From: Ceratodon purpureus | Lineage: Eukaryota; Streptophyta; Bryopsida; Pseudoditrichales; Ditrichaceae | DNA: 64,000 nt | Direction of reading: 5' to 3' | Assembly (NCBI GenBank): GCA_014871385.1 | Contig: CM026422.1 | Coordinates: 13,250,081-13,314,080, forward strand | Shown: piece by piece, positions 1 through 64,000 of the stretch | Position numbering within the stretch: the first letter of the stretch is position 1 | Layout of the letters: each line of letters begins with the position of its first letter | Notes under the pieces: model-generated | What the model was told of the DNA's origin: nothing | The model's input: only the letters and a program-made list of their open reading frames with translations | Database searches by the model: none | Translations under genes and position numbers: made by a program

Positions 1-385
1 CTTCATACTTGAATATCATTAGTAAAAGCACCGAAAACGGTCCACTAGAGTATATTCTTCCCAGCAGAAGGGCTTACAAGAAATGATATAAGGATGGATG
101 AGACGCCGCATAATGCACACTTCCCGGAGCACACGTTTGGCAAGCATTTGGCAAAAGAACACATCTGGCACCCTCTGTTGTACATGGCAGGACAAGTGAG
201 GTCAGCTTACACGTGAACGATGATTTGAGAACGCACATTCAATCCAAGCATGAGGCTCGCTAGACTCGTAGCAAGAAAGATTTCCTTTGGTATGCTCATC
301 ACATAATTTCATGCCTCACTCGGTTATCTTAATTCCACGCCCATACAGTCGAAGAAATCAGTAGACAGAGAAATTAGAATCTTAC

Positions 386-486
386 CTTGAGTGCAACAAC
401 TTGCTGGAATTCTAGATCCACTGCACGACATACATCACCATATGATCCTGAACCAACATGCGCTTGCAGATGGTAGCGGGGACCCA
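386..486 (-). CDS. protein kinase N-lobe exon (partial gene)
   Basis: This is one internal exon of a Ser/Thr protein kinase whose gene continues left out of the window. On the minus strand a TGTACAG acceptor precedes 486 and a CAAG|GTAAG donor follows 386. The exon encodes a glycine-rich ATP loop (GSGSYGDV) and then the VALK motif with the ATP-anchoring lysine, spaced as in the kinase N-lobe. The lead-in (PRYHLQAHV) resembles CMGC/MAPK or STE-type kinases, but 33 residues are too few to name a family. The exon starts in phase 2 and ends on a codon boundary. Upstream exons should lie to the right of 486, and I could not place them. The splice sites and loop are seen; the family is open. Confidence 0.72.
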
Positions 487-489
487 CTG

Positions 490-2690
490 TACAGACATTC
501 ATAAAACTCTGGTCAGGATGAATTTTTGACATATGCAGCGTTATTAAACACATCGTCCATATGTCCACAAACGGATCTCTGAAAAGGGTCATACAAGAAC
601 CGGGAAACGGTAGTGTAGGACCTAACGAGCACGGCAAGATGTCTCACTATTCCACACCAAAAGCCCAATTAACATATCTGGTTCGGGCATATTAACCCAC
701 TATCAGGTTTAAGAGAATATACTAAAACACCATCCAAGGAGAATCTAGAATCTAGTAAAATGATACCTATCTACATTGAAAGAGAGGGGAGGGTGGTATT
801 CAGGAGGTGCTGAATACTCAAGGAAGATAGCTTTCTTGCCACAGCTATATGATCGACAAGTAGGCATTACTTCACACGTCTACGAGCTTGCAATTGCAAT
901 AGCTACCTGGTAAACTATTTTCAGTGTCGTAGGACAATATCGAAAATGGGAGACTCTAAATTCTTGATCTCCTCTTGAATCAGATAAAGTAGATTCTATA
1001 GCTATGCTAAGGAGGGGTGATAGAGCATGGCCAACAGCACAAAAGCTCACATCCTAGACGAGCTTCTTCCTTTAATTAAAAAAGAAAATCCTGTAGAGAC
1101 TAAGCTAGCGATTGCGGTAAGCTTCGAAGATATGTGGGCCTTCGTGAATTCCAAGTAAACAGGTAAACATGCTGAACTGACAAAAATTCTCACTACAAGT
1201 GCTCTTGCGGTCCAAACGAGCTTATTGCTACTTCCTAAGCGTTGTAAACGCAACCACAACACGCAGTTCAGGCTTCGAGTCCAAGCCTTTGATCCCGAAA
1301 GACTGACTTCACGTGAACACTAATGCACAAATAATGTCATCGTGCACCTTCAACGCCCGTAAACACTCAGTCCACCGCTAAAACAACCCTTCCCAACTCT
1401 CGTCTAGGAAAACAAAAATTCTGACAAGGAGCCCCAAAAACAAAACCCAACTCGTGATCCTGCACATTCTCCTTCTAGCTACCAGTCCAACACCAACTTA
1501 CAACTCTCTGATACTAGCAGCATCCACACACCACCTGGCAGGGTGAAACACAGACTCGACATGCAGAAACACAACACAAACACACTCCCCACTCTCCCCT
1601 CCAATCGAAACCAAACACCAAAACTAAACTAATGCAGAAAAAAATTCTCACTCAAAAACCTGCTCCAACTAAACACAAGTAACGAAACTTATTTACCTGA
1701 CCAGAGCTGTCCGCACACTGCAAAGACGCCCTTGGACGCGTCCACATCCTCCACATCGCTCCACCCCATCTCCCTGCACGATGCTGGACGCGCCAGCAAC
1801 GGCACCAAAAAAAAAAACGAACTATAAACTAAAAACTAAAAACTCACTCCACTCTCCCTCACTAACTCACCCTCCACCTTCTTCGTCACTTGACTGAGTG
1901 CCTCCAACACCATCAATAAACCTCCCGAGCTCAAAATTGCTCCCTCGGACACTGCCCCTCCGAATCACTCGCCTCCACAATAAACACTCCCGGAAATCCA
2001 GTCCCCTACCGCCGGTCGGCCACCAATCTCCCCAAATCCGCTACTCCCACCCTCCGGTCGGAGAAAACCACCCCTGCCGCGACCATCAGTCGCGAACTAC
2101 ACCCGCCCGTCCTTCGGTCGTCCACCACCAAGCTTACCCCTTTGAATAGAAAAATCTACCGACCGGAGGACGTCGTCCGACTGAACCCACAAAGCCGCCT
2201 TTGTTGCGGAATCCCCGAGTCGGTAACCGAGCAATCACCACGGCTGGCATCGTTGAAAGGGTGCGTGGATTGACTGGCAGGTGCAGATTATCGCCAGAGA
2301 AAGCTGCAGGAAAATCCCTGATCAAACCCATTAACAACGGCGACGCTAATCCGCCATCTGAAGAGCTTCATGGAGAGAGAAATTTTGGTTTGGGTTCAGA
2401 TCGTTGCAAGTTGAAGCATCCGACACTGCAGCTGGGTTGGCGAAGTTGTCGTGACAGAGGTACAGTGGCGATGGCGATGATGGGAAGAAGTTAGCATCGA
2501 GGTTCATCCGGCGATGAAGCAGGGTTAGGAGTGGGTTTGGAGGACTTTTTCAGATGGTTTTGGCCCAACAAGTGTTTGCCACATGGTGGGGCATGTAGTT
2601 GTGGCTCCAAAAGTGTTGGACAGAAGACGGGGAGCGTCGTCAATGATGGAGTGATGGAGTGTTGCCATCAGAATGCTCTGACCCATACAA
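490..2690. other. no gene identified; probable intron or promoter sequence
   Basis: I see no supported coding sequence here. It probably holds introns and first exons of the kinase gene at the left edge plus the upstream region of the DUF2062 gene. From about 1980 to 2200 the plus strand repeats short CCGGTCGG / TTCGGTCG motifs, which give small overlapping open frames with no recognisable protein. Confidence 0.4.
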
Positions 2691-2698
2691 AGAATCCT

Positions 2699-2706
2699 TT
2701 ATATAG
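2699..2706 (+). promoter_or_regulatory. possible TATA box for the DUF2062 gene
   Basis: A TATATAG motif follows a mixed-base stretch and lies about 450 bases before the DUF2062 start codon. If used, it would give a 5' leader of roughly 420 bases. No other TATA-like motif is obvious closer to the start. The call rests on the motif alone. Confidence 0.25.
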
Positions 2707-3155
2707 AGGGTGAGAATTATTGCTCTGGAGTCTGTGATTGTCTACATTGTAGTGAAGTGTTGTTTTTTGCCGTGGAAGGAACGGTGTTCTATGTTTTCTG
2801 CATGCGGGAATTCGGTTTTTTGGGGGCTTGTGTGGTGAGTGGATGAGGAGTTTTGATCTGGTGAGATGGGAGTGGTTTGGGTTCTGCTTTTGTGATAGTT
2901 TTTTTTTTCTGGTTTGGATGGGGTTGGGTTTAGGGATTCTGCTTGTGATGAGTTATGAGGAGTTTCGATCGTTTGTTAGATGGTGTTTGTTCAGTGGTGA
3001 TGGTTTTTGTGAAGAGTGGGAGTGATGTGAGGGGTTGATCTGGTGGTTTTGTATTAAGAGGGAGTTCTGGTGGTTGGGGGATTGGCAGGAGGAGGGCGAG
3101 GGAGAGTGGCGGGGAGATCTGATGACGGAGGGTTGAGTGTGGCCATTCTTCCGCG

Positions 3156-3798
3156 ATGGAGAGGGAGCGAGGGGGGTGGCGGGGTTACCGCGTTGTGCGA
3201 TGGGCTAGGGCCAGGATTTACAAACCTATCATTGTAATTCTTCGGAGGTACCATTTCCGCTACCATCTTGAATGATCTGTTCGTTGAAATCGGTAGTGTT
3301 CGTCTTTTTGACGCGTCCAGCATTTGAGTGTGTTGGTGGTGATTGCACAGGGGAGTAGAACCGAAGCAGCTGGCGTTGTCAGCGGCTCTCGGCATAACCC
3401 TGGGCGTGTTCCCAATCTGCGGCGTCACCGTCGTCTTCTGCGGCATCGCAGTGGCAATCCTGGGCACGAGATGCAACGGCCCGACGATGATGCTGGCCAA
3501 TTTCCTCGCCACTCCGTTGCAGATGAGCTTGATGGTCCCGTTCCTCCGGATGGGTGAGGGAATCATGGGCGCCAGCGCCTTCGCGCTCTCCAAGGATGCC
3601 CTCTGGCAGGCCCTCACAGGAAAAGCCTCCGGGGATTTGGTGTCCGCCATCGGCCACGCCTTGCTCGGCTGGCTCATCTCCACTCCGTTCCTCTTCACAG
3701 TGTTTTACCTACTCCTCTTGCCGAGCGCCCGGTGGGCGCAGCAGCGGTTCAGTGGCCGAGACCAGTTGCCCAGGCGATCTCATTCCGCCATCGATTGA
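3156..3798 (+). CDS. DUF2062 domain membrane protein, two exons
   Basis: Exons 3156-3247 and 3351-3798 join through a 103-base GT-AG intron (donor AG|GTACC, acceptor TTGCACAG) in phase 2, giving 179 residues. The start is the first in-frame ATG after a stop at 3123. The protein begins with a short basic segment, then reads RGVEPKQLALSAALG, the DUF2062 signature, followed by hydrophobic helices (about residues 40-75, 85-105 and 135-160) with conserved glycine and proline kinks. The length matches plant single-domain homologues. DUF2062 proteins are small integral membrane proteins without an established biochemical function. The frame is intact, so this is probably a working host gene. It lies downstream of, and divergent from, the kinase exon. 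Confidence 0.88.
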
Positions 3799-3799
3799 G

Positions 3800-6130
3800 G
3801 TTTATCTCTTCATCGCCAACATCTGGAAACCTTGCTTCTGGAAGCATCGCCAGTTCCATCAATGTTGTAATGTTGCAGCATTTCTGGAGCTCATTGCTCT
3901 TTCGGAGCCACCTCCTCGGCATCTCCTTGGCAGCCAGATGAAGAAGCTTTGAGATCAGGGAAGCTTGACTCTGTCTTCCACTTAATCCACAGCTCATGGT
4001 CGAAGATGGTGGTGGATTTAATGGTTTTGATGTTGGTGAGGGGTTGTCCTGATGTAGGTCATTACACATGATTATTATTTGGTATTACACTCTGTGAATA
4101 AGAGAAAAATGCTTCTCTCTTTCCTTTTCTTTTTTCTTTGTTAGGATCGAAGGAGTAGCATTTGCTGTTATGGTGGACGTTACAGTTATGTTAGAGAAGC
4201 CCTAGAGCCACGTAATTATTCCCTTTAGTGTTTCAGTGTCTTAGTAATTATGCGCATTGGAACATAGGGCTGGTCGGGCAGATTATAGGACAGGGAGAGT
4301 GTTCTGAATGGGTTGTCATTCAGCAGTATTGGTTGAGGAGAGGGGGTTAGGATACATGATTTGTAGGAGCATCAGAGAAAATTATTTGACAATTGAGAGC
4401 TATCAATAATAGGTCAGATGTGAGCATTGCTTCATCACTTCTGCAGCAATATCTGAATGACTGGTTTTACACTTGAAAGTGTTTCAACACAATTGGACAA
4501 CCTCTGGTGTAATCTCACCTTCTATGGATCCCGAGAAATGAGCTTTGCTCAGACTCATGACAACAGGAGCTTATGGTTAATAGGGTATTCTTACAAGGTA
4601 TTGCATTATTCTCTTGAGGTGAACGAAGGGACCCCAAATTTGAATTACGATGTGAAACATATTTCGTCTCGCAAAGCTCGTTCCCTCGTAATCACAGATG
4701 GATTATGCTAGCTTAGGGTTGTCAGTGCGGGAATTCTTGTTTTCAATTAAGATGGCATCTCCATATAGGATCGAACACACAATGCAATTTGAACTGGTGG
4801 AGTTATATGTTCCAACTTGCAGTGACGAAAATTGTGCAGAAGTTGTAGAGCAAAGCCCTTCGGCTGAATCGAGGCCTGAGTGTACTATCACTGGGGCCCC
4901 GAGCATTCTGTGGTGCGAAAGATTCTGAGCTCTCTCATTCCCGACCAGAATGGACAGCAAGCTAACGAGTGTCAAATTACACAGCAATGCCTTTCGCAGA
5001 AAGATTGTGGACACCCTGGAAATACACAACTAGACCTTGGAAGTGGTTACGAGAATGATGGAAACAAATTCCACGGTGATGCACCTTGAGGTGCCGATCC
5101 CTACCTCGGAATGCTCTTCTCGTACGTGCTACTTCAATTCTCCAGTTGTTACGTTGTTACCCAGCTGCAGAATAAGCTGAGGCCTGCATGGAGGAAACCT
5201 GAGTCATCTTTTACACTTTTTGGCACGGAACAGATGAGATTATCACAGAATGCACACTCACATGATCTGACAAACCATACGAGCAATGATTCTGACTTCG
5301 GACACATCTGTGATCTGAGCAGTACTTCTACATGTATCGGAAATATCTAACCTAAGTACGATATGTGTTCTCTAATTGTTGCTTGATGGATGACCGAGTG
5401 TCTAGACCTTCACACCTTTCAATTGGGATATCCTTGATTGATTCAATGGCAGAGTTCCTGCTCTACCTTCTCTTGCATAGTAACTAATTGTGAGCACGTA
5501 CGCAGCTGTGCAGATGGTGATGCACTAAACTGGAGCATCATCAAGAAAAAAAAGCAGGAAGTTGAAATGGTCTATGAGGTGGAGAAATTAAAGGAGGTGT
5601 ACCGAAGGCAGTATGGAAAGTCGGACCATGAGTAGGCATGTGTCGTGCCCTGGTCCAACTTCAGATACTTGCAACTTCTTCTTCTGCACCTCCTGCAGAT
5701 GTCCTAACGCAACAGCACCCTACCATTCTGTGATAAAAATCCACCTTCCCTTCCATCACTACCACTCCAGTTCATGACCCATTATATGACCCACTTCATG
5801 GAGCCTATCATCACCACATTCATAAAAATAGTCAAGTAACTCCCACTTCCTATCATTCATGAACCTTCCACCACATACCATATTGTTTCCATCCAGTAAA
5901 GGTGTAATGAACAGCCATTCTATTCCCAGTAGTACAGTACCGATTGGACAGATAGGCACAGGAGAATACTATCGACAGCGAATACATCTCGAAACTAGTT
6001 ACCCAGCTCATCGTTGCACTCAATAGCCTGCTGCGAATTTACCAGAAATCACACCGGCTTTCTTATCCGTGAAAATAATTAATGTAAAGGATGAGAACAG
6101 GCTAGAAAAATGGATTACATACTGAAGCCA
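3800..6130. other. 3' UTR of DUF2062 gene and intergenic sequence
   Basis: The first 300 bases are probably the 3' untranslated part of the DUF2062 gene. Between 4450 and 5640 several short open frames occur on the plus strand. The last (5438-5635) ends in a lysine/glutamate-rich stretch that could be an exon end. None has a recognisable domain or a chain of convincing splice sites, so no gene is called. Confidence 0.4.
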
Positions 6131-6138
6131 GCACTAAA

Positions 6139-8586
6139 CTAAACTAACTCAGTTGATTTCGTTTTCGGGAACATCCATTCCGTTTCCGAGGTGCGAACAT
6201 TGTTGTTGTGGTCTTCATCGTCGTCGTCGTCGTCATCTTCGTCCGCATGCTCACCATACACGTCAATAATCTCGAGTTCATTCTCTTCTTCCAGGCTAAA
6301 CTTCTCAAATTCATAGTTCGTGCCGAGTTGGCCATCTGCAAGGGCTAAAGCACGAGCGCGGTCACGGTCTCGAGGGTAGGTCCAGTACAAGAAAGTGTAG
6401 ATGATGCAGCAGAGGGTGAAGGGAACGACTGTGGCAGTGTACAGGGCCTTGGAGAGTGACAGCGCATTCTCTTTGTCAATCAGGAGCTCCGCATTATGGT
6501 CCGTTCCCGGTTTGGGTGGAATATAGCCGTAGTACTTCTCTGCAAGAATGCCCACCACAGGTGGAGCAAATGACGACAGCATAGATTCAAAGGAACGGTC
6601 CAGTGCATATATGGTTGTTCGAGCCTGTGCAGGGACAATTTCTGCAAAAATAGGGCTGTTCATACCCAAACAAACAAACCAGTCAGCCTGAAAAATCCTT
6701 GTAGGAGGGGCAAATACCAAATAAACAAACTACTCTACAACCAGGACAAGCAGAGAATGACGATGGTAGATATCAAACTATATTTCCCACCACATGAAGT
6801 AGACCAAAAGAAAAAGTGATCGATGATTACTTGTTTGTCGCGGCAGCGTTCCAAGAGATCATGAAGCCATAAATAAAGAACATAACTCCGTGCAACACAG
6901 GTGTGGATGGATCGATGGGCACAACAAGAAGAAGAATGCCCGCCAGGGGTATGGCAGATGCCGAACTGATCTGCGAGAGCATGATTCGGCCTGCGTTGGG
7001 CATGCGTAGGGACATGACATCACCCAGTTTCCCGCCGAATAAGCCCCCAAGGGAGGTGGCAACCGAGAAGACACCGAGCAACACCGCAGTGGTCTTGTGT
7101 GAAAACCCGATCAGCTCTAACCACATGGATGCAAACGCCAGTGCCGCCCAAGGAAAATTGCCCGCCACTCCTTGCGCTACAAAGATCTGAAACGTGCGAA
7201 TCTGACACACGTGCTTTGCCTCCACCAGCATGGCTTTCAGACCATCCCAAAGCCCTTGCCATCCTCCTTTCGATCTAGAGAATGCAGTGACGATAACCAG
7301 TTGTGAGACGGAGTATGAAGAGGAACTCACAAGGAGAACAAGAAAACCTGTTGGTAAGTCAAAAACAAACATGATAAACGTTGCGACTTACGGTGGTGGA
7401 GATCGCCCTCCGGAGAACCTTGGATCAACTGCGAAATTGTGAACCAACACCCCCACGACAATGCTTATCACTGCCACCAGGTGGAAAGACATCCGCCATC
7501 CGGGGTACCCAAAAAATGTCCCTTCAGCTAGAATCACAGACAAAAACCCTCCTAAGATCGACCCAATGTTGCCCGTCAACCCCAGCCATCCGAACGCCAC
7601 ACCTCGCTCGTGCTCCTCCGTTGAGTCTGCCACTAGAGACTGGATTGCAGGCACCACCAGAGCCAATCCAATCCCGTTCAGCGCCCGGGAAATCGCTACC
7701 TGAAAATTTCATATGCATAAACCCATTGAATACATCCATACATATCACTCCTGCTCTTAACCCAAAACAAAACCTCCAACATCAAGGACCCATCAACATA
7801 TCCAAGATAAACCTCAACTCATATGCCAAAGAAACTCAGCACAGTCTAAGACAGGTGAAATAATGGCAGCTGTACGAGTATACCCCACTCGAGAAGACTT
7901 GTGTACCTCATCGCCACAATTAAGCTGCTGTGAAGGGATAGATATGAGGCACTATCATGGTACTGTGCAAGGTACTAAAGCGGCTGTTACGTTGATCATG
8001 ATTCATGGAGGTATGTGCCAATCATCAACCCTAAATCTGCTGTACCTCAAGGTAATCTAATCTCAAGAAACGTTTACGTTGCAGGAGGGAGAGTAGTAAG
8101 TACACGAGGATGACTCCCTTCGAAGATAAGGTGCACGGCCCTCTTGGATTCCAATCAGAAAAAATTTGCTCGTGTACTATTTTGAAATCTAAGAAAGCTG
8201 TGGGGTATTGAGCACAACCAAGCACAACCAAGCTACGAAATCGTGGGATGATGTAAAAAAATTATGCTAACCTGTGTGAATGTTGAAGAAATGCCGACGA
8301 AGAAAGTGGCGACCGCCCACAGAACCGCGCCCCACGCGATCACGTGCGCCCTGTTGTGGTTGACGGCGGCGTAGGCCGCCAATGGCGCACAGATGGCTTG
8401 CACTAGAGATCTCACGAACGTGAGAGACCCTAGCTTGGCTGGGGAGGCGTGCAATGCTAACCCTATCTCCCGGTACACTCCAGGCAGCAGGGCTTCGTCT
8501 GCCCGCTCCATGATCCCCGCCAGGTTCACCATCAACAAGGTCCGAGTGGCTTCATCGCTCCACCACGCTCGCCCACACAACCTCAT
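6139..8586 (-). CDS. major facilitator superfamily transporter, four exons
   Basis: Exons on the minus strand are 8586-8272, 7699-7392, 7325-6831 and 6655-6139. All introns are GT-AG and the phases agree (0, 2, 2), giving 544 residues without a stop. The start is the first ATG after an in-frame TGA. The protein has many hydrophobic helices, an N-terminal half with an RALNGIGLALVVPA helix, an MFS A-like loop (GWLGLTGNIG) and a late GPIFAEIVP-type block followed by RTTIYALDRSFE, which marks a plant and algal MFS subfamily of unknown substrate. The cytosolic tail carries a run of acidic residues (about eight Asp). It should act as a membrane carrier; the substrate cannot be read from sequence. 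Exon 3 uses the acceptor after TTGTTCTCCTTGTGAG, because the earlier AG would break the frame. Confidence 0.9.
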
Positions 8587-8639
8587 GGTGGGCGCTCGTT
8601 GCTCACACCCGGTGTTGGATTCGACTCGGTGAGATCTTC

Positions 8640-10620
8640 AGGTGGATGATCTCACTAGATTCCTGCTAGTTCACCGCACCAGCAGCAGGAGCGTTTTGGC
8701 TATCAGCCCCTGTGTCCCACAAAGGCTGTGATGTGCAAAGGGAGTTAGATTTTTGCCACCAGGAAGAAACAACGCCTCCGAGGCATTCACCACTTGAGCT
8801 GAGTGTGGAATCCGCCGCATCCTGCCCAGTTCTCACTCTCCCAGCCTCGGTTGTACTACAACGAGAATCTTAGAGCTACATGCCAGACACGAAAAGAATT
8901 CATTTCTTCCAATTCGACCTCAACATTTCCTTGACCTCGATCATTGCTCCAGTCCCTGAAGTCCGTCACACATTAAGCAAAAATTGGTCAGTCCAGCCAC
9001 ACTCAAAGACCCTTCCTCCGGGATCTATGATCTATCCACAAGCTCTAAACCCACACCACACCGATCTCTTCCCGCATCAACACATCAAGCCGAGCACCAG
9101 CTAGTGGAGTCACGGCGCTACCTAAATCTAGTGAACAAGATAAAATCACAGCTGGAGTAGAACCTGGACACAATTACAGCATGCCCACCCCAAACTAAAC
9201 CTCAAACTAGCTAATGAAACAATCTGAAGAGAAGTAAGGAGTGGGAATGTGAAACGAGGACCAAATCTAAACATTGAACACAAATAAGCCAGCTTGGAGA
9301 TCCGGCTGGGATAATACTCACAAAAAGCGTAGAGATGGTGATGGAAGGAGACCACGAGAGACTCAAGGGGTGACAGCTCGAGAGTGAGCTCGAGCGGTCA
9401 CTGTAGAAGCCCCAGATGGGCGGAGGGAGAGATTCAGGTTGACAGAGACTTCTACAAAATGACACAATACTCGACACTGGAGTCCGGGTACTGTAGTAGC
9501 TTACAGTGTGGCAAAGAGAAGTGAGCGATGGAGATTGGAGCACAGACGGAAGAAACGAGAGGAAGCGAGAGCGAGCAAGAGCACGGCGCGCTCTTGGTCA
9601 AACACAAGGACATCCTTCGCGAGCCCGTGCAGTCATAACGTCGTGACGACGTGCCTGCCGCTCCCTTCTTCTCAAGCTGTGTCTTGCGTCTTGACCGATC
9701 AACAGTGCACTCGTGAGCATCATACTATCATATCACCAATCATTGCTCAGGCTAATACTTTCGGCTACCAAGTCCGAGTTTCACTCTCTTCTGCTCCTGT
9801 CGCCAACACCCACTTTGGGTAATCGACACAGTTTCGCAGCAGCGGCACTTTCTATGGTTTTTGTAGATTCCAGAAACTCAAGTGTGAGTTTGCAGTAGAT
9901 TATGGTTGTGTTGGGTTATCGACGGTTTTGTGTATGCATGGCTTCCGGATATTTGTTTTGAGGTGATGGATTTTGTATGGTGATTTGATGGCGCGGCCTA
10001 TCCTGCAACAATCTCGTAAGAAAATCTTGCCATGTGGATTATGTCTGTGTTGCGATTAGTTGTTCAATTCAGTGGTTTCTGGAGTGGATGTTTCACGCAG
10101 TGTTTGCTCTTGAGCTTGAATCAGAACTTTGAAGTTGCATGTGTGTTGTGGGCGGGTGTGATTTTCAGGTTTATCACGCTGTATGGGTGACTAAGCAGGG
10201 TTTGTTGTGTTAAGTTTTAACCCTAGAAGTGGTAGAACATGGTGGTAGGAGTCTATTGAGTGAGATTCTTTTGTCTAGATTGTGATGGATTTCAGGTTAA
10301 GTTGGAGCTCGAAGGTGGAGATGAAAGTGGGCCTAGCTGCTACAGCTTAGAAGGTAATCTGCGGGAACATCTTTAGCATATTGCATGAAGCAGCAGTCAG
10401 GATTGCACATCTTCTTTGCTTGTGCGTAGGCTATGCCATAATCCACGAGATTGCCTCTCGTCTCTAATTTTTGTGAGTTTACCAACATGGTTATCGGAAG
10501 TATATACTACAGTAGCATTGAATTAGAGAACGAACCCTAAACACTGATATTAGGTACACTACCAGTACATGGAGATATGTTGTGTATACTGAAGTGGGTT
10601 TACAATTGCTGATTGATCTT
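8640..10620. other. leader and promoter region of the MFS gene; no other gene seen
   Basis: This stretch lies upstream of the MFS start. Part of it (about 8640-9540) probably holds a 5' leader, possibly spliced. The rest is ordinary mixed-composition sequence with a GT-rich plus strand from 9900 to 10300. I see no protein family, RNA gene or repeat in it. Confidence 0.35.
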
Positions 10621-10621
10621 A

Positions 10622-10875
10622 GAGCATCCCCAGTGAGGCCTGAACCGTAAACCTGTAATCGGAAAGATGTGAATTGCGGTTCAGGCCAAGCCTGTAAACG
10701 AGCTTGTAAGTCTGTAATTTACAGGTCGAAACCTCATTTTGGAAGGTTTTTTGGGGCAAACCTGTAAATCTGTAAACGGTTTTGGAATGTTTTGCTTCGG
10801 AAAGGCACTCAGGTTTGGGAGAACGACGTTCTCATAATTACAGGCTTACAGGTTTACAGCTCACTGGGGATGCTC
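10622..10875. mobile_element. Tourist-like (PIF/Harbinger) MITE
   Basis: The 254-bp element begins GAGCATCCCCAGTGA and ends with the exact reverse complement, TCACTGGGGATGCTC. It is flanked on both sides by TTA (10619-10621 and 10876-10878), the three-base duplication typical of PIF/Harbinger elements. The inside has no coding capacity and repeats the sequence ACCTGTAA in several forms, so the two halves may fold back on each other. Perfect 15-bp ends and an intact duplication point to a fairly recent insertion of a nonautonomous element. Confidence 0.9.
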
Positions 10876-11033
10876 TTACTGAGGGTTCAAACCCTCAGTT
10901 ACCATACCGAATCGTACCTCGTTACCATACCTGTGTAATCCGGTCCATTTGTCGTTTCAAAACGTACAGAAACTGGAAACAATCCGTGAAACAGGAAAGA
11001 GCCATCTGATTTGAGAGCCCATTTTGTTCGAAG

Positions 11034-11890
11034 TCATGAGAAATAGCTAAGTGGGCCTGCACTTCCGCAAGCTTCAGTCGTGCGATACCTCCAGGATTCC
11101 ATGAGCTGAAATAGATCTGATACCATCTCCTGCTTATTTCCAGCACCACTGCGAATAACATTCACCTGCTCCAAGAATTCCTCATTTCCAAGCCCTTCAA
11201 CTTTCAGTTTCTTCCGAACAGATCTCTTTCTCTCGCTAATATGCGGTCCCTCCCGACTTCCGACTGGTTTCTCAAAATTATCCAATAATTCCCGTACAGA
11301 TTCACCCTTCAGGAATGCTGCAATCTTGTCCATAGCCTGCGCAAAATTCACCTCTGCCCAACACAATATCTCCCCGTCCTTCAACTCCATCACAGTGTTC
11401 TCATCGTAGGAAGTGAGCAAAAAGATGCCTGTTGGGAAATCAGAGTGAGCGTACACTGCCATCAAAGCCTGCCCTGGAACACCAGATCGACCACTCTGCA
11501 ATATCATCTGCAAGAGCACCGCGCTTAAATAGTTCTTTGTGTGCTGCAGAATGCTTCACTTCTACACCCCCAAGCAAATACTCATTATACTGCATGAGAC
11601 CACATCTTGGAGGAACAAAGACTGCATCCAAATTGCCCGTTATCTTCAACGTTTGATCACCCAATTCAGCTTCTAACTTCAGCCCCGTTTTGCTTTTGTG
11701 CACAACTAGTAGTTTACAGCAACCAACTCCACAAGGATACGGTGGATCTTTTTGAATTTCCACATTGTGTACTCCTTTCAAATATTTCACCATGTGATTA
11801 AAAAGCCGTTCATGACAATCCGCTTTGCTGAAATATTGTTCCATATCAAATTTCCACTCACTTGGAACGGATGGTTTTTGTAGGTTTTTG
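11034..11890 (-). pseudogene. frameshifted gene with a possible PD-(D/E)XK nuclease-like core
   Basis: Two overlapping minus-strand frames together give about 280 residues of good-quality protein. They change frame near 11518-11524, where one extra G in AAGCGCGGTGCTC would account for it. Before the shift the protein has GNLDAVF and, about 20 residues later, GGVEVKH, a D...ExK spacing like that of PD-(D/E)XK nucleases. It is followed by helices LFKR..LLQMILQSG. After the shift comes ILCWAEVNFAQAMDKIAAFL and a basic C-terminal tail. No convincing ATG is seen, because the TAGA array lies directly upstream. The nuclease assignment is inference from motif spacing. It could instead be a lineage-specific effector-like family. 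Confidence 0.5.
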
Positions 11891-12261
<371 letters not shown>

Positions 12262-12462
12262 AAACTCCGGACCCAAAATAGGGTCGGCTTGAATACAGTG
12301 TCTGTTCGTATGGTTAATGAACCAATGCCCACCAGACAAAGGGCCACTAATACCAAACTACTCACCCCTTTCAAGAATAGACACTACAGTAACGGATTAG
12401 TAACTTGTAAAAAACTAAAAAGGTCTAAGAACTAAAACTAGAAAGCAAACATAAAAAGCAAA

Positions 12463-13134
12463 CTATTCGGTGGGGATGGGTTGGTTGTTTTCCAGTTGAC
12501 GTTTGTGGAGCAGGATAGAGGCGGCATGGTGTATAGCGATAGTATTGATGTCTTTGAAGGTGCGTGAATTGGTAAGTTCAGGGATGTTGAATTTGGTGTG
12601 AAGAGAGGCCATGGACGGGGCATGTGTGGTACCGCGGGCCTCCGCGGTGATGACATATGGGCTGCCACTGTTGTCCCTTGCATCTCCTTTGGATTCCCTG
12701 TTTGTTTTTCCTCCGACGCCGGAATTTGTGGAAGGGGGGCCGGGACAGAGGTAGGAGGAGAAAATTAAGCAAGTTTGGGGTTTAATTGGGAAGGGTGTAT
12801 TTTGTTGCGGTGGTTGTGTCTTTTTGGAGGTTGGTGAAAATGTCTGCGGCAGGTGGTGGAGATTGGATGTCGTTCGCCCTAGTGAATGTGTTGAGGTCAG
12901 AGTTTGTTCATTGGAGATAGGTTGCGGTAAAGGTTTGCTGATTAAGAAGGCACGTGAAGGATTTTTGGAGGTCGGATTTTGCGCAGTTTGGAGGATTTGG
13001 CGATTTTTCAAGTTTGAGATGGTTCGGTGGAGGTTGGAGATGTCTGCTTGCGACTGGAGCGGTTTTGGTTGAGCCAGGAGGAATTTGGGATAGCTGTTCA
13101 TGATCTTGGAAGATTTTGAGTATAGATTTTCCAT
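12463..13134 (-). CDS. hypothetical ORF, 223 codons
   Basis: A single open frame starts at ATG 13134 and ends at 12463. The product is rich in Ser, Pro, Gln and Asn with no hydrophobic segment and no motif I recognise. Its C-terminal third (about residues 150-223) looks more like folded protein. The strand is purine-poor, which by itself favours long open frames, so the ORF could be accidental. A mirror frame of 82 codons exists on the plus strand. Confidence 0.25.
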   Translation of the reverse strand: MENLYSKSSKIMNSYPKFLLAQPKPLQSQADISNLHRTISNLKNRQILQTAQNPTSKNPSRAFLISKPLPQPISNEQTLTSTHSLGRTTSNLHHLPQTFSPTSKKTQPPQQNTPFPIKPQTCLIFSSYLCPGPPSTNSGVGGKTNRESKGDARDNSGSPYVITAEARGTTHAPSMASLHTKFNIPELTNSRTFKDINTIAIHHAASILLHKRQLENNQPIPTE

Positions 13135-14090
13135 TTGGTGATTTTAAGGTATATCAGGGGTCTATCAGCTTGAACGGTTTGTACAGATTGTGTAGGGTGC
13201 ATTAACCATGGATTTCTTCCATATAATTTGTACTTACACCTAAAATATCGGATTCCACAATGTGTTTTATAATTGATATTATATTCCATTTAAACCACAT
13301 AAAAATTTTCTAATAACTTCAAAATTTCACCAAAATAACTCATTTTTTAAATTTAATTGAAATTTGCCATACGAATATACCTTTGTCTCTAAATATTAAA
13401 AATACTAAAAATGAAAATCTAGGCTTTTTCACATTCTTTTAAAACCGGGACCTAGGTATATAAAGTAGAAATCGGCATGTGCTCATTTGTAACTTCAATC
13501 CTGCGAGGGCTCTCCACCTTGCTTGGAGCTCTTTTCCAATCACATGAGTACTCAAGCTTCTCTTGACCTCCGCGTATAGTAACACCCAAGTTCCCACGGC
13601 CTTGGGCCCCAAACTTCTGGTTTGATAAAACTGACAGTCCAACGCAAAGCCTAAAACCATAGTCATAATTCCTGCTATATAGACAAATAATCAAAATGCA
13701 GCACGCAGTTGAAATGACTCTCTTGAGATCTGTTATTTTTTACTATTTTAAAACAAAAGGTGTCTCTTATCTATTATTTACCGACAAATAACCAACATTC
13801 GGATCTAAAATACAATAAAAAAATTAATAGACATTCACATGCAACAGAATAGTATTACGCTCATAGACTTATCAGTGTCCGTTGTGGCAAATTCCATTGG
13901 AAATGAACACTTTGCTTGCTTTCGCGAATGCTTTTGCACATGCTTTCGATCGGAGATGGCCGCAAAGAGTCATATGAAAGGAGAATTGATCTGTTGTAGT
14001 CATCGAGACATGATGACGTCGGGACACGGTCCCAGCTCGAAGGATTTCCGGGAGCCATGAGGTCATCAATAGTGGCCGCTAGGTGCAGTG
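13135..14090. other. AT-rich intergenic sequence
   Basis: This stretch is AT-rich around 13300-13440 and 13720-13850 and contains no recognisable gene, RNA or repeat unit. Short open frames on both strands overlap one another and look accidental. Confidence 0.4.
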
Positions 14091-14096
14091 GCCCGG

Positions 14097-14430
14097 TTCA
14101 CGGCACAACTGCACTGGAACGTCGAAGAAATGAAGATACCTCATTCCAACAAGGTTGGTGATTCTTGTTGGAATTTCTCCTTCCAATGCATTTGAAGACA
14201 TATTCATATAAGTTGTTTCCAATAGAATGTACTGGTACCAAATGCTCATGTCTTGACCTTTAGGGATTAGCAACAGATTGATAGGAGAGTTGTAGAAGGC
14301 TCCCAGAGGATTGGAAACATTCTGAAGTTGCACTTTGTATCCATCTAGGTTGCCAAAGTTTTTAGGAATGGATCCCGTGAGTTTATTGTGCGATATATCC
14401 AATACTTGTAAGCTTCTTAGACCTGGGTAC
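14097..14430 (-). pseudogene. LRR receptor-like protein fragment
   Basis: The minus strand encodes SLQVLDISHNKLTGSIP, a complete plant-type leucine-rich repeat, then the spacer block usual near the end of LRR receptor-like proteins (KNFGNLDGYK). After an island-like stretch it gives MNMSSNALEGEIPTRITNL, another repeat. There is no start codon, signal peptide or transmembrane segment, and both sides break into unrelated sequence. It is therefore a relict piece of a receptor-like protein gene. A larger LRR fragment lies at 39.6-41.4 kb. Confidence 0.78.
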
Positions 14431-15105
14431 GGGTCCGCTTGGGGTACCCCGTCCCGGACACCGCAACCTTCCGGACACGGACATGATGTTGTAAATTCTT
14501 GGGTGTGAGGAACATGGCCACCTGGCACGGATTCCGGCTCAGGAATCTAGAGACGGCGGGAACAAGGGAGTGCTCCCGCGTTGATGTGGCCGTCCTCGCC
14601 CAACCCAAATGTTCCCCGCCTTTTCTCTCTCCCAAAATTCTTTTATGATTCTCAGAGGGCGCCCAACCCATCTTTCAACAATCCATCGTTGTACGCTCTC
14701 GCCACTGAGCTTGTACTTTGCATTTACTGTGTTCGCTTTGTCAGCTAATGCGGTGAGTTGTTCAAATCTTTGTGATCAGTTGTTTGCTGTCTTGTTGGAG
14801 TTCAGTGTACTTCGACTTTAGGGTTTCTTTGTTGTGCTCAGGGTTACAATTGTAGGGTCAGTGAGGTTTTTCTTGCATGGTCTCTTTTGCGTGGTCTCTT
14901 CTTGTTGTAAATTTTTGAATGACTGAAGGTCTCTTTTGCATGGTCTCTTCTTGTTGTGATGAAATGTTGACCCAGTGGGTCGCTGCCATTCTATGTTGTC
15001 ACCTTGCAGCACCTCCCTCAAGCCTTGGTACTGCTGCATTCCTTTGCATCCATGTTTTGTATGTCGCTGAATTGTCTGCATTTTCTTGTGTGCATGACAA
15101 TGTAG

Positions 15106-16569
15106 ATGGAGAGTTCGCAAGACATTATGAAGACGATGAAGGAGGACCCCATTTTCTTGAAGTATAGTGCCATTCTCCCTTCTTTGGGGGCAATAGTTGA
15201 TGGCATTCGTGACGATATTCCTGAGAGTCTAGTGGATCAATACTTTGGGCCCAAAGCTTCCAAATCTGGTTGGAAGTACGCAAAACATGCCAATCCAGAG
15301 GAGGCGTCAGCCATTTATGACTTGTGGTGTAGAATATACGATGATGTAAATATTCCTAACAAGGAAATAAGCTTGCAGTTCGCAAGAGGGTTGATTTTAC
15401 AGCAAACCCAGCCCGTTAATTGGGCTGAGTTTGCTGCAAAGAGGCAACGATATAGAGAGGCCCTCAGGGTCTCTAAAAAGATCAGCAGTAAGGGTGAGGT
15501 CTCGAGACCTGATAGCGAGGGGGTCATCGTTCTGGGCAAGAGAAGGTTTCAGGCTGAAGCGCGTAAGAACGGCTCTTTACCTGCAGTTGTGAAGCTCACG
15601 TTAAAAGAGGTCGATGACGTTGATGCAATGGGTAAGAGGGTGGTTGTTCGTAATGTCAAAGGACTTGGGGGTAGGGGGAAGGGAGACGATCGTAGTCCTT
15701 GGTCGGACAGTGATTTGAAGAGTATGCAAGAAGTGATCGAGAGCACTCAAACAATGCTTGTGGAGTGCTAAAAAGAGTTGGTAGAGAGCGACGCTGAGGT
15801 AGAGGGCTTAGAGGGACAGGTCAGAAGGGCTGCCATCATGCTCTCGGATAGAATAGTGATGTTAGAGGATCACGAGAGGGAGTTGTGCAAGATCAAGAAC
15901 CAAGAAGCCCTTCTTCAAAGTAGAATTGCTGAAAAAGAAGCTCTTCTTTCCAAGTCCGGTGGTAGTCTACAGTTAAGCTCGTCATTAACTGATGACAAAC
16001 TCCAATGCGACAAAGTAGCATTGTCAAAGGCTCTTGCGTCAAGAGCTGCCGCACATTGCAGCTCTGTAGTGATCGAGTGTTGAGCTGAAGTCTCTGATGT
16101 CGAGGTGCGCTTACTGGATAGTTCAAAGATGCGCAAGAAAGTACAAGGAAGAGTTTCTGGTCTGCAGTGTCTGCTTCTTGGCATGCAGGAGCAGCTGCGG
16201 AGAATGAACGATGGTTATGGCCACGTTTTCTTTCCAAGACCATTAGCAAAGAATCCTGAGAAGCCAGTTTCAACCGTTCACCTCCTAAACGCTTGTCCAG
16301 TCTGCGGTTTTTGGTACAAGGAGAGCAACTTCATTCCATTGGGTTGCGGACACACCTACCACTCCTTCTGCCTTGCCCAGCTTGCGAAGACATCTTCAGC
16401 TTGTCGTTTTCAAGACTGTACAGAAAACTTCTCTCAAGATACAATAGCTTCCATTGGCATTCGGGTTTCTGAGACCATAGGCAACATCGACGCAATGGTC
16501 AAGACTGAAGGCACAAGCTCAAGGGATATTCATAAGATGACTCTACAGCTGCCGACCCTAGGTAAGTAA
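15106..16569 (+). pseudogene. RING-type zinc-finger gene broken by two in-frame stops
   Basis: One reading frame runs from ATG 15106 to 16569 (488 codons) with only two stops, TAA at 15769 and TGA at 16081. Single C-to-T changes of CAA and CGA would explain them. The N-terminal part (about 1-120) is an acidic/basic domain I do not recognise. The middle (about 215-320) is coiled-coil-like, rich in Leu, Glu and Lys. The C-terminal part has CPVCGF, then CGHTYHSFC and further cysteines, a RING-like zinc-binding pattern of ubiquitin ligases. The frame closes shortly after. A second RING gene follows at 17.5 kb and may be a related copy or the rest of the same unit. Readthrough is possible but mutation is simpler. 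Confidence 0.68.
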
Positions 16570-16759
16570 TCTTTCCATGATGAGCCTTACTCTTTCATTT
16601 GCAAAATGAATTCCAATTTTTATCAAGTATGTCTAGTCTTTGGTCTCTGGTTCGGAGGAATTTTAACGAAGGTTCATAATTTTGGATCTGGATTCTTGAC
16701 TACATGGCTTCGGTTAGTAGTAATGTTTTCTCTGTAGGGATACGTTAGTTTCCGGTGTA

Positions 16760-17120
16760 GAGTCCTGTTTCTACATTGAGCGTGTGCCTGGATCAGCCAC
16801 GGACTTTAGGATGTCATTGCCGCATTGGAGTCCGTGCCTTCCTGAAACATTGGAGTCTGTGCCTTAAATGGATTTCCTGAGTCATTGCCAATCCCAAGTC
16901 CGGGCTAAGGACATATTAGGTTCCGGGCCTTCAATTCAAAATCCGGAATTAGTCCGGATATTGTCCTTGTATTTTTTAGACTTGAGTGAAAATTTCAGGA
17001 CAGTGGATACTGGATTATCTATTCCGGAACATTGTCCACTTTCATGAACAGGAACGGACTTGGAATCTGAAACGGACTCCCTAACGGAAGACTTGGATGT
17101 CTTGACCCCGGAATTATTCA
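16760..17120. repeat. degenerate TCCGGA-rich segment
   Basis: The sequence repeats short imperfect blocks built around GGACT, GTCCGG and CCGGAAT, such as ATTGGAGTCCGTGCC followed by ATTGGAGTCTGTGCC. The same word set occurs at 21.66-21.96 kb inside the intron of the transposase-like gene. It is too diverged to define a unit by eye. Confidence 0.35.
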
Positions 17121-17540
17121 GGACTGTATTTGAAAATGTCGAGATAACGACCTTCTCTTGGAAGATCATTTTTCTTGTTTTTTGTTTTGCCATTGAGTAT
17201 AATATTTTCAGAAAATAGGGTTGGTAGGTAATTAAACAAACAACCTCGGTAATTAAAAAAACAATTTGCATTATGACATTCTGGTTTCTGTGGGAGTTTC
17301 AGAGACAAAGCAAACTCCTGCATCGGCACCTTCTTTGGCTACTGAGAGTCGACGAGCACGTGGACAAGAACCTGCTATTAGTACCATACCTAGTACGTCA
17401 ACGTCGACGACCCGTAGTTTTGAGCAAATTCAAGGTTCTTTGCATGCAACGGAGGAAAACACGAAGTTGGATTGTGAACCCTTGTCCTCTTCGGAGGCTG
17501 ACCTAGCGGTACAAAATGTGTTCAATCAGTCGCAGTCTAG

Positions 17541-18407
17541 TGTGACAACAACTTGGAGGGAAAAACTGCTCAAGTGAATTTTAGGAGTGACTCAGTATGT
17601 AGCGTGTGTACAAAAAAACCCTCGGCAGTGACACTTACGGTAAAGACCTCTGCCTTTAGTCCTTTGTCCTGTTCAAAATCCTAGGTAGTCTGTAGTGATT
17701 TTAGATTGTGTCATATTCTGTGATTAGCATCTCTTTCTATGGATGATAAATTCTTCTGCAGGCTTGCGGACATAGTAACTTCTGCTTTAAGTGTATTTCT
17801 GGTTTGGATAAATGTCCCCTATGCAATAGTACCATCTTTGGATGGGTTGCTATTCCACGGAAATCCGACGCACGCCTATCTTTTTTTGCCACTACTAGTG
17901 GCAAAGCAAAGGAAATGGAGCCTGAGGACAGCGACAATGACGGAGATGGCAATGGGCTTGTACACTAGTGTAACAATGACGTATTCTCGCAAGTGGGGGT
18001 GAGAACAGTGGTTCCAGACTTGGTGCTGGAAGAACGCACAAGATAAGCCTCTCCATGATACCGAAGAGGAGGAAATGGACAATAATCACAGCAGGCCTTT
18101 AGAGGAGTTTGAAGAGGAAGTGGCCAAGGTAGCGGCACCGAGAGAAATGGAAACTAAGCCTGAGAAAATCGTTACTCGGAAGAAGAGGACTGTATTTGTA
18201 GAGAGCTCACCATCACAAGTTCAAACTCACTCAAAGAAGTCACCAGCGGTGTATAGGAAGAAGCGTGAGCGTTTGTCTTTGGATGTAGAGACGTTAAATC
18301 ACACACGTAGAATTGACCGACCTTTGAACGAGATAATGGTGACTGCGCCAGCGTGTGTCGAAAAAAACGGTGGTGCTGCAGGAGGGAAGACCGCAACAGT
18401 TGGGTAG
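17541..18407 (+). pseudogene. RING-HC zinc-finger gene, partial and probably decayed
   Basis: An exon ending at 17639 (donor ACG|GTAAAG) encodes CSVCTKKPSAVTLT. The next exon begins at 17762 after TTCTGCAG and continues ACGHSNFCFKCISGLDKCPLC. Joined in phase 0 they form a full C3HC4 RING: C-x2-C, C-x-H, C-x2-C, C-x2-C. This is the E2-binding domain of E3 ubiquitin ligases. The frame then runs through an acidic stretch to TAG at 17966. A further open stretch, 18075-18407, encodes a basic, glutamate- and lysine-rich tail that may be another exon. Upstream, 17266-17577 is open in a different frame. Start and full exon set are unclear, so the gene may be broken. Confidence 0.55.
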
Positions 18408-18409
18408 AC

Positions 18410-19355
18410 TTCAAGCAGCAAGAAACTTCGCGGTAAACACAACAGGTTAACTGTGCCTGCAATATTTAGAGACTAGATTTTTTTATCCTCTTTGGTTGCG
18501 TTCAGTTTAGTACTACCGTGGACTTCGTAGGCTTTGAATTAGCGTGGTTCTTGCTTGGCTCTACTGTGAAGGTTGTGAGCACATGATTTTGGAACAACAA
18601 AAACTATGCCTCATGTCATTTGTTTAATCCGACCAACTTGATAGCAGATAAGGTTAAAGGTTAGGTCTTATATCCTGTAACAGCTGCCTTCAAAATTGTT
18701 ATTGTATTTTGCCATGAAAATTCAGTTCGGTGCTATTTGGCCAATTAATTTTTTGATTTCAAGTTCTACAATTCGACTTCATTGTATCAAACTTAAATCA
18801 TACAATGTATATACTTAACGCAAGCATGTCACAAATATAAACTAAAGCATGTATCTGCGACACAGACCATAGTCCACAGTCCACAGTCCGTATTCATAAG
18901 TGCAAATTAACGGTGCATCAATGACTGCAATAATAACATCACACATATTTAATAACTTCAAATCACAATATGGATGTGGAATTTGCTAAACCCGTGAATT
19001 GATTTGCCAACATAGGTACATTTGTAATTTTGTAATCAAAGTTTTCAAAAATATAATCCTGAGTGTAATCAAAAACTACCCCTCAGCACTCACCATCTAA
19101 ACACCCTCCCGAGTTCACAACAAACTCCACCAAAACTCACATGTCCCAACTGCCTGCTAATCCCAAAAAGCCAAAAACTCAAACCCACTTGTCGCTCACC
19201 TCGCTGCCAAGAACAGCTCTAAAATACCAACATATTCACGGCGGCTCTAAACCACTGCACAGACACACCCGCACTCACCCACTCACTGACAGTAAGCTAA
19301 GGCAAGAACTAAAGAGGAACAAATACAGTGGCTCCTGATAAGTAAGTCATATCCT
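18410..19355. other. intergenic sequence without recognisable features
   Basis: No gene, RNA or clear repeat is visible. Composition drifts from mixed to AT-rich (18700-19060). A short CA-rich open frame at 19141-19338 has no protein-like character. Confidence 0.4.
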
Positions 19356-19358
19356 ACA

Positions 19359-22300
19359 TCACACAGTCTCGTCTTCATCATCTGAACAATCAGAAGAACT
19401 ACCACCGTCCCCGCTATAGTCCGAGTCACTGCCATGGTCTTCGCGAGACTTCAGCTTCTCATGTTCACGGCGGCACTGAAGCACAATAGCAATATGTTCT
19501 AATGTACTATCGCTCAGGTGGAAAACAGTCACATTTCCTTTTTGTTTGTAAGGTGCCTGTGTCATACGAAACTTTGTAGCACACACCAAATGCGAATAAA
19601 CGCGTGCCACTCCAGCGTCTCTCAAAAGGACATATGAGTTTGGGCTTTGTCCCCGCTGGGGATAGTAATACCCCTCCAGAACCTCGTCTCCATTGTCCAC
19701 TGTAGTATTCCAAGCGTCTCGAATGGACTCACCGTGATGTACGTACATGGATTTCGTGCATAGCAACACATAGAACTGTGCCCCGTCGTCATCTGGATTC
19801 TCTGTATCGGCCACGATGGCCAAGTGATCTCCAACCTCACACTCCGCAGCAAGGATATTTTCGTCAGACTCAGCAATCCAACTGGGGTCTGCTTCCTCGG
19901 GCTCCTGTACTACATCGCTGCTTGCGATCGGTTGTAGATTGATTAACTCCCATGGCCTTGCATGGGAGCGGTTAACACAGGTGCCACTTCCATCTCGTTC
20001 ACAGGCTGCGCATGAGCAAGACATTATTTGTGTGACTCACTGAACGGATCCCATGCATGCTCCTACTCCCCGGAACTGTTTGGCATGCAAATGGCTTATC
20101 TCAAACGACATCCGTGATTCCAATCAAATGGAAATGTCTAACCACATGTTGCTTAGCACTTGGGTACGCTGCGTGGGGCAGATTCATATCTACTCTGAGA
20201 AAATTTACTACATCTGTGGCGTTGTGGAGCTTGACACTGTCTTCTTTTACCTGCTCTCTTCTCAACGCCTGCTTGACGCATGCTCCAGCTCCGTCATGGG
20301 GGCCCTTCCCGTGCCCTGTCCCCCAATAATTCCAATCTATCTTACAACCACTGGGCAGTTCTTTCGACGCTGTGAGCTCGGGATACCTGAAATTATCCAC
20401 ATTGAAATTAAGAGTAGAAGTTAACATCATTGACATTTTGTTACAGCTGTAAACGAGGTCTAAGAAGGAGCGCAGCAAGCATGGGAACATTCCTAATAAG
20501 CTTCGAAGGACTGAAAATAAAATCAGATCAAGACTTACCTTGCAACAAAAAACCATGCCTTAGCTCCTTTGAACTGCAAAGCGCAGCCATCGCTCCACAC
20601 TATATGCCGAGAAGGAATATTGCCTACAGCAACCATGGATTGCCAATGCAGTAGAAGACAATGTTGGACATACAAAGAATCGTGAACACGGTCGTCTGAA
20701 ATGTAGTAATGATATTGTGTTTGCAACCTCTTCGACTTGGGATCATCTGGATTATGGCTGGCATTGATTTGGTAGGTAATATACACTAGGATCGTGCATT
20801 GGAAGCTAAACCAATGTTGACTCTGTATCTCATTTTGACCCTTGTAACTATAATTCTGAGCAAAATCTATAAGGCTTAGCATCTCTCCCTGTTTTAAATT
20901 CTAGACAGAATTCTTAAACTGACAGTCCTGCCAACAAGCAACAAATTGGTGCCACACAAACTGCTTCATCTTTGGTGCAGCGTAGATTAGAAAATCCCTT
21001 GGTATTGTGACCTTGTACTCGAGTCGTATCACCTGTTTAGGGTCGCCTTTCCGTGTCTTTGAGCCTGCCAATACCATCTCGAACCTCCTCCAAGTCATTG
21101 TGGTTGTACTGCAGGGGTCCAACTCCCGGTCGCAAAGAGGAATCAACTGGAAGCCACATGACTCACAGTCTCCTTTTAAGCAAGTCTTCGAATGCCATTC
21201 GCTGCCCTCATCCATTGGGCAGAGCGACTGCTTCCAAAGTTCGCTACACCGCTTATACTTGTGACGAGCCACCTGACACGAGACGACACCTTCTGCTACA
21301 ATTGATGATCCTAGGTTCGTGCACAAACCAGAACATCCACAGCCACAAGTGCTTTCATCGAAGGGCACATGGACTTTTGCAGCACGCATGTTGTTGAAGC
21401 CAAGGGTGATCTCATGCATCTCTTGGTGATATTTACAACAACAGGTATTGAAATCTGTGAGCCTCTTGACAAAGAAGGGCTTCAGCCGTCTAAACGCCAC
21501 ATACGATACGGTCAAATCCTAGTTTGCGGCCTTGAATCGTGTATAGAAGTCTAGCTGCAAAGCCAACAAAATCAATTGTTACACACCCTTCTACAACAGT
21601 CGGAGAAGAAATTCAAACTAAACTAAACTGCCATTGCTTTGATGGCCACGCTCAATATCCAGATGTCCGGACTACACATAAGGATCCAGCATTGAAGAGT
21701 CCGTAACGTCCGGAAAATATAGAAGTCAGTAGCCTAGAACGGAACTGGATGTTCCAATATCTGGGTGTCCGGACTCCGGACTAGGATCCGACATCAATGA
21801 GTCCTTGACGTCCTTGACGTCCACAGCCTAATATATGGATGTCCGGACTCCGAAATAGAATCCGGCGTTGATGAGTCATTGACGTCCAAACAATCTGAAA
21901 GTAAGTAGCTCAAAACGGAGCCAGATGTTCCTAACGGACAACTCTACTGAATCCGGATTCTAGCCAAAGGATCGTATAACAATTCAGGACACATGATCAT
22001 ATCCACATGATTGTTACACCTAACGGACTCTAGAGTGTTAGCAGGAAGCTTGCAGTAAAGACATAGACTTATAAGGACATCACTCCAAACATACCTGTTG
22101 ACATGAGTTCGGGCTATGGAGAATAGTCCGGAAAACACCAAGGGCATTAGTGCGTCCCGAAGCCAAGTGTGTACACTGGTGTTAAACTCACTTTCTTGGA
22201 CCCTACTCACTGCATGCAACCATGATCGCTAATTCCATCCTAAACAGAACCTGAACTTCACTCTATCTTGCCGACACTACACTGAAGCACATTGGCAACG

Positions 22301-23186
22301 TGGTGTAAGCAAACAAGCGCCAAGGTTACTCAAACTGTTTCACTTGAAGCACCTAATGATAGAAATTTTTAATTTGCTTACACTTAAAAAAATGCGAAGA
22401 CTCCGCAACAACATGTGCCGTCTTTCAATTTTCTCACCTGACTCTCCTCAAGCCAGTGCATTGCATGAGAGATTTTGGTCTTGTAAGCAATCTTTTTTTT
22501 CCTAACGTCCTTCTTGCAGGGGCTAACTCTCGTCTCATCTGTCCACCATGCCACAATTTGGTCAACCACGCACTGCTCCAACGCATCCTTCCTCTTCCGT
22601 CTGTAATAGCGAGCCCACACCTCCCCATCAGAAGACTCGTTAAGCAGGGTTCTACGTTGAAGTGCACGCCGAACTGCTCTCTTGTTCATCCCAATGCAAG
22701 AGGCTGCTGCCTTTCGTCACCAATCAAAATAACAGCTGCCTCTATGACATTTCTTGCCAATGTCCTATCCCTCCCATATCCATACTTTAACCCTGACCAA
22801 GCTTGTGCAAGCCCATCACAAACCACTCGAGAAAGTTGTAGATCAAGTCTACGAGAAACATAATCTGGAACTATATTATTGAGAATTGGTTGCTCAATCA
22901 ACTTCTGAAACAAGATGCGTTGGTACTCCTCTCCTCTCGCCCATGTTTCCTCACATATTGTGGTCGCTAATCGCTTTGCATGGGTCGCGGCTGCTCTTTG
23001 CAATAGAGCTTGCCGCAAATGCTCTCAGTTGTCGAGTGACACTGCAACTGATTGAAGTGCGTTTTCACGTATCCTCTCTAACAGTCTATTCCTACGTCTA
23101 CATTGTGTGTTCTTTAATCTTGCACGAGAAACCCCCAAATCTTCAATTGCCCTCTCTCGCTCTACTCCCCTATTTGATGAAGTCAT
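19359..23186 (-). pseudogene. decayed multi-exon transposase-like gene
   Basis: Three exon blocks on the minus strand are 23186-22438, 21554-20539 and 20386-19359, joined by GT-AG introns (donors CAG|GTGAG and AAG|GTAAG). Order of parts: basic N-terminal region; RVSPCKKDVRKKKI; YVAFRRLKPFFVKRLTDFNT followed by CCCKYH; several Cys pairs; DFAQNYSYKGQNEIQSQHW; YYISDDRVHDS; IVWSDGCALQFKGAKAW; GTGHGKGPHDGAGA. The conserved Asp-Gly and HGKG..DG blocks look like a DDE-type catalytic core. Similar proteins recur as multicopy genes in early plants and other eukaryotes (family knowledge from memory). In-frame stops at 23025 (TGA), 21519 (TAG), 20901 (TAG) and 20101 (TGA), plus frameshifts near 22686 and 20020, show it is dead. 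The C-terminus is Ser/Asp-rich. Confidence 0.72.
21655..21965. repeat. imperfect tandem repeats of a TCCGGACT-containing unit
   Basis: At least three diverged blocks of about 75-105 bp begin with GATGTCCGGACT or GGTGTCCGGACT and contain GATGAGTC and GACGTCC further on. Some end with CGGA.C.GGATGTTCC. They lie inside the intron (22437-21555) of the transposase-like gene. Unit length is irregular and the purpose is unknown. Confidence 0.55.
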
Positions 23187-23699
23187 CTTGCAGCTTCTGT
23201 ACACCAATGCTTAACAACAGTCTTTACTATGTCGCTTGAGAAACCATTCTAACGAACAAAATAAACAAACCACCAAAAAGACATCCGCAGAACGAACCAC
23301 CTACATGTCTCTCCATCTCCCTCGAATCGCTTCAAATTTAACCAAACTGCACACACTCGCCTCGTGTGCAACAACACCCTCCCCGAAACCATACAACCCC
23401 GAGATCCTAACTTACAAAGATTGCGACATCCTGAACAGTAAATCGCACACTCTGTCAGGAATGTTGAGGATGCACAATCCCAAAACCCTCCCAAAAGAGA
23501 GAGATATAATTGAGGACGTCCATGTGTACATCATCGGGAAATCGGCAGACAGATGGTGCCGCCTAGGATAAGTGTCCCCCAATGTTGTCATGCTCTTCAA
23601 CTGCCGTAGAGGCAAGGGTCTATAATCTACTTCCTGAAATTTACGGTTTAGGGTCCCCGGCGAATATGGAAAATGATGCATTCAAGTACCTTTCCTCTA

Positions 23700-24300
23700 T
23701 TCCTCTTTCTTAACCTCAAATATCCCAAAGAATGGTTCTTTTTTTTAAATTTATTGATATTCTATATTGATTATTTATGACTTTGTGTATAATTTTCCTA
23801 GTACCCCAAGTGATTACTTGGGATGCCCAAGCACCCCAAGTGATTACTTGGGATGCCAAGTAAATACCTACAATTTTATTAAGTGGTAATACACATTCTT
23901 TTTTAGAAGTTCTAAGTATAAATAATAGACTTAACTTTTAAAATAAAAATAAAATGAAATACCTTTTACTCCATGACGTCATAATCTTTTTTACCTTTTT
24001 AGTAGTATATAAATACAAGTAAATACTTATAATTTTATCAAAAATTTAGATTTTAGGATTTCTAAATTTAAATATTAATTTTTATTTTTAGAATAAAAAT
24101 AAAATGAAATCTTTTTACTCTTTGACAATATAATCACTTTTACCTCCATGTGTTCAAACTCACTTACAATATGTGTTTTTAATTATTTTTAAAAGGAGTC
24201 TAAACCCTAAATGTCTTTGATGTCGAATATGTGTTTTTAATTATTTTTAAAAGGAGTCTTAACTCTGAATATTTTGTTCTTGTCAACATAGCATTCAATC
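23700..24300. other. AT-rich stretch with short direct repeats
   Basis: No gene is visible. Two copies of a 24-bp block centred on the palindrome CCCAAGTGATTACTTGGG lie at 23804-23827 and 23834-23857. Two 34-bp copies starting AATATGTGTTTTTAATTA lie at 24168-24201 and 24226-24259. A looser duplication links about 23880-24000 with 24020-24150. These look like small local duplications just upstream of the Bax-inhibitor-like exons. Confidence 0.6.
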
Positions 24301-24316
24301 TACATTTTCATTATAG

Positions 24317-24794
24317 GTTTACACGACTTTGGCTATTACTGTGCTCTTATCAACAATTGGAGTATACATTCATACTTTATTGAATGTTGGAGGAATCATT
24401 ACATTTCTACTGTTTATTTTGTTTAGCACGTGGCTACTTATCATTCCTCCAATAATTGAAAATGACGTAATTTATTATACATTATTGACATTTTTATATG
24501 TTCAATGAATTGATTATATTATAACAACCAGCAAATGCACATATACTTACAACAGGTATTGACCATAATATCCGCACAATCTCATTCAATCTTGAAAAAT
24601 ATTATTATGGTTTTGAATGGATCGAAATTTAAAATTTGATCACGATTGAAGAAAATAACTTAAAATTTCAAAATTATAATTTTTATTTTATTTTTGGATG
24701 ACAGATTAAGAGATTAATGCTATTGGGTGCGGCTGCTATTTGTGAAGGAGCATTAATAGGAACTCTTGGAGCTCAAGTCCTTAAAATTAATTAA
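24317..24794 (+). pseudogene. two exons of a Bax inhibitor-1-like gene, truncated
   Basis: Exon 24317-24466 follows a TTTTCATTATAG acceptor and encodes VYTTLAITVLLSTIGVYIH, then LNVGGIITFLLF and WLLIIPP, matching the second and third membrane helices of BI-1 (order VYxTL...IGxYxH...NIGG...PP). After a 238-base GT-AG intron, exon 24705-24794 reads IKRLMLLGAAAICEGALIG before a TAA, matching the following helix. BI-1 proteins are ER membrane proteins of about 240 residues that restrain cell death and handle Ca2+. Only about 80 residues are present. The N-terminus and the last four helices are absent, and the usual GP after SIG is lost. The retained intron says it arose by DNA duplication, not by retroposition. 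Confidence 0.68.
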
Positions 24795-24799
24795 AAGTA

Positions 24800-25850
24800 A
24801 ATATTCAATCACATTTTGATGCATTCTAAAAGGAATTTACATTTAACCCCTAAAGTTCTGAGGGTATTTTTCATCAAAACTGCCTCAAAACAGACCCTCT
24901 TCAAAAGCAAGGTGGATTTTGCAATATTGGGGTCTTAATTAGTACATCTAGCCGTAAGATCTTGTAGCTTACTTGTATGTCTATATGTACACAAAATCTC
25001 ACACACTCATTCCTCACCAATTGCAAGATCGCAACGTTCAAAGTTGGAAAAAGAAGTTTTTATTCCCTGCGCAAAAAGGGGCAAAAAGGGGACAGCAGAA
25101 TTTTGAAGGCCCCAGACACCATTTTTTAAAGTAGATATGGAATGTTTCTTTCCAAATTCTTGTTTCTAAGTGAGTTAGGTACATGTCCAAAAAACAGCAT
25201 ATACAACAGAACTGTGGAAGGTTGCCCAAAAAATCATTTTCCGCTAGGGGGTATACTGAGACTCACAAACAAAGGCCGTTTTTTGACAATAAAAATATCA
25301 TATTAAAAAAATTTGGATTGAAAATCTGAACGGTGGGAACATGCTCTACAAATTTGAACGGTGGGAACATGCTCTACAAAATCTGAACGGTGGGTACATG
25401 CCTTATGTATACATACAAATTTTTATTTTTGAAAAATATCAAAATCTCAATTTTTTGGTGGAATTTCAAAGTTTCGTCTTCAAACAGATTTTGGTAATTT
25501 TGGGCAGTTTTGGGCAGAATTTGCTGCATTCACTATCATTCTCATTGGCTAACTTCCTGCCCTTGGAGGAGCTTTTGCAGTTCAGAGGTGAATAACTTTT
25601 GATTCCGACATCGGAATTGAGAATAAAAAATACCGACACGAAGCTCTCACCAAGGCCTACTTTCATAAAAAAATTAATAAAATCTCAAATTAAATTGAAG
25701 TCACAGGTACATGCCCAAACTCTAAAATAGCCCATTTTTGCCGCATTGTCCTTTAATATTTGATGAGATATATATTCATAAATATATATCATACAATCTA
25801 ACAAGTTAGAGAGGCTAATTCTCACCAAGTATAATATACAGAAAATATAT
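24800..25850. other. AT-rich intergenic sequence
   Basis: No gene recognised. Apart from the three-copy repeat listed separately, the stretch shows only short accidental frames. It separates the Bax-inhibitor fragment from the broken gene that starts at 25858. Confidence 0.4.
25321..25402. repeat. three tandem copies of a 28-29-bp unit
   Basis: The unit contains CTGAACGGTGGGAACATG followed by CTCTACAA. Copies begin near 25321, 25350 and 25378. The second has TTTG in place of TCTG and the third has GGGTACATGCC. There is no link to a gene. Confidence 0.85.
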
Positions 25851-25857
25851 TCTAAGA

Positions 25858-27324
25858 ATGGGGTCAAAAATCCCCAAAAAGCGAAAATACCAGGAGGTGG
25901 TGGATTTAAAATTTCTTGATCAATACAACGTTTTGGAATTAGCATACAACTCTCCAATCAAGGGTTGTAAAACCCCAAACCATATTCAGAAACGGGTCGA
26001 TAGGCTTAATGTGGTACCCTGTAAAAAAACCTTGCAGCATGAATATTTTATGAGTATTTTCACTAACCCATCACATACATCCAAAATTAGTATTTCAGAA
26101 AAACAACAAGTCTATGTGAATTCGTGTCATCGAATTTGTAAAGTTTGTTTAGATGCACTTGCCTCAGAGAATTAGAACCGCATATCCTGTCCAATATGCA
26201 CAGTACCAAAAGATTATGATTTTAGCAAGAAAACCAAAGATGTATTTGATATGTCAATAGCACTGGGATTTGAGATAGAATCTTTGATGGAGTATCATGA
26301 CTTATTTGGCAAATTTAACAATTATCTTGATCAAAGAGCCCCGTCTACATCGAAGAAAAAAAGTTCATTATCCAAGTATATTGTTTTCCAGACCACATTT
26401 GTTCCGGGGGGATATTTTGAACGATTTATCCTAAAAAAATTTGGTATACATATTGATATGAGATGTCTTATAGGATATACAAACGTCTCGAATTGCGCGA
26501 AGAAAAACAAGAAAAAGTGCCTTTCTGGCAAAATGATAAGCACAAAGACACTTGGGAAGATATATATGAGAATGAAGTTATTTTTCCTAAAACAAAATCA
26601 GCGATATTATTGTTGGATGGAGACTATATATCAAATCACAACATAAGAAGCTTAGATGGGCTATTTTTTCAAAATATCTTGTTAATTTATATACCAAAGA
26701 TTTGGAAGTCTCCTTTTATGTACGCAGCAATCGTATCTACAGTCAACATGCACTATGAAAGCTCCCCTTTTGAAGCAAAAAAAAAATCAAAAAGATCCCA
26801 AAAGAGGGAGGTACAAATCTGTGAGCCATGGTTTCACGGCACACGGAGGAGATACTTCTCTTGGAAACATGGTAAGGTATGGTCACAAAAATATGTCGGA
26901 GACTTTGCAGGAGGCTATCAGAAGGCAAGGGGATACCATTGCCTCAGCAATTTGGGAACAAATAGATATATTTGGAGATTCGGTTAGAATGTTTTTTCAA
27001 AATCAGATTGAACCGATGACTGCCTTAGCCATTGGTTTGAAGGGATTTGAGACATGCGTACATCAACAACACGTATCTAAAAACTTCTATATTATGCCTC
27101 ATGTTGACCGATTAAATGTTGAGGCCTCTTTGATAACGTAGTATACAGAGGGGGATCCAAGAGGAGGATATTTTGGTGTTTTCCAATATGGTTTAAAATT
27201 TGAGAACAATAACGGTGCTGGCATATTTGTGCTAAGCAAATATCTTAGCCATGGCACGCTCAAGTTTGATATGGATTCCTTATCACCAAAAGATTTCAAG
27301 CTAGGGGTAGCATTGATGAAATAA
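25858..27324 (+). pseudogene. broken gene: RING-like segment plus possible 2OG-oxygenase fold
   Basis: Protein-like sequence runs from ATG 25858 to TAA 27322 but changes frame twice (between about 26463 and 26540, and between about 26755 and 26870) and has TAG at 26173 and 27139. The N-terminal part includes CHRICKVCLDALASEN and, after the first stop, RISCPIC, the second half of a RING-like finger. The middle (ILLLDGDYISNHN) is unrecognised. The C-terminal part has PHVDRLN, then GGYFGVFQYGLKF, then LSHGTLKFD. This H-x-D ... H order and the strand-rich spacing are what Fe(II)/2-oxoglutarate oxygenases show. The assignment is inference. If right, the relation to TET/JBP-type or other oxygenases is open. 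The gene is dead as it stands. Confidence 0.45.
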
Positions 27325-27619
27325 AGTTGGGCAATTACCCAATTTAAAAATCAATTAATAGAGGGAACACCAATAAGTTGGGAAAATTGATGAAATTTGG
27401 GTTTTAGTACCTATAGGAGAGTGAAGTGAAAACATTGATTTATACATTGAATCTTTCTATTTATGTATATACTTTAAAAATGAAATTAGCAGATACCGAG
27501 TGCTCCCTGGTATGGCTGCGGCCAAGGTTCGAACTGCGTCTCAGAGTTCAAAACCAAGAAAATCCATCTAGTTGTAAGTGAATACTCTCTAGCATGGATT
27601 CAACTATGGATCTAATAAT

Positions 27620-27637
27620 GGCATCTTGAAGGTCTTC
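27620..27637. repeat. left target-site duplication of the LINE
   Basis: GGCATCTTGAAGGTCTTC here is identical to 38757-38774. Bases just outside the two copies differ, so the match is exactly 18 bp, a normal size for target-primed reverse transcription. Confidence 0.9.
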
Positions 27638-28030
27638 AATGGATAAGGCGCTCGCCTAGAGGCGGCTCCGCAATTAGCGGGGCCGCAACCCTAGTGAGAT
27701 CCACTTATAGCGGGATGCAAATTAGCACATAAAGATGGGTGATTTAAGCAAGCAATCGTCTGTCTTAAGAATTGGTATCCCTCAGGGACCAGTTTGCACT
27801 AGAGTGGAGCGGATTTCGAATAGTTCTGTAGAAGTTCGGTTTTCTAGTTGGATAGTCAGTGAGGAAGTGGGCGACGCATATCCCCAGGGGAATCATGCTG
27901 CCTCCCGAATCCCTCCAGTGAGTTGCAGCACCAGTCACACACAACAGAAGCACAGTACTCTCATTGCCACAGTAGTTACAGCACTTGCACGTACGACAAC
28001 AAGCATCATCATTCTCACGCCGACTGCAAG

Positions 28031-31000
28031 ATGGAGCCACACACTAGCTCTGTGCTAGTCTCCCCGCGCCGTCCGCCCCCAGTGCGCACTCATCATTCCC
28101 AAGGAAGGAGACCACTGCCGTCACCTCCCTCGAACAGACGCAGAGACTCCGCTACCAGCTCCAGAGAGTTTAGCTGGGAGGCAGAAGCTCAACGTATCGT
28201 TCAAACAGGTAAGCAATTTGTACCCCACATTGGTGATTTATATTGGCAGATTTCACGTGAGATTCAGGAGGACAGAAACAGAGTTCTAGAGATAGAATCA
28301 GCCACCGAAGTCCCACTGCCGAGATATCACAGAGAGAGAGAAGCCGAGGAAATAGGAATACGTTTATTAGAAGAGCTCCCTCGCACCCACATACCCCCAG
28401 TCCCCCAAGCCACCATATATGTTCACAATATGCTAGGATTCCTCAAATCGCTTCAGGCTCGTGGGATGCAACTAGGCTTCCTAGCCGAAGTCCAAGCCCA
28501 CCCTGTAGAAGAACTAGTTCATGTCATTGAGTTTTACGACTCCCTTCCCAACGACTTTGGGATTATACCGGACACCCCTCCAGACTGGATAGAGCTCATC
28601 ACAGCAGCTCGCAACCGTTACGTGATAGACCTCCATCCAGCATGAGGCTACCCGGCCGGTAGAAACCCACTCCTCCCCAACGACATCTGACAATTCCGAC
28701 GCAACACTACTCTTATGCGTGAATACCAGCGGTATCGGAGATCTGAAACAGGCGAGATCGGACCAGACAGCGACATGATCGACCAGATCAATCTCCCTGA
28801 CTCCCTCGATAGCCCAATTCGTCAACAAGATGGACCGACCCCCGTTGTTACGCCAACCTTAGCCAGCCATGATAGCCGGCACATCAACCAAGAGGAATGG
28901 CTTCTCGGAGGTCCCTACCAGCCCTTCAGGCCCGCCAACCAAGCCCAGGACCCCATTCACCCCTCCACCTCCAGGCATCCAGCCCAATCGGGAGCTCACA
29001 TGGGACTAGATCCGAACATTCAGCAGCAAGACTTCAATCCCCAAGGGAGACCGCTCCAACCGGAAGGTCCACTCCTCCCGCTCCCACACATTCGCAACAA
29101 CATCAAAGATCAAATTCGGCCAGCCCCAGCCCAAGCTCCTGCAGCGCATCCAGGCCCTCCACCGCCGCCTCCACCGCCGCCACCGCTAGGACCACTCGCC
29201 CCAGCAGCGGCTCCAGCTGAACCAGCCCAACCAGATCCAAGTCAGCCACCACCGGTTATCCCTAACACTCCACGATCGAACCCGCGAGGCACCAACCCAG
29301 TTCGCATCGAGCCACTCGAAGAGACTTTCTCAAGACTCCAGGCAAGTTTCTCACACTCTCTACAGAGAGTTGTCATTGGAAGATTGCATGGAAAAATGGG
29401 TAGTCACGAAGAGTTATACCTTTGGGCAAGAGAAACATTGCATCAATCTTTTCACAAGATTATCATGAAAGGCCACGGATTCTTCGAAGTCCACTTCACC
29501 GAAGAAGCAGGCAGACTCGAAACGCTGATGGCCCCGCCTTTCAAGTATAACGGTAAAGACGTTACATTCAGCACCTGGAACCCACACTTCCAGCCGGAGC
29601 GACCAGGAGAGGAACACCAAGCCCGCCCCTCACCTCAAGCTCCGAAACTGCAGTACCCTATCTGGGTACAAATTCGCAATCTGCCGGATGAAGAGAGATC
29701 GGAAGAAGTCCTCAGAGAGATTTGTAGCCAGATCGCTCTTGTGATTGCGGTAGATACAAACGAAACGTACCGATTACGCCTCTCAGGCCCAAGGGTTAGA
29801 ATTCTCGTAGAAGACTTCAAAAATCTCCACGACACTATTATTATCAAGAGGTTGGATGGATCTGGATATGTTGAACACGACCTACTTTACAGTGGACTTC
29901 CATCTCAATGCGAACGTTGTGGACAAGTGGACCACGCGGTTAGTCAATGCCCCATACCGAGAGCGACTCACCGCAAGCCGCCCAGACCTGCTCGATCAGC
30001 CCCGGAACCAACACCCGAAAGAAGACCTGCTCCGAACAGAAGGGAATGGCGCCCACGCAATGCACAGCAACTGAATCAAGATGCGCTGTCCTCACTCGAC
30101 AACGGTACAGTACAATCTAACCGATCAGAACCAGACTCCCCAGGAGAAATCCTACCCTCACAGCTGAGGCACAGGGATGCCATTATGACAGAAGCAGGAC
30201 TAGAAGAAGAGACACAAGACACGGCCCGCTCTCCAGTGCAGCAACCAAACGCAGATCAAGCAGACCTCACCCATGCGAGCCAGCAAACAGGGGGACAAGG
30301 GGAGGAAAATGCAACCCCAGCAGACAATCCAGCTCAACTCCCCTACAGCCTTATCTCCGCTCCAGGTACGCAGTCTCCCTTCCCCTCTCTGATCTTTCAG
30401 ACCCTGGGCGAAGCCACTGGACCCAACCGCCGCCACCGCAACCCCGAATTCACTCTCCCAAGACCGCCGGGCAATTCCAGCAGTCACTTCAGTGACAGTG
30501 CTCTCCCAACCCCGAGCTTCCTTTGGACGCCCAAGACCCACAGAACCAACCGATTGACCAACAGGAGCAAGAAGCTTCCAGCCCAAGGTGCAGAGCAGGA
30601 ACCAGTCAAGTCGATAGGCGAGCCTGAGTCCAGCAAACGCAACTACCGGTCATCAACGATCCGAAGAGAGCTTTTTGAGGCAATTGGAGTTTACAACATC
30701 CCCCATTCGGCGATTCTGAAATGCACTATCACCCCGGTTTTCTACAGATACTCACCACACAACCAGCAGGTGGAGCACATCATAGTCAAGCACCGATCGT
30801 TGAAGAATCCCATCTGCTCAGTTCAGTTCACTGACCTGGAAACCATTTCCAAGAGCCTCTGGTCAAAACCTCTCTGTCGAATGAAACTAGTCACGGAGCT
30901 CTATATCGAATTGAAGAAAACGATATACAACTATCACAATCACCAGAACTCAATCAAGACATGGGAGCAAGCCCAATGGCTTTTTTACTGGACAGCTGAT

Positions 31001-31300
31001 AGTGACACCACCAGCCGGTGCTGGATCTCAGCCTTCATTCAAGAAACCACAGCGGACAGTTCTTACCAAAGTATCAAGACTCTTCTCTGGAGAAAGACAC
31101 CGCCCACCATAGCCGATATGATCCTTGAGATCCCCAAGGGCGAAATCCTTGATGATCAACACGACATCGACAATTGGCCACAGATGTTCGACCAACCTGC
31201 TGTAGCATATATTCCACTCTCACTAGTAGGCACAGCACCCAAACGGTCCAGGAATGGTTTTAGTTCCACTAGCTCGGGCTCACATACATCCAATGAGTAG
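28031..31300 (+). pseudogene. LINE ORF1: RNA-binding protein with CCHC knuckle
   Basis: The frame from ATG 28031 to TAG 31298 is interrupted only by TGA at 28643 and TGA at 28688. Both could be old CGA codons, or the first part could be a separate 204-residue ORF followed by an 861-residue ORF from ATG 28715. The 861-residue part holds a proline-rich low-complexity segment, then a DUF4283-like region (about 29400-29900, with FFEVHFTEEAG and YPIWVQIRNLP). The zinc knuckle CERCGQVDHAVSQC is at 29909-29950. A long disordered stretch and a folded C-terminal domain (about 30640-31200) of unknown type follow. In plant LINEs this protein binds the element RNA. Its stop overlaps the start of ORF2. 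Confidence 0.75.
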
Positions 31301-34300
31301 TATTATGAGTGTAGACCCCTATAAGCTGAACATTGTTACCCAAAATATCCGTACCCTAGGGCATGGTACAAGCGGAATTTGGACCAGGAAATTAGTAAAA
31401 GATCATTTCCAGCACATCAACCACTCTATAGACATCATACTGCTACAGGAACACCACCTCCTAGCAGAGGCTTGTCAAGACAAAACCTCGCAACTCAACT
31501 TCCTTGAGGGCCCATCATTCTGGAATGAAGCCCGAATCCTACCCACTTCAAATAAAACCAAAGGGGGAACGGCAATTCTTACCTCCAGACATCTAGCACC
31601 TTTCATAGGGGACTCAGGGATTATAGTGCCCGGCCGAGCCCAATTCATCACCTTCAACATGTCACCCTCGGAAACCATTGGTATAATTAACGTGTATGGC
31701 TACTCCGACAGCAGCAAGAGAGCCACCTTGTGGGAAGCAATCAACGAAGCACCACTGCCCCCAGCTCAATGGATCCTCGCCGGCGACTTCAATATGATCG
31801 AATCTCTCGATGACAAACTAGGAGGAGCGGAGAAGTCTAAAATGTACATCCCAGAAAGTGAAGCCTGGAACTGAACCATTCTCAAATTCAATCTGGGGGA
31901 CTCCTTCCACATGCCTGAATTCCGAAGACTAACCAAGAAACGCTACACTTGGGACAATGGACAAATAGCTCAGCACAGAGTAGCCACCCGCATCGACCGC
32001 ATCTACCTCCCCCCGAAACTGCAAGCCATGGGAGGCCAGATGGGCATCCTTGCGACACTACACCGAATATCTGACCACACCCCTTTTGTACTTAAGCTCA
32101 GCAAAGCACCACCCAAGACTCCAAGAAGCCAACCTTTCAACAACTCAATGCTAACTGACACCGAAGGCAGACAACTCCTAATCGACGCCTGGCATCAAGG
32201 TATGCTCCAATCACCCGAGGTAGATTGGGGGAAGAAGCTACGTAACGCCCTTCGATCGGTCAAAGCAGCCAGCGATGCCTTCAGCTACAGGAAAAAGAAG
32301 GCCTGGCAGAACACATATGACCAGAAGATCAACGAGATCCTAGAAGCCGAAATTGCATTACAGGAAGATTGGGGAAACGAGACAGCAAGAAAAGCTCTAT
32401 CAGCAGCCCAAACCAAAATTCAGAACGTTCGCCAACAGAGACTGGAAAAGCGCACCAACCGAGCCTCGGCCCAATGGACGCGCGTGGGAGATCGTTGTAG
32501 TAAGCAGTTCTTTGACTACCACAAGGACCGCAAGCCTGCATCCAGAATAAATGAACTGGTAAGGGAAGGTAAGGTCCTTCGATCCCAAAAAGATTTAAAT
32601 GACCATGCAACCCAATTCTATGCAAAACTATATACTGCAGATCCAAAGGTGGAAGCGGATAGACAGGCGAGGGAAGCCTGCCTCAAATATCTCCCCCAAC
32701 TGGTCATGGCCAACCAAAACGCAGCGCTCATCAAACAAGTAACGCTTCAAGAATTACAAGATACGGTGAAAGAGCTGCCCAAAAACAAAGCACCAGGTAA
32801 GGATCACATACCTACTGAATTCTTTCAAATTTTATGGGATACAGTTGGACCAGATATACTGGAATTCACCAAAGAAACCTTCGCCAATGAAATCTTTCCG
32901 GCCCACCTCAACACTGGCAAGATTGTACTTATTCCCAAGAAAGGAGAACTTAACCTTCTCACCAACTTTCGGCCCATTACCTTGCTCAGCTCCCTGTACA
33001 AGATTGTGGCCAAGCTCCTAGCTAATAGGATGAAACCTTTCCTTCGAAATTGGATCCTCCCCTCCCAAACAGGCTTCGTTCCTGGACGGTGCATCTTTGA
33101 CAACCTCTATCTAGCCAACGAAATCATGGACTGGGGAGAGAAAAGCGACCAACAAATTATCCTCCTCTTGATCGACTTTGAAAAAGCCTATGATAGAGTC
33201 TCCTGGACCTTCCTAGAAGAAACCATGAGAACCATGGGATTTGACGAGCTCTGGATCTCGATGACCATGAGCCTTTACCGTGAAGCCTTGGCCACAGTTG
33301 CAATGAATGGAATTGAAGGTCAGGTATTTAAGCTTCAGAGATCCGTCAGACAGGGCTGCCCACTCGCCCCCTACCTCTTCCTCCTAGTTGCCAATGTCCT
33401 CACCTACATGCTTCACCATCCAGATTTCGGCATCCAGGGCATCCAAATGCCAGACAACAAGGAAAATATCAGCTTACAGTTTGCGGATGACACGCTTCTG
33501 ACAATACTAGCGTCGCAAGACAACCTTGAACGAACAATCACGGTTTTCGACACATACGCAGCGGGTTCCGGAGCGTTGGTCAACTGGCACAAAAGCAGAG
33601 CCATCTGGGCAACCGAAAAACCTAAAACATGGGACTGGGGCGATGCAATAGGACTTATCTGGGTGGAGAAAGGCCAGTATACGAGATACTTGGGTTACCC
33701 CCTAGGATACAAGATCTCGAGTGATGAGCTTGACAACACCCTCCTCGCAAAAATAAAAAATGGGATCCGCCATTGGGCCAGCCACAAACTCTCGCTGGCA
33801 GGAAGGGTGTTAGTTATCAATCAAGTGATCCTAGCCACCATCTGGTACATAGTAGCCTGTGCCGCCTTCTCCGCGGGGGCCATGAACAAAGTCAAAGCCC
33901 TCATCCGAGATTACCTCTGGTCAGGCAAACATGACCACCGCGCCCGTGCTAAAGTTCGCTGGGACACAGCCATCCTCCCGGCGGAAGCAGGGGGAATTCA
34001 GGTTTTAGACCCTGAAGCTCAGGCACATGCGATCCTTAATAAAATTATAGTAAGAGGGCTAAACCCAGAATTTGAACCTTGGAAAGCCCTGTTCACACAA
34101 AGCCTCAACCAGCTCACCATCAAAGGGAACGGACCTTGGCCCAAGGGGGCACATTGGATGAACCAGCCCTTCAACAAAATGTCGATCACCAGTTCTTGAT
34201 TCTTTCGAGGCCTCATGAAGAGCTGGAGCTCCATTAACCATGGCCTCAGCCAACAACCACCGAGAACCTGGCCAGCCATTGCTCAGCAGCAACTGTTTGG

Positions 34301-36437
34301 TAACCCCCTGATAACTAACCTCAAAGGCACACCTTGGGGAAGAGAAAAGAAGACCACCATCAGTCGCTGGGCCAACAGGGGTATTTCCAAAATCAAGGAC
34401 CTATGGGACATCCCGAATCAGACCTGGAAATCCTTAGATCAAGTTAGTACCACCCTCAAAACCCACCGCAGATGGATTGAAGCGAACTACAACCAGGTTA
34501 TCCCCAGCCTGCCATGGTCCCTCACCAATTATGGAAAACTTGCAATCAACACTTGGGTTAGGAAAACCAGAGTGCATTATATTAACTTCGTATACCAGAT
34601 CATCAAGATTACAGACACTAGGATTATAGCACATAAGTATGAAATCCAACCCTCCAACCAAATCCAGAGAACACACCCTTCGCACGTCAACCTCAAGGAC
34701 CAACACCTCAGCCTAGTTAAGGTACTCATCAAGGACGAAGATAAGAACAAGTTCATAGGTCACAACCCACCCCCGAACACTCACAACGACAAAACTCTCT
34801 GGCTATTTAGTCGCACAGCGATAAAAAATCTGAACTGGGACCCAGGACCATGGAAGTGGACAGACCCGAGCCAACTCAAGCCAACAGCGTTTTTCAATTA
34901 TGAATCTAAACTAGGCTACTCCCTGGCGATCCAGCAAAAAGGCAAACCGCTCTCGCTAACGACTCGGCTCCTTCAAGCACAGCACTCAACGTCCGACATA
35001 GCCAAATTCTACAACAACATTTGGCACCGCTGGAAGCCAAAACGTATAGCTGCCATGAACTGGCTCGCCATCGCGGAAGGTCTACCTATTGGACTATGGC
35101 GCAAGAAATTAGGTGAAACAGGACAGTGCCGAACCTGCCAAGCCCCAGAGGACTCGCTGCAACATGCTCTAACAGAATGTCATACCGTAGCTCCAGCTTG
35201 GGAGAACTTTGCCAACCTCCGGGCCCTCTTCCACCTCTCAGACACCTTCACCACATGGCCGCACCACATCTTTGGAGTAATTCAGACCCCCAGCCCCGAG
35301 CCTAATACCCTTTACCAGATAGACCCGCACCATCATGTAGTTTTCCACAGTGAAACCCCCTGGGAAATACTTCGCGCGTGCCTCGTTTGGTACCTATGGT
35401 GCCAAAAATGCCAGCATGAGATCAATAACGCCCCGTTTAAAGTAGGGACCGCACTCTTTAAAGCCTGGCAGACCACTATCCACATTGGCATGGAAGCATG
35501 GAAGGAAATTGGCAAGGAGAACCGCCCAGATCCCCAAAAGCATGAAATGCAAACCAAATTTCAACACATATGGACAGCCAACCACCTCTTTGCTTCCCCT
35601 CACCCACACCAACCGCAGTGGAACCTCGTCCCTCACCCAACCTGGCTCCCATGTAACCTAGCCCTAACCACCCCTCCCAGCTCTCAATCCCCGCAAACCG
35701 AGTCAGAGGATTCCGATCCACCAACTCCCAGAGATTCAGATACCACCCGTATCCACAGAGCCATCGACATTCTCTTTGACGAGGTCCTGCATGAGATGCA
35801 AGGGAAGCAGAAGCCTAAGCGCCAACCTCGAAGCCGAAGCAAGCACTCGGATCACAACCAACCCCCAACTGACCCCCACTGCCATAGTAGACAAGCCCCG
35901 GCCCCAAAACAGGTGGAGTCGAACACTGCAGGGCCTTCCTCACATCCAAATCCACACCTGCACCTTCCTCGCCCTAAGAGGAGTCAAAAACCAAACCCCC
36001 CCCCCCCTCTCTGGACCACCTACACCCCGTTCCATAGAAGTATCAGTTATAAATTCGACAACCAACCCTTCCTGGGCAACTACAACCTTGACACAGATAG
36101 TTTCACCCCAGGAGAATCTCGCCCCCTACCGCTAGACATCTACACCACAAGAAGAACCCCAGCCAAGCCTTACTGCCCAATCCCCAATTGGCTTGCCCAA
36201 CAGGAAATAGACAACATGATGGAAGAGCTTGGCTTCAACGAGGAAGACCGACTCAAGGAATCTCAAAGGGAGAAACAAGAGGAGGAAAAGAAAAACAAAA
36301 GTGCTTTAAGACACTCGTTTCAGTTCCAACAGCGTTCCCCCCCTCCAGACCAAACGAGCATAGATACACCAGAAGCCCAGCCCAATCCTCGCTCGACTCA
36401 AGATAGTGCCACTAACCATTCTGCCCCCCACACATAG
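31293..36437 (+). pseudogene. LINE ORF2: endonuclease-reverse transcriptase with two stops
   Basis: The frame of 1715 codons starts at the ATG inside ATGAGTAG, overlapping the ORF1 stop. TGA at 31872 and 34197 break it. The endonuclease shows VTQNIR, LLQEHHL, LAGDFNMIE, RIDRIYLP and ISDHTPF, the catalytic set of APE-type LINE nucleases. The reverse transcriptase shows NKAPGKDHIP, IPKKGE, NFRPITLLSSLYKI, GRCIFDN, LLIDFEKAYDRVSW, RQGCPLAPYLF and QFADDTLL (active-site FADD at 33480-33491). A zf-RVT-like CRTCQAPEDSLQHALTEC lies near 35130. Beyond about 35600 comes an unusually long Pro/Ser/Gln-rich tail of some 270 residues ending in a basic coiled coil. It would nick target DNA and copy the RNA there. 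Confidence 0.9.
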
Positions 36438-37163
36438 TGCTCCGACAACCCACGACATCCCCAGGCACCATCACGCACCACCACATGATCACCACAGGTT
36501 CAATTGGTTGCCCGAACATCCACCACAACATCGCCAACAGCAACTCAGCATACAACATTGACCAACACAACCTTCCCAGTACCTCCATCAATCCGAGATC
36601 CAGACATGGCGTCCTGCAGAAGCCATCGAACCCCAGGCAAATATGTTTCCAATTAAGTAGGTGAAAATTGCCAGTTTATTTCCACTTAGGGATCAACACT
36701 GGAAATAGCAAAACCAAAACGGTGAACGGTAACGATGAGATAGACCCACTAAGAGTTCCCGCCACACATCACCTACGCCGTACTAAAGAAGAAGTCCAAG
36801 TCCCACACTACAGTAGGAAACAGCAGGGCAAGGTAAGTCCCCTCCTTAGTCTTCTGAATAGAGTCTCGTAAATAGTGCTCAAGTTGCTATTAATTACTAT
36901 GATACCGACGTCTAACCGATCAGAGTGACCACAAGTATAAGCCTAAAAAATGTGACTATCTGCTAGTGTATCCACACATACTAACCAGCAGGGAACCTCG
37001 AACTCACGCACAAACACCCTCGGGTAACCTGCAAGCAAGGAAGATCCAAGACAATCAATATAGACAGGAGACTCACGCAACGAAACAAAGCAAAGGACCA
37101 AGAATCAAACCCCAAACTCACATTGGACAGCTGCCTCGCCCCTGGACTCCAAAGAGGTGAGTA

Positions 37164-37709
37164 TCACACAGGAGCAATGCCAGCAGCTGACCCCACAGCA
37201 GGAGTTTCATTCGCCACCTCCGACACTATGGGAACAGCCACATCAGTTCCGTTTGGCTCCGACGAACAACCGGTGTCTTCCAGGGCCCCAGGCAGAATGG
37301 TAGTTTCAGGAGCAACTGGAGTCTTCTGCGAATCACAGTTGGAAGCGGCTCCCCAAGCTTCCAGAACAGCACTAGGCAAATACACCTCCAGGGGAGAAGA
37401 GTCTAGCACAGAAACAACATCAGTATAATCATCTACCACGATATGGTTGGCCACATTCCCACCAGGAGGCAATTGATGAGCGCGATGCACAGCCATATAC
37501 TCAGAGAAAGTAAAATTGGCAGCGGTTCCCAGCAACCGTATCTCACGACGACACTGATCGGTGAGCACATAGTTATCAGAATCCTGCAGTACATGACTCA
37601 GATGGGGAAGATCAGGGAGCCAGAGCTTAGGCACATGCGGATGCACAACACCCCGACGAAGGAACACCTGAGAGACCCAAGCTAACAACAAGCCCTTCTC
37701 GGCATCCAT
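37164..37709 (-). CDS. antisense ORF in the LINE 3' region, 181 codons
   Basis: The ORF starts at ATG 37709 (the open frame extends further up to 37844) and stops at 37164. The product has a mixed, soluble-protein composition with a hydrophobic start (GLLLAWVSQVFL), a central stretch of charged and aromatic residues (SDNYVLTDQCRREIRLL) and an Ala/Glu/Pro-rich end. I recognise no family. It lies opposite the LINE transcript, 0.7 kb behind ORF2. It could be a captured host fragment, an antisense LINE gene or chance. No splice sites or promoter are evident. Confidence 0.3.
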   Translation of the reverse strand: MDAEKGLLLAWVSQVFLRRGVVHPHVPKLWLPDLPHLSHVLQDSDNYVLTDQCRREIRLLGTAANFTFSEYMAVHRAHQLPPGGNVANHIVVDDYTDVVSVLDSSPLEVYLPSAVLEAWGAASNCDSQKTPVAPETTILPGALEDTGCSSEPNGTDVAVPIVSEVANETPAVGSAAGIAPV

Positions 37710-38596
37710 GACGACACACGCACAACACCCGACAAGCAGAGGAGGGCTAACAACAACCAAAGGGAAGAAGAGCAGGCACAATGAAACAACAGGAGCATCA
37801 CTCCCAGATATTTGAAGACACCAGCACCTTTGGCACAGGAGCATTCAAGACTACAACAATCATAAGCCAACCCTAGAACCCTTGAATACATTTTCAACAA
37901 CATAACCAGTCAATTCGTCATCGATAGTCCCCTCACAGCATTAAAGAGAGTTCTAACCCATAGCAGCCAGCGGGTCAACAACGTCTCAACCTAGCAACCC
38001 AAAGCTAGAGCATCAAGAGCGCCACCAATCATCACCAGCAGCAAGACAGTTGACATGAACTCAAAACATCAGGAGTTGTATCACAACTATCACAGGACTC
38101 CTCGCAACCCTAAATGTTCTCAGCCCCAAATCAATTTGTCTTTCTCTTTCAGCTCTTCAATTAGAACTAGGATTGCATTCTTTTGGGGTGGGGGGGTTTT
38201 TTGGCAACACAGGAGGAGACCCACCACCCGAATTTCGACCTCGCTCCCGCGACATGGAACCATGGAGCCAGCCCAAGAACGGAGAGGAACTGAAGATCCA
38301 GCGCAAGGGCAACAGCACTGAAGGAGCGCACTCTCCAACAACTCCAGGCGCAGAAGACCACCGCCAGCACCCCGAAGAGCCGACATTCTCCATCACTCCG
38401 CACTACCACCGAATACACTCAAAGGGAATGCAACTCCGGGACTCTTACACCATCCGACCCCAGTCACAACGCCCCACTCCAACAATTTAGCTGTACATAG
38501 TGAAGCTTGTTCAAAATGCAAAATAGGGCTTGGCTTTCGTACCGACAGGCATAGTTTTGCAGGGCAGTTAGTTTCTATAGAAACTCGATGTCAAAA

Positions 38597-38706
38597 GGGA
38601 CGACCTCTCTCTACGATTTTCAGTCGGAGAGGCGTCCCATGCCCAGGGCCTTGGGCCCGTGAAGTCGGGCCGCTCTCGGCCTGGCTTCCCAGGCGGTGAA
38701 CCGCCT
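38597..38706 (+). other. hairpin-rich 3' end of the LINE
   Basis: GGGACGACCTCTC (38597) can pair with GAGAGGCGTCCC (ending 38638) with one bulged base. GGGCCTTGGGCCC follows, then AGGCGGTGAACCGCCT (38691-38706) is a perfect short hairpin. Stem-loops at the RNA 3' end are the recognition site of the reverse transcriptase in stringent-type LINEs. Together with the missing poly(A) tail this suggests such a mechanism. Confidence 0.65.
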
Positions 38707-38756
38707 GGTCACTTTTGTTGGTTACTTTTTCGTTTTAACCCCGGTGGGGAATTGAA

Positions 38757-38774
38757 GGCATCTTGAAGGTCTTC
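38757..38774. repeat. right target-site duplication of the LINE
   Basis: Exact copy of the 18 bases at 27620-27637, lying immediately after the LINE 3' end (GGGGAATTGAA). Confidence 0.9.
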
Positions 38775-39560
38775 GTCAAGAATATGAACATTGGTGGACA
38801 ACTTCAGCGAGGCTCCTCGCTCTGCATCGAGCAAGTGCAGAGTTCGAACCTCTACGGCAGCGCGCCATGGAAATATCCTTCCACCACATTCTCCCTCCAC
38901 TCCCCTTCTCAAACTTTCCCACCACTTTCTCCCTCCAAGAAACCCCACTTTCTCTTTTCTTTCTCCACTCCCTCCATGTCATCTCTTTACTTGTTTATGA
39001 TGACACAAATAACCCTTTTCACACTCCTTCACACCCATGAAGGAGCTCCAAGTCCTTCATGGGTCCTTTGAAGGACTTTTTCACTAATATTTTACCACTT
39101 GTGCAAATCAACATTTTAAATTAGTTTTAAAATATAAACACATGAATATAGGATTCTTAGATATAGAATATTACAATGGGTTCTCAAAAAAATAAAAATA
39201 AACATTTTATGATAAGAAATGTGCAATATATAAACTTGGGCTTTTATTTTGACATTTTAGAAGGTGTAATATGTTTTTTTAGTTTTTAACTTCATTTATG
39301 TATTAAATTCTTTCATTTATATTAGCTCCCCAAAATTTATCCCAAAAAATAACTTTTTACTTGTCATTTTTACTCTTTCTAATCAAAATCCGGAATTAAG
39401 ACAATTTCCTTTATTTTCAAAAAGGACATAAAAGAATGTGAAAAACATTTCTAAATTTAATTCAAAAGGTTGGTGGTGGTTAATTATAGATTAAGTATCC
39501 TAGGTTTAATGTTAGTAGAGTCTAAGTAAATTCCCAACCAACATTTTACAAAGGTTCAAA
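38775..39560. other. intergenic sequence; possible tRNA-like patch at its start
   Basis: Around 38805-38870 the sequence contains GCAGAGTTCGAACCTCT, which resembles a pol III B box with flanking stem. The left LINE flank near 27525 has a similar GGTTCGAACTG. A tRNA-derived SINE remnant is possible, but no complete cloverleaf or A box could be fitted. The rest is AT-rich and empty. Confidence 0.25.
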
Positions 39561-39565
39561 GTGTG

Positions 39566-41425
39566 TCATACACTGAAAACTATGTGGAGACAGTCCTTTG
39601 TGTGACTCCGATTGGACCCATACCCACCTCCAATCCATGACGGTATTGGCCCTTCAAGTTGATTATATGAAATCAAAAGGACTTGTAGACTAGATAAATG
39701 GCTTCCATCCACTTGGGTAGATAGTCCACCAGCAAAATTGTTCATGCTATAATCTATTAAGGCAATTGTAGAATTCAAGCTTGCAAAAGATAGAGGAAGA
39801 TTTCCTTCCAACTTGTTATTTGAGATAGAAAAAGCATATAAATCTGGCCACAAAATGGTCAAGTCTTCAAATCCAATTAGTAGAGTACTGGAGAGGTTGT
39901 TGTCATTTAAGAAAAGATACTTGAAAGACAAACAATTTTGTAGGGATGCTGGAATAGGACCAGAGAGGTTGTTTCCTTGCAAAGTAGGAGTTTCTAACGG
40001 GTTGAAAGATCTAAGTTCAATTGAAATATGACCTACAAAAAAACAAAGATTTTGAACTCATGCCATAATTTTAGAACTTAGTAAACAGTTTGGAAGCTAC
40101 AATGAAGTTGTAGAAGCTACAAATTAAAAGAGCATCTAAATTGGCAAGAGATTGATACATTCATGGATACTACCACAAAGGAGCCAAAATTAACCTATAT
40201 TAAGAATCAACTTATGAGTTGATTGTTTGCAAGCAAAGGCTCTACAAGTCAATTGAAGCCTTTCAACCGAAATGGTATTGGGCCTTTTAAGATTACTTAG
40301 AATCGCACCAATAGTACTACCTCACATCAAGAAAACTTGATTCATTTTATAAGTCGATAAGAGATGTGAACTTATTCATGAAGATTTAAAGTATATATTA
40401 TAAATGAAAGATGTAATTTCAAATCTAAAACCATTTATGAATCATTTGCCAAGTGAGTTATTTTATTAAAATAAATACTTAGTCTAGGTACTCCATGTAA
40501 TAAGAAAAAAAAATCAATTTCTCACCATTGAGCTTATTATCTGAAAGCGAAAGTATCTCAAGTGCAGAAATGCCTTCCAATGTAGTTGGTATTGGACTTT
40601 CTAAATTGTTGTACTCCAAAGCAAGTAGTTGCAAGTTCTTGAGGGATGCCAATTGGCTTGGAATATGACCTATCATGATGAAAGCAATTCAATTGTCCAA
40701 AGATATTATTGAAATCATATTTGATAATTTGTTATCACAGTCAACGTTGTTTCTAGACCCAGTTATACTCATATGTAGAGCCATGCAGTCCATCAATGGC
40801 AACATTGATAAGAATATCAACATATGCAAAGTATAAAAAGATAACGATGATGCATTATTATTAATACTAAGATTAACAATCCTAGGAAACATTTGACCAA
40901 TGAACTTCATTTTCTTACTTGTCAATTGATTGGTTCCAAGCCAAAGTTGCACAAGTGAAGTCATGCCTCCGAACCAAATTGGTATTGGACCTTCTAAAGT
41001 GTTGTTGTCTAAAGTAAGTATTTGCAAGTTCTTGAGAGATGCAAGTTGACTTGGAATACAACCTATCACATGATATATAAGAGCAATTCAAATTTTTAAG
41101 ATATACTTAACATGTGAAATCCTTTATTTGATATACTACTTCATTGTCTAGTTGGACCATTGAATCTAATATTTGCAACCATGATTGCATTTTGTATGTT
41201 CATAATTCAAAAAATATACTTTAGAATAATTTTGCAAGAAATCACCATACATTATGATAGTAGAATTATCTACAAAATTAAATTGCAAAGTGAAAAGAAT
41301 TATGATAGTTCTTCACATGTGAGTCCATTTGATCCTAGCTGAAGGTCCACAAGTGAAGTCATCCCTTCCAACCAAGTTGGTATTGGACCTTCTAATTTGT
41401 TGCGGTGTAAATAAAACCAGGGTTG
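39566..41425 (-). pseudogene. LRR receptor-like gene fragment with two-repeat exons
   Basis: At least four minus-strand exons are visible: up to about 41425-41317, 41062-40919, 40669-40526 and from 40032 down to about 39566. The two complete ones are exactly 144 bases, each coding two 24-residue plant LRRs (for example IPSQLASLKNLQ..LDNN.LEGPIP). Both start and end in phase 1, so they are exchangeable modules. The last exon continues with LSGPIPASLQN and NNKLEGNLP-type repeats and closes at 39566 without island, membrane helix or kinase. On the 5' side the repeats stop at about 41425, where a GGAC-rich sequence begins. The gene is truncated at both ends. Such proteins are cell-surface receptors. 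Confidence 0.8.
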
Positions 41426-41454
41426 TCTATTCGGACGGACATGGGCAAAATTTC

Positions 41455-41495
41455 CGGACATAGACGGACGGACGGACGGACGGACGGACCGGTCG
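41455..41495. repeat. (GGAC)n short tandem repeat
   Basis: About six to seven units of ACGG in a row, flanked by more GGACAT words. It marks the point where the LRR gene is interrupted. The junction reads CAGGGTTGTCTATTCGG, which resembles a hAT transposon end, but the matching opposite end was not found. Confidence 0.6.
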
Positions 41496-41649
41496 GTCCC
41501 CGGACATACTCGGACATTGAGGGGAGGAGGAAAATTACTAAGTTAGTTTTTTTTTTTTACAACTTACCTATAGGGGAAACATATTGATGACATGGACAAC
41601 GAACGATGACGGGGAATTCCACATATGCAAAAGGGGTGCCAGCATGTGT

Positions 41650-41905
41650 AGGGGGCGAGAGCGGGTACAGGGGGGGCGCGAGCGGGTTCAGGGGGGCGCG
41701 AGCGGGTTCAGGGGGGCGCGATCGGGTTCAGGGGGGGGGGCGCGAGCGGGTTCAGGGAGGGGGCGCAAGCGGGTTCAGGGGGGGGCGCGAGCGGGTTCAG
41801 GGGGGGGCGCGAGCGGGTTCAGGGGGGGGCGCGAGCGGGTTCAGGGGGGGGCGCGAGCGGGTTCAGGGGGAATGGGCGCGAGCGGGTTCAGGGGGGTTCA
41901 GGTAG
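41650..41905. repeat. G-rich minisatellite, unit about 20-24 bp
   Basis: Ten to twelve copies of GGGGGGCGCGAGCGGGTTCA with variable G-run length. The G runs make quadruplex formation possible. A close relative, with GGGTATGG in place of GGGTTCAG in many units, lies at 61.6-61.9 kb. It sits downstream of the RING gene on the minus strand. Confidence 0.9.
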
Positions 41906-42154
41906 ATAGTAAATTTTTGACAATGCAAAAAAACCTAACATTTTCATCAGAATAATATATTGGGGCTAAGCGCAATGACAAAAGTGTAAATTCAGCATAG
42001 AAAAAATGAGATACTCGTGAGCCAAAATACGTGGACTTTGCAAAGTTGTATACATTTATGAAAGTAAAAGCATTTCATTACCAATTCAAACCAAAACATT
42101 ACAAAAACTGTAGTATATGAAAACTAGTCACTTAGTACTAAGTTGTAACTATTC

Positions 42155-43099
42155 CTATTCATCTGCATCTACTCCCGCTGTGCCACTTGGTCCCGCTCCA
42201 TCGTCCAGCGTCAAGCTGCGCCTGGCTCTCGTCCGTGTTCGCCGGAATGGGCCATCACTTTCACTGAGAGAACGCAAAATTTGCGAGTTCCTCAATTCTC
42301 TCAATGTACGCAATGTCTGTGGAGAGTGTTCCTCCAGAAGAAAGTCAACAGCCTCATGTTTGAAAATTAACTTCCACTCCGAAAGAGACATTTGGACTGC
42401 ATCACGGGCGGTCAAAGACATGAATTGACCTTCGAGGTCTGTAACCAATTCCCCGTCCTTGTTCCATATGAGGCCTTTTGGGTGATTACCAAGTTGGAAC
42501 TTCCTATGCTTCGTATCCCAGTATCCATTCAAAGTCTGATAGAAGAAATTTCGTTTCCCTTGGTCCTCCTTCTTTGATCCAATTATCTTCTTTGCCACCC
42601 TCACAATCTGATTGGGGTCATCCTCCCATCCCAACTCGTCACTTACATTGCTCTTGAAGACCGAGTGAGTCTGGGCCCGCCAACTCCAAATCAAATCTTC
42701 CCCCCACATGTTGCGGTACTGTTCACCTGGTGTGTTTTCGGGATTTTTCTCATGGCTTGGTGGCATGTATGGAGTGAGTCCAAAAACCTCGTACAAGCGT
42801 TCATGGAACGGGGATTTGCACACCGGGCAAAATCTCCTTACCAAAAAAATGTTAATTAAACACATAGGATGGAACATGTGGGTACATGATCCAACTGCCC
42901 ATCCACCCTCAGGACCAAATGGATTTATACACACAGGGCATACTTTTGAACCATCCATCACCCACGGTTGAGGATTTGGCCAAAGCTTTCTGCTATTAAC
43001 TCCTTCCTTCATTTGAAGATCATGGCACGAAGTTGCGTTTACATCGAAATTCAACTTGGCCCAATCTATGAGTTCAGGATTCGATTCTTGCTTTGCCAT
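42155..43099 (-). CDS. RING-H2-like zinc-finger protein, single exon
   Basis: The frame from ATG 43099 gives 314 residues; an in-frame ATG five codons upstream (43114) is equally possible. The open frame runs on to 43318 through a repeat-like sequence and should not be coding there. The RING is near residues 45-100: CPVCINPFG, then SCTHMFHPMC and RRFCPVCKSPF, giving C-x2-C, C-x-H-x2-H-x2-C and C-x2-C. The next 150 residues form an acidic and aromatic domain I cannot name, and the last 60 are Arg/Leu-rich ending in DADE. The likely role is an E3 ubiquitin ligase. It has no stop or frameshift, unlike the RING genes at 15-18 kb. It lies between the minisatellite and a GAGCG-rich motif shared with the 59.7-kb locus. 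Confidence 0.7.
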   Translation of the reverse strand: MAKQESNPELIDWAKLNFDVNATSCHDLQMKEGVNSRKLWPNPQPWVMDGSKVCPVCINPFGPEGGWAVGSCTHMFHPMCLINIFLVRRFCPVCKSPFHERLYEVFGLTPYMPPSHEKNPENTPGEQYRNMWGEDLIWSWRAQTHSVFKSNVSDELGWEDDPNQIVRVAKKIIGSKKEDQGKRNFFYQTLNGYWDTKHRKFQLGNHPKGLIWNKDGELVTDLEGQFMSLTARDAVQMSLSEWKLIFKHEAVDFLLEEHSPQTLRTLRELRNSQILRSLSESDGPFRRTRTRARRSLTLDDGAGPSGTAGVDADE

Positions 43100-43179
43100 G
43101 GTATCTGGATACATATCATCTGCGTTAGTCCATGAAGTGAGGCCAAAATTCCTTCGTCTGTTGTGTTGGGGGAAAGTTC

Positions 43180-43292
43180 GTACGTGAGCGGAGAGCGTAG
43201 AGCGGAGAGCGGTGAGCGCAGAATGAAGAGCACAGAATTGACAATTAGCAAAATTTTCAAAAGCAAAGTAGACCCTATAACCGTGGAAAATT
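43180..43292 (+). repeat. GAGCG-rich dispersed motif, copy 1
   Basis: The motif begins TACGTGAGCGGAGAGCG, repeats AGAGCGG and GGTGAGCGCAGA, continues with GAGCACAGAAT and ends GACCCTATAACCGTGGA. The same ordered words occur on the minus strand at 59667-59863. Each copy points away from a neighbouring intact gene. It may be the end of a nonautonomous mobile element. Confidence 0.6.
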
Positions 43293-43431
43293 ACTAAATT
43301 AAGGCTTAATTTTGACACTTTTTTTAGGAAAAGAGTATATTACCGTGGAAATCAGGGTTATCTCTGGTAAGAATTTATTACGTTTGTTCTCTAAGATACA
43401 AATTAGGGCTGATGTCATGATGACGTCATGC

Positions 43432-44540
43432 ATACATTCCTTTAGATTTGTCATGGGTTTAGGCAAGATACAATGATCAGGCGTTCAGTTTTAGATGAAA
43501 CAAATAATTCTTACATAGGATTATGTAAATGCACAAGGAAAAAAACAAATATCACAGAACATAAAGGAGGCAAGGTTTGAAAACTTCCTAGAATATTTCA
43601 AAATTCGTGTATAATATCTTGACTGCTGAAACCAAGATATACCTTGTCAGAGTCCTTGTCTTCATCGAAGAGTACTCTCTCTTGCTAGGCAGCGAAGCAT
43701 CTTCATTTGAGTGATACAAGTAGGAGATTTTCATCATGAAACAGCACTTGGTAAGCTGGGTTCCAGAGAAGGAGGTCACTCTTGGTTTCTTGAGCTTGTT
43801 TCTAGGTGGCGTATTAGGATAGTGACACAGTCCTTGGCATTCTGTGCTGTATGCGAAGGTAGCGATGGAGTTCGGGGGGGTCAATCTGTAGGCTTGCGTG
43901 GAACGTTTTAAGACTACAACAATTTAGTGTGTTGCGCGATGCCGAAGGTGTGTAATGCGAGATCGAGGAGGACGAGAGCGGCTGTAGGTTTGCCCCCAAA
44001 GGCACCGGCGAGTTATGAGGAGCTGCGGCCGTGGCTGCTGGAGGTGGAGCGCGCCAGGGAACGAGGCATGGACCTGCCACCGTTTAGGCACATCGGAAGC
44101 CTCCATGTTGGTGAAGGTGAATGGCGTTGGACAGTGCTTTGTACCAATGAGCTTCTCCGTATTATGGAGTTGTCCCTAATCCCGTATCCCTTGCTATCGA
44201 ACGTCGATGAGAATCCAGTTGTTCAGCTGCCCGAAGTGATCATATCGGATGGCGAAACTTGCTGGTTTGATATGGACAAGAGTTGGACTGTATATCCTCC
44301 GAAGGATTAGTACTGTGAACTCTAGCGGGGTGTTCGAATACATTCCTTTAGATTTGGTCATTTATTGGATCTAGATACGAGTATTCCAGCACGATGGTTT
44401 TAGATAATCTAGACAATTCTAGGAATAAGAGAACTCGAAACCAACTAAAACAAATGGTCTTAAAAGTTCGTGGAATATTTCAGAGTTCGTGTACAATAAT
44501 GGAGTAGCAGAAACCAAGATGTACACCAAGTCAAGAATAG
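43432..44540. repeat. pair of diverged direct repeats flanking a small gene
   Basis: About 43432-43640 and 44337-44540 share ATACATTCCTTTAGATTTG, then further along AGAATATTTCA or GGAATATTTCA, TTCGTGTA and GAAACCAAGAT. The copies are perhaps 65-75 percent alike and point the same way. They flank the 123-codon gene at 43939. They could be ancient LTR remnants or a segmental duplication. Confidence 0.5.
43939..44310 (+). CDS. small hypothetical protein, 123 residues
   Basis: The ORF starts at ATG 43939 and ends with TAG 44308. The N-terminus is basic (ARSRRTR), followed by YEELRPWLLEVERARERG and a mixed region with several Trp (GEWRWTVL, ETCWFDMDKSWTVY). There is no membrane helix or zinc motif, and I recognise no family. 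The composition is protein-like. It may have an upstream exon, since the sequence before the ATG is also open. It lies between two diverged direct repeats, which could mean it travels with a mobile element. Confidence 0.45.
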   Translation: MPKVCNARSRRTRAAVGLPPKAPASYEELRPWLLEVERARERGMDLPPFRHIGSLHVGEGEWRWTVLCTNELLRIMELSLIPYPLLSNVDENPVVQLPEVIISDGETCWFDMDKSWTVYPPKD

Positions 44541-44824
44541 GTAACATGGCTAAGGAAATGTGGGATTTTGAATGAGTAAAATATATATAACAGCGCAATA
44601 TTATTTTTGAGCCTTTCTTTTGTAACATTCCATTCTTCATATTATATTTTGAGCATTACAGTTGTGACATTTCATCCTTTACAAACACGGAGACAAAATG
44701 GAAATGAGAATCATAACAAGTTTAGGTTTAGGGTAGTAGAGTAGACGAAGGATTACCCAAAGAACTCCAATTAAATCAAATCAAAGCAAATGAAAACAAC
44801 AATAGACCGAAGCCTCCTTCAACT

Positions 44825-47800
44825 TCACAACATGCTACAGTCGCTACTTTCACTCTCAGAACTAGATGACTCTGAATCTCCTTCTACCGCCTCGTCATCG
44901 ACGAATAGAAGGGCTCTGGGATCAAAAGTAGTTGGCCGACTAGGAACATATGTAAGGGCTCCAGATTGAAACGCCTGTGCTAAGTCCTCTGCGTAGTCCG
45001 GAAGTATGAAAGGCTGAATCGGGCTGGAATGAAGACGCCACGATGGAGTGGACACTGCACTTGGCACACGTGGCGGTGATGCTGAAACTACTCTGCAATA
45101 GAGAACCGACTGTGGTTACATCGAGTACGTAGAGCTGCAAAGAGAAGTAATGCTTGGAGAATTTGAACGTAGAATAGAAGACTTACACCACTTATCAGGT
45201 CTTGGTCTCTTTGGAGGCGCTTCGCCTGCTGCTGCCGGCCTTGGATGTTTAGGAGGGCCCATGGCGGATGGTTTGAGAAGGGCGTTGAATATGGCTTCGT
45301 CCTCCTCAAAAGCGAGAATGTGACGACCAATAGCCTGGGCAGCCTTGATGGAGGCTCCTGAAACTCGGAGAGATACAAAGAAATGAGAAACTGTGGTAAA
45401 AACGAGAGGAATAATTCAGCAAAGATATGCATGAATAGTTACCTGTCCCAGCATTCCAATCAACAACTATGTCGCCGGGCTTTGACAGCTCCTCAAGTAT
45501 GCCCTGCATCATGTCAATGGATTTCTCCCTTGCGCCTCTCCACGGCACCTCCCCATTCATGAGCTGCGAATCCACATCGGTGAAGTTGAAAATGGCATCA
45601 CTGACGGTAATGTTAAGGAGCCCATGTATCAGGTCTTCCTTCTTCGTCTGGAAGGAGAAAGTACTGCGACTACGAACGTAGACGCGAATCCAGAACCGCA
45701 TAGTCTGCAGTCAAGCAAAACTAGTGAGTAAAATTAAGCGGAAGGGTTATCAATCAGTAAAGGGAAGGGTATGTTTAGGGAAATTACCAAGTTCTCGGGG
45801 TTCGTTGGAGAAGTCAGGCCGAGTACATTGACACCCCACCAGTCCTTGAACAGCACGTATCCACCATTAGCAGCTTCTTCCTCGATATCCTTAGCCAGCT
45901 TCTGATCAGTGTTGTAGATGAGGCAGATGGCACCATCTTTCTGCAGGAAATCATCTGCAAAATGGAAGATGTCGTACAAATAATCCTTGTAGCGAGAGTT
46001 CCAAGGCGGAATACTCGTGGGGGGAACGGAAACGGATGGGACGGGAAGATTCTCAGGGATGTCGGCAATGATCAAGTCGACTCCCAGATGGTCCTCTTGT
46101 TTGCACCGGTCCCCAACTATGTTTTCGCGGCCTGCTCCAAACTTGAGGAAACAAGAAAGCAGAGTTAGTAACTACATAGCGAGTAGAGGTGGCAGAATCC
46201 ATTAAATGTCAAAATATAGGAACAAACCTTGCGAATGAAGTCTTGAGTCTTGATCCAATCCGGGTCGCCACCTTTTCTCTCCTGTCTCCTATTTCGCCGT
46301 AACATGGAATCCACAGATGAGTTGAAGACGGAAACTTGTGTGGAAATCGAAGCTCCAGCGGAAGAAGTTGGTTGGGGATATAGTTTGGCCTTCCTCTGCT
46401 CAATGAGACCTCTGGTGATCTCCGAAGCACTGATCGAGGAAGGACCCGGTGAAGAAGTTGAAGGAGGCTTCGTAATCACATTACCTGGAGAGGGCTCTGG
46501 TGCCGTCTGCTCTGGAGCGGAAGACGCCGCACCAGTTTGCTGTGAAGCTTGAGTATGTGATCGCAAAGATTTAAGTCGCCGAGCTCTTCCATTCTTCGGT
46601 GGAGGAGCTGATGATTGGTCTTCAGGGCCTCCGTCATCCTCAGTAGCATCCACCGTTTCTTCGGCCACTACCTCACCGGCATCATGTAAAGTCTTGATGT
46701 CCACCTCAGAGTCAATAGTGAAACCGCGAAAACAATCAAGATACCAGCATCCCTCAAGCAAGTGAGGAGCTTTGTACCTTTTCAACTGTTGTGGAGAATA
46801 GATACACTGGTCCGAGGTTTTCGACGTCCAAGAACTGAAGTACTTAGGGAGCTGGTGAACCTTGACGGCGCCTTTTGGAAGAAGCTCTCGTTTGAAGTAC
46901 CTAAGGAAAAAATTATGTACAAGGTTAGTTACCGAGAAAAATATGAAGCCCATTATGTAAGGATACTGTGATGAAGTTAAGAATCATACCGGTAAGTAAC
47001 CCGCTTAACAACGTCTGCAGTTCCAGGAAATTTTGCGAAATTGGACTTCTTGTCGAAAGCCTTTTCAGCCTTTTTTCCAATGAACGTAGGGAAGGCCTTG
47101 TCCCACAAAAGAATACGTGAACTCTCCACATAATCGCCCGGCTGTTGGACATCAGGAAATGCCATCCAATTTATATCGAGTTTCTCTGTCTTGCAAAGGT
47201 CTTCGACCGCATTGACGACAGCCTCCTCCAACTGTAATAAACAAATCATTTCAGTAGCGACGAGGTAAAATGCAGACAGAAAAGGAAGCAACGTGTAAAT
47301 GGAATGAAGACGTTTGTAAAGAAACTATACCCCTGCCCAAAATGAAGCCTTGTTCAACCAGAGCTCGAGGTCCGTTTCCTTGAATTCGAGGGGTAGAAAT
47401 CTGTAAGATAGTCTGGAACTCGGAGATGAGTTCCACCACCTTAACCAGCGAGCCTTGTACTTGGCCTCAACTGCCGCTGGCACAATCTTCTGTAGCTTGT
47501 CAAGGGTCATCTCTGGTTTTGAGAACTCACTGAAATGCCGATTGATCTACACGAATACCGATCGTTTTAGACAATATGAGATGCAAAATAAGAATGTAAT
47601 GATACGAAATATTTTATAGAGCATCAGAGTTACCTCATTGAGGAAGTCGTCACCGTTTTTGGGATTCGCGATAGCAAGGTACTTCGTGAAGTCCTTCTTC
47701 TTGATGGATTCGACCATCCTTTCAGCTGCCTCATTCATGACATCCCAAACTGCACTTGCAGTTCGGTCCGCCTCTGGTGTCTTCTCCTCATAGGCCTTCG

Positions 47801-50800
47801 CTGCTTCATCCGAGGCCGCTGCGATTTCTCGCTGTTCCAAAAATCAAACAAGTTTTAAAAAGTGTAACACTTTATCAGAGTATAAATTGGGACGAGGTGA
47901 ATGACGTGAAACTTACTCGGTACAGAAATGCGATGAATATTCTCGTTGTCAAAGGGAACCACGACGGATTAGGGGGCTTGTGTTTCAAACACGTATCATA
48001 TTCTTCTGCACTCAGAAGGTCTTTAAACTCCTCCAACTTCATCATTCCGAATGAGCGGATTCGAAATAGTTTTGCTGGTAGGTTACTCTTCACGTGGTCA
48101 TTCTCCGTCGACCTGAATATCAAATCAAGAACTTAGAAGAAGTATTCTTAATAATGGATACAAAAACTTTTTAATGGACAAACATATACAAATACAGAAG
48201 TACGTACCAATTAATGTCATGCATGGCATGTAGGAGACTGCCCACATGGCCGCGTGGATCAAGTACAATGCAATGCACTGATATGTGCCATGATGGGTCG
48301 TCCGCATGATGCTTGTTGATATGCCGGAGCCAAGCGAACAGGCGATGATTACCTTCCCAGACAAAGAACATCTTGTTGGAGAATTGCATCCAGTCTTCGT
48401 CGCCACGGATCTCATCTTCAAACTGCTCACTGGCGGCCCTCCATAAAGGGCTCCAAGTAGCCATGACATCCGCCGTGACATCCTTTGTGAGCTCTTCGTT
48501 GTTGTACATGGAGATGTACATAACGCGGTCCCCATCTCTATATCCCTTCACGAACTCCCGCTCCAAGTGCTGCACTCCCATTTCGCCCACTGGTCTAACC
48601 TTCGCCATGGAAACCATCCTGCAGAGGGGGATCATCATGCGCGACTTCTTCTCTGGTTTAATCCTGAGCTTGTTGATGACGCCTATGGAGTCCAACTTGA
48701 ATTGTTCCCGATGCTGGAATTCGCCATCAAATGCAGTCTTCAAGTTTATCGGACAAGACGGTTTTATCGGCGCATCTTGTGTTTGAGTAACCTGGCAATC
48801 GGTGTGACAATTATTACTCATAGAGCAGCCAAGGAATGTCTTGCAAGGAAGTGAAATAATATAAAGTAAAGGTACAGCATCATATCATAATTATTATAGA
48901 TACTATCTACGTGATGCACGCCTATAATACTCCTTAGACTGTCTACAGTTCCAGTGGCGGCGCCTCCTCCAAAATCGCCTGGTCTGTTGGACTGGGCAAG
49001 GCAATATTGCTGGAAGGGCAAAGACCACATGGGCAGGCCTTCTCACTCTAATAGGCGAGGAAGGAGAGGGTGGAGACATCGGCGGTGAATCCCGAGGAGG
49101 ACTGCTGGGGATGTATGGCGGGGAGGTAGGCTCATAGACAGGTGAGGTAGGCATGTAAACAGGTGAGGTAGGCATGTACTCTGGAGATTGCACCTCGAAA
49201 GGAATATTACCTAAAACTACGGGGTTTGGTACATCACAAGTACACAAAGGCTGATCAAATGAATCCGAGAGGTCGGAAACATTGATTACTGATACAATGG
49301 AAGTTGCGGACATCTCGGGAGCATCAGAAGAGACCTAAAATATGAGAAGAAGGATATACATTAACGACTCAAAAATAAGAAGGAAATAAACCAAAAGTGA
49401 TATAAGCCGATAATGTAAAAAATTAAAATAATCAATTACCTCTGTTTCAGCAGGTGTTGGGACAAGACCACCGCTCTCCATATTATCCTGAGAGGATTCC
49501 TACATGATAAACAACGAAATTACCATCAGAGGCCAGTGTAACACATCACCAAAAAAAAAGCTTCAGCATGGCATCATCGGCCCTGCTCTCGGCAGCAGGG
49601 CCTCCGCACCGCCCCCTCAGTGGAGGCTCCCGACCAAGTGTCGGGGCCGACACTTGAGTGGAGGCTGCCTTCTTTCAAAAAAAAAAAGCTTGGGCATGGC
49701 ATCCTCGGCCCTGCTCTCACCAGCAGGGCCTCCGCACCGCCCCCTCAGTGGAGGCTCCCGACCAAGTGTCGGGGCCGACACTTAAGTGGAGGCTGCCTTC
49801 TTTCAAAAAAAAAAAGCTTCGGCATGGCATCCTCGGCCCTGCTCTCGGCAGCAGGGCCTCCGCACTGCCCCCTCAGTGAAGGCTCCCGACCAAGTGTCGG
49901 GGCCGACACTTGAGTGGAGGCTGCCTTCTTTCAAAAAAAAAAAGCTTCGGCATGGCATCCTCGGCCCTGCTCTCGGCAGCAGGGCCTCCGCACCGCCCCC
50001 TCAGTAAAGGCTCCCGACCAAGTGTCGGGGCCGACACTTGAGTGGAGGCTGCCTTCTTTCAAAAAAAAAAAGCTTCGGCATGGCATCCTCGGCCCTGCTC
50101 TCGGCAGCAGGGCCTCCGCACATCCCCCTCAGTGAAGGCTCCCGACCAAGTGTCGGGGCCGACACTTGAGTGGAGGCTGCCTTCTTTCAAAAAAAAAAAG
50201 CTTGGGCATGGCATCCTCGGCCCTGCTCTCGGAGGCAGGGCCTCCGCACCGCCCCCTCAGTGGAGGCTCCCGACCAAGTGTCGGGGCCGACACTTGAGTG
50301 GAGGCTGCCTTATTTCAAAAAAAAAAAGCTTCGGCATGGCATCCTCGGCCCTGCTCTCGGCAGCAGGGCCTCCGCACCGCCCCCTCAGTGGAGGCTCCCG
50401 ACCAAGTGTCGGGGCCGACACTTGAGTGGAGGCTGCCTTCTTTCAAAAAAAAAAAGCTTCGGCATGGCATCCTCGGCCCTGCTCTCGGCAGCAGGGTCTC
50501 CGCACCGCCCCCTCAGTGGAGGCTCCCGACCAAGTGTCGGGGCCGACACTTGAGTGGAGGCTGCCTTCTTTCAAAAAAAAAAAGCTTCGGCATGGCATCC
50601 TCGGCCCTGCTCTCGGCAGCAGGGCCTCCGCACCGCCCCCTCAGTGAAGGCTCCCGACCAAGTGTCGGGGCCGACACTTGAGTGGAGGCTGCCTTCTTTC
50701 AAAAAAAAAAAGCTTCGGCATGGCATCCTCGGCCCTGCTCTCGGCAGCAGGGCCTCCGCACCGCCCCCTCAGTGAAGGCTCCCGACCAAGTGTCGGGGCC

Positions 50801-53703
50801 GACACTTGAGTGGAGGCTGCCTTCTTTCAAAAAAAAAAAGCTTCGGCATGGCATCCTCGGCCCTGCTCTCACCAGCAGGGCCTCCGCACCGCCCCCTCAG
50901 TGGAGGCTCCCGACCAAGTGTCGGGGCCGACACTTGAGTGGAGGCTGCCTTCTTTCAAAAAAAAAAAGCTTCGGCATGGCATCCTCGGCCCTGCTCTCGG
51001 CAGCAGGGCCTCCGCACTGCCCCCTCAGTGAAGGCTCCCGACCAAGTGTCGGGGCCGACACTTGAGTGGAGGCTGCCTTCTTTCAAAAAAAAAAGCTTGG
51101 GCATGGCATCCTCGGCCCTGCTCTCGGCAGCAGGGCCTCCGCACCGCCCCCTCAGTGGAGGCTCCCGACCAAGTGTCGGGGCCGACACTTGAGTGGAGGC
51201 TGCCTTCTTTCAAAAAAAAAAGCTTGGGCATGGCATCCTCGGCCCTGCTCTCGGCAGCAGGGCCTCCGCACCGCCCCCTCAGTGGAGGCTCCCGACCAAG
51301 TGTCGGGGCCGACACTTCAGTGGAGGCTGCCTTCTTTCAAAAAAAAAAAGCTTCGGCATGGCATCCTCGGCCCTGCTCTCACCAGCAGGGCCTCCGCACC
51401 GCCCCCTCAGTGGAGGCTCCCGACCAAGTGTCGGGGCCGACACTTGAGTGGAGGCTGCCTTCTTTCAAAAAAAAAAAGCTTCGGCATGGCATCCTCGGCC
51501 CTGCTCTCGGCAGCAGGGCCTCCGCACCGCCCCCTCAGTGAAGGCTCCCGACCAAGTGTCGGGGCCGACACTTGAGTGGAGGCTGCCTTCTTTCAAAAAA
51601 AAAAAGCTTCGGCATGGCATCCTCGGCCCTGCTCTCACCAGCAGGGCCTCCGCACCGCCCCCTCAGTGGAGGCTCCCGACCAAGTGTCGGGGCCGACACT
51701 TGAGTGGAGGCTGCCTTCTTTCAAAAAAAAAAAGCTTCGGCATGGCATCCTCGGCCCTGCTCTCGGCAGCAGGGCCTCCGCACCGCCCCCTCAGTGAAGG
51801 CTCCCGACCAAGTGTCGGGGCCGACACTTGAGTGGAGGCTGCCTTCTTTCAAAAAAAAAAAGCTTCGGCATGGCATCCTCGGCCCTGCTCTCGGCAGCAG
51901 GGCCTCCGCACCGCCCCCTCAGTGAAGGCTCCCGACCAAGTGTCGGGGCCGACACTTGAGTGGAGGCTGCCTTCTTTCAAAAAAAAAAAGCTTCGGCATG
52001 GCATCCTCGGCCCTGCTCTCGGCAGCAGGGCCTCCGCACCGCCCCCTCAGTGAAGGCTCCCGACCAAGTGTCGGGGCCGACACTTGAGTGGAGGCTGCCT
52101 TCTTTCAAAAAAAAAAAGCTTCGGCATGGCATCCTCGGCCCTGCTCTCACCAGCAGGGCCTCCGCACCGCCCCCTCAGTGGAGGCTCCCGACCAAGTGTC
52201 GGGGCCGACACTTGAGTGGAGGCTGCCTTCTTTCAAAAAAAAAAAGCTTCGGCATGGCATCCTCGGCCCTGCTCTCGGCAGCAGGGCCTCCGCACCGCCC
52301 CCTCAGTGAGAACCCAACAACCCTAAACCTAAAACGCACAAAGAACCCACAACCCAACATTATTGCCACCCAACTCGAAGACCGAAAGCCCAACAAATCT
52401 CTGCATCCAAACGTCACAGGTGAAGGAGGACTCACCTCGTTGGCGATGTTGTCGCCATCCTCCTCCTCGCCTTGGCCGTGTTCGTCCTCGTCCTCACCTT
52501 GCCCGTCTTCCTCCTCGTCCTCACCTTCCTCGTCCTCGTCCTCACCTTGCGCGTCTTCCTCCTCGTCTTCACCTTCCTCGTCCTCGCCCTGAGGCTCCTG
52601 ATCTGCCTCATCTTTCTCCTGCTCAACTTCCTGGTGCTCGTCTTGTTCACCTCGCGGCACCTCCTCTTCAACGGCCCCGACCGCCATCATTACCTCCTCG
52701 GCCATCTCCCTTGCAGCTCCCCGACCTCCTGGTTCCCTCCCCCCTCCACGCCGTCCGCGGCCCCGACCCCGACTCCGACTCCTCCCAACCAGCTTCACAG
52801 AGTGTCGTCTCTCAGATCTATGACCTGCCTCGCGCCCAACACCACGTCCCACGCCCCTTCGACCCCCCCTTAAATGACCGCCACGGGCGGCAAGCTCTCG
52901 ATCGACGGCCTCCCCTTCCTCCATAATTGCTCGCCGAGCTCTCGCAGCTCCTCCTCGCCACTCCCCAGATCCTCCTCCTGCTTCTTCTCCACTCACTTCT
53001 TCTCTCAATCCTCCACTTTGTTTAGCAAACCTAGAACCTCCTCCCTCGGTCCACTTCGTCAAACGAAAAAATTTATGTTAACTACAGAGGAGAATTCTAA
53101 AATTTACTGTATGAAAACTACGTCTATCAATTCGCGCAACATAGAGAACTACAAATGTCATCGGTTACTACTATTAGTATACTACTTAAGATAATAACAA
53201 GAGAAACGAAGCTATGACGTTTAAAATTGAATATTAAACATGCATCATTAAAAAGTAGGTAAGTAACTTACTTCAGTAGATAGTGGATCCTCTGTGGATC
53301 CTACAGGTCTTTCTTCTGGAAGTGACTCGTTCATGCCAATCGATGGCTGCGGAGACTGTGGTGTCTCTAAACAATTGAGCTCTAAAGCTTCCGTCCTCTC
53401 ATTACTTCTATCGTCCATGTTTACTACACAATAGTCCTCAACCGTGACATCTAAAACCTCCTCTTTAATTTCCTCTACAGACTCTAGAATGAGATTACGA
53501 ATGCTACAAAATTTAATTGCAGAAGGTAACCCAGCTCCTGGAACCTTCAGAGGTGCACTCAAGATGTTGCCTTTCGACTTCTCCTTTCTAAGTGATTCTC
53601 TCCTCTTCCTCGCTCTCCTATTTGTAAAATCTGTACTATATGCTTTTCTTCTAGGTTTAGGAGTGACATAAGTGGAGGGAGCTGACCCTCCACTCTCCTT
53701 CAT
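44825..53703 (-). CDS. CTD-like / ParB-like / DNA N6-N4 methyltransferase fusion, 14 exons
   Basis: Exons: 53703-53272, 53053-52436, 49499-49440, 49334-49047, 48791-48208, 48112-47917, 47831-47634, 47546-47331, 47231-46990, 46900-46228, 46141-45788, 45704-45443, 45357-45187, 45090-44825. All introns are GT-AG and the joined frame of 1519 codons has no stop. Order: basic N-terminus; long Glu/Asp-rich and Arg/Gly-rich region; YMPTSPVYMPTSPVYEPTSP, like the RNA polymerase II CTD; a ParB/sulfiredoxin-like module with FVWEGNHRLFAWL; helical middle; Ser/Pro linker; then GVDLIIADIPEN, DGAICLIYN, REKSIDMMQGILEELSK and PGDIVVDWNAGTG, with AIGRHILAFEEDEAIF after it. These are the ordered motifs of beta-class N6_N4 DNA methyltransferases, but the catalytic DPPY is DIPE. 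Exon 2 start and the last splice pair are the least certain. Confidence 0.8.
49549..52308. repeat. 128-bp tandem repeat array, about 21.6 copies
   Basis: Nearly identical 128-bp units (127 where the A run is one shorter) fill most of intron 2 of the methyltransferase gene. Each unit contains a perfect palindrome, AAGTGTCGGGGCCGACACTT, a hairpin GGCCCTGCT...AGCAGGGCC and a run of 10-11 A before AGCTT. Variant positions (TCGGCAG versus TCACCAG; AGTGGAGG versus AGTGAAGG) recur in patches. The TCACCAG form is always followed by AGTGGAGG, suggesting spread by unequal exchange of blocks. The array has open frames on both strands only because the unit lacks stops; these are not genes. Confidence 0.97.
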
Positions 53704-53764
53704 GTGTCTAACTAACGATAGATCTCTCCTCACAATATAGCTCTCCTCCTAACTCTCCTTCTTC

Positions 53765-53773
53765 TTATATATC
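53765..53773 (-). promoter_or_regulatory. TATA box of the methyltransferase fusion gene
   Basis: TATATA followed by AGAAG on the minus strand lies about 63 bases before the ATG at 53703. The position suits a start site some 30 bases downstream and a short leader. The motif is clean and sits in otherwise mixed sequence. Confidence 0.55.
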
Positions 53774-53819
53774 CCTAATCTCCAACCCCTCTGGCTCTGC
53801 CCTAATAAATTAACTTATA

Positions 53820-54330
53820 TTTAAACTCTGTAAATTAATAAAAAGATAAAAATAATTCCAATTTGAATTAAAGCTAATGAGATCAATCTATATTGGAAGA
53901 GAATAAATGCAGCCCACTAAATATTAAAAGATTTGAATTAAGTACTGCAATACTTGTATTAAATATGGATGCAAGTGACGGCTCACTCTAATCTCACTCT
54001 TAGTCTGTCTGTCCAGTAATTTATTATGAAAATAGAGGAACTCTAACACTGAATAAAATATAGAATTTGAATAAATCATATGCTTGCATTAGTCCTATAA
54101 ATATAAAACTAATGCATGAATTTGATTAATTCAAATTCTATATATTTATTGTTTTAAATCCAGAAAGAGTAGACGGCTCTTTTTAATCCAATCACACCCC
54201 ATAAAATATAGAATCTGCTCCACCATTCAAAAACGCGAAGCAATATTCTAAAAATCTTCCTACATATTTATGGGCCTGCAAAAAGCAACATCATAATTAG
54301 TTAGCGCCGTCTCTCTTTAATCATACATTC
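53820..54330. other. AT-rich intergenic region between divergent genes
   Basis: This is the shared upstream region of the minus-strand methyltransferase gene and the plus-strand transposase. It is AT-rich and contains a long imperfect palindrome at 54060-54141. No ORF of interest is present. Confidence 0.5.
54060..54141. repeat. imperfect palindrome with about 36-bp arms
   Basis: TAGAATTTGAATAAATCA on the left pairs with TTGATTAATTCAAATTCTA on the right, and GCATTAGT with ACTAATGC closer to the loop. The arms are roughly 85 percent complementary around an 8-10-bp AT loop. It could be a foldback element or a regulatory hairpin between the two divergent genes. Confidence 0.7.
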
Positions 54331-54500
54331 GTTACGTTGCAGAATGAATCATTACCTAGTCGTCCACATGGACATTCCAATTTGAATAAAATGATCAACA
54401 GCGATGCATCATTCCTCTCACTTCGCTCTCGCGATACTGCTTTGCCAGTACACTCAGTCTTCTTCCTTCTCCCTCTAGTATATTTGAGTTGCCTGCGAGT

Positions 54501-57500
54501 ATGGGGATGGTCTGTCTGTACGCCCAAGGCATGGGCATCCCTCTTAGGTTTCGCGTAGATGACGATGGTCTAGCTACGGTGTCCTCTCTTCGCCTCAGTC
54601 TCAGATTCCATTTTCGTGAGGATTCCATCAGTATAGAGGAGGAGATCTTTGATGACGTTACTGCCGAGGTTACCCACACCCTCGGGCAACCTTCAGTGAG
54701 AGATGAGAACAACATTTTGCAGTGGAGACTCCTCCCTGGATCCTATAGAGTCTACGGTCTTACTGATTCTCTGATGGCTGCATCCACTGAGATCCTCACC
54801 CCCCCGTCGCTCTTCTACTTGCACAATTCAGACTCCCTTACCTCGTGATGTCAAAGTCAAAGTCGAGCCTGGTACCGAGACTTCAGATGTAGAGAAACCT
54901 CCTCTGACCGTCATATCTCTCTCTTCTGATGACGAAGTCAGTCCCGTCAAGTTCGTGCCTAAGGTCCATGCAGATGCTCCTCCTTCCAATGTCTCTCCTC
55001 CATTGTCCCAGGTCACAGTTAGCATTGTTCCGCTCCTTAAAGAGATTGCTAAGACGCGTGGGTCCAAAAACATTTTGAAGAAGATAGACTATTCCACTAT
55101 TAGACACGAGAGAGTAGAGTACTTGCCTGCGAAGTTTGATGGTCCGGTTCTTTTTGAGTTGCCCCCAGCTGCTGCAGGTTCCTCTAAGCTCGCCGCCAAG
55201 TCTATGCAGGGAATGGACAAACGATACGACGGACACTTGTGGACCAAGACCATCACAACAAACATCAAAAACGACTTCGGACTCTCTTTTCGAAGTTCCA
55301 CCTGCGTCGGATGGCTCCGGTGCAGCAACCAGGAGTGTGACTTCCTGAAGCGTGTTCCCAAGATCTTCGAGGTTAACGAGACTGAGTTCGAAGGCTGTAC
55401 CCTGCAAGCTTTTCTCATGGATCAGCCTCCTCCACCTGACTCCACGCTAGTGTGCAAGGTATGTAAAGAACCTCCATCATGTGTAGCTACATGCGAGGCT
55501 AAGATTTATTACGTTGTGGGCAAACCGAATCAGACCAGAGCTTGTATTCACATAGGAACACATGATCATCCAGTGAAAGTAGGAGACTACAGAGACTCTA
55601 AAGCAGAGATTAGTAGCTTAATAGAAGAGCAGGTAGAGATGAACAACAAAGCAACGAAGAGCGCCGTTGTCTTGGAGGCGAGCAAACTCCTCATCGGAAG
55701 CTACCTTCTACAGCCCGAGGATGCACCACCGAGGAAACTGACGATGGAGGAGCTGGTTCCCGTTCTGGATCGTTGCAAAGACATGGCGTCGCCCAACATC
55801 CGAAACAAAGTCGCCACCTTCAAAAAATTCGTAAGGTACGGAATCATGGACGGTATCACAAAGCTCCGTGGTAACAGTCTCTGGGCGTATGTCCAAGAGA
55901 ATAGGTTTCCTGGACAGGGATCGATGCGTGACAAAGTCTTTGTCTTCAAGATGTCGGAGGTCGGGCCGGGCAGTGGTGTCGACTTGGTCAGCCGTATGCA
56001 AGCTGGTGGCGATTTGGAGAACGCATGGATCATGTTCGACCATGTCAAACGCGTCAAAGATTGGTCGACGATGGCGTGCCATGTGTACGACGCCACCTAC
56101 TGCCGCGTGATGACAATCGCCACTTGCGACATGCAGTCCGAGGACACGGAGGCCCAGCTCGTCTTCTGGAAAAACCTGAACCTGGTCATGGAGATCAATG
56201 GCGTTGCAGCGCCGAACTTCAAGGGGTTCATGGCGGATAACGCACAGGCCAATTGGAATGCAGTGCGGATCCTTTACGGCAATGGCAACAAAGAGGACCC
56301 AATGGAGGACCGGGAGAGGTCGTGCTTGTTCCACTGGACTCAGAACATGGTGGCGTATACGCAGAAGCACTTCCCCGAAGAACTCTGGGAACAGCACAAG
56401 AAGATGTGCACTCAGTACAAGAATGCGACCAGCATGGCAGAGGCGGAAACTCTGTACCACGCGTTGCGAGCATGGTGGGCATCCACCGGGGTCGTTGGCG
56501 AGAGCGGGCTCATCAAACTCGATCAGTGGCTGTCATTCTGGCACCACCGCTTCCGCCAGTGGGGGGGATTCATGACCGAGGTATTCTCTATGCACTCTGT
56601 TTTGATGTTTTTCATACTGGTTTCCTAGCCCTAACCTACAAAAGTCTAATCCGTGAATCTAACGGCACCTACTGTCACACCTGCAGAAATTCACGAAAGA
56701 AGAACTCACAGAGATGCCTACCTGTAACCTCGCCGAAACAGTTCACAACAAGTGGCTCCAAGCTTCAGGAAACAACGGAAACGACCTCTACGTTGCTACC
56801 GTGGACGATTTCGTTCGGGCATTTCTACAGGTTGTCAACTACTACCAGTTCCTCAAAGGTGACGTCGGCGGAACAGGACCGTCCAAGAAGGAACTCAGGC
56901 TCCGGATGGCTGAACGCAACGCGAAGAAATGGGGAAATCCTACACTGCTCGACAAGCCCATGCTCGATATGCCAGGCGCGGATGAGTTCTGCACCCGTCA
57001 GCCTATCATGCCTGGAGCGGAAGTCTTTGGTTCACAGAAGCGAAAAGCCGACGTCCTTATCGGAGCTGACGAGGAGTCTCATCGCCCGGATAAGACCAAC
57101 TTCTCACGCCCAAGAGGCCCAAGACGTGCCGTCAGGGCTCGCCCTATGCAGATGCCTGTCATTGTGGAAGACGACTCCGAACACGACACCGAGGTACAAC
57201 GTACCCAACCTCCTGCCGAGGAAGTTGATTCCCCTTTACCTTCACCTGTGAACAAGGGCGGCATTCGCCATGTCAACGCGGTTGAAGAAACCAAGGTGGA
57301 CGTGAAGGAGTGGCACATTTCGAGACTTCACAAACTTTCTGCGAAGTGTTGCTGGGCCCAAAGAGCTGAAACGAAGAAGAAGTGCACTGAGAGAATCGTC
57401 AGGGGGCCCCATTGCACAGCTGCACCGACCTACACTGGGCTCTGGACTAACTATCGCAGGAACCTAGTGGAGAAGACTGAGTTCTTCTTCTGCTCCGACG

Positions 57501-58180
57501 ATATCGAGCGTTGCGTGAAAGGCTCTAAGCGCAAGTGGGTAGCACACTACTCAAAGGACCAGGAATTCCCCTCCATTCCAGAGGTCTGGCCAGTGAAACT
57601 AGGTACTAACCTAAAACTTACTGAGATTCTTGCCCTCGAAGCAGCGGGCTTTCAACTTCCGCAGAAGAAACCTGTCTCCCCAAGACGCCTCTTCTCCTCT
57701 GCCCCGCCCCCTGCAAATCTCAGCTCGCTGCCAGTCCCTGCAGACGCTGACCGCTACCCAGGGAAGAGAGACGGCAAGATGGTGAAGCGCACTGCCACTC
57801 GTCCCAATCAGGCGCAGCGACTCTCCATGGGCTCCTCCGAGTCTCTTAAAGCGCGCCTCCGTTCCGTCACCATGATACCTGAGCCGGGCCACGGTTGCAT
57901 CATTGGGCTGGATTCGGGCGTCGCTCCACACATCACACGGTACCAGATTACCATCAGTTCTTACCCTGGTTGCACTTGCCCAGCATTCAAGAAGACGATG
58001 ACTACGTTCCGTGGCAAGACTCTGTTCACGTATTGTAAGCACGTATACTACATACTCTTGAAGGTCTGCAACCGTGATCCCGAAGCCGAGCTTTTCATCC
58101 ATGCGCCTACCTTTAGCTTCAACGAGGTCAAGCTTCTCCTAGAGGGTGGAATCTTGCGTCACCCCTTGGCGAAGAAGTAG
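54501..58180 (+). CDS. MULE-type transposase with SWIM zinc finger
   Basis: The well-supported exons are 54832-56580 and 56687-58180, joined in phase 0 (donor GAG|GTATTC, acceptor CACCTGCAG), giving about 1080 residues. A first exon from ATG 54501 (MGMVCLYAQGMGIPLRF) is likely, spliced by a short intron into the acceptor TTGCACAATTCAG, but its donor is uncertain. The protein has an acidic SUMO-motif-like stretch (VISLSSDDE), a WRKY/GCM-like zinc region (CSNQECDFLKR to HIGTHDHPV), a MULE transposase core (YDATYCRVMTIATCD, GFMADNAQANW, RSCLFHWTQNM) and a C-terminal SWIM finger CTCPAF...YCKHVYYIL (about 57970-58050). It should cut and move Mutator-like elements. The frame is intact apart from the unsettled start. 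Terminal inverted repeats were not found by eye. Confidence 0.8.
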
Positions 58181-58434
58181 GTAGCCCTCCTACTTTACAA
58201 CTGCCATTTCCACAATGGCCATTTGTCACGTAGTGAATGATTTTAGTAATATCCCATGTACTAAGTCAGCAATATAGAAGCTGTATTGACTTTTTCATTA
58301 TATTAAGGGCTTTGTCGTTCACATTAATTGCATTCTATTTCAATACAATCTATCTTGAACAAGTGCACTATATACTTCGTATTCCCTGACATGTATCTTT
58401 TATTACAGCAAACATATACTTGTTATTAGATGTC

Positions 58435-58887
58435 TCAATCTTCGAACCTAACACGTTTAGGGTTGCCCACTACACTATCAGCAGGACTGCCAGCCGCTGA
58501 CTGTACTACAGGACAAACTACATTCGCATTCACTTTCGTTCCCACACTTGGCAAATGTCCTTGGTATGATCGTTTCAGCAATGGCCCACCTCCCCGCCTC
58601 CGATTAACTGATTCCCTGGAATAGGTTCCCCTTGGGATCTTTCCAACCTTCGAGTATGCATGTGGTTGCAAAGGCACATCTGCGTCCTTCTCTAGCACTA
58701 TGATTTCATCCGAATTTTCTGAACGTGGAGGGTCAGCTCTTACATCCGGTTGGACGTCAACATCCGTTGTCGAAGGACGCCCTTGGCTGTTGGCCATCAC
58801 CTCTTCTTCGTCCTCCACCTCAACATATGGTTGAAATGGACAAACATCGTCAGCAAGTGAAACAACAATATCTCTGACGTCTTCCAT
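58435..58887 (-). CDS. small acidic ORF convergent to the transposase
   Basis: The frame from ATG 58887 gives 150 residues. It begins MEDVRDIVVSLADD, has an acidic patch, a SUMO-interaction-like block (DEIIVLEKD) and a basic C-terminal half (NRRRGGGPLLKR ... PKRVRFED). No family recognised. It sits 255 bases beyond the transposase stop and points towards it. In maize MuDR a second gene is convergent to the transposase gene, so this may be an accessory gene of the same element. That link rests on position only. Confidence 0.5.
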   Translation of the reverse strand: MEDVRDIVVSLADDVCPFQPYVEVEDEEEVMANSQGRPSTTDVDVQPDVRADPPRSENSDEIIVLEKDADVPLQPHAYSKVGKIPRGTYSRESVNRRRGGGPLLKRSYQGHLPSVGTKVNANVVCPVVQSAAGSPADSVVGNPKRVRFED

Positions 58888-58899
58888 AGCTGCTGTCCC

Positions 58900-59660
58900 G
58901 CACTACGGAAAAGAGCTTCACATAACACCAACACAAAAGAGGCAGAGACATTCCCTACTCTTATCTTAAATATCCGCGAAGAAGATGCTTGGCGCCCTTG
59001 AAAATTGGCTATTCATTCATTGAGAAGTTGTCATCCTCTTAAACCGAATGGAAAAAGATGAAGGTTTAGCAGAGGTCATTTAGCATTTAAATTTTTTTTT
59101 TTAAATTAAAGAATGAAAAAAAAAAAAAAACAAAAAAAAAAAAAAAAAAAAAACATTTATATAAATTGAAATTAAAAAGATTAAAGAAAAGAATAGCAAT
59201 ATTTAAAATGAAGGTTGAAAATAATATGAAGAGGATTAACAAATTGAATGTGAAAATAAAATGATTGTGAAAATAAAATGAAGGAGAGAATTAAATGAAA
59301 GGAGGCTTTTGACCCCTCTAACAAGATAGATAGAATAAAGAAAATTTTATGAAAAATACATGACAAATTTCAAAAAAATTAAAAGAAAATAAAAAAAAGG
59401 AAAAAGGCGTGTAGACTATGGTGGATGAATTCTACCAATGTTAAGAAAATGTTACGAGATTAAATGTTACTTGATCCCTGTTCAGAGGTTCAATACCAAT
59501 ACATTTTAAGTAGTAATTTGCATATAAATTTAAGGAGATAAGGGGAATTACTGTATGCCTGAACTAGTAAGAAGGAGCTGGAGCATAGTAATTGGTGCAC
59601 GTTAAAAAATTAATCACCAAGAAAAGAGAAAACGAACTACAAATTCAATGAAAATACTGT
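58900..59660. other. AT-rich sequence with poly(A) patch
   Basis: No gene. A long interrupted A run lies near 59108-59153, followed by repetitive GAAAATAAAATGA-like words (59220-59300). The purine bias of the plus strand is strong throughout. Confidence 0.5.
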
Positions 59661-59666
59661 AATTAG

Positions 59667-59863
59667 TCCACGGTTATAGGGTCAATAAAAATACTAAAAT
59701 TAGTAAATTTCCCAAAATATATTTAGAATATTCGAATCTTCTAATTTTATGTTTTATTTTAAGTAAAAAAAGTGCTATTTTTAGGTTCTGTCCCCCATTC
59801 TGTGCTCTCCGCTCTCCAAATCTGCGCTCACCGCTCTCCGCTCTGCGCTCTGCGCTCACGTAC
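59667..59863 (-). repeat. GAGCG-rich dispersed motif, copy 2
   Basis: Minus strand: TACGTGAGCGCAGAGCG, more GAGAGCGG words, GGTGAGCGCAGA, GAGCACAGAAT and, after an AT-rich insertion relative to copy 1, GACCCTATAACCGTGGA. It begins immediately behind the stop codon of the coiled-coil gene and points away from it. Confidence 0.6.
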
Positions 59864-59866
59864 AAG

Positions 59867-61249
59867 CTACCCTCTGTTGTGTTGCAAGTACGATTCGTCG
59901 ATCTTCTTGAACTCTAATGCAATTTGGCGACCGCGATCAACGCTGAGAATGGTTGCCACTTTCCACTCGTAGTATGCTTTAGCAAACTTAGAAACAAGGA
60001 GCCGCAAATCATTATTGGCTCTCTTCAATGTCTCCACTTCTCCGGTTAGAGCATCGGGTGGAAATGACAAGGAATCTTGACTTAATGGTCCATCGATGTC
60101 CACATAGGGTCGCGGGTATGGGGCTGGTGGAGGCAATATCACTCCAACTCGTCGTCGTTTTGCTGGAGTGGAAATATTCTCCAACACACCGGCCGTTGCA
60201 ACATCAACCGTGTTGTTGATGTAAGATTCATCCACCAACATTGGATCTTGAACTACAGGTATATCATTGGCTTGAGAAGACTGAGGTCTTTCTCGTTCTT
60301 GCAATTGATTGCGCAAATCTGATATTACTGCATCTTTTGCTGCTGATTCCAATCGTAGTTTTCGGATGGTCTCTTGTAACTCTGCAATGAAGCCATCCTT
60401 TTCTATTAGCTGTAATTGTAACTCCCCGACCTCCTCGGTCTGGTTAGATTGGTCATTTCTAACTAGAACCGGCATGCCAAGAACCATCGTAGGTTCAGTT
60501 CCGACCACGTCCAAATTAGCTGCCGTATTTGGATCGTTTTCCATGAAGATGTTGTTCGCATCGTCGTGAGGTTCTATGACGTCCGCTGGATGGTTCATTG
60601 GAGGCTCTACAGCCATATTTGCTGATGCTGCAATTCTACGTGGTGGACGTTCTCCACGACGACCATCGGAATCAGAATCTGGTTCAGACTCTGCTGTATC
60701 AGGCTCCCGCACTTGTGTTTTTTCCTTCATTTTTTTCCCCAGGCCACCATCTGCGTATTTCCTTTGTTTGGGAATGTCACGCTCTGTCGGCGCCCTAACA
60801 CTCGGCGTGGATTTGATGGTGGACCAATCCACCACTTTGTGAAGCACCACCTCAGCATACACCATTCTGCAAATGAACAATGGTACTTCATTGCGTTCAA
60901 CACATCGTTGCTTGTATAGATGCTGGTAAACTTGTATAGAACGTTCAACAAACTCCGCATTCAAGCAATAATAGAGGTTAGCCTTGTCTGAGATCCTGTG
61001 TTTTCTGTGCCGATCATGTGGAAATATTTTTGTGATGTGGCACCACTCAATGAATTCCACGCATGTGGAATATTTCCACGGTTCCGGCTCATCTTGCCAA
61101 CCTCTAAATGCCAACTTTGTGGGGTTGTTCAGCACGTGGAGCCGCTTCTTCATCTTCTTGCCACCACGCTTCCGTTCACGATCTCTGATTTTCTTCTTTT
61201 TGGCCTTGGTGAGTGGCCTTTCCTCCGCCGGATCTGGGTTTCCCTCCAT
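59867..61249 (-). CDS. coiled-coil protein of unknown function, 460 residues
   Basis: A single intact exon runs from ATG 61249 to TAG 59867. The N-terminus is strongly basic (KAKKKKIRDRERKRGGKK, a likely nuclear signal), followed by a folded-looking region with several Trp and Cys (YSTCVEFIEWCHITKIF) up to about residue 140. A basic/acidic linker comes next, then a Leu-heptad coiled coil at about residues 270-310 (ELQLQLIEKDGFIAELQETI), a Pro-rich stretch (ILPPPAPYPRPY) and a second helical segment at the end. I recognise no family. It lacks stops and shifts, unlike most multicopy genes in the window, and is bracketed by the GAGCG motif and a G-rich minisatellite, as is the RING gene at 42 kb. 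Confidence 0.6.
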   Translation of the reverse strand: MEGNPDPAEERPLTKAKKKKIRDRERKRGGKKMKKRLHVLNNPTKLAFRGWQDEPEPWKYSTCVEFIEWCHITKIFPHDRHRKHRISDKANLYYCLNAEFVERSIQVYQHLYKQRCVERNEVPLFICRMVYAEVVLHKVVDWSTIKSTPSVRAPTERDIPKQRKYADGGLGKKMKEKTQVREPDTAESEPDSDSDGRRGERPPRRIAASANMAVEPPMNHPADVIEPHDDANNIFMENDPNTAANLDVVGTEPTMVLGMPVLVRNDQSNQTEEVGELQLQLIEKDGFIAELQETIRKLRLESAAKDAVISDLRNQLQERERPQSSQANDIPVVQDPMLVDESYINNTVDVATAGVLENISTPAKRRRVGVILPPPAPYPRPYVDIDGPLSQDSLSFPPDALTGEVETLKRANNDLRLLVSKFAKAYYEWKVATILSVDRGRQIALEFKKIDESYLQHNRG

Positions 61250-61560
61250 CGTGGTGTACTGGTAAAGTTTTCTGTGTTAAAAAACACACCAACTCCTCAA
61301 AACTTCCTCCAATTGATTTTAAAATTTTCCTCCGTGGTTGATTATGGTATTGTAACTATACTTTGTGGCCCACCCAAGTATTCAGCAATAAGCCACCATG
61401 AGGTAGTTTAGGGCCCGAATTCCGGGATGAGCGTACAAAATAAGGCTGAAAGCTGGTACGTGGCGTTGTCAAAATACTGTAGACCCCACCCAAGTACTCA
61501 GCAATAAGCCACGGTGAGGTAGTTCAAGGCCTGAGTGCCAAGGTGGAGCTAAAAAAAGTG
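61250..61560. other. upstream region of the coiled-coil gene
   Basis: Two related blocks occur, CCCACCCAAGTA.TCAGCAAT followed by AAGCCAC.{3}GAGGTAGTT, starting near 61368 and 61488. They form an imperfect 120-bp direct repeat. No other feature is visible. Confidence 0.5.
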
Positions 61561-61589
61561 GGGGGGGGAGGGCGCCCCCTTCACTTATA

Positions 61590-61735
61590 TAGTCGGGGGG
61601 GGGGGGGGGGGGGGGGGCGCGAGCGAGGTCGGGGGGGCGCGAGCGGGGTCGGGGGGGCGCGAGCGGGTATGGGGGGGGCGCGAGCGGGATTAAGGGGGGG
61701 CGCGCGCGGGTTTAGGGGGGGGCGCGAGCGGGTCT

Positions 61736-61767
<32 letters not shown>

Positions 61768-61930
61768 CGCGAGCGAGGCAGGGGGCGCGAGCGGGTATGG
61801 GGGGGCGCGAGCGGGTATGGGGGGGGCGCGAGCGGGTATGGGGGGGGCGCGAGCGGGTTCAGGGGAGGTGCGCAAGCGGGTATGGGGGGGGCGCGAGCGG
61901 GTTCAGGGGGGGGGGGGCGCGAGAGGGTCC
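61590..61930. repeat. G-rich minisatellite, second locus
   Basis: About a dozen copies of GGGGGGGCGCGAGCGGGTAT and variants (GGGGTCG, GGGTTCA), including two very long G runs near 61595-61617 and 61736-61768. It is related to the array at 41650-41905. Strong quadruplex potential on the plus strand. Confidence 0.9.
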
Positions 61931-62307
61931 CCCCTTAAAACAAACTCTCATTTCCTTAGGAGTACCATTGAAGAAGGTTGGAAGACAATAATAAAAACAA
62001 ATGCAATGGATTTTTTCACCATTTCTCTCTAAAATAAAATTAAAAATTAAAAATTAAAATGGGATATGAAAATAAGGAATACTGATTTGAATAATTTGAA
62101 GATGAGAAATCAAATTATAGAAAAACAATCATGACTATAATAAGGGACTCGGGATAAAAAGGGATGAATAACATGGGATGAAAGAAGTTATCAAGATGAA
62201 TAAATGTCATGGTGGTTAGAAACTGAAATATCCCATAACGGAATACTGATCTAATGCACCATGAATAATATAATGTTGACTACAAGAAAATTAGTGTATT
62301 AATATTA

Positions 62308-63990
62308 GAATAAAATAAAAAGAATAGCATGGTGAGGAAGAGAGTTCGATTAGAGTTTACAAAAATAAAAAATATAATGCATTGAACATATGGATCCTAC
62401 AATGCTCTAACATATAATTAAAAATATAAAGAATCATAAACAAGGGCTCGATGCAATTGGTTTGGCATATAAACGGAAAAAAATAAAATCAATAGCATGG
62501 AGTGGAAGAGATAAAGGGAATAAAATAAAAAGAATAGCATGGTGTGGAAGAGAGTTCGATTAGAGTTTACAAAAATAAAAAATATAATGCATTGAACATA
62601 TGGATCCTACAATGCTCTAACATATAATAAAAAAAAAAGAATCATAAACAAGGGCTCGATGCAATTGGTTTGGCATATAAACGGAAAAAATAAAATTAAA
62701 TCAATAGCATGGAGTGGAAGAGATAAAGGGATTAAAATAAAAAGAATAGCATGGTGTGGAAGAGAGTTCGATTAGAGTTTACAAAAATAAAAAATATAAT
62801 GCATTGAACATATGGATCCTACAATGCTCTAACATATAATTAAAAATATAAAGAATCATAAACAAGGGCTCGATGCAATTGGTTTGGCATATAAACGGAA
62901 AAAATAAAATTAAATCAATAGCATGGAGTGGAAGAGATAAAGGGAATAAAATAAAAAGAATAGCATGGTGTGGAAGAGAGTTCGATTAGAGTTTACAAAA
63001 ATAAAAAATATAATGCATTGAACATATGGATCCTACAATGCTCTAACATATAATAAAAAAAAAAGAATCATAAACAAGGGCTCGATGCAATTGGTTTGGC
63101 ATATAAACGGAAAAAATAAAATTAAATCAATAGCATGGAGTGGAAGAGATAAAGGGATTAAAATAAAAAGAATAGCATGGTGTGGAAGAGAGTTCGATTA
63201 GAGTTTACAAAAATAAAAAATATAATGCATTGAACATATGGATCCTACAATGCTCTAACATATAATAAAAAAAAAAGAATCATAAACAAGGGCTCGATGC
63301 AATTGGTTTGGCATATAAACGGAAAAAATAAAATTAAATCAATAGCATGGAGTGGAAGAGATAAAGGGATTAAAATAAAAAGAATAGCATGGTGTGGAAG
63401 AGAGTTCGATTAGAGTTTACAAAAATAAAAAATATAATGCATTGAACATATGGATCCTACAATGCTCTAACATATAATTAAAAATATAAGAATCATAAAG
63501 AAGGGCTCGATGCAATTGGTTTGGCATATAAACGGAAAAAATAAAATCAATAGCATGGAGTGGAAGAGATAAATGGAATAAAATAAAAAGAATAGCATGG
63601 TGTGGAAGAGAGTTCGATTAGAGTTTACAAAAATAAAAAATATAATGCATTGAACATATGGATCCTACAATGCTCTAACATATAATAAAAAAAAAAGAAT
63701 CATAAACAAGGGCTCGATGCAATTGGTTGGCATATAAACGGAAAAAATAAAAATTAAATCAATAGCATGGAGTGGAAGAGATAAAGGGAATAAAATAAAA
63801 GAATAGCATGGTGTGGAAATACGTAGGATTACAGTTTAATAACATAAAAAATATAATGCATTGTACATACGGATCCTACAATGCTCTAACATATTATAAA
63901 GAATCATAAATAAGGGATCGACGCAATTGGTTTGGGAGATAGACGTTTTACAACTAAATCAATAGCATGGAGTGGAAGAGAGGCTAGAGC
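62308..63990. repeat. 212-bp AT-rich satellite array, about 8 copies
   Basis: The landmark TGGATCCTACAATGCTCT recurs at about 62391, 62601, 62813, 63027, 63239, 63451 and 63659, with a variant at 63870, giving spacings of 208-214 bp. Each unit also holds two related halves with AATAGCATGG.GTGGAAGAGA, so the unit may itself be a dimer-like structure. Inner copies are nearly identical, and the first and last are diverged. The array probably continues past the window end. Confidence 0.95.
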
Positions 63991-64000
63991 TGCATGAGAG

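Follow-up and report, generated by a model that had tools for sequence, protein, structure and literature searches.

A cut-and-paste transposon of the moss Ceratodon purpureus carries a gene with a predicted ParB-like fold and a methyltransferase-like domain

A transposon with two divergent genes

The window, that is, the whole stretch of 64,000 nucleotides of Ceratodon purpureus DNA analysed here, contains two genes that lie head to head in divergent orientation: gene A, which links a ParB-like predicted fold to a methyltransferase-like domain, and gene B, a putative transposase (Table 1). Both are enclosed by a 48-nt inverted repeat (92% identity, arms 16.6 kb apart), the longest one listed for positions 37000–64000. 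The match between the flanking target duplications extends to 12 bp when the final two bases of the element, TC, are included. Moreover, homology to a paralogous element on C2 (96% identity over 408 bp) ends exactly at position 43169. Joining the flanks after removal of the element and one copy of the duplication yields a minus-strand open reading frame (ORF) of 801 codons, with the junction at codon 464. The flanking frames are long on their own (469 and 394 codons), so a through-going ORF is partly expected, yet the frame fits.

Inverted repeats combined with a short target duplication, one criterion for class II elements, are present in all three fully delimited insertions (those of the window, C3 and C1). 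A restorable empty site, another such criterion, was found at the window locus from its own joined flanks. There is hardly any doubt that gene A belongs to a cut-and-paste DNA transposon. The initial annotation had treated it as a stand-alone host gene, a view ruled out by the inverted repeats, the target duplication, the in-frame empty site and the additional copies described below. Nor is the element specially depleted in CpG, as the proposed "methylation scars" would imply: the observed/expected ratio is 0.77, compared with 0.70 for the whole window and 0.63 for the left flank.

Some other features of the window may be noted. Two frames of the element, 58438–58902 (minus strand) and 43912–44310 (plus strand), match no Pfam family at its cut-off and have no counterpart in the C3 element. 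LINE-like frames with DUF4283 and reverse transcriptase occupy positions 27863–36434 (CpG observed/expected 0.62), and a long simple repeat at 11443–12383 translates to SIYL repeats.

Table 1. Features of the transposon locus, in window coordinates
Feature	Positions	Strand	Basis or remark
Whole transposon	43169..59874	.	16,706 bp; inverted repeats and target duplication at both ends
Target site duplication, left, TGTTGTGTTG	43159..43168	+	perfect 10-bp match to 59875-59884
Target site duplication, right	59875..59884	+	perfect direct repeat of the left copy
Left terminal inverted repeat, begins GGGGAAAG	43169..43222	+	47/54 identical to the reverse complement of 59821-59874
Right terminal inverted repeat	59821..59874	-	pairs with 43169..43222
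Interrupted flanking ORF, N-terminal part	59885..61276	-	empty-site ORF
Interrupted flanking ORF, C-terminal part, RING finger	42158..43168	-	Pfam zf-RING_2 at its cut-off
Gene A (predicted)	44825..53703	-	14 exons, 4557 nt, 1519 codons including stop
Gene A, exons 1-4	53703-53272, 53053-52436, 49499-49440, 49334-49047	-
Gene A, exons 5-9	48791-48208, 48112-47917, 47831-47634, 47546-47331, 47231-46990	-
Gene A, exons 10-14	46900-46228, 46141-45788, 45704-45443, 45357-45187, 45087-44825	-
Stop codon closing the exon-4 open frame	48903..48905	-	also in the paralog; would terminate a 513-aa product of exons 1-4
Predicted ParB-like fold in exon 5, with FVWEGNHRLFAWL	48210..48647	-	AlphaFold2 model, model residues 65-210
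Methyltransferase-like domain, exons 11-13	45187..46141	-	Pfam N6_N4_Mtase, PDB profile matches
Motif IV position, DIPE replacing DPPY	46052..46063	-	alignments A1 and A4
Tandem array with near-palindrome CAAGTGTCGGGGCCGACACTTG	49551..52308	+	128 bp x 21.6; intron between exons 2 and 3 of gene A
Gene B, putative Mutator-type transposase, SWIM-like C-terminus	54390..58177	+	open frames 54390-54845, 54775-56625, 56663-58177

Structure and domains of gene A

The model of gene A was built from open frames of the minus strand, spliced at GT-AG sites, and its joined frame has no internal stop. This splice model reproduces exactly the count of 14 exons and 1519 codons given by the initial annotation, and every peptide cited there was found in it. 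Exons 5–14, consistent in phase from start to end, are the firm part of the predicted gene and are backed by paralogs. One paralog (C2:12.70 Mb) has one stop and shares 68% identity across 1058 aa. As to exons 1–4, the exon-4 frame runs into a stop common to this paralog, and they may therefore additionally, or solely, yield a separate 513-aa product.

The middle part of gene A very probably has a fold like that of the ParB N-terminal domain, judging by the AlphaFold2 model of exon 5 (pLDDT 83.3, pTM 0.74). Fold comparison returned ParB, Noc, KorB and PadC proteins as all of its 14 best matches. A GNHR-type motif is present in 99 of 108 ParB-domain sequences. The initial annotation had proposed both the module and a structure prediction of it, and the resulting model does resemble the ParB family. 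The predicted fold thus bears out the module, but Pfam sequence profiles do not: ParB_N matched none of seven family members, and the ParB profile matched neither the gene A family in the genome nor joined exons 5–14.

For the C-terminal part, homology to beta-class N6/N4 methyltransferases is practically certain from profile comparison, as had been claimed. Pfam N6_N4_Mtase scored 27.1 bits against joined exons 5–14 (cut-off 26.7) and matched all eight family members, with homology across the motif-I block. Among PDB profile matches of this part were DpnA (E = 3.8e-10) and CcrM (E = 7.1e-7). A single open frame links the ParB-like fold to the methyltransferase homologue, so the proposed fusion stands.

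The catalytic motifs were read against general knowledge of which motif residues are essential in amino-methyltransferases. The consensus (D/N/S)PP(Y/F/W) is absent from the family. All 11 window-clade relatives spanning motif IV have DIPE, like the window copy, while DPPY is found in all eight prokaryote-like relatives of the same alignment. The other clade of the gene A family has DQPF, DTPF or DQPY, and its motif I reads DLSASTGAS, without the usual first glycine. Conservation of DIPE in the window clade rules out random decay and hence a degenerate pseudogene. We class gene A, on these motifs, as a methyltransferase homologue rather than an active enzyme. Because DIPE stands where active enzymes have DPPY, the subfamily of the window copy may bind DNA instead of methylating it. 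Active methylation by the window copy seems unlikely, which makes the suggested function in DNA modification doubtful.

Gene B and the probable assignment to Mutator-like elements

Gene B matches its positional counterpart in the C3 element, a gene also present in the C1 element, at 42% (577 aa) and 33% (522 aa) identity, and at a fourth locus (L016) a weak match to its start (E = 4.6e-4) has the same divergent arrangement. Its conserved residues include D439, D452, D488, C517..H520 and CNLxETVHNKWLQASGNN, a pattern that we take to be reminiscent of MULE transposases with SWIM. A CxC..CxH pattern is conserved in both gene B copies, with Pfam SWIM scoring 10.1 bits (E = 0.64), below its cut-off of 19.6. 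Gene B has no Pfam family at cut-off and no PDB match, and the elements with genes A and B are not among the 93 places in the genome found with the MULE profile. Between the C3 and C1 copies, two parts of gene B gave dN/dS values of 0.101 and 0.194. Target duplications of 10, 10 and 9 bp lie inside the MULE range of 8–11 bp (PMC6446971). Judged by its motifs, gene B looks like a divergent, putative Mutator-type transposase, and the transposon is probably Mutator-like.

Judged by eye, the majority of the 93 places found with the MULE profile are on C6, a 110.5-Mb contig that is presumably a sex chromosome. The C. purpureus genome is 360 Mb, with U and V chromosomes of over 100 Mb each (PMC8000587).

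Family copies, age and selection

In a PF01555 profile search of the genome, 150 of 772 candidates were scored, and the methyltransferase profile pointed to at least 32 further places, a set that does not include the window gene. Twenty of the 32 places were fetched with flanks, together with three short loci (L003, L005 and L007), and all 23 turned out to be gene A family members. Both the ParB-like and the methyltransferase parts are present in each of the 18 ten-kb loci fetched from among the 32 places. Exon models for these 18 loci and the C1 copy, made with a purpose-built aligner guided by L019, have six core exons in common in 16 of 19 cases; 14 of the 19 are free of stops, and the models of five of the 18 ten-kb loci contain stop codons.

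A 26.8-kb unit, ending abruptly in unrelated flanks, is common to the copies at C3:20.0 Mb and C1:0.83 Mb. Identity between the two is 95.1%, 95.6% and 92.4% in the best pieces and 84.9% and 89.0% in others. The unit has 43-bp terminal inverted repeats (93%) and target duplications, 9–10 bp as read by eye, of TCTACTTGAC (C3) and GGGCAACAC (C1). Genes A and B are the sole parts shared by the window and C3 elements. The pair thus recurs on three chromosomes and in two element subfamilies that have diverged from each other. The C3 element also has a 393-codon ORF (C3 composite 7155–8333, L037) whose C-terminus has a weak similarity (32% over 59 aa, E = 2e-5) to the RING portion of the split flanking ORF of the window; it is perhaps cargo or a related gene.

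Selection on gene A was estimated by simple counting in 14 pairs. All eight pairs of intact copies have dN/dS values between 0.040 and 0.110, while the six pairs with a broken or stop-bearing copy gave 0.065, 0.143, 0.185, 0.230, 0.269 and 0.336. For the window copy and its paralog, dN/dS is 0.185 and dS 1.09. Gene A is under strong purifying selection in the other (non-window) clade.

Profile searches for proteins returned 180 sequences for the ParB part (A2; the best 120 of the 180 are listed) and 40 for A1. One protein so found, P0128, is named KC19_N032100 [Ceratodon purpureus]. A ParB-domain tree of 104 sequences, trimmed from an initial 108, resolves two clades under midpoint rooting; the window clade has 48 tips and a support of 0.99. 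Both clades mix copies from this genome with metagenome proteins.

A tandem array within gene A

The array in the second intron of gene A contains 21 copies of a 22-bp near-palindrome, of which 19 are exact and two have one mismatch. The matching region of the paralog (L034:1320-4762) also holds an array, of 171 bp x 20.1, with an unrelated unit; homology between the two arrays never extends beyond 13-nt matches. Two stretches of C3 element, L013 and L030, have no tandem array, and L016 has short ones only. These comparisons rule out the array as a general family trait.

Search for an origin of the fusion

A phage or bacterial mobile element had been put forward as the source of the fusion, but our scans did not support this. 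With the A2 and A1 profiles, viral_contigs gave no loci (103 and 36 pattern matches were unconfirmed), and genome_contigs scanned with A2, the ParB part, likewise gave none (96 unconfirmed pattern matches). A first protein search with exons 5–14 as query found nothing, and the weak prokaryote-like relatives (P0155–P0163) cover the methyltransferase part only. The initial annotation was correct in describing the gene as eukaryotic and intron-rich, and selection maintains it in relatives; its descent from a phage or bacterial fusion found no ancestor in these scans. The plant itself is a moss, not the liverwort that had been brought into the argument.

Comparison with known systems

One close comparison is with MuDR and other MULEs. 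Shared features are the inverted repeats, the 9–10-bp duplications, the SWIM-like C-terminus of gene B and an additional ORF beside the transposase. The present elements differ in that gene B is missed by the MULE profile, in their sizes of 16.7 and 26.8 kb, and in having a predicted ParB-methyltransferase as the second gene. The part of PMC6446971 available to us makes no mention of a methyltransferase as an accessory of MULEs. A literature search for a plant Mutator-like transposase with ParB and methyltransferase found none, a weak absence given that subscription papers and bioRxiv lay mostly outside the search; a related query led only to BREX, and with its limited coverage that absence is weak too.

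VANDAL elements of Arabidopsis are also MULEs with an extra gene, VANC, whose product carries DUF1985 and DUF287 domains and whose targets evolve through tandem repeats, some within introns of element genes (PMC5735166). Here, a 21.6-copy array sits in an intron of gene A. We offer this parallel as an idea and not as evidence of binding. VANC removes host methylation, whereas gene A is ParB-like and methyltransferase-like with an activity that is predicted only; neither DUF1985 nor DUF287 is among the Pfam matches of its exons 5–14.

The bdelloid rotifer N4CMT and the Marchantia 4mC enzyme are, like gene A, eukaryotic genes akin to bacterial amino-methyltransferases (PMC8885841). N4CMT is a host enzyme with a chromodomain and the Marchantia one a host enzyme with no extra domain, whereas gene A is transposon-borne and has a ParB-like domain. 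The beta-class enzymes DpnA and CcrM resemble gene A in their profile matches and in the order of their motifs, IV preceding I. They have DPPY, in contrast to the DIPE or DQPF/DTPF and altered motif I of the gene A family, which moreover is a spliced eukaryotic gene. DIRS retrotransposons are likewise mobile elements bearing a DNA-methyltransferase-like gene, in their case for a Dam-like enzyme; they are, however, retroelements with reverse transcriptase and tyrosine recombinase, and their methyltransferase is of another class.

Alternative explanations

Gene A could be an epigenetic enzyme of the host, for example one that writes 4mC in moss sperm, captured incidentally by a transposon. Strong purifying selection would fit, as would the 4mC reported in Marchantia sperm, made by a methyltransferase of bacterial origin (cited in PMC8885841). 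Recurrence of the A and B pair across two subfamilies and three chromosomes argues against it, as do the dispersal of the copies and the stops in some of their models. In addition, the Marchantia enzyme is described, in the portion of PMC8885841 at hand, as having no additional N- or C-terminal domains. We consider incidental capture very improbable.

Two other readings deserve more weight, each at a little under even odds. In one, the gene A product has no catalytic activity and serves the transposon solely as a structural DNA-binding protein, for instance a cofactor or repressor of transposition; no methylation would take place at all. The invariant DIPE and the altered motifs IV and I of the other clade speak for it; on the other hand, that clade retains D, P and F/Y at the fourth position, and similarity to active enzymes persists in the motif-I/C-terminal block. 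The other reading divides gene A into two genes, exons 1–4 encoding a separate 513-aa element protein and the ParB-methyltransferase having its own upstream exon or arising by alternative splicing. The paralog has kept the exon-4 stop and the frame before it, with mostly synonymous differences from the window copy, as such a division would predict. Yet the paralog also has the phase-0 exon-4 donor (AGA|GTGAGA) and exon-5 acceptor (CAG|GTTACT), and the fused exon 4–exon 5 model stays open.

A proposed role for gene A

Our preferred explanation, with a probability of roughly 0.78, is that gene A is an accessory gene of a large moss Mutator-like cut-and-paste transposon in which gene B is the transposase, and that it has a marking or anti-silencing role. 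We favor the transposon reading because of the element ends, the duplication, the empty site, the two-gene plan on three chromosomes, the many copies and the purifying selection in the other clade. In this scheme, the ParB-like domain would let the protein load onto the DNA of the element itself or spread along it, and the methyltransferase-like domain would mark or occupy that DNA. Marking or occupancy would sustain the element's expression or its ability to transpose, so that gene A would be a self-marking or anti-silencing factor with a role comparable to that of VANC. The active site of the DQPF/DTPF clade could have retained the ability to methylate an exocyclic amino group; for the DIPE clade, including the window copy, binding of DNA and cofactor without classical catalysis is more likely. 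That gene A has some element-directed role in DNA binding is moderately probable.

A bolder version, which we regard as improbable, concerns the giant moss transposons as a whole, with their two old clades that are also seen in metagenomes. Here, a ParB-like and perhaps CTP-gated clamp would load at sites of the element, for example at the 21 intronic near-palindromes acting as a parS-like centre, and spread from there. The methyltransferase would write 4mC or 6mA, which host 5mC silencing could neither read nor erase, and in the DIPE clade the writer would have turned into a reader or blocker.

Work on plant transposons usually looks at them as objects of DNA methylation. The DNA transposon family described here maintains, under selection, a gene in which a methyltransferase-like part is joined to a partition-protein-like domain. 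This suggests that a plant transposon has an enzyme of its own for binding, and possibly marking, DNA. The family also cautions against taking beta-class methyltransferase matches in moss genomes as proof of a host 4mC/6mA system. The moss is easy to grow, so evasion of silencing is a testable reading. If an unusual base mark is indeed written or read, mobile elements would have a new route by which to escape or direct silencing in plants.
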